Below are positions 1 to 21,177 of a stretch of 21,177 nt of DNA, piece by piece; positions within the stretch are counted from its first letter, which is position 1; each line of letters begins with the position of its first letter. Where the stretch lies: positions 1 to 21,177 of IMG/VR virus record IMGVR_UViG_3300032282_002834, one strand, 5' to 3'. The notes below the pieces were generated by a model that did not search any database, was not told the origin of the DNA, and saw only the letters and a program-made list of their open reading frames with translations. Origin of the DNA: a virus. The position numbers were made by a program, and so were the translations under genes.

Positions 1-273
1 CCACTTCGGTAATTCATTTATCGTATCATAACGCATTTTTAATTCGGGTGCAAAGTTTTCTAACAAATCATAACAATCTGTATTAACCTCTCCTGTTCTG
101 TCATGTATAGTTATACGATAGATAGGTTGTTCCTTTAACATATTAAGGAGTGAATCAACATGATGCTCTGATAAATGCTGATGTATTTTTTCTCCTCGAC
201 TTTGCACACTCTTAAACAAGTCTGTGATGACTTGTGATTTTACATTATCTTCTCTCGTTATTTTATATTGCAT
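1..273 (-). CDS. Hypothetical protein, N-terminal part (gene runs off the left edge)
   Basis: An open frame of 91 codons starts at the ATG at 273-271 and stays open to the window edge, so the C-terminus is missing. The start is preceded by an AGGGGA ribosome binding site and lies one base after the stop codon of the upstream gene (275-1219), so the two are probably translated together. The protein begins MQYKITREDNVKSQ and is mixed-charge and soluble-looking, with no membrane segment or motif that I recognise. Function unknown. It is the last visible member of the leftward gene block. Confidence 0.7.
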   Translation of the reverse strand, partial: MQYKITREDNVKSQVITDLFKSVQSRGEKIHQHLSEHHVDSLLNMLKEQPIYRITIHDRTGEVNTDCYDLLENFAPELKMRYDTINELPKW

Positions 274-274
274 A

Positions 275-1219
275 CTATCCCCTCTCTAACCAAAATGTTT
301 TATCATCAATCTTTTGCCCGATACGTGCAACGTACTGTTCATCTTGTAATATGTTAAGGACTGATACGCCGTTGAGTATTTCTTCAGGTAGCGTCTCCAT
401 AGAATAGGTAGTCGGCGGACTAACAAACTTTGGTATGCTAGTGCTACTCATCACATCTACTGTTTCCTGTACATCAACATATGTTTCATCACCTACTTGA
501 CGGAAGCGTACAAATAGTGCATTTATTTTACGGGCATCTTCTTCCTTAACTTTTTGTAGCGTCTCTACCATTTTACTTGCAACATCAATAAACGCTTGTG
601 TTTTAAATTTAGTTCCCATAGTTATTAGATGTATCATCTCTTGTTCTATGGTAGCTTGGTTTGCATAAGTGATACCCCGTAGTAAGTTGTTAAGGTCACT
701 ACGTGCCATTTTACTATTGTTATATATCTTATACGCTACATCACTAAAGTATTCTGACGCAAGTTCTCTATCTGTGTAGGGTACAACATACTTACTTATA
801 ATTTTAAATGCTTTGTCCATGTTAGATGTCATAAGCATATTATATTCAGTACGCCCATCACTATACTTAGCATTAGTTATCTTGCGACTGTACACTCCAT
901 AAGTTTCTGTTGGGTGTGCTTTATGTGATACAGTATAATCCTTATACCCTACGCGTCCGAGTTCAAATGCACAATCGTCTGTGTATAAGAAAAATTCCCT
1001 TACTGTATGTACCGAACCATTAGTGTGTACAGCTTTGGGGTGTATCTTTAGCGTTGGCATATACTGTAATATCTTATCCATTAAAGGTTTAAGTGGTTGT
1101 TCAACAGGATAGTCTTGCACCCATGTTTGCCAATTATTATCCTTAGCATGTTGTATTGCCTTTACTAATCCATCTTTATTACCTTGATGTTCTAATGCTT
1201 CTTTCATTTTCTGAGCCAT
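275..1219 (-). CDS. Hypothetical phage protein (314 aa)
   Basis: The frame is also open from an ATG at 1225. The AAAGGAG site is only one base from that ATG but seven bases from the ATG at 1219, so I chose 1219 (start MAQKMKEALE). The protein is soluble, with no clear catalytic motif; its C-terminal half is rich in Val and Thr. Residues 266-271 (VSPPTT) are encoded by a degenerate copy, at 407-424, of the palindrome found all through this arm. The gene lies 12 bases after the gene at 1232-2203 and one base before the next. I do not recognise the family. Confidence 0.75.
   Translation of the reverse strand: MAQKMKEALEHQGNKDGLVKAIQHAKDNNWQTWVQDYPVEQPLKPLMDKILQYMPTLKIHPKAVHTNGSVHTVREFFLYTDDCAFELGRVGYKDYTVSHKAHPTETYGVYSRKITNAKYSDGRTEYNMLMTSNMDKAFKIISKYVVPYTDRELASEYFSDVAYKIYNNSKMARSDLNNLLRGITYANQATIEQEMIHLITMGTKFKTQAFIDVASKMVETLQKVKEEDARKINALFVRFRQVGDETYVDVQETVDVMSSTSIPKFVSPPTTYSMETLPEEILNGVSVLNILQDEQYVARIGQKIDDKTFWLERG
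407..424. repeat. Degenerate dispersed palindrome (GGTAGTC-GGCG-GACTAAC)
   Basis: Same 18-base layout as the perfect copies, with one changed base in the left arm (second position). It lies inside the gene at 275-1219, in the frame that reads Val-Ser-x-x-Thr. One perfect arm plus six of seven bases in the other is well above chance given the other twelve copies, but it could be a decayed copy without function. Confidence 0.7.
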
Positions 1220-1231
1220 TTCCATTCTCCT

Positions 1232-2203
1232 TTATTTATAATCAATATCATACATATTGCCAACCTTACGCATCATCTCTATAAACTTTTGGCGTGATTT
1301 ATCTCCTACTTGATAGTGCCTACCCGTTCCAATAGACTCAGTTGCATAAGCAATACATACTGCGAGTGCCATTTTCTTTGGGTGTTCCTCATCATCAAGT
1401 ATGTCCAATACTTCTTTAGAGTTAGTTGATTGATGCCAATACCATATACTAGTCTTGCCATTTGTCATCAAGTCTGAATAAACGTCTAGTCCTTCATGTG
1501 TTAGACTGTCACCCAACACAGGCAACATGACGTTTGTCCATTCCCAAAACTTTAATATCTTGTCTTGATATTGATATGCAAGTTCACCCTTACGTTTAGT
1601 GGGTACAGGCAATAAGTTATTAACACGTGTAAAATTATTTCCTTCACGTTTAAATATAATCTTGTGGTCATGTATGACTTCCATACTTCCCGATTGCCCC
1701 CACTTTACATTACTAACCATTTTCGGCAATGCATAATCTTTGTCCTCATAGTTAATAAAATGTTTGCCTGTGTTATACCAAAATGTTATTCCGACAGGCA
1801 AGTACCATGCTAGAAATTCAAACCTTGTATATGATGTTTGAAATTTATGATAGTGATTGCGTATTGTTAAATACTCACCATCGGCTCTACGTTCCCATAG
1901 GATAGGGCATGTTTGTTTTAATTCTTCTTTACCACCCCACCACCATTCATGTCCGTCACATAAGCCATAAGTATTATCATCAAACTTATATACACGTTCC
2001 CACCATTTCCAACGACTATTGAGTGGTCGTCTGTCCTGCATACGTAAGCCTGTATCTTTAGTTCTTACAGGCGTAATGCTTTCATATGCCTTTACTACTT
2101 CATCAAACGTAGACATACCACGATGAATTGATTTACCATATTCAGATGTTTTAAATTTATTTATTCTACCTATTTGTGCTACCTTAACTTCTATTGCACC
2201 CAT
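1232..2203 (-). CDS. Hypothetical tryptophan-rich protein (323 aa)
   Basis: The ATG at 2203 is preceded by AAGGA at a normal distance, and a GTTAGTC palindrome (2222-2239) lies just upstream between this gene and the VWA gene. The middle of the protein is very rich in Trp, Tyr and His, for example WKWWERVY near residue 66 and HEWWWGGKEE near residue 86. This suggests a compact, possibly ligand-binding fold. The C-terminal third contains EHPKKMALAVCIAYATES. No membrane segment and no recognised family. It may belong to the same transcript as the ATPase/VWA cassette upstream of it. Confidence 0.75.
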   Translation of the reverse strand: MGAIEVKVAQIGRINKFKTSEYGKSIHRGMSTFDEVVKAYESITPVRTKDTGLRMQDRRPLNSRWKWWERVYKFDDNTYGLCDGHEWWWGGKEELKQTCPILWERRADGEYLTIRNHYHKFQTSYTRFEFLAWYLPVGITFWYNTGKHFINYEDKDYALPKMVSNVKWGQSGSMEVIHDHKIIFKREGNNFTRVNNLLPVPTKRKGELAYQYQDKILKFWEWTNVMLPVLGDSLTHEGLDVYSDLMTNGKTSIWYWHQSTNSKEVLDILDDEEHPKKMALAVCIAYATESIGTGRHYQVGDKSRQKFIEMMRKVGNMYDIDYK

Positions 2204-2221
2204 TTTAGTTTCCTTAGTTAT

Positions 2222-2239
2222 GTTAGTCTGCCGACTAAC
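2222..2239. repeat. Dispersed palindrome, copy 1 (GTTAGTC-TGCC-GACTAAC)
   Basis: Perfect seven-base inverted arms around a four-base centre. It lies between the stop codon of the VWA gene (2243) and the ribosome binding site of the next leftward gene (start 2203). Confidence 0.95.
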
Positions 2240-2242
2240 GTG

Positions 2243-3433
2243 TTAATCAATATGTACTGCCACACCCACATTAGGTGTCGCACGTTTATTACCTTGTATG
2301 CACCATATCAATGGTACACTCCATGCACCCCATGAGTTGCCCAAGTGTCCGTCTGTCAATACCACTACACATTCGGGCTTGATGCCATGCTCATTCATAT
2401 AGCTTGGTACACATTCCACCATAGTTCCACCACCACCTTTCGGCTTAGTAGCTTTAGGTAAGTTGTCTAACTCATCTTGGTTATATACTTCGTGACCACA
2501 TACTTCGGTATCCCAATAAAGTACACGTACCTTACTTGGCTTGACACTATCACATATACCCTTGACTTCTGAAAGAAATGCACGTAGTTCTCTCTCGCCG
2601 ATTGAACCCGACGTGTCGATTGCTACGACTATCTCACCGATTGACTCACTGATACTACTTGGCATTAACATGTTATAACCTATGTATCGTCGATTAGGTT
2701 TGCGCCATGTCGAATAGTCTTTGCCTGCACACGTGGTAGATACAAAGTCTCGTAAGAGTTCGCGCCAATCTTTCTTAGGCTCAAGTAAATCTTTCAAGTC
2801 ACGTAGTCCACCCGTACCCATCTTGCCTGCCATGATTGCACCTTGACGTACTGCTTCATCAATCTCACGTGCTAGGGCTTCGGCTTCATCACCCGATAGT
2901 TCTTTAGCACCTGCCCAATCATGTTCATCGAAACCTTGACCATCACCTTGCTTACCTTGACCTTGCCCTTGACCATCATCACCACTATCCTCTAGTAGTT
3001 TAAATACTTGGTCTGTGTTCATGTTGGTGTACTTACTATCCATGAGTCCACCTTGTGGCATCTTAATCCATTGACTCTTGTATGCGTCTGTGTTTGCAAG
3101 TTTAAGGTTAATCACATAGTCACATGCTTGGTTAGTTCGCATAGAGTCTATCTGATTAAGATGTTGCCATGTACTAAGATGTCGGTACATCTTGTGATAG
3201 CACTCATGTAGCATAACAAATCTGAATTCGGCATCACTTAACTTATCTACAAATGCTCTGCCATACATTTCATCTTTGCCATTGGTACATGCAGTAGGTA
3301 CATCATCTACCACCTTCTTACTACCAATCATCAGTACCCCTGCAAGTGCTACAAACTCATCTCGACCTATGATGTCGGTCGTTGCTTTATACAAGCGTTG
3401 TTCTGCCGTCAATGTCTTACCTATGTTAAGCAT
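2243..3433 (-). CDS. Putative metallopeptidase with C-terminal VWA domain (DUF2201-like)
   Basis: About 396 residues. Three ATGs stand in tandem (3439, 3436, 3433); the GGGAG site is best spaced for 3433. The N-terminal domain has a zinc-protease signature HECYH (about residues 76-80), followed by ACDYVINLKL, as in DUF2201-type putative metallopeptidases. A Gly/Gln/Asp-rich linker spans about 153-168. The C-terminal domain is VWA-like: MIDAS motif DTSGS (about 273-277), a GGGGT turn and LTDG near the end. VWA proteins of this kind work with MoxR-type AAA+ ATPases, and one is encoded two genes upstream (3649-4761). The gene overlaps the end of the small gene 3426-3614 by eight bases. Its role in the phage is unknown; metal-dependent remodelling or activation of a target complex is an inference. 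Confidence 0.88.
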   Translation of the reverse strand: MLNIGKTLTAEQRLYKATTDIIGRDEFVALAGVLMIGSKKVVDDVPTACTNGKDEMYGRAFVDKLSDAEFRFVMLHECYHKMYRHLSTWQHLNQIDSMRTNQACDYVINLKLANTDAYKSQWIKMPQGGLMDSKYTNMNTDQVFKLLEDSGDDGQGQGQGKQGDGQGFDEHDWAGAKELSGDEAEALAREIDEAVRQGAIMAGKMGTGGLRDLKDLLEPKKDWRELLRDFVSTTCAGKDYSTWRKPNRRYIGYNMLMPSSISESIGEIVVAIDTSGSIGERELRAFLSEVKGICDSVKPSKVRVLYWDTEVCGHEVYNQDELDNLPKATKPKGGGGTMVECVPSYMNEHGIKPECVVVLTDGHLGNSWGAWSVPLIWCIQGNKRATPNVGVAVHID

Positions 3434-3614
3434 CATCATTCTCCCAAAGATGTATTTGTTCTAGCAAACTTTCTGCTAGTTCATACCTACCTTCATAAAT
3501 TTTTTCTTCACCATCAGTTAATACCTCATCTCCATTTACTATAGGTTCAGCATCTTTAATGGCATTTCTACAAAAATCTTTAACTTTAAGTAAAACTATT
3601 TGTGACTTACTCAT
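3426..3614 (-). CDS. Small acidic hypothetical protein (62 aa)
   Basis: The ATG at 3614 follows AGGAG with six-base spacing. The product is a short, acidic, probably helical soluble protein (C-terminus ESLLEQIHLWENDDA). It sits between the ATPase gene and the VWA gene and overlaps the VWA start by eight bases, so it is probably co-translated with that pair and may be an accessory subunit. No family recognised. A GTTAGTC palindrome (3630-3647) separates it from the ATPase gene. Confidence 0.7.
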   Translation of the reverse strand: MSKSQIVLLKVKDFCRNAIKDAEPIVNGDEVLTDGEEKIYEGRYELAESLLEQIHLWENDDA

Positions 3615-3629
3615 ATCATTCTCCTAGTT

Positions 3630-3647
3630 GTTAGTCGGTCGACTAAC
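3630..3647. repeat. Dispersed palindrome, copy 2 (GTTAGTC-GGTC-GACTAAC)
   Basis: Perfect arms. It begins one base after the stop codon of the ATPase gene (3649) and lies upstream of the ribosome binding site of the gene at 3426-3614. Confidence 0.95.
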
Positions 3648-3648
3648 A

Positions 3649-4761
3649 TTATTTTTTATCGGCACTAAACATAAAGTTGTTAGCAATACACCATTCAGTA
3701 AACTTCTTATTACTCATGACGATTGCTTGTTTCTGATACTTAGGATTACGTACTTGCATAGCAAACAAGGCTTGTGCTTCTTTATCAAGTCTGTTCAGAT
3801 ATACCATGAACGAGTCAATGAAGTCTTTGTTCATAGTTGCCAATGCTCGATACACAATCATGACGATTGCTGATGATGACTCTGGAACTTTAGCTTCGAG
3901 TGGTTTCGTCTTAATATCTTCCTGTGTTGGAAGTTGGTCAACCAATTCGATATAGGCATCTAGGTCTGCGCCACCACGTGCGCCAATAGTACCAATCAAG
4001 TTGGACTTCAAGGCATTGTGGCTTAACTTATCCTTAGCCCATAACCAATGAGACGCTAACTCGGCTGAACGTGGCGTAAAGAACGCAGGACGTTGAGCCT
4101 GTGGGTGATAGATATACGGATTACCACCTACTTCGTCGTCGGGTTTATCGACTTCCTCATACGATTGAAATAGTTGTTCACCATTTTCTTTAACCCACAT
4201 AATAAGTGATGGGTGTATTCCTGCATTGAACGCATAATTTTCTATCCATTCAGTTGCAGTTGGTTTCTTCATACGTATAACTGTGATACGATTTCTATGG
4301 TGGGGCATAAGTAAGTCACCAACACCTTCTGTGCCAAGATTAGTCGTTGCAAATACGATAGACTCGGGGTGCAATTTCTTATTCCCCATTGTTCTTTCTA
4401 ACATAATTCGCATCATGCCATTCTTAACTGATGGGTTCGCTTTACCAAACTCGTCAATCATTAAGATGATGGGCTTATCATGGTGCATACCCATTTCTTC
4501 ATTCGGTACAAACTTCACATAGTCTTGAGTGTCATCACTTACTATTTTCGGCAACATCAAATCACCTAAGTCTTTAGTGGTACAATCAAAATAACATGGG
4601 ATATGGTCGGGCAATTTACTTGCCAATATCTTAAGGATTGATGACTTGCCTGTACCCATGTGACCTTGTACCAATGTGGTCACTTGATGTCCTGTTGCTA
4701 AGATACTGTCTGCACACTCGTCAATTGATTGTGCGAATAAACTTTCTGCTGATTGTTTCAT
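3649..4761 (-). CDS. MoxR-like AAA+ ATPase
   Basis: 370 residues from the ATG at 4761, which has GGAG six bases upstream; the ATG at 4773 lacks a site. Visible motifs: Walker A GHMGTGKS (about 33-40), Walker B IILMIDE (about 98-104), sensor 1 ATTN (about 138-141), and an arginine-finger-like HHRNR (about 154-158). This is the MoxR/CbbQ/NorQ-type architecture. Such ATPases pair with VWA-domain partners to remodel or insert metal into targets (RavA-ViaA and NorQ-NorD are known pairs), and the VWA partner is encoded just downstream at 2243-3433. The N-terminus is short, with no signal or membrane segment, so it acts in the host cytoplasm. The target in the infected cell cannot be told from sequence. 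Confidence 0.92.
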   Translation of the reverse strand: MKQSAESLFAQSIDECADSILATGHQVTTLVQGHMGTGKSSILKILASKLPDHIPCYFDCTTKDLGDLMLPKIVSDDTQDYVKFVPNEEMGMHHDKPIILMIDEFGKANPSVKNGMMRIMLERTMGNKKLHPESIVFATTNLGTEGVGDLLMPHHRNRITVIRMKKPTATEWIENYAFNAGIHPSLIMWVKENGEQLFQSYEEVDKPDDEVGGNPYIYHPQAQRPAFFTPRSAELASHWLWAKDKLSHNALKSNLIGTIGARGGADLDAYIELVDQLPTQEDIKTKPLEAKVPESSSAIVMIVYRALATMNKDFIDSFMVYLNRLDKEAQALFAMQVRNPKYQKQAIVMSNKKFTEWCIANNFMFSADKK

Positions 4762-4784
4762 GTGTGTCTCCATTTTAAAATTAA

Positions 4785-4802
4785 GTTAGTCGTCGGACTA
4801 AC
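4785..4802. repeat. Dispersed palindrome, copy 3 (GTTAGTC-GTCG-GACTAAC)
   Basis: Perfect arms. It lies five bases beyond the stop codon of the gene at 4808-5692 and just upstream of the ATPase gene's leader. Confidence 0.95.
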
Positions 4803-4807
4803 ACGTA

Positions 4808-5692
4808 CTACCATGCAAACTCTTTTAATAACTCATCAACCTTGCGCTTTGTGTCATGACGTAAATAGTCATCATCACGTAGTGCGTCGGGTGTAATACC
4901 TTTTAATGCGTCAGTAATTTTTAGCTTAGCTTTACGCATAGCGTCATCATTCGTCACATTAAACTTGTCGAGTAATTCGACGATGCCAGTCACATTTGTG
5001 ACAAGTGTATCTCTGAATATCTGCTTGTTATCGCCTGCTAACTTTTCACTCATAGATTTCAACGCGTCATAAGTTCTCTGCCATACATCTTTATAAGCAT
5101 TGTGCAGTTGTTCCTCATAGTAGTTGGCATAACTCTCGTTAAGTTGTTTGAGTGCGTCCTGTCCCACATCAACCCTAAAATCCCCCACTTCGGGTACAGG
5201 GCTATACTTCAATCTAAATGCAAACTTCGCTGAGACTTCGGATATATCGGGATAGTCCTCGGGATTAAACAAGTTGCCTAGTTTCCCATGCGCACGTGCA
5301 ATCATGTTGTCATAGTCATTGATAAACTCACTAACCAATCGATTGAATTCGGCGTCGGCTTCCGTCATCTTTTTGTTATACTCAAAGAATAAAGGTGTAG
5401 TGAGTAGTCGTAGTCCACTGTCTGACCATGGCATAGTTTGGTAATAGTGAGCAGTTCTAGCTGAGCCTGCAAACTTATTGATAGCTTCAAACTTAGGTTC
5501 GTCGGCAAATAACTTCTTATGATAATTGCCTGCTCTTGTCGTTGTATGCTTTTGAGTGTCAATCTCTTGTGATACGCTTTTATCAAACTTGCGTCCTGTC
5601 CACAAAGATATGTTTAGTTCTACTAACATAGCTGATGATGCTATGCTTGGTGCATTGTTAGTCGGCTGACTAACAGTCGTTGATGTTTCCAT
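4808..5692 (-). CDS. DUF3150-like protein, first gene of the ATPase/VWA cassette
   Basis: 294 residues from the ATG at 5692, which has AAGGAG at seven-base spacing; an in-frame ATG at 5698 is too close to that site. From memory, the segment LNISLWTGRKFDKSVSQE and the long helical body resemble DUF3150 proteins, often encoded beside an AAA+ ATPase and a VWA protein. I could not verify this by search. Residues 7-12 (VSQPTN) are exactly the translation of a GTTAGTC palindrome. A strong leftward promoter (P2) lies about 40 bases upstream of the start, so this gene heads its own operon. It is probably the third component of the ATPase/VWA system. Function unknown. Confidence 0.78.
   Translation of the reverse strand: METSTTVSQPTNNAPSIASSAMLVELNISLWTGRKFDKSVSQEIDTQKHTTTRAGNYHKKLFADEPKFEAINKFAGSARTAHYYQTMPWSDSGLRLLTTPLFFEYNKKMTEADAEFNRLVSEFINDYDNMIARAHGKLGNLFNPEDYPDISEVSAKFAFRLKYSPVPEVGDFRVDVGQDALKQLNESYANYYEEQLHNAYKDVWQRTYDALKSMSEKLAGDNKQIFRDTLVTNVTGIVELLDKFNVTNDDAMRKAKLKITDALKGITPDALRDDDYLRHDTKRKVDELLKEFAW
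5657..5674. repeat. Dispersed palindrome, copy 4, inside codons 7-12 of a gene (centre GGCT)
   Basis: Perfect arms GTTAGTC and GACTAAC. The element fills exactly six codons of the DUF3150-like gene, reading Val-Ser-Gln-Pro-Thr-Asn, and lies about 60-77 bases downstream of the predicted P2 start point. Confidence 0.95.
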
Positions 5693-5739
5693 TTCCATTC
5701 TCCTTAGTTGATTTAATAAACTTTACCACTATATGATAC

Positions 5740-5768
5740 AGTATAACACACTTTAACATCTTAGTCAA
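5740..5768 (-). promoter_or_regulatory. Leftward promoter P2 (TTGACT-N17-TATACT, extended -10)
   Basis: On the minus strand the -35 box is TTGACT (5768-5763). After a 17-base spacer comes TATACT (5745-5740), preceded by TG one base away (TGTTATACT), an extended -10. The predicted start is near 5733 and the next start codon is at 5692. The core is identical to P1 at 7979-8007, and the spacer and flanks are also similar. It should drive the DUF3150-like/ATPase/VWA operon. Confidence 0.75.
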
Positions 5769-5770
5769 TG

Positions 5771-5920
5771 TTAGTGGGTGGGTCTACGAATACCATAGAC
5801 TTTACGCCGTGACTTCGTGATGATGTCATTCGCGTCTAACACGTTCTGCATAATGACTTCATCTTTAGTCCATGCGAGTATCACATATTCCTTTCGGTTA
5901 ATTCTTTTTGTGAGTCGCAT
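5771..5920 (-). CDS. Small basic hypothetical protein (49 aa)
   Basis: I place the start at the ATG at 5920, which has GAGGA five to six bases upstream and lies one base after the stop of the gene at 5922-6212. A longer frame opens at a GTG at 5971 but would lie inside the upstream gene and lacks a better site. The short product (MRLTKRINRKEYVILAW...) is strongly basic, which hints at nucleic-acid binding, but no motif supports this. It is the last gene before promoter P2; its stop codon abuts the P2 -35 box. Confidence 0.6.
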   Translation of the reverse strand: MRLTKRINRKEYVILAWTKDEVIMQNVLDANDIITKSRRKVYGIRRPTH

Positions 5921-5921
5921 A

Positions 5922-6212
5922 TCAATCCTCACACGTGCCACTACTGCACATTTTAGCCTCGAGTATTTCACGTTCTAGTTCCTCGACTGCTATATGGTTG
6001 ATGAGTGTATGCTGATATTCCTTAACGTCTTTGTATATACTACCTTCTAAAACATTGACGTTTATCAACATTCCTCGGTCTTGTACGTGGTCTTTAATGA
6101 CTGACTCGATATAAGTCTCGGGTGTAATTTCGCTACCTAGCGAACCAATCATTCTTAACTTGTCCTCGTCCAATGTCACTTGGGCTACGATACTAAACTT
6201 AATTGTTTTCAT
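5922..6212 (-). CDS. Hypothetical protein (96 aa)
   Basis: The ATG at 6212 overlaps the stop of the upstream small membrane-protein gene (ATGA) and has AGGAAG about eight bases upstream. The N-terminus KTIKFSIVAQVTLDEDKL looks like beta strands and the C-terminal part is acidic and helical, ending in a Cys pair (MCSSGTCED). Soluble, with no recognised family. It is part of a chain of overlapping small genes transcribed from P1. Confidence 0.7.
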   Translation of the reverse strand: MKTIKFSIVAQVTLDEDKLRMIGSLGSEITPETYIESVIKDHVQDRGMLINVNVLEGSIYKDVKEYQHTLINHIAVEELEREILEAKMCSSGTCED

Positions 6213-6388
6213 TTGTCATCTTCCTTTATTTCACGTACTCGACCATAGCCACGTTTTTTACTTTCGTGCATTTCGTCAAGCATTTCTTGATAACGTCTTT
6301 TGGTTTCTCGGTTAATCTTATCTCGCATTAACGTCGCACCACAAAAGAACCCACATACAAACCATACTAAAAAATGTATATATTCCAT
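6209..6388 (-). CDS. Small membrane protein (59 aa)
   Basis: Short gene with ATG at 6388, preceded by GAGAGGATAGT and lying one base after the stop of the gene at 6390-6623. Its stop overlaps the next ATG (ATGA). Residues 4-20 (IHFLVWFVCGFFCGATL) form one hydrophobic span; the remainder is a charged, basic-acidic cytoplasmic-type tail with heptad-like character (RETKRRYQEMLDEMHESKK). This layout fits a small inner-membrane anchor. A holin or spanin role cannot be claimed: the endolysin is encoded elsewhere and on the other strand. Confidence 0.72.
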   Translation of the reverse strand: MEYIHFLVWFVCGFFCGATLMRDKINRETKRRYQEMLDEMHESKKRGYGRVREIKEDDK

Positions 6389-6389
6389 A

Positions 6390-6623
6390 CTATCCTCTCA
6401 AACTCATGATTGAAAAAATTAACACCATTGCTACTACATACGGCAAAACATAACTTATAAAATCTTTTGCCCCTTGTATTACCACTTCCTTTACGCGTTC
6501 AATTCGGCGTTGTCTTACGTGCCGATTGTGTTCTGACATGGCTACGTGCCTGTCATAATTATATGCACGTTGTTTTGTTTCAGTTGTTAGTCTGTCGACT
6601 AACTTTTTATTTAGTGTTTCCAT
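6390..6623 (-). CDS. Small C-terminally membrane-anchored protein (77 aa)
   Basis: The ATG at 6623 has AGGGGG upstream. Residues 1-53 are polar and basic; residues 55-72 (FISYVLPYVVAMVLIFSI) form one hydrophobic span ending close to the C-terminus, as in tail-anchored proteins. Residues 8-13 (LVDRLT) are encoded by a GTTAGTC palindrome at 6586-6603. It overlaps the upstream gene by 13 bases and is followed at once by another one-span membrane protein with the opposite layout (span near the N-terminus), so the two may act as a pair. Function unknown. Confidence 0.75.
   Translation of the reverse strand: METLNKKLVDRLTTETKQRAYNYDRHVAMSEHNRHVRQRRIERVKEVVIQGAKDFISYVLPYVVAMVLIFSIMSLRG
6586..6603. 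repeat. Dispersed palindrome, copy 5, inside codons 7-13 of a gene (centre TGTC)
   Basis: Perfect arms. It is read in the frame giving Leu-Val-Asp-Arg-Leu-Thr near the N-terminus of the membrane protein at 6390-6623, 20-37 bases from the start codon. Confidence 0.95.
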
Positions 6624-6772
6624 ACTTTAGTCCCCCTTAAAATAATGTCGATTGCTAAAAGTTTTGTTTCACTATCTACCACATTACCTTGCTTCAATGA
6701 TTTCTTTAAGTTCATTAACGTGTTAATAGGTAAGTCACGATACTGTACGATATAGCTCTGAATTAAACTCAT
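6611..6772 (-). CDS. Small hypothetical protein (53 aa)
   Basis: A short gene with ATG at 6772 overlapping the stop of the upstream gene (ATGA) and a very strong GAGGAGG site upstream. The product (MSLIQSYIVQYRDLPINT...) looks helical and soluble. It overlaps the following gene by 13 bases. The strong ribosome binding site and overlaps on both sides make it a real gene despite its size. No function suggested. Confidence 0.68.
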   Translation of the reverse strand: MSLIQSYIVQYRDLPINTLMNLKKSLKQGNVVDSETKLLAIDIILRGTKVWKH

Positions 6773-6945
6773 GCTTTGTCCTCCTCTAAAATTAACTTAC
6801 CTCTTTGAACCCATATGTATGATGTTTGGTCTTCGTTATTATCTAAGTATTCATTAGCCCACATTTCTTCTGTGTATGTTTTTATCAAATAAGGTTTGCC
6901 ATCATCATCTAAACCCATCACACAATAAACTTCTATCTCACTCAT
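6769..6945 (-). CDS. Small acidic hypothetical protein (58 aa)
   Basis: The ATG at 6945 overlaps the stop of the zinc-ribbon gene by four bases and has GGGGGGA upstream; its stop overlaps the next ATG. The product is acidic, with a YIWVQRGKLILEED segment near the C-terminus and a GLDDDGKPYLIKTYT segment near the N-terminus, suggesting a small beta-rich fold. No family recognised. Confidence 0.68.
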   Translation of the reverse strand: MSEIEVYCVMGLDDDGKPYLIKTYTEEMWANEYLDNNEDQTSYIWVQRGKLILEEDKA

Positions 6946-7145
6946 TTTACAATCCCCCCTTTGTTATTCAAACCTTTCAAATCGTCCATGTTTGTGATGA
7001 GCATGTAATTGCTCTTGTGCATAGGTGCTATGGTGTGCTTTACTCGTCGTGCTATTTCCTCACCACATTGTAGGCATACGGCATAACCTAATCTTGCACG
7101 TGCTTGGTGTATCTGATTACCACAATCTTTACAATGATGCTTCAT
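6942..7145 (-). CDS. DksA/TraR-like C4 zinc-ribbon protein (67 aa)
   Basis: The ATG at 7145 follows AAGGAG with normal spacing. The N-terminal 30 residues carry two CxxC pairs (CKDC at 5-8 and CLQC at 24-27) in the pattern C-x2-C-G-x2-I-x2-A-R-x4-Y-x3-C-x2-C. This matches the zinc finger of the DksA/TraR family, which binds the secondary channel of RNA polymerase. The coiled-coil arm needed for full DksA action is absent; the rest is a short basic and polar tail. It may modulate host transcription, or it may be a generic zinc ribbon. It sits in the P1 operon among other small early-type genes. Confidence 0.8.
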   Translation of the reverse strand: MKHHCKDCGNQIHQARARLGYAVCLQCGEEIARRVKHTIAPMHKSNYMLITNMDDLKGLNNKGGIVK

Positions 7146-7164
7146 AATATTCTCCTTTGTTTAT

Positions 7165-7182
7165 GTTAGTCGGCTGACTAAC
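7165..7182. repeat. Dispersed palindrome, copy 6 (GTTAGTC-GGCT-GACTAAC)
   Basis: Perfect arms; the centre GGCT is the same as copy 4. Its last base is also the last base of the stop codon of the gene at 7182-7610, and it lies upstream of the zinc-ribbon gene's leader. Confidence 0.95.
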
Positions 7183-7610
7183 TACCATGCACTTAATCGG
7201 TGCGCTAGTTTTGAGTTGGCTATGTTATGTATGGCTCGGTTAATTTCTTCCTCAGTCATACGCGTTGATGAGTTGTTCTCGGGTTGGACTACGACGCCGA
7301 CTATGCCATAACGAGATAGTCGTTTCATCTGTTCTGTGTCCATAGGTATCGTAGGGCTACTTGGGCGTGTGTGACTCTGTTGTCTTGTGGTGCTTTGTGA
7401 ATACTTGTCGGTGTTCTCATACCATGTGGGTACTCCACCTTCGAACCATTCGGCAACGTACATGGGGAAGTGATAGCCATATGAATAGACTATGTATAAA
7501 TAAGTGGGGCGTGTTTCAGTTGGTGCGTTAGTTTCGGCAAAGGTATTGCTACCTTTGAAATCTGTTAGTCCGTTGACTAACAATCTTGCGTTCTTGTTTG
7601 ATGTTTTCAT
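7182..7610 (-). CDS. Conserved-type hypothetical phage protein (142 aa)
   Basis: The ATG at 7610 has AAGGAAA upstream. The central part reads YIVYSYGYHFPMYVAEW, then WYENTDKYS and QSHTRPS, a pattern I associate with a family of short uncharacterised phage proteins (possibly DUF8033, from memory). The C-terminal third (about 92-142) is a separate helical segment with MTEEEINRAIHNIA. Residues 11-16 (LVNGLT) are the translation of a GTTAGTC palindrome, in the same frame as in the gene at 6390-6623. Soluble, function unknown, second gene of the P1 operon. Confidence 0.75.
   Translation of the reverse strand: MKTSNKNARLLVNGLTDFKGSNTFAETNAPTETRPTYLYIVYSYGYHFPMYVAEWFEGGVPTWYENTDKYSQSTTRQQSHTRPSSPTIPMDTEQMKRLSRYGIVGVVVQPENNSSTRMTEEEINRAIHNIANSKLAHRLSAW
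7564..7581. repeat. Dispersed palindrome, copy 7, inside codons 10-16 of a gene (centre CGTT)
   Basis: Perfect arms; read as Leu-Val-Asn-Gly-Leu-Thr, 29-46 bases from the start codon of the gene at 7182-7610. Confidence 0.95.
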
Positions 7611-7644
7611 TTTTGTTTCCTTTTAGTTGTTAAGGGTTAAAAGA

Positions 7645-7830
7645 TTAAAGTGCAGTACCTTCGTGGTCTGCTTGTTTTTTGTAAAGTTTTTCTAAATCTA
7701 CTACAATATGGTTTAATCTAACCACTAATGATTGGTCATAATCACTACCACCTAAACCTGCTAACACGTGCATCAGTTCATACTTTGTTTCTTCTAGCTC
7801 AATTAAAATACCCATGATGTCGTCTTTCAT
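7645..7830 (-). CDS. Small helical hypothetical protein (61 aa), first gene of the leftward block
   Basis: The ATG at 7830 follows AAGGAGACGCAAA. The product is acidic and appears fully helical (ILIELEETKYELMHVL... VVRLNHIVVDLEKLYKKQ), perhaps a small coiled-coil dimer. It is the first gene after leftward promoter P1, with a leader of about 140 bases that contains a GTTAGTC palindrome. First genes of such operons are often early host-takeover proteins, but nothing in this sequence shows that. Confidence 0.7.
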   Translation of the reverse strand: MKDDIMGILIELEETKYELMHVLAGLGGSDYDQSLVVRLNHIVVDLEKLYKKQADHEGTAL

Positions 7831-7935
7831 TTTGCGTCTCCTTTTAGTTGATAATCAATAATTTAATAAAACGATTTGTTCGTGAGCCTGATGAGCCTGT
7901 CATTAACATACAACGTATTAACATGTTATGACATA

Positions 7936-7953
7936 GTTAGTCGGTGGACTAAC
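7936..7953. repeat. Dispersed palindrome, copy 8, in the P1 leader (centre GGTG)
   Basis: Perfect arms. It lies about 20-37 bases downstream of the predicted P1 start point, a position suited to an operator or a leader hairpin. Confidence 0.95.
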
Positions 7954-7978
7954 AGCAATACCTCGACCACTTAATAAT

Positions 7979-8007
7979 AGTATAACACGTAATCATGTCT
8001 TAGTCAA
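7979..8007 (-). promoter_or_regulatory. Leftward promoter P1 (TTGACT-N17-TATACT, extended -10)
   Basis: On the minus strand TTGACT (8007-8002), a 17-base spacer and TATACT (7984-7979) with an upstream TG (TGTTATACT). The predicted start is near 7972. The core is identical to P2. It precedes the whole leftward gene block. Confidence 0.78.
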
Positions 8008-8078
8008 GTAAAGTGATATCAAAGTCTAGTAATTCGTTAGTTATATTATTAATATATATTATATTATATTATAAAGTA

Positions 8079-8321
8079 TTTGAACCTATTGAACCTTATT
8101 TGTTCTTTAATGCCCCTTGGTACGACTGCTTTGTACCTTTGTTCCTTTTGAACCCTGCTTTTTAGTGTGTCGGGCAAAAATGGATTTAAGTTAAGAAATA
8201 TTGAAAAGGTAAGGTCTGTTTGGCGAAACACTCAAAAACATGGGTTCAATAGGTTCAATACGAACAAAACTTAATAATCAATGACTTACGGGGTTCAATA
8301 CAAGGTTCAATTGGGTTCAAT
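8079..8321. repeat. GGTTCAAT iteron-like repeat cluster with a 15-base inverted repeat
   Basis: Direct copies of GGTTCAAT start at 8243, 8252, 8292, 8304 and 8314. Inverse copies (ATTGAACC or TTTGAACC) start at 8079, 8088 and 8147. Within these, 8081-8095 and 8243-8257 are perfect 15-base inverted repeats (GGTTCAATAGGTTCA on the right side). Neighbouring copies in each pair are nine bases apart (8079/8088; 8243/8252), near one helical turn, which suggests cooperative protein binding. Confidence 0.85.
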
Positions 8322-8328
8322 ATAAGTG

Positions 8329-8357
8329 TTGACAAAATTAAAAATTTACCTTACACT
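8329..8357 (+). promoter_or_regulatory. Rightward sigma70-type promoter upstream of the HNH gene
   Basis: Perfect -35 TTGACA (8329-8334), 17-base spacer, -10 TACACT (8352-8357; four of six consensus bases). The predicted start is near 8364, only about 15 bases before the HNH start codon. The promoter follows the last GGTTCAAT repeat directly, and its -10 and start lie inside an 8-4-8 palindrome. Confidence 0.7.
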
Positions 8358-8372
8358 CTGTTCTCAGAGTGT
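8353..8372. promoter_or_regulatory. Operator-like palindrome over the -10 and start point
   Basis: ACACTCTG-TTCT-CAGAGTGT, eight-base perfect arms around four bases. It overlaps the rightward promoter's -10 box and start point, where a bound dimer would block transcription. The arm-4-arm layout matches that of the GTTAGTC family, but the arm sequence is different. As RNA it would be a 5' hairpin only if transcription began further upstream. Confidence 0.6.
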
Positions 8373-8378
8373 TATCAA

Positions 8379-8672
8379 ATGAAAACAATTTTTAAACCAT
8401 TCATTTCAGCTAAACTACGTAGTGAAGTATTACTACGTGATAAACGCACGTGTTATTATTGTGGTAAGCCTAAACTATATAATAGGTCTTATGCACTCGA
8501 CCATTTAATACCGACTGCATTAGGTGGTAAAACCACAATAGAAAACTTAGTTGTATCATGTAAGATATGTAATGCTAGGAAAAGCAAATCTACCCTAAAC
8601 GAGTATGTTAAAAAAAGGTTGGCAGAAATTGAACGTGAAAAGTCTCGCTTGGTTTTGTTAGTCGCCGACTAA
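8379..8672 (+). CDS. HNH endonuclease (97 aa)
   Basis: Small zinc-stabilised HNH nuclease. CYYC (25-28) and CKIC (61-64) are the zinc pairs; LDHLIPTALGG (40-50) supplies the Asp-His catalytic start, Asn56 (IENLV) the middle N and Asn65 (CNARKS) the last part of the motif. It resembles McrA-type or free-standing phage HNH proteins. The C-terminal tail is helical and basic. No strong ribosome binding site precedes the ATG at 8379 and the leader is short. Its last codons and stop (L-V-A-D-stop) are supplied by a GTTAGTC palindrome with a three-base centre. It may be a homing-type nuclease or take part in packaging or DNA processing; its distance from the terminase genes makes a packaging role less certain. 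Confidence 0.88.
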   Translation: MKTIFKPFISAKLRSEVLLRDKRTCYYCGKPKLYNRSYALDHLIPTALGGKTTIENLVVSCKICNARKSKSTLNEYVKKRLAEIEREKSRLVLLVAD

Positions 8673-8673
8673 C
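8657..8673. repeat. Dispersed palindrome, copy 9, 17-base variant forming the HNH stop codon (centre GCC)
   Basis: Perfect arms GTTAGTC and GACTAAC with only three central bases, the single length variant of the family. The TAA in the right arm is the stop codon of the HNH gene. Confidence 0.95.
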
Positions 8674-8674
8674 A

Positions 8675-8710
8675 TACCCTATGCTTTACGCTTTATAAAG
8701 TCACTGGTAT
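8675..8710 (+). repeat. 36-base repeat, copy A (promoter-like), upstream of the endolysin
   Basis: It matches 9141-9176 at 31 of 36 positions, with no gaps. It contains TTTACG (8685-8690), a 17-base spacer and TATACA (8708-8713) preceded by TGG, so it looks like an extended -10 promoter. Its start point would fall near 8720, inside the GTTAGTC palindrome at 8716-8733. Confidence 0.65.
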
Positions 8711-8715
8711 ACATT

Positions 8716-8733
8716 GTTAGTCCACCGACTAAC
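8716..8733. repeat. Dispersed palindrome, copy 10, upstream of the endolysin (centre CACC)
   Basis: Perfect arms. It lies 19 bases before the endolysin start codon and on the predicted start point of the promoter-like repeat A. Confidence 0.95.
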
Positions 8734-8752
8734 ATATTAATAGGAGAACTAT

Positions 8753-9127
8753 ATGGTGAACTTATTACCACAAGTTGCTTGTATGGCTATCGCTTTAATT
8801 GGTGAAACATACGGGGCTAACAATATCGAACTCACTCATGGTGTAGGTTATGTCATTATGAACCGAGCCAATCAAGATGTTAATAGGATATGTTCCGTGA
8901 CCGAAGCACCTTATCAGTTTGATGGTGTTAGAAAAGTATTACAAGGTAAGATGTATATAGATGAAAAGACTTTATTATCTTATGAGTTAATAGCTTTACA
9001 GATAATGAACAAGCAAGTCACTAATCCAGTTGGCAATGCTACACATTTTCATGATGACCGAGTAAAACCTTTTTGGTCTGTAGGTAGAAAAAAAGTAATA
9101 CGTATTGATAACATGACATTCTACTGA
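8753..9127 (+). CDS. SleB-type cell wall hydrolase (endolysin)
   Basis: 124 residues; the ATG at 8753 follows TAGGAGAACTAT. The sequence matches the Hydrolase_2/SleB fold: ALIGETYGA (Glu18 is the likely catalytic acid), HGVGYVIMNRA (29-39), then QFDG and NATHFHDDRVKPFW (95-108), where His98 and His100 lie in the conserved H-x-H segment. Members cut peptidoglycan glycan strands, as spore-cortex hydrolases or phage lysins. There is no signal peptide or membrane span, so release would need a holin, which is not recognised nearby. Length is normal for a single-domain enzyme. The gene stands alone, with GTTAGTC palindromes on both sides and 36-base promoter-like repeats before and after it. Confidence 0.88.
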   Translation: MVNLLPQVACMAIALIGETYGANNIELTHGVGYVIMNRANQDVNRICSVTEAPYQFDGVRKVLQGKMYIDEKTLLSYELIALQIMNKQVTNPVGNATHFHDDRVKPFWSVGRKKVIRIDNMTFY

Positions 9128-9140
9128 GCCGAAACTAATT

Positions 9141-9176
9141 TACCCTGTGCTACACGCGTTAAAAAGTCACTGGTAT
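9141..9176 (+). repeat. 36-base repeat, copy B, downstream of the endolysin
   Basis: 31 of 36 bases identical to 8675-8710, including the invariant end AAAGTCACTGGTAT. If it is a promoter, its -10 would be TATCTT (9174-9179) with TG upstream, but no rightward gene follows, so it may be a relic of a lost gene or a duplicated spacer. Confidence 0.6.
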
Positions 9177-9212
9177 CTTTTCGCATAGCGAATTATTCAG
9201 TAAGATATTAAT

Positions 9213-9230
9213 GTTAGTCTGGCGACTAAC
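9213..9230. repeat. Dispersed palindrome, copy 11 (centre TGGC)
   Basis: Perfect arms. It lies just before the terminator of the leftward gene at 9277-9783 and downstream of repeat B. Confidence 0.95.
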
Positions 9231-9234
9231 AGGC

Positions 9235-9267
9235 AAAAAAAAGCCCTAGCTTTTTAGGCTAGGGCTT
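9235..9267 (-). terminator. Rho-independent terminator for the leftward gene 9277-9783
   Basis: AAGCCCTAGC (9241-9250) pairs with GCTAGGGCTT (9258-9267), a ten-base-pair stem around a seven-base loop. On the minus strand it is followed by eight T (A-run 9235-9242). It begins ten bases after the stop codon. On the plus strand there is no T-run, so it acts only leftward. Confidence 0.88.
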
Positions 9268-9276
9268 AAGATGTTA

Positions 9277-9783
9277 TTACTTAACGATTGCTATCGCGCT
9301 TTTTACAATCTTGATAAAAGATGTTATATCAAAATCTAACTCATCATCTTTTTGCGCTACTTCTATCGCGTCATTCAACGCGTCAATGATACGTTGTTGG
9401 CTTGTACGTGTGACACGTGGCGCACTTGATTTTGGATTTTCAAATGCTATCAAGTGACGCTTGATTTTCCCATAGTATGAGCCTAATTGTTGTTGCGCGT
9501 ATCGCTTAGCATTTTTGTCACTCTCACTTAACGTCTTTGTTTCTTTGGTAATCAAGGATTGCCATTCAGCAGGTAAACCCTTAATAATTGCTTGAGTGAT
9601 ACTAAATTGCAACGTGGCGTTTGGGTTCGCGTCAGTCTTTTTGCTAGGCTTATCTAGCATACTTGATTTTACGCCGTCACTCACTAACGCGTCAGTCATT
9701 AATTTCCACTTGCCTTGCGTACTTCTATCATTACCAATTACATCAGTAATAAGTTTTTGTGTATTTTCTTTTAATGTAGTCAT
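9277..9783 (-). CDS. Hypothetical protein (168 aa), isolated leftward gene
   Basis: I place the start at the ATG at 9783 (MTTLKENTQKL), which follows TATAGGAAACTTTATT; an in-frame ATG at 9813 is less well supported. The protein is soluble, mixed alpha, with a basic middle (SDKNAKRYAQQQLGSYYGKIKRHLIAF) and a polar segment rich in Lys, Ser and Thr. The terminal helix runs DITSFIKIVKSAIAIVK. No family recognised; DNA binding is possible but not shown. It is a one-gene unit with its own terminator and a perfect -10 hexamer upstream, set between rightward genes. This layout is common for regulators, and that is an inference from context only. Confidence 0.75.
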   Translation of the reverse strand: MTTLKENTQKLITDVIGNDRSTQGKWKLMTDALVSDGVKSSMLDKPSKKTDANPNATLQFSITQAIIKGLPAEWQSLITKETKTLSESDKNAKRYAQQQLGSYYGKIKRHLIAFENPKSSAPRVTRTSQQRIIDALNDAIEVAQKDDELDFDITSFIKIVKSAIAIVK

Positions 9784-9840
9784 AATAAAGTTTCCTATAG
9801 TTAATGTCTGCATTGCGTTATTGCCTTGCCGACAGTTCCT

Positions 9841-9869
9841 ATTATACGGATTTTAGCCTAGCCACGCTG
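9841..9869 (-). promoter_or_regulatory. Possible leftward promoter for 9277-9783
   Basis: TATAAT on the minus strand (9846-9841) is a perfect -10 box about 60 bases from the start codon, but no good -35 lies at normal spacing (CAGCGT at 9869-9864). A GTTAGTC palindrome lies upstream at 9878-9895. An activator may be needed, or the call may be wrong. Confidence 0.4.
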
Positions 9870-9877
9870 TAAACGCT

Positions 9878-9895
9878 GTTAGTCTATGGACTAAC
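9878..9895. repeat. Dispersed palindrome, copy 12, rightmost (centre TATG)
   Basis: Perfect arms. It lies upstream of the possible promoter of the leftward gene 9277-9783. No further copy occurs to the right. Confidence 0.95.
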
Positions 9896-10108
9896 ACGAT
9901 ACCCCACCCCCCATTTTGTAGATTTGGTTCCATACCTACCTATAGGTCTACTATTACGCACACTACTAACCCAAGTTTTACAAATCACCCCCCGTCATCA
10001 TTTTTAAGTACCTAGCCTAAAAAATTTTTTATATAAAAATCAAACACTTACCTAATATGCATAAAAAATCGGCCGCGTCACAAATAAGTAACAATTGCGT
10101 TATACACT

Positions 10109-10134
10109 AAGAGGCTTAACGCCCCTCTTTTTTT
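10109..10134 (+). terminator. Probable rightward terminator before the late module
   Basis: AAGAGG (10109-10114) pairs with CCTCTT (10124-10129) around a nine-base loop, then a run of seven T (10128-10134). The stem is short, but the T-run is good. It would stop transcripts arriving from the left just ahead of the SprT-like gene, so the late genes would need their own promoter. Confidence 0.55.
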
Positions 10135-10150
10135 GTGTATACTATATAGT

Positions 10151-10495
10151 ATGGCCCCCAAAATACTTACTAGACGAAATTTAAGAATACTATATGGTGC
10201 ATTTATTAAAATGCCACCGTTTAATCAGTATCGTATGCCTGCACCTCACAAGATTCAATTTGCAGTAAAGAAGTTAGATGGGGCCCTTGGGTACTTTTAT
10301 ACAGAGCCTTGCCGAATTGAACTCGATATATCGAATGATACGTGGCATAAAATGAGTGAGACGTTATTGCATGAGATGATTCACTTGTGTCGATACCACA
10401 ACGGCAAGTGGGATTTTGATTCACATAACCACAACTTCATGGGTTTGGCTCAAAGAATATGTGACATATATAGGTTTGATATAGACACGTTCTAA
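10151..10495 (+). CDS. SprT-like zinc metalloprotein (114 aa)
   Basis: The zinc signature HEMIH (74-78) lies in LLHEMIHLCRYHNG, followed by DSHNHNFMGLA (90-100), where a later His is the expected third ligand. This is the SprT-like domain (SprT and Spartan proteins, DNA-protein crosslink proteases). The ATG at 10151 is the best start; an open TTG at 10133 lies in the terminator T-run. No Shine-Dalgarno sequence is visible, and TATACT (10138-10143) lies just upstream, so the transcript could be nearly leaderless. It is short and lacks a separate DNA-binding domain. It is the first gene of the packaging/head block; trimming of protein-DNA complexes before packaging is a speculative role. Confidence 0.82.
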   Translation: MAPKILTRRNLRILYGAFIKMPPFNQYRMPAPHKIQFAVKKLDGALGYFYTEPCRIELDISNDTWHKMSETLLHEMIHLCRYHNGKWDFDSHNHNFMGLAQRICDIYRFDIDTF

Positions 10496-10546
10496 CAAAT
10501 TAATATATAATGCGCAAACCCCCTATCAATCTGGACATAAGATTTG

Positions 10547-11188
10547 ATGCAACTAAACATAGAACCCGACGTAGGTATTGAGTTACCTGAAAACAATATT
10601 CCACTAGCTGACTTTAAAGAGAAAGCGGATGCCGCATGTGCGACAGCTGAGTATCTCGAACTAAAGATAGAACCCACCGAAGAAGATAAAGAGAAAGCTG
10701 AAGAAGTTATTCTCAAGCTTGCTGAAGACCCAGACAAGGGGAACCGGAAAGCCCTGACGCAATCTAAACATTTCTCAGCGCCCACATATATACAGACTAA
10801 ACACATATTAGATTCTTATGCGTTGAAAGTTGTTGAAAACGCCACACAGATAAGACTGTTAGTAACAAATAAACTCATCATGGAGTCAGAGAATGAAGAT
10901 GCGAAGATTAGACTTCGTGCACTCGAGCTACTTGGTAAGATTACAGACGTGGGACTCTTTACAGAAAAATCAGAAGTCACAGTGAATAACCGTTCATCAC
11001 AAGAGTTAGTCAATACACTCAAAGATAAAATTAGAAAACTTATGTACCCACAAGAAAATGTTCAGGACGCTGAGACTGTGGAGTCAGTTGAACTTGATGG
11101 TGAGACTATAGATATAGATAAAGAATTAGGAATAGAACCTGCCGAATCTAACGAACAGTATGATGATGACACAGACAAACCAGCTTGA
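10547..11188 (+). CDS. Terminase small subunit (probable)
   Basis: 213 residues from the ATG at 10547 (a TTG precedes it in frame); the ribosome binding site is weak. The protein is acidic at both ends with a basic, helical middle: a segment with KHFSAPTYIQTKHILDSYA near residues 77-95, then AKIRLRALELLGKITDVGLF near 125-144, typical of small terminases that recognise viral DNA and deliver it to the large subunit. The C-terminal 50 residues are strongly acidic. Its end overlaps the large terminase start by 29 bases, which implies coupled translation and supports the assignment. Confidence 0.78.
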   Translation: MQLNIEPDVGIELPENNIPLADFKEKADAACATAEYLELKIEPTEEDKEKAEEVILKLAEDPDKGNRKALTQSKHFSAPTYIQTKHILDSYALKVVENATQIRLLVTNKLIMESENEDAKIRLRALELLGKITDVGLFTEKSEVTVNNRSSQELVNTLKDKIRKLMYPQENVQDAETVESVELDGETIDIDKELGIEPAESNEQYDDDTDKPA

Positions 11189-12713
11189 GTCTTTAGATGA
11201 TGCGGAGTTAAATTTTCTCCTCACTAACTTGGACCAGTTTGACTTGAACGACCAGGAAGAAATAGACTTAGTATTAGTTGAGTTAGAAAGACGTCAGAGT
11301 GCTCAAGCGTGTCGTGAAGACTTGATTGAGTTTTGTAAAAAGATGCAGTCTGATTATAAAGTGGGTAAGCACCACAGACGACTTGCAGACTTGTTAATGA
11401 ATATTGCAGAAGGTACTGAGACGAGAATATGTGTCAACATGCCGCCTCGTCATGGTAAATCTCAACTTGTATCTATATATTTTCCAGCATGGTTCTTAGG
11501 AAAGTATCCAGATAAAAAAGTTTTGATGGTATCGCATACGACTGACTTAGCGGTTGACTTTGGTAGAAAGGTAAGGAACTTAATTGATAATCCTGCATAT
11601 AAACAAATATTTCCTACAGTTACTTTGGCTGCAGATAATAAATCTGCTGGTCGGTGGAATACGAATGTTGGCGGTGAGTATTTTGCTTGTGGTGTGGGTT
11701 CCGCTCTTGCTGGTCGTGGCGCTGATTTACTCCTTGTTGATGACCCTCACAACGAGCAGGATATTATTAGCGGGAACTTCGAGATATTCGAGAAGGCGTA
11801 TGAATGGTTTACATATGGTGCGAGAACACGACTTATGCCAAAAGGACGTGTCGCGATTGTACAAACTCGATGGCACCAAGATGACTTAACTGGACGTGTT
11901 GTCCGTGACATGCTCAATAATGAGGAGGCTGACCAGTATGAAGTGGTTGAGTTCCCTGCAATATTTAATGAAGGCGCTAAGGATGAGAAAGCACTTTGGC
12001 CAGAACAATATACCTTACAAGCATTACGTCAAACAAAAGCGTCAATGCCCGTGTTCCAGTGGAACGCACAGTATCAACAGAATCCTACGGCAGAAGAAGC
12101 ATCTGTTATAAAAAGAGAATGGTGGAATATATGGAAAGAAGAAAGACCACCACAATGTGAATATATTATTATGAGTCTTGACGCCGCAGCCGAAACTAAC
12201 AATCGAGCTGACTTTACTGCCCTCACTACATGGGGAGTATTTATGAATGAGGAAAAAGAAGCGTATAATATAATACTATTAAATAGTATTAAGAAACGGT
12301 TAGAATTTCCAGACCTAAAAGATTTAGCTTTAAATGAGTATAAGGAGTGGGAACCTGATAGTTTTATTGTAGAAAAGAAGTCAGCAGGTACAGCTTTATA
12401 CCAAGAATTAAGAAGAATGGGTATGCCGGTGCAAGAATATACCCCACATCGTGGAAGTGGTGATAAACTAGCAAGATTAAATAGTGTAGCCGATATTGTG
12501 AAGTCTGGACTATGTTGGATACCAGAAGCAAGGTGGGGCGAAGAAGTTATAGAAGAAATTGCAGGATTTCCATTTATGAGTCATGATGACTTGGTGGACT
12601 CAACCACAATGGCACTCATGCGATTCAGACAAGGCGGGTTTATTAGGTTACCTTCAGACGAACCTGATGAATTAAAAATGTTTAAGTCAAGAAGAACTAA
12701 AGGGTATTATTAG
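11160..12713 (+). CDS. terL: Terminase large subunit (ATPase and nuclease)
   Basis: 517 residues, a normal length. ATPase domain: Walker A MPPRHGKS (94-101), Walker B LLLVDD (190-195), coupling motif VQTRWH (234-239). RNase H-like nuclease domain: MSLDAAAE with Asp341, VEKKSAG with Glu405, and HDDLVDS with Asp476/477 near the C-terminus. The protein drives DNA translocation into the prohead and cuts concatemers. The start lies at three tandem ATGs inside the end of the small-subunit gene; the first is given here, but the second or third could be used. The next gene begins one base after its stop. Confidence 0.95.
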   Translation: MMMTQTNQLESLDDAELNFLLTNLDQFDLNDQEEIDLVLVELERRQSAQACREDLIEFCKKMQSDYKVGKHHRRLADLLMNIAEGTETRICVNMPPRHGKSQLVSIYFPAWFLGKYPDKKVLMVSHTTDLAVDFGRKVRNLIDNPAYKQIFPTVTLAADNKSAGRWNTNVGGEYFACGVGSALAGRGADLLLVDDPHNEQDIISGNFEIFEKAYEWFTYGARTRLMPKGRVAIVQTRWHQDDLTGRVVRDMLNNEEADQYEVVEFPAIFNEGAKDEKALWPEQYTLQALRQTKASMPVFQWNAQYQQNPTAEEASVIKREWWNIWKEERPPQCEYIIMSLDAAAETNNRADFTALTTWGVFMNEEKEAYNIILLNSIKKRLEFPDLKDLALNEYKEWEPDSFIVEKKSAGTALYQELRRMGMPVQEYTPHRGSGDKLARLNSVADIVKSGLCWIPEARWGEEVIEEIAGFPFMSHDDLVDSTTMALMRFRQGGFIRLPSDEPDELKMFKSRRTKGYY

Positions 12714-12714
12714 T

Positions 12715-13659
12715 ATGCCAGGAACAATAAAAGATTATATACACGGTTACCGCGCTAATCCACAAAATAAATATGGCGCAAAAGACCGTATGGAAACTCT
12801 TCCTACGGAGTTTGATACATATACTATAGGCAATTATGTTAAAGCTATGAAAGAAGGAAAACCTTATGGTGTTCCACAATTAACAAAAGAACAACTTGCT
12901 AATATTGCACTACACGAAGGTCGAGATGACTTTGGTTTAAATCAAGCAAATAGTGAAAATAAAAATGCTATGGAAATAGCTAAAATATTAAAAGATAAAG
13001 GTATCAATGACAATGGCGCATTATTTGCTGCAGCTGTATATGATAAACATCAAGTAGCTAATAGATTAAAAATTCCATTTGAACATGCATGGAATGGAGT
13101 AGGGGTAACATCAGAAGGAAGGTCGGGTGCTGATTATGCTAAAGAAGCTAAACAAATGAATTATGCAGCAACTCACCCTAAAAATACAGAATTGGTAGAT
13201 TATATAGATAGAGCAATGGGTGATAAATTATCCCCCCAAGAAATTCTAGTTAATAAAATTAGAGCCCAAGAAGAAAATGACCCATATTTAATATCTGAAG
13301 TTTACAAAAAATCTTTGTTAAATAATGTTAAAGACCCTAATGCTCAAAAGTTATTACAACAAGCAGACCCAGATATGTTGCAAACACTTATGTATAATAA
13401 AGTACGTGAGTCTTATAATGTGAATCCACGTCCAATAATGCCAACTAATTCAAAAACGGGATACGTAATGCCTGGGGCAACCGATGCTGCGCAAATTACA
13501 AGTTTAGCTATAGAACATCCAGAAATACAAAATTTAATTAATGCAAAAGTAGAAGAATCAAAAAAACAAATAGGAAATACAATACCTCAATACAAAGCAG
13601 GTGGAAAAGTAAAACTACCTGATGGTTACAAACACGGCGGCAGCTCAAGTTTAATATAA
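12715..13659 (+). CDS. Phage protein, possible virion-associated or wall-acting protein (314 aa)
   Basis: It starts one base after the large terminase stop. The segment LTKEQLANIALHEGRDDFGLNQ (56-77), followed by ALFAAAVYDKHQVANRL and HAWNGVG, forms a helical domain with a conserved-looking Glu. It recalls lysozyme or transglycosylase-like phage domains, but I cannot identify a family. The C-terminus (about 294-314) is a Gly-rich tail, KAGGKVKLPDGYKHGGSSS, similar to tails on phage particle proteins. Base use is visibly more A-rich than in the flanking terminase and portal genes, which may point to a separate origin. Location between terminase and portal suggests an internal virion protein. 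Confidence 0.6.
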   Translation: MPGTIKDYIHGYRANPQNKYGAKDRMETLPTEFDTYTIGNYVKAMKEGKPYGVPQLTKEQLANIALHEGRDDFGLNQANSENKNAMEIAKILKDKGINDNGALFAAAVYDKHQVANRLKIPFEHAWNGVGVTSEGRSGADYAKEAKQMNYAATHPKNTELVDYIDRAMGDKLSPQEILVNKIRAQEENDPYLISEVYKKSLLNNVKDPNAQKLLQQADPDMLQTLMYNKVRESYNVNPRPIMPTNSKTGYVMPGATDAAQITSLAIEHPEIQNLINAKVEESKKQIGNTIPQYKAGGKVKLPDGYKHGGSSSLI

Positions 13660-13668
13660 GGAAAAACT

Positions 13669-16173
13669 ATGGCAACTAATATAGATAAAGGTTTATACGC
13701 AGCACCTCAAGGAATTGAAGAGGCAGCTCAACAAGAGGCTCCAATTGAAATACAAATTGAAGACCCTGAGTCTGTCAAGATTGGAATGGATGGCTTAGAA
13801 GTTATCCTTGACAATTCAGTAGAAAAAGGTGAAGACGAATTCAACGAAAATCTTGCAGAACTTTTATCTGATGGTGAGTTAGCTGAATTATCGGGTGATT
13901 TAATTGGTGATTTTGATGGTGATGTATCATCAAGAAAAGACTGGATACAAACTTATGTAGACGGTTTAGAGTTATTAGGTTTAAAAATTGAAGAAAGAGC
14001 TGAGCCATGGGAAGGCGCATGTGGTGTATATCACCCGTTATTAGCTGAAGCTTTAGTTAAGTTCCAATCAGAAACTATGATGTCCATTTTCCCAGCAAAA
14101 GGACCCGTCAAAACTATCATTGTTGGTAAAGAAACACCTGAAAAGAAAAAATCTGCTGAGCGTGTTGAAGATGATATGAACTATCAGCTCACAGAAGAGA
14201 TGCCAGAATACCGTCCTGAGACCGAAAGAATGCTTTGGGGTCTAGGATTAGCAGGAAATGCATTTAAAAAAGTCTATTATGACCCACAATTACAGCGTCA
14301 AGTGGCTATGTATGTACCTGCAGAGGACATTGTTGTCCCTTATGGTGCATCAGATTTAGCATCTTCCCCGCGTGTATCGCATGTTATGCGTAAAACAGAG
14401 AATGAATTACGTGTTTTACAGGTAAATGGCTTCTATAGAGACGTAGATTTAGGTGAGCCGGTTGCCTCTTTAGATGAAGTTGAGAAGAAAATTGCAGAAA
14501 AACTAGGTTTCCGTGCGTCTTCTGACGATAGATACAAAGTTTTAGAGATGCATGTTGATTTAGACCTTCCAGGCTTTGAAGATATTGATGAAAATGGTGA
14601 AGAAACAGGAATTGCACTACCTTATGTAGTAACTATTGAAAAAGGTACTGGCACAATTCTTGCTATACGCAGAAATTGGCAGCCAGACGACAAATTAAAG
14701 ACTAAACGCCAGCATTTTGTGCATTATGGCTACATTCCTGGCTTTGGATTCTATTGTTTTGGTCTTATTCACCTTATTGGCGCATATGCTAAGTCAGGTA
14801 CATCGATTATTCGTCAACTTGTTGATGCAGGTACATTAAGTAACTTACCAGGTGGCTTTAAAACACGTGGTTTACGAGTTAAAGGGGATGATACACCGAT
14901 TGCCCCAGGCGAATGGCGTGATGTAGATGTACCAAGTGGTGCAATGCGTGACAATATTATGCCACTTCCATACAAAGAACCTAGCCAAGTACTTGCTATG
15001 TTGATGGATAAGATTATTGAAGAAGGCAGACGCTTTGCAAATACGGCCGATTTGAACCTTTCAGATATGTCAGCACAAGCACCTGTAGGTACGACGTTAG
15101 CAATATTAGAACGTACACTCAAAGTGATGTCAGCTGTACAAGCACGTATTCATTACAGCTTAAAACAAGAATTAAAACTTCTTAAAAAAATTATTGCCGA
15201 TTACACTCCAGAAGATTATAACTATGACCCAGCTGAAGGTGACCGTCGTGCTAAGAAGTCAGACTACGATAACGTTGATGTTATTCCAGTATCTGACCCA
15301 AATGCATCAACCATGGCACAAAAAATTGTACAGTACCAAGCGGTATTACAGTTGGCACAATCTGCTCCACAGATGTATAACATGCCACTATTGCATCGTC
15401 AGATGTTGGATGTGTTAGGCGTTAAGAATGCACAGAAATTAATTCCTATGGTAGAAGATATGAAACCATGTGACCCTGTGACAGAGAATCAGAATATCTT
15501 AATGTCAAAACCTGTAAAAGCTTTTGCATACCAAGACCACCAAGCTCATATCACAGTACATATGGCAGCTATGCAAGACCCTAAAATTATGGCGTTACTA
15601 CAAAATAATCCAATGGCACAAGCATTGCAAGCCGCAATGATGGCGCATATTAATGAACATTTAGGTTTCCAATATAGAGTTGAAATTGAAAATCAATTAG
15701 GATTTAATTTACCAGCACAAGTAGATGCATCGGGTGAAGATGTACCTATGGACCCAGAAACAGAAGCAAGATTAGCTCCTATGTTGTCCATGGCTGCACA
15801 ACGCTTATTACAACAAAGTCAACAGCAAACTCAACAAGCGCAAGCTCAACAGCAAGCTCAAGACCCAATCATTCAAATGCAAATGCAAGAACTTCAACTT
15901 AAAGCTCAAGAGCAACAACGTAAAGCAGCAAAAGACAAAGCCGATGTTGAACTAAAAAATAAAGGACTACAAATTGATGCAATGAAAGCTGCTGCTCAAA
16001 TTGGAGATAGACAGAAGAATGAAAAAGCAAATCGTAATCTTGATGCATTAAAAACAGTAGCTCAAATGAAACATGATAAAGATACAACTACAAAGAAACA
16101 TGCTTTAGAAATATTAAAACATGAAGATATGCTTCAGAACCAAAAGGAACAAAACCCTAAACAAGGAGAATAA
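13669..16173 (+). CDS. Portal protein
   Basis: 834 residues, long for a portal, as in podovirus portals with extended ends. The ATG at 13669 follows AAGGAAAAACT. The early core (about 113-146) reads PWEGACGVYHPLLAEALVKF, followed by ETMMSIFPAKGP, then RMLWGLGLAGNAFKKVYYD, segments typical of the podovirus portal core. The N-terminal 110 residues are acidic. The last 120 residues are Gln/Ala/Lys-rich and coiled-coil-like (Gln runs about 711-731), a probable barrel-type extension. As a dodecamer at the head vertex it is the DNA channel, docking the terminase and later the neck proteins. Place and size fit the gene order. Confidence 0.9.
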   Translation: MATNIDKGLYAAPQGIEEAAQQEAPIEIQIEDPESVKIGMDGLEVILDNSVEKGEDEFNENLAELLSDGELAELSGDLIGDFDGDVSSRKDWIQTYVDGLELLGLKIEERAEPWEGACGVYHPLLAEALVKFQSETMMSIFPAKGPVKTIIVGKETPEKKKSAERVEDDMNYQLTEEMPEYRPETERMLWGLGLAGNAFKKVYYDPQLQRQVAMYVPAEDIVVPYGASDLASSPRVSHVMRKTENELRVLQVNGFYRDVDLGEPVASLDEVEKKIAEKLGFRASSDDRYKVLEMHVDLDLPGFEDIDENGEETGIALPYVVTIEKGTGTILAIRRNWQPDDKLKTKRQHFVHYGYIPGFGFYCFGLIHLIGAYAKSGTSIIRQLVDAGTLSNLPGGFKTRGLRVKGDDTPIAPGEWRDVDVPSGAMRDNIMPLPYKEPSQVLAMLMDKIIEEGRRFANTADLNLSDMSAQAPVGTTLAILERTLKVMSAVQARIHYSLKQELKLLKKIIADYTPEDYNYDPAEGDRRAKKSDYDNVDVIPVSDPNASTMAQKIVQYQAVLQLAQSAPQMYNMPLLHRQMLDVLGVKNAQKLIPMVEDMKPCDPVTENQNILMSKPVKAFAYQDHQAHITVHMAAMQDPKIMALLQNNPMAQALQAAMMAHINEHLGFQYRVEIENQLGFNLPAQVDASGEDVPMDPETEARLAPMLSMAAQRLLQQSQQQTQQAQAQQQAQDPIIQMQMQELQLKAQEQQRKAAKDKADVELKNKGLQIDAMKAAAQIGDRQKNEKANRNLDALKTVAQMKHDKDTTTKKHALEILKHEDMLQNQKEQNPKQGE

Positions 16174-16179
16174 TAAATA

Positions 16180-16371
16180 ATGGATACCCTCGATTACCTT
16201 CAAAAGGAAATCACTGAACGCATGACAATGCTAAGTGATGCTGCCTCCCGTGGACAATGCGCATCTTTTGAGGAATATAAATACACATGTGGTCAGTTAC
16301 GCGGTCTTGAAGCTGCATGTGCCATTATCAAAGACCTGAAAAACAGAATGGAGAACTCGGACGATGAGTAA
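16180..16371 (+). CDS. Small helical protein between portal and co-chaperonin (63 aa)
   Basis: Starts six bases after the portal stop with AAGGAG upstream, and overlaps the next gene by eight bases. The product (MDTLDYLQKEITERMTMLSD..., then YKYTCGQLRGLEAACAIIKDL) is a short helical hairpin of a type often found beside portal genes in podoviruses. No known function; an assembly or head-neck accessory role is inferred from its place alone. Confidence 0.72.
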   Translation: MDTLDYLQKEITERMTMLSDAASRGQCASFEEYKYTCGQLRGLEAACAIIKDLKNRMENSDDE

Positions 16372-16822
16372 CCTTAACTTTGACAGAGCGTTAGATTTGT
16401 CAGACATGGCGGAACGCGCTAAAAAAGAAGGTCAAGAAGAAGCAGAAATACGAGCAATTGTAGGCGATGCAACAGATGTTGAAAAAGCAAAGCAGCTTCC
16501 TAAACCTTCTGGATACCGCATTCTATGCGCAATACCAGAAGTAGATAAAGAAACCGATAGTGGTTTAGCTCTTCCAGATGAATATATCAGACGGGAAGAA
16601 CTTTTATCTACAGTACTATATGTAGTAGCTCTAGGTCCAGATTGCTTTAAGGACCCAACTAGATTCCCAAATGGCCCATGGTGTAAAGAAAAGGATTTTG
16701 TATTGGTTAGACCCAATGCAGGTACTCGACTTGTCATACATGGTAAGGAATTTAGAATCATCAATGACGATTCTATCGAGGCAGTAGTAGAAGACCCTCG
16801 TGGAATTAAACGTAAATTTTAA
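16364..16822 (+). CDS. GroES-like co-chaperonin for head assembly
   Basis: 152 residues. The region 46-142 has the GroES fold pattern: PKPSGYRILCAIPEV for the first strand pair, a loop DKETDSGLALPDEYIRRE (61-78) in the place of the GroES mobile loop, STVLYVVALGPDC, then DFVLVRPNAGTRLVIHGKEF and a last DDSIEAVV strand. The N-terminal 45 residues are an added acidic helix. By analogy with T4 gp31 it would cap host GroEL for folding of the capsid protein. The ATG overlaps the previous stop, with GGAG ten bases upstream. It sits beside portal, scaffold and capsid genes, which supports the role. Confidence 0.82.
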   Translation: MSNLNFDRALDLSDMAERAKKEGQEEAEIRAIVGDATDVEKAKQLPKPSGYRILCAIPEVDKETDSGLALPDEYIRREELLSTVLYVVALGPDCFKDPTRFPNGPWCKEKDFVLVRPNAGTRLVIHGKEFRIINDDSIEAVVEDPRGIKRKF

Positions 16823-16834
16823 TAGGAGGCGGAC

Positions 16835-17824
16835 ATGGCCGAAGAACTAAAAGAGGAATATCAATTTCCTGACGAAGCACCAGAAAAAAAGACTGAAGAA
16901 AAAATAGAGATTCATGATGAAGTTAATAACGAACTTCAAATTGACATTGAAGACGATACACCTCCCGAGGACCGTAATCGTACACCTTCAGACCCAAACA
17001 AAGTCAAAGAACTTGAAGTAGAAGTTGATGACCTAGATAAGTATAGTAAAGACGCTAAGGACAAACTTATTCGCATGAAGCGAGTATGGAATGACGAACG
17101 TCGTCGTGCAGAATCTGCAGAACGTCAAAGTCAAGCAGCAATTGAAGCCGCACAACGTTTAATGGAAGAAAATAAACGTATCAAAGGTATGCTTTCTCAA
17201 GGTGAGGAAGAATACAAAGAAGCGGTGAAGGGCGCAGCAGAAGCCAAAGTTAAAGAAGCCAAACGTGCATATAAAGAAGCATATGATGCAGGTGATGGTG
17301 ACAAGATGGTTGAAGCTCAAGAAGAAATGACTAACGCCCAGCTTGAACTAGAAAAAGTAAAAAGATTTAAGCTACCCCCTTTACAACAGGAAGAAAATCC
17401 TGTACAAAGTGAGTATGCAACTCCACAAGTGCCTCGCCCAGATGATAGGGTGATGCGTTGGCAAGCAGACAATGAGTGGTTCGGACAGAACAAAGCTATG
17501 ACTGCATTTGCACTTGGGCTCCATGAAGAGCTTAAAGATAACGGCATTGTAGTGGGTTCAGATAGATATTACGCAGAGTTGGACAAAACGATGCATAAAC
17601 GTTTTTCAGAATACTTCAATCCTGAAGATGCTGAAGAACCAAAAGAAGGGGCAAAGTCTAAAGAGGACACTTCTAAAACTAAGCCGATAACGAATGTAGC
17701 TCCGGCTACACGGTCGACGGCACCGAAGCGAGTCAGGCTTTCGCAATCGCAAGTTGCAATTGCTAAGAAACTTGGCTTAACACCAGAGCAGTACGTTCGT
17801 GAACTTTTGAAAATGGAGGCCTAA
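16835..17824 (+). CDS. Capsid scaffolding protein (probable)
   Basis: 329 residues; the ATG follows AGGAGGCGGAC. The N-terminal 60 residues are strongly acidic. A long charged coiled coil covers about 60-180 (DERRRAESAERQSQAAIEAA; later EAKVKEAKRAYKEA), followed by a Pro-rich joint, a helical block with NEWFGQNKAMTAFALGLHEE and a basic C-terminal helix ending QYVRELLKMEA, which would bind the capsid shell. This acidic, coiled-coil, basic-tail layout directly before the capsid genes is typical of podovirus scaffolds. No protease motif is visible. The ribosome binding site of the next gene lies in its last codons. Confidence 0.83.
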   Translation: MAEELKEEYQFPDEAPEKKTEEKIEIHDEVNNELQIDIEDDTPPEDRNRTPSDPNKVKELEVEVDDLDKYSKDAKDKLIRMKRVWNDERRRAESAERQSQAAIEAAQRLMEENKRIKGMLSQGEEEYKEAVKGAAEAKVKEAKRAYKEAYDAGDGDKMVEAQEEMTNAQLELEKVKRFKLPPLQQEENPVQSEYATPQVPRPDDRVMRWQADNEWFGQNKAMTAFALGLHEELKDNGIVVGSDRYYAELDKTMHKRFSEYFNPEDAEEPKEGAKSKEDTSKTKPITNVAPATRSTAPKRVRLSQSQVAIAKKLGLTPEQYVRELLKMEA

Positions 17825-17825
17825 G

Positions 17826-18272
17826 ATGGCTGAGAATAAAATAAGTAGAGATATAGATAATCGTGAATTTAATGAGCGCCCTAAACAGTGGACGCAACCT
17901 GAACTTCTCCCTGAGCCTGATAAACAGGCTGGTTATGCATATCGATGGATTCGTGTTTCAACACTAAATAACGCAGACCCACGTAACCTTTCCGCTAAAT
18001 TGCGTGAAGGATGGGAACCCGTAAGTCTTGAAGAACAACCCAAATTTAAACTGTTAGCTGACCCCAACAGTCGATATAAAGACAATGTTGAGATTGGCGG
18101 TTTACTCCTCTGTAAGACTCCTGTCGAATTTGTCCAACAACGTAATGAACATTACGCCAAACAAAGCGATATGCAAACTCAAGCAGTGGACCAGACTTTA
18201 ATGCGCCAAAGCGACCCTCGTATGCCTTTGTTCAATGAACGAAAAACTACGACTAGTTTTGGTAAAGGTTAA
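17826..18272 (+). CDS. Head-module protein of unknown function (148 aa)
   Basis: The ATG lies two bases after the scaffold stop, with GGAGG in the end of the scaffold gene, so translation is coupled. The middle reads AYRWIRVSTLNNADPRN (38-54), then NLSAKLREGWEPV and DNVEIGGLLLCKTPVEFV, a small beta-rich domain. The C-terminus is polar and ends RKTTTSFGKG. Proteins of this appearance often stand between scaffold and capsid genes in aquatic podoviruses. It could be a minor head or assembly protein; I do not know its role. Confidence 0.7.
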   Translation: MAENKISRDIDNREFNERPKQWTQPELLPEPDKQAGYAYRWIRVSTLNNADPRNLSAKLREGWEPVSLEEQPKFKLLADPNSRYKDNVEIGGLLLCKTPVEFVQQRNEHYAKQSDMQTQAVDQTLMRQSDPRMPLFNERKTTTSFGKG

Positions 18273-18296
18273 TAATTAATATAAAAGGAGTTATAA

Positions 18297-18905
18297 ATGG
18301 CTTATCCTGTCGTTAGTAATCCCTATGGCTTTCGCCCGATAAACCGTATCGACGGTTTACCATATGCTGGTGCTTTCCGTCAAATACCTATTGCTAGTAC
18401 TTATAATACTGCAATTTATTACGGTGACCCAGTTGCGATTGTTACAGGCGGAACTATTGCAAAATCTTCAACATCGGGCTCTGAAGTTACATCAGCAGTT
18501 ATTGCTGGTATTTTCGTAGGCGTCCAATATGTAAATGCACAAGGTCAAACTGTGCAAGCTCAGTATTACCCTGGCACATCAGTAACAAGCGCAATTGCGT
18601 ACGTTGTTGATGACCCATATGCTGCTTACAAAGTAGCAGTTGGTTACGCTAATGGTGTAGTTACAACAGTTGCACAAAATGCAGTTGGTACAAACATGTC
18701 ATACTATGCTGGTACTGGTTCAACCACTACTGGTGATTCAGGTGCATGGGTAACAGCAGCATCCGGTGCTAATACATCAACACTTCCATGGCGCGTTATT
18801 TCTGTTGTGCCTGATACAAACGTTACTTCAACAACTTTCTGTGAAGTTCTCGTTAAAATCAACACACAACAATACAACGTTGCTCTTGCAAACAATTTAG
18901 CTTAA
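18297..18905 (+). CDS. Putative capsid decoration or head structural protein (202 aa)
   Basis: The ATG follows AAAAGGAGTTATAA, a strong site for high expression. The protein is beta-rich, low in Lys and Arg, and full of Ala, Thr, Val, Gly and Tyr, as expected of a shell-decorating protein. It begins MAYPVVSNPYGFRPINRIDG and ends with a strand pair FCEVLVKINTQQYNV. It lies directly before the major capsid gene with matching codon style. It resembles uncharacterised structural proteins of podoviruses; the decoration role is an inference from composition and place. Confidence 0.7.
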   Translation: MAYPVVSNPYGFRPINRIDGLPYAGAFRQIPIASTYNTAIYYGDPVAIVTGGTIAKSSTSGSEVTSAVIAGIFVGVQYVNAQGQTVQAQYYPGTSVTSAIAYVVDDPYAAYKVAVGYANGVVTTVAQNAVGTNMSYYAGTGSTTTGDSGAWVTAASGANTSTLPWRVISVVPDTNVTSTTFCEVLVKINTQQYNVALANNLA

Positions 18906-18921
18906 TTAAGGAGAAATAAAC

Positions 18922-19830
18922 ATGGCTATTTCACGTGCACAGCTCCTAAAAGAGCTATTACCAGGACTTAATGCGCTATTCGGTTTAGAGTACGCAAAAT
19001 ACGGCGAAGAACATAAAGAAATTTATGAAACAGAAAATTCTGAACGTTCATTCGAAGAAGAAACAAAACTTTCAGGTTTCTCAGCTGCCCCAGTTAAAAA
19101 CGAAGGCGCTGCAATTGCTTATGACAATGGTCAAGAAGCTTGGACAGCTCGCTATACACACGAAACTATTGCTCAAGGCTTCAGCTTAACTGAAGAAGCT
19201 ATTGAAGATAACTTGTATGATTCATTATCAGCACGTTATACAAAAGCATTAGCTCGTTCTATGGCTTACACAAAACAAGTTAAGGCTGCTGCAGTTCTTA
19301 ATAATGGCTTTACTGCTGGTTACAACGGCGGTGATGGTCAACCATTATTCTCTGCATCACATCCACTCGTTTCAGGCGGTACAAACAGCAACATTCCTAC
19401 AACTCCAGCAGATTTGAATGAAACTTCTTTAGAAGCAGCAGTAATTCAAATTTCATTATGGACTGACGAACGTAGCTTACTTATCGCTGCTAAACCACGT
19501 AAACTTATCGTTCCACCAGCATTGCAATTCGTTGCAACACGCTTGTTAGAAACTGAGTTACGTGTTGGTACAAACGACAATGACATCAATGCGTTAAAAA
19601 ACAACGGTGCTATTCCAGAAGGTTACGCAATTAACCACTTCTTGACTGACACAAATGGTTGGTTCTTAACAACTGATGTGCCTAACGGTATGAAACACTT
19701 TGTTCGTGTTCCACTACAACAATCTATGGACGGCGACTTTGATACAGGTAATGTACGTTATAAATCACGTGAACGTTACTCATTCGGTTGGTCTGACCCA
19801 TTAGGTATGTTTGGTTCAGCAGGTGCTTAA
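18922..19830 (+). CDS. Major capsid protein (Mu gpT-like, HK97 fold)
   Basis: 302 residues; the ATG follows AAGGAGAAATAAAC. Features match the gpT-like capsid group: N-terminal helix LLKELLPGLNALFGLEYAKY, E-loop region with EETKLSGFSAAPVKNEGAAI, spine helix block YTHETIAQGFSLTEEAIEDN to YTKALARSMAYTKQVKAAAV (about 74-123), GDGQPLFSASHPLVSGG, and a C-terminal KSRERYSFGWSDPLGMFGS. It forms the icosahedral shell around the scaffold. It is the last gene before a strong terminator, so it can be transcribed to high level. No decoration-domain insert is visible. Confidence 0.9.
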   Translation: MAISRAQLLKELLPGLNALFGLEYAKYGEEHKEIYETENSERSFEEETKLSGFSAAPVKNEGAAIAYDNGQEAWTARYTHETIAQGFSLTEEAIEDNLYDSLSARYTKALARSMAYTKQVKAAAVLNNGFTAGYNGGDGQPLFSASHPLVSGGTNSNIPTTPADLNETSLEAAVIQISLWTDERSLLIAAKPRKLIVPPALQFVATRLLETELRVGTNDNDINALKNNGAIPEGYAINHFLTDTNGWFLTTDVPNGMKHFVRVPLQQSMDGDFDTGNVRYKSRERYSFGWSDPLGMFGSAGA

Positions 19831-19853
19831 TTAAGCATTTGACATGTACTACT

Positions 19854-19881
19854 AAAAAGGGGCTTAATTGCCCCTTTTTTT
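19854..19881 (+). terminator. Strong terminator after the major capsid gene
   Basis: AAAAAGGGGC (19854-19863) pairs with GCCCCTTTTT (19870-19879) around TTAATT, followed by more T. The A-run and T-run make it nearly symmetric, so it could work in both directions. Confidence 0.92.
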
Positions 19882-19893
19882 ATTTATAATTAC

Positions 19894-19921
19894 TTGCTTT
19901 ATGATAAAAATGTAGTAATAT
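19894..19921 (+). promoter_or_regulatory. Possible promoter restarting transcription after the capsid terminator
   Basis: TTGCTT (19894-19899), a 16-base spacer and TAATAT (19916-19921). Both boxes are only four of six consensus, but the place between a strong terminator and the next gene makes a promoter likely. Downstream, at about 19930-19966, lie three CCGG-containing pieces that could form a leader hairpin. Confidence 0.4.
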
Positions 19922-20008
19922 AGTTATATCCGGGTAATCCGGTTTATTAGACTGTCCCGGCAGATACATACATAACTAATAAACTTAACTTTGTATGAAG
20001 GATAAATT

Positions 20009-20503
20009 ATGGCTCGTTCTACCACACTAGCTGTTTGGCGCTCTAACGGTGGGGACCAAACACGCACTACTACCGCCGGTTCAATGTTAATGACTGTTCC
20101 GTTTTATATTGCAAACGTTGCAGCAACAGCAAACGTTGTTGTTTCATCAAGCTTAACTACTACTCCAGTTGTTTTACCAGCTAACGCAGTTGTTACAAAT
20201 GTTACTGTAACAGCAACAGGTACAGGTAAAATTGATTTAGGCTTTACACCACTATCAAATATTGGTCCAGGCCAAACACCTACAACAGGTACAGCAGTTC
20301 CAGCAGGTTTATTATTAGCAGCTTCTACAGCATCTCGTGCAGCATTTGCAGTTGGCGGTGCTAATACAGGCGCTTCATTAGGTAATGTTGCTAATGCTAC
20401 TAATGTAGTTGTTATTACATCAGCTGCTAATGGCGCAGCTTCAGGTACATCAAGCGGTTATATTAGCTTCTATGTATCTGATAACGGTCAACAACAAAAC
20501 TAA
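20009..20503 (+). CDS. Beta-rich, low-complexity virion protein (164 aa)
   Basis: The ATG follows AAGGATAAATT. The protein is dominated by Ala, Thr, Val, Ser and Gly (for example ANAVVTNVTVTATGTGKIDL), with very few charged residues after the first 20. This is typical of phage surface or decoration proteins with stacked beta strands. The segment SGYISFYVSDNGQQQN at the C-terminus is a likely final strand. It follows the capsid terminator and precedes another beta-rich gene. No enzymatic motif; role inferred from composition and place. Confidence 0.68.
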   Translation: MARSTTLAVWRSNGGDQTRTTTAGSMLMTVPFYIANVAATANVVVSSSLTTTPVVLPANAVVTNVTVTATGTGKIDLGFTPLSNIGPGQTPTTGTAVPAGLLLAASTASRAAFAVGGANTGASLGNVANATNVVVITSAANGAASGTSSGYISFYVSDNGQQQN

Positions 20504-20511
20504 TTAATCTA

Positions 20512-20527
20512 GGGGGCTTTTGCCCCC
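20512..20527 (+). terminator. Terminator-like hairpin without a good T-run
   Basis: GGGGGC-TTTT-GCCCCC, a perfect six-base-pair GC stem between two genes. It is followed by ATTAAAATTT rather than a T-run, so it may only weaken read-through or protect the upstream mRNA end. Confidence 0.5.
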
Positions 20528-20550
20528 ATTAAAATTTAAGGAGATTAATT

Positions 20551-21063
20551 ATGACAATGCAATATGATGTAAAACAGGCACATCTTAATGGTAGTGGTAT
20601 TTTAGTACCATTTACTACTCGCATTAAAGGGTTGTCAATTACTGGCACTGCAACTGCAGGAACACTAACTTTATTTGATACAGTAACAGCACCTGTAACT
20701 ACAGCTACATATGGACGTTCAGGAACTACGGTAACAATTACTCAATCAGCTCACGGTTTAACAACTGGACAAGTTATTGGTATTGACTTTGCTGCAGGTA
20801 CAGGCGGAACTGCTACTAATGGTAACTATGCTGTTACAGTTACTAATTCTAGTACCTTTACTGTTACAGATATTAATAGTGGCACAATTACTGCTAGTCC
20901 ATCCCTTGTATATACAACAGGAAGATGGTTAGCTTCATACGATATAGCAGCAGGAGATAGTTATAATAATGCACCATTTATTCCAGGAGAAGGCGTAAAA
21001 GCTATTACTGGAGTGTATGCTTATATGACTAATTTAACTGCAGCAAATATTTACTATGGCTAA
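20551..21063 (+). CDS. Beta-rich virion protein with an inserted HGL-type domain (170 aa)
   Basis: The ATG follows AAGGAGATTAATT. Residues about 1-48 and 120-170 look like one small beta domain (LTLFDTVTAP before, GRWLASYDIAAGD after). Between them, about 50-118, lies a module with RSGTTVTITQSAHGLTTGQV, GNYAVTVTNSSTFTVTD and a Ser-Gly-Thr turn. This HGL pattern recurs in many phage tail and fibre proteins as a small beta repeat. The insertion suggests a surface-exposed add-on to a decoration or neck protein. Its stop overlaps the next start by eight bases. Confidence 0.7.
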   Translation: MTMQYDVKQAHLNGSGILVPFTTRIKGLSITGTATAGTLTLFDTVTAPVTTATYGRSGTTVTITQSAHGLTTGQVIGIDFAAGTGGTATNGNYAVTVTNSSTFTVTDINSGTITASPSLVYTTGRWLASYDIAAGDSYNNAPFIPGEGVKAITGVYAYMTNLTAANIYYG

Positions 21064-21177
21064 AAAAGGTGTATCTCTAGCAATCGGACGTGGTGAGAAG
21101 CTCCCTGTATCAAAAGGTGCAGGTCTTACCGCTAAAGGTCGTGCTAAATATAATGCAGCTACTGGGTCAAACCTCAA
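21056..21177 (+). CDS. Small basic phage protein, N-terminal part (runs off the right edge)
   Basis: The ATG at 21056 overlaps the end of the previous gene by eight bases. Forty codons are visible and the frame is open to the edge. The sequence is strongly basic and Gly/Ala/Lys-rich, with the segment GAGLTAKGRAKYNAATGSNL (residues 21-40). From memory this is the opening of a family of small basic proteins of podoviruses and cyanophages (DUF5872 or DUF6321 type), which are thought to be structural, but the family is not verified. The C-terminus is missing. Confidence 0.68.
   Translation, partial: MAKKGVSLAIGRGEKLPVSKGAGLTAKGRAKYNAATGSNL

Follow-up and report, generated by a model that had tools for sequence, protein, structure and literature searches.

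Interrupted palindromes at gene junctions of uncultured podoviruses: very probable docking sites for a fast-evolving DNA-binding protein of the same virus

Introduction

What reads a short palindrome that recurs a dozen times in one part of a phage genome, and what do its copies do there? This question is raised by a 21,177-nt stretch of viral DNA (hereafter the window; positions 1 to 21,177 of IMG/VR record IMGVR_UViG_3300032282_002834), which is a fragment from a group of uncultured podoviruses with HTVC023P as a distant relative. It bears on an old question in phage immunity and transcription-factor evolution, namely how a many-site regulator changes its specificity, which is hard because all of its sites must change too. 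No published report of these sites was found in the open literature. Here, we suggest that a fast-evolving DNA-binding protein of the same virus very probably docks at the palindromes, and that it would thereby influence transcription.

The palindromes in the window

Based on a pattern search, exactly 12 perfect copies of GTTAGTC-N3/4-GACTAAC were recovered in the window, with the very starts and centre lengths of the original prediction. All lie within 2222-9895, and the centre has four bases in 11 of them and three in one (8657). Not a single perfect copy arose in 100 dinucleotide-preserving shuffles of the window, which bears out the earlier view that such recurrence cannot be chance, and the control pattern, read backwards, had no copy in the window. 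The degenerate copy that had been noted at 407..424 (GGTAGTC-GGCG-GACTAAC) indeed carries a single mismatch, and from 9896 to 21177 there is no copy, as had also been claimed, only single arms at 11005 and 17329.

The placement of the sites was judged from the open reading frames and the flanking sequence. Most copies had been said to stand between a stop codon and the next ribosome binding site (RBS), which holds for five of the 12 and fails for the other seven. The five are 2222..2239 (GTTAGTC-TGCC-GACTAAC), which comes right after the VWA stop codon and before the RBS of gene 1232-2203(-); 3630..3647, which adjoins the stop of the AAA ATPase gene and precedes the RBS of gene 3426-3614(-); 4785..4802, which precedes the RBS of AAA ATPase gene 3649-4773(-) itself; 7165..7182, with gene 7182-7610(-) on one side and the RBS of gene 6942-7145(-) on the other; and 8716..8733, upstream of the RBS of the cell-wall hydrolase gene 8753-9127(+). 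Three others fall within the opening codons of a gene: 5657..5674 in the DUF3150-like gene 4808-5698(-), 6586..6603 in gene 6390-6623(-), and 7564..7581 in gene 7182-7610(-). The first of these is about 65 nt downstream of the start of a predicted sigma-70 promoter (5740..5768, minus strand) of the DUF3150-AAA-VWA gene block, which is conserved in relatives.

As for the remaining copies, 8657..8673 (the three-base centre) shares bases with the 3' end of the HNH gene 8379-8672(+). Two are located in long upstream regions: 7936..7953 shortly after the predicted minus-strand promoter TTGACT-17-TATACT (8007-7979), and 9878..9895 upstream of a candidate regulator gene and of a TATAAT at 9841-9846 (minus strand). 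The last, 9213..9230, lies downstream of the same gene between convergent genes, beyond its terminator hairpin at 9241-9267. It should be noted that a terminator scan flags some of the palindromes, but the clear intrinsic terminator is this separate hairpin, and the palindromes were rejected as terminators.

Fixed places and switched arms in related phages

When the site was sought in relatives and mapped to gene boundaries, as the original prediction had proposed, the same junctions were found to be occupied by the same type of site with different arms (GTTAGTA, TGTAGTC, GTTAGGG, GTTAGTG, AGATGTA and many more). The arms are near-invariant inside one phage and change in concert from phage to phage, and in all the phages compared the site is an interrupted palindrome. 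For example, the counterpart of the 3630 site, with that phage's own arms, precedes the next gene, and the site of the DUF3150 gene keeps its place within the reading frame across relatives while its arms change. Relatives retrieved by terminase alone show the same architecture with other arms. Most relatives examined have 5-12 sites, compared with 12 in the window. A 7-3-7 layout is seen in L188, L201, L169 and L171 and in one window copy, the other window copies being 7-4-7, and within one phage the centre ranges from 3 to 5 bases, which is unusual for a rigid dimer. In mosaic phages, the sites near the regulator share one arm and the distal sites mostly another; some phages carry two site families, one of which is perhaps not read by the protein identified below. 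In the named relatives HTVC023P and DSL-LC04, no recurrent palindrome with 7-bp arms was found.

Then, could the palindromes be mobile elements or recombination sites? Single genes have been gained or lost between the window and its relative L152, some of them beside a site. However, orthologous sites change in sequence without moving, and no site lies close to two of the five gene indels. With positions retained through these switches and indels not generally linked to sites, this explanation was rejected, its probability being practically negligible.

Another explanation is that the palindromes act as RNA hairpins in messages, controlling translation, processing or termination. The arms are able to pair, and 29 of 88 sites lie 10-60 nt upstream of a start codon, against 5.9 expected. 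The original prediction had argued against RNA from fixed arms without compensating changes. This argument fails, since relatives do show symmetric arm changes; such changes are uninformative about DNA versus RNA, because the half-sites of a DNA palindrome vary symmetrically as well. The matter is decided by the mutational spectrum together with the residue-to-base code described below. About 4 of 23 one-mismatch copies, as read from the list, keep message pairing, which equals the chance rate of 1 in 6. In addition, the loop sequence has no fixed direction, the stem sequence is invariant inside one phage, and the code resides in a protein. RNA structure was rejected on the mutational spectrum, pairing in RNA not being under selection, and we consider hairpins in messages exceedingly improbable.

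A candidate reader

In all likelihood, the binding partner of the palindromes would be the 178-aa protein encoded at 9277..9813 (minus strand; the start may be 9783), a candidate cognate DNA-binding protein to which several sequence comparisons point. Its homologues are flanked by their own phage's site family. Among loci fetched by terminase, the same arm occurs on both flanks of the candidate gene in 16/37 cases, compared with 16/772 for other ORFs. In loci retrieved solely through the DNA pattern, the gene is present in 35/45 with at least two sites and in 7/75 with one. Arm similarity also tracks that of the regulator over and above that of terminase (partial r 0.48, 0/5000 permutations). 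The regulators of L142 and L144 are 92% identical, yet both flanking sites have changed; of their 16 differences, only two fall within residues 34-129, and both of these belong to the predicted recognition helix (residues 97-125; 9439..9525, minus strand in the window).

Searches of Pfam, PHROGs and the PDB with sequences of the 178-aa family gave no consistent family, although HTH_TbsP_C was matched by 2 of 57 members (E down to 1.8e-4), and no sequence homologue was found in 50,697 phage records, mycobacteriophages included, at E 0.01. The AlphaFold model is all-helical and confident (mean pLDDT 91.9), and its middle weakly resembles the DNA-binding region 4 of sigma factors. With the domain-only model, the top 11 structure rows are all sigma region 4, at Z 4.0-6.0, values too low to establish kinship by themselves when folds are helical. 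Foldseek matches of the model have E above 1, and a whole-protein structure search of the PDB and BFVD gave nothing below E 0.001. The 14-3-3 and other helical proteins among the weaker rows were treated as a common arrangement.

The same protein might instead be ParB-like or KorB-like, its sites serving partition, packaging or genome organisation with no main role in transcription. Many sites are indeed clustered round the gene of the binding protein, and Cluster O phages bear similar sites, also without known function. However, the sites are tied to gene starts. A scan of 57 and 46 proteins from two near-complete relatives detected neither a ParA nor a ParB family at E 0.001, and no integrase family. 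Nor is there any hint of a plasmid or prophage state, the terminase search against 84,980 species genomes yielding one phage-like contig, in a metagenome-assembled genome. We regard this role as distinctly unlikely.

A residue-to-base code

Columns of the protein family that covary with the arms cluster in helix 97-125, which holds 10 of the top 15. The top pair among about 1000 tested is residue 116 with the innermost arm base: K, R or Q goes with C, D with G, and N or Y with A. In the window, residue 116 is Lys (codon 9466-9468). Residue 108 goes with arm position 2 and residue 115 with arm position 6. The residue-116 rule was fixed before it was applied to held-out phages, where it was correct in 32/32 predictable cases, or 31/31 without one doubtful call. 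The held-out phages are biased towards G at base 7, and the operator call of one of them, L386, may be a terminator. As a single column, residue 116 predicted 33/34 held-out bases, compared with 22/34 for the next column and 29/34 for the nearest relative. On a tree of 54 proteins, phylogenetically independent switches of base 7 are few, at least five, and an independent-pairs test had too few pairs for significance. Taken across these sequences, the code is strongly supported.

Could the sites then have another phage or host reader, such as the HTH_17 protein of the replication module, the 178-aa gene being a mere neighbour? HTH_17 proteins occur in 10/17 records of relatives. However, their genes lie far from the sites in complete relatives, for which HTH_17 was rejected as reader, none was found in the window, and some site-bearing relatives (fragments) have none. 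Both the residue code and the L142/L144 switch implicate the 178-aa protein, and another reader is highly unlikely.

Proposed mechanism

The idea that the palindromes are operators or stoperators, read as DNA half-sites by a dimeric protein, is supported by the candidate cognate protein and by the rule tested on held-out phages. We infer that the 178-aa protein would bind directly as a dimer through the long helix of a helix-turn-helix-like domain, at sites that mark gene junctions and 5' ends across one non-structural gene block. It quite likely regulates transcription of that block. Probably, the palindromes are its operators in a stoperator-like network, and a net negative action is somewhat favoured. 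Several sites lie 30-70 nt downstream of predicted promoters, so that the bound protein would most likely hinder elongation through the block as a roadblock, as in a stoperator system.

The protein would also act at the gene that encodes it. The site there is upstream of the promoter, a position that fits activation as well as repression. The site centre is at about -70 from the predicted start (quartiles -84 to -57; 51/76 phages with a good promoter score), these positions resting on consensus matches, and in the window the automatic promoter choice differs from the TATAAT at 9841-9846. This distance, together with the resemblance to sigma region 4, would suit a protein that is mainly an activator, binding upstream of promoters and recruiting RNA polymerase, with the junction sites serving weak local promoters. 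However, most junction sites are only about 25 nt before the start codon, so that there is no room for a promoter in between. Moreover, the conserved promoter of the DUF3150 gene is upstream of its site, and the own-gene distances vary widely. A mainly activating role is rather unlikely.

For the operator network favoured here, specificity would diverge fast, with helix substitutions accompanying concerted site replacement or, alternatively, with recombination exchanging the regulator and nearby sites together. The mosaics L144, L030 and L022 look as if caught half-way through a switch. Tentatively, each lineage of this large, apparently non-integrating aquatic phage family may have a private operator alphabet at about 10 junctions, read by one fast-diversifying protein through a simple residue-to-base code; the driver might be competition among co-infecting relatives, in which the regulator silences an incoming phage with a shared operator. 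The system offers dozens of arm classes, a close pair after a switch (L142/L144) and a residue-base rule that withstood testing on held-out phages, and it gives a proposed function to a gene family absent from the public libraries searched. One amino acid that predicts one letter of the site makes the evolution of viral gene control directly testable.

Comparison with known systems

Synechococcus phage MinM2 carries 21 copies of GGTTCAG-N-CTGAACC. There, too, a site lies just upstream of the DUF3150 gene, and a 187-aa protein of similar size heads the block; however, the sites are genome-wide, structural genes included, and that protein has no sequence match to the 178-aa family. The extended start-associated sequences of Cluster K mycobacteriophages, which occur in the non-structural half, are inverted repeats that precede start codons, with a consensus that differs between subclusters (PMC3203893). 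The window is similar in position and in variation by lineage, whereas the Cluster K repeats are imperfect, 17 bp long, mostly with a 4-13 bp spacer, and linked to a 13-bp start sequence (PMC3203893), and it is here that a candidate reader is available.

Cluster A mycobacteriophages (L5, Bxb1, TipsytheTRex) have 20-30 repressor sites per genome, most of them away from promoters, and their consensus diverges with the repressor between phages (PMC6550527, PMC9283540). The many sites and the consensus diverging with the regulator are shared. However, the Cluster A phages are temperate, and their stoperators lack symmetry, follow the direction of transcription and are bound by a monomer (PMC6550527, PMC9283540), whereas the sites here are symmetric and directionless, with no sign of lysogeny in the scans described above, and the protein is unrelated, the 178-aa sequence having no match in the phage collection, mycobacteriophages included, at E 0.01.

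Cluster O mycobacteriophages (Corndog) have more than 30 copies of the 17-bp repeat TGTTCGG-N3-CCGAACA, many between genes or at 5' ends, with no fixed orientation; these phages have no integrase, and a dimeric binding protein was predicted by the authors (PMC4351075). Invariant 7-bp arms, a variable centre (three bases there, three or four in the window) and the lack of orientation are common to both, although the arm TGTTCGG is absent from the arms found in the window and its relatives. The five Cluster O genomes are closely related, and therefore no arm switching is seen there, whereas the present system comprises many arm classes and offers both a candidate reader and a residue-base code. 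For the Cluster O palindromes, it offers a lead: to seek a fast-evolving gene flanked by sites.

Recurrent Palindromes with Changing Arms

The twelve perfect copies of GTTAGTC-N3/4-GACTAAC in the original prediction were all confirmed (starting at 2222, 3630, 4785, 5657, 6586, 7165, 7564, 7936, 8657, 8716, 9213, and 9878), with none in shuffled sequence, and the degenerate copy at 407 has one mismatch. The block bearing these sites, with the terminase and capsid genes to its right, consists mostly of leftward genes and contains VWA/DUF2201, AAA ATPase, DUF3150-like, HNH and cell-wall hydrolase genes together with small genes. The terminase of this 21-kb virus record is 45-47% identical to those of Pelagibacter phages HTVC027P and HTVC023P, and 72-98% identical to those of many uncultured contigs. 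The analysis draws on sequence and prediction throughout.

Relatives fetched via the terminase alone, with the motif ignored, also contain recurrent interrupted palindromes, which have the same architecture and different arms, such as GTTAGTA, TGTAGTC, GTTAGGG, TGTCAAC, GTTATAC, GTTAGGC, GTACAAC, GTTAGTG, AGATGTA, TCTAGTC, TGGTGAA, and more. On longer contigs they are restricted to a single block, for example, 40,294-50,520 of 61,325 and 19,703-27,384 of 61,686. Among 12 contigs, 29 of the 88 sites precede a called start codon by 10-60 nt, compared with 5.9 expected and a maximum of 15 in 300 random placements. The DUF3150-like gene has a site within its first codons, ahead of a conserved peptide (mostly PSISSSAMLVEL), and the arm of this site is GTTAGTC in the window, GTTAGTA in the relatives L127, L143, and L144, TGTAGTC in L149 and GTTAGTG in L188, while L128 has a TCTGTA-type site. 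Thus, the location of the site is kept and its sequence is exchanged, in both arms and across all sites of one phage, which is the pattern expected if the site set follows one trans-acting reader.

In L043, L091, L093, and L188, a GGGTGGG...CCCACCC-like hairpin, possibly a terminator or attenuator, directly follows the palindrome between the AAA and VWA genes. In addition, the window and L152, otherwise 92-99% identical, differ by the presence or absence of five single genes (3445-3611, 6772-6940, 7620-7815, 8325-8671, and 12712-13647), the HNH gene among them.

Symmetric change in both arms cannot tell DNA from RNA, but copies with a single mismatch can. One-mismatch copies number 23 (0.2 expected by chance), next to 193 perfect ones. 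With the listed variants oriented manually by gene direction, according to our own reading, pairing in the message is kept in about 4 of the 23, which matches the one in six expected by chance. Consequently, the palindromes appear to function as DNA, not as RNA.

A Candidate Reader Gene

A gene of about 180 codons heads the block in almost every relative and is flanked by a site on at least one side. The window copy, 9277-9813 on the minus strand, lies between the sites starting at 9213 and 9878. When the fetched loci were searched with an HMM, 75 different family members were recovered. In terminase-fetched loci with enough flank, the same arm is found on both sides of 16 of 37 family members vs. 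16 of 772 other ORFs (a group that includes neighbors from the same block); the calling of operators near this putative regulator favors such gene association, but not the residue-base rule presented below. When the DNA pattern was the only criterion for fetching loci, 35 of the 45 loci with at least two copies contained the gene, as did 7 of the 75 that had just one. Divergence is much faster in the protein than in the terminase, and searches of Pfam, PHROGs, the sequences in PDB and a set of 50,697 phage records gave nothing consistent for the 178-aa family.

The AlphaFold model, based on 57 homologues, is essentially all-helical (mean pLDDT 91.9), and whole-protein structure searches gave no clear match. 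When the search was limited to the middle domain (93 residues, pLDDT 93.5), the top eleven second-look rows were all sigma factor region 4, the domain that binds the -35 element, with Z from 4.0 to 6.0, and the next row had a Z of 3.1. These matches are individually weak, and their weight rests on the agreement of the list. That agreement suggests a helix-turn-helix with residues 97-125 as recognition helix, and it does not prove kinship.

A G-rich tract is present at 9903-9912 (plus strand CCCCACCCCC) and at the same place in many relatives. Reading GGGGGGTGGGG on the regulator sense strand, it precedes the regulator-proximal site by 10-45 nt in most phages compared, although many regulators share only 20-35% identity. 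Candidate roles are a G-quadruplex, a packaging signal, or an element of a promoter or terminator. A small HTH_17 protein is also encoded in the replication module of 10 of 17 records (relatives G001-G016), far from the sites in complete ones.

A Residue-to-Base Rule

For 54 proteins, the arm was taken from the flanking sites; this training set was partly fetched with GTTAGTC and is enriched for it. Arm similarity tracks regulator similarity after terminase similarity is removed (partial r 0.48, n = 25 phages, a value reached in 0 of 5000 permutations). Column by column, helix 97-125 holds 10 of the 15 best covarying residues, and residue 116 with the innermost arm base (position 7) tops about 1000 residue-by-position pairs (z 17.9; 12.3 and 8.9 in reduced sets), with few independent switches of this base on the tree. 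Where the base is C, residue 116 is K, R or Q 34 times and N or L three times; G goes with D in 8 of 8, and A with N (6), Y (2) or L (1). Lysine and arginine are known to prefer guanine (the partner of C), aspartate cytosine, and asparagine adenine.

The rule was fixed first, and three extra scans using other genes then provided 40 new regulators below 85% identity to the training set, 35 of them with a recurrent flanking palindrome, called blind to residue 116. In this held-out set, which is skewed to G at base 7, the rule was right in all 32 predictable cases, among them phages with the new arms AGTATGG, GCGCATA, GTGTAAC, and TTTAGGG. Among these 32 calls, that of L386 could be a terminator; it was left out of the single-column comparison, which leaves 31 of 31. 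For 34 phages, residue 116 predicted 33, the next best column 22 and the nearest training relative 29; where that relative fails, residue 116 was right in 5 of 5. With smaller margins, residues 108 and 115 are the best columns for arm positions 2 and 6, an order along the helix as expected for a helix in the major groove.

Natural Switches and Mosaic Phages

The regulators of L142 and L144 are 92% identical, and both flanking sites differ symmetrically (AGATGTA vs. ATACGTA type). Only two of the 16 differences fall within residues 34-129, and both (K108R and G115S) are in the helix; L133, with AGATGTA arms and a regulator 52% identical, has K and G there. L143 and L144 share 93% identity in terminase and 22% in regulator, and L144 carries GTTAGTA sites, as in L143, far from the regulator, while other sites adjoin it. 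The same split is seen in L030, and L022/L107, L017, and L072 have two arm families with less clean boundaries. This mosaic pattern fits the exchange of the regulator together with nearby sites. The second family in these phages may represent either relics after a regulator swap or the sites of a second reader.

Possible Mode of Action

Strong, conserved sigma-70 promoters are predicted upstream of the DUF3150 gene, with a start that precedes the ATG by about 35-75 nt; the site would therefore lie some 65-85 nt into the transcript. Downstream of a second predicted promoter (8007-7979), a site follows at about 27 nt, and further sites occur at later junctions of the block. The simplest reading of this layout is a protein that would hinder elongation at many points of the block, as in Cluster A stoperators. 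At the regulator's own gene, the site is upstream of the predicted promoter, centered near -70, and the regulator would also have some action there. Activation instead of an elongation block is the main rival.

Comparison with Known Systems

In Cluster O mycobacteriophages, a 7-3-7 palindrome of unknown function, its arms invariant, occurs 34 times. Cluster A stoperators, to which we liken the proposed hindrance of elongation, are asymmetric and bound by a monomer. Cyanophage MinM2 contains 21 copies of GGTTCAG-N-CTGAACC; its record (OQ594354) and those of Pag-Yong1 (OL906435) and Pra-JY27 (PP438419) bear three host names and agree in length (65,014) and in terminase match; they are possibly one phage deposited three times. 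What sets the present sites apart is a candidate reader together with the many specificities.
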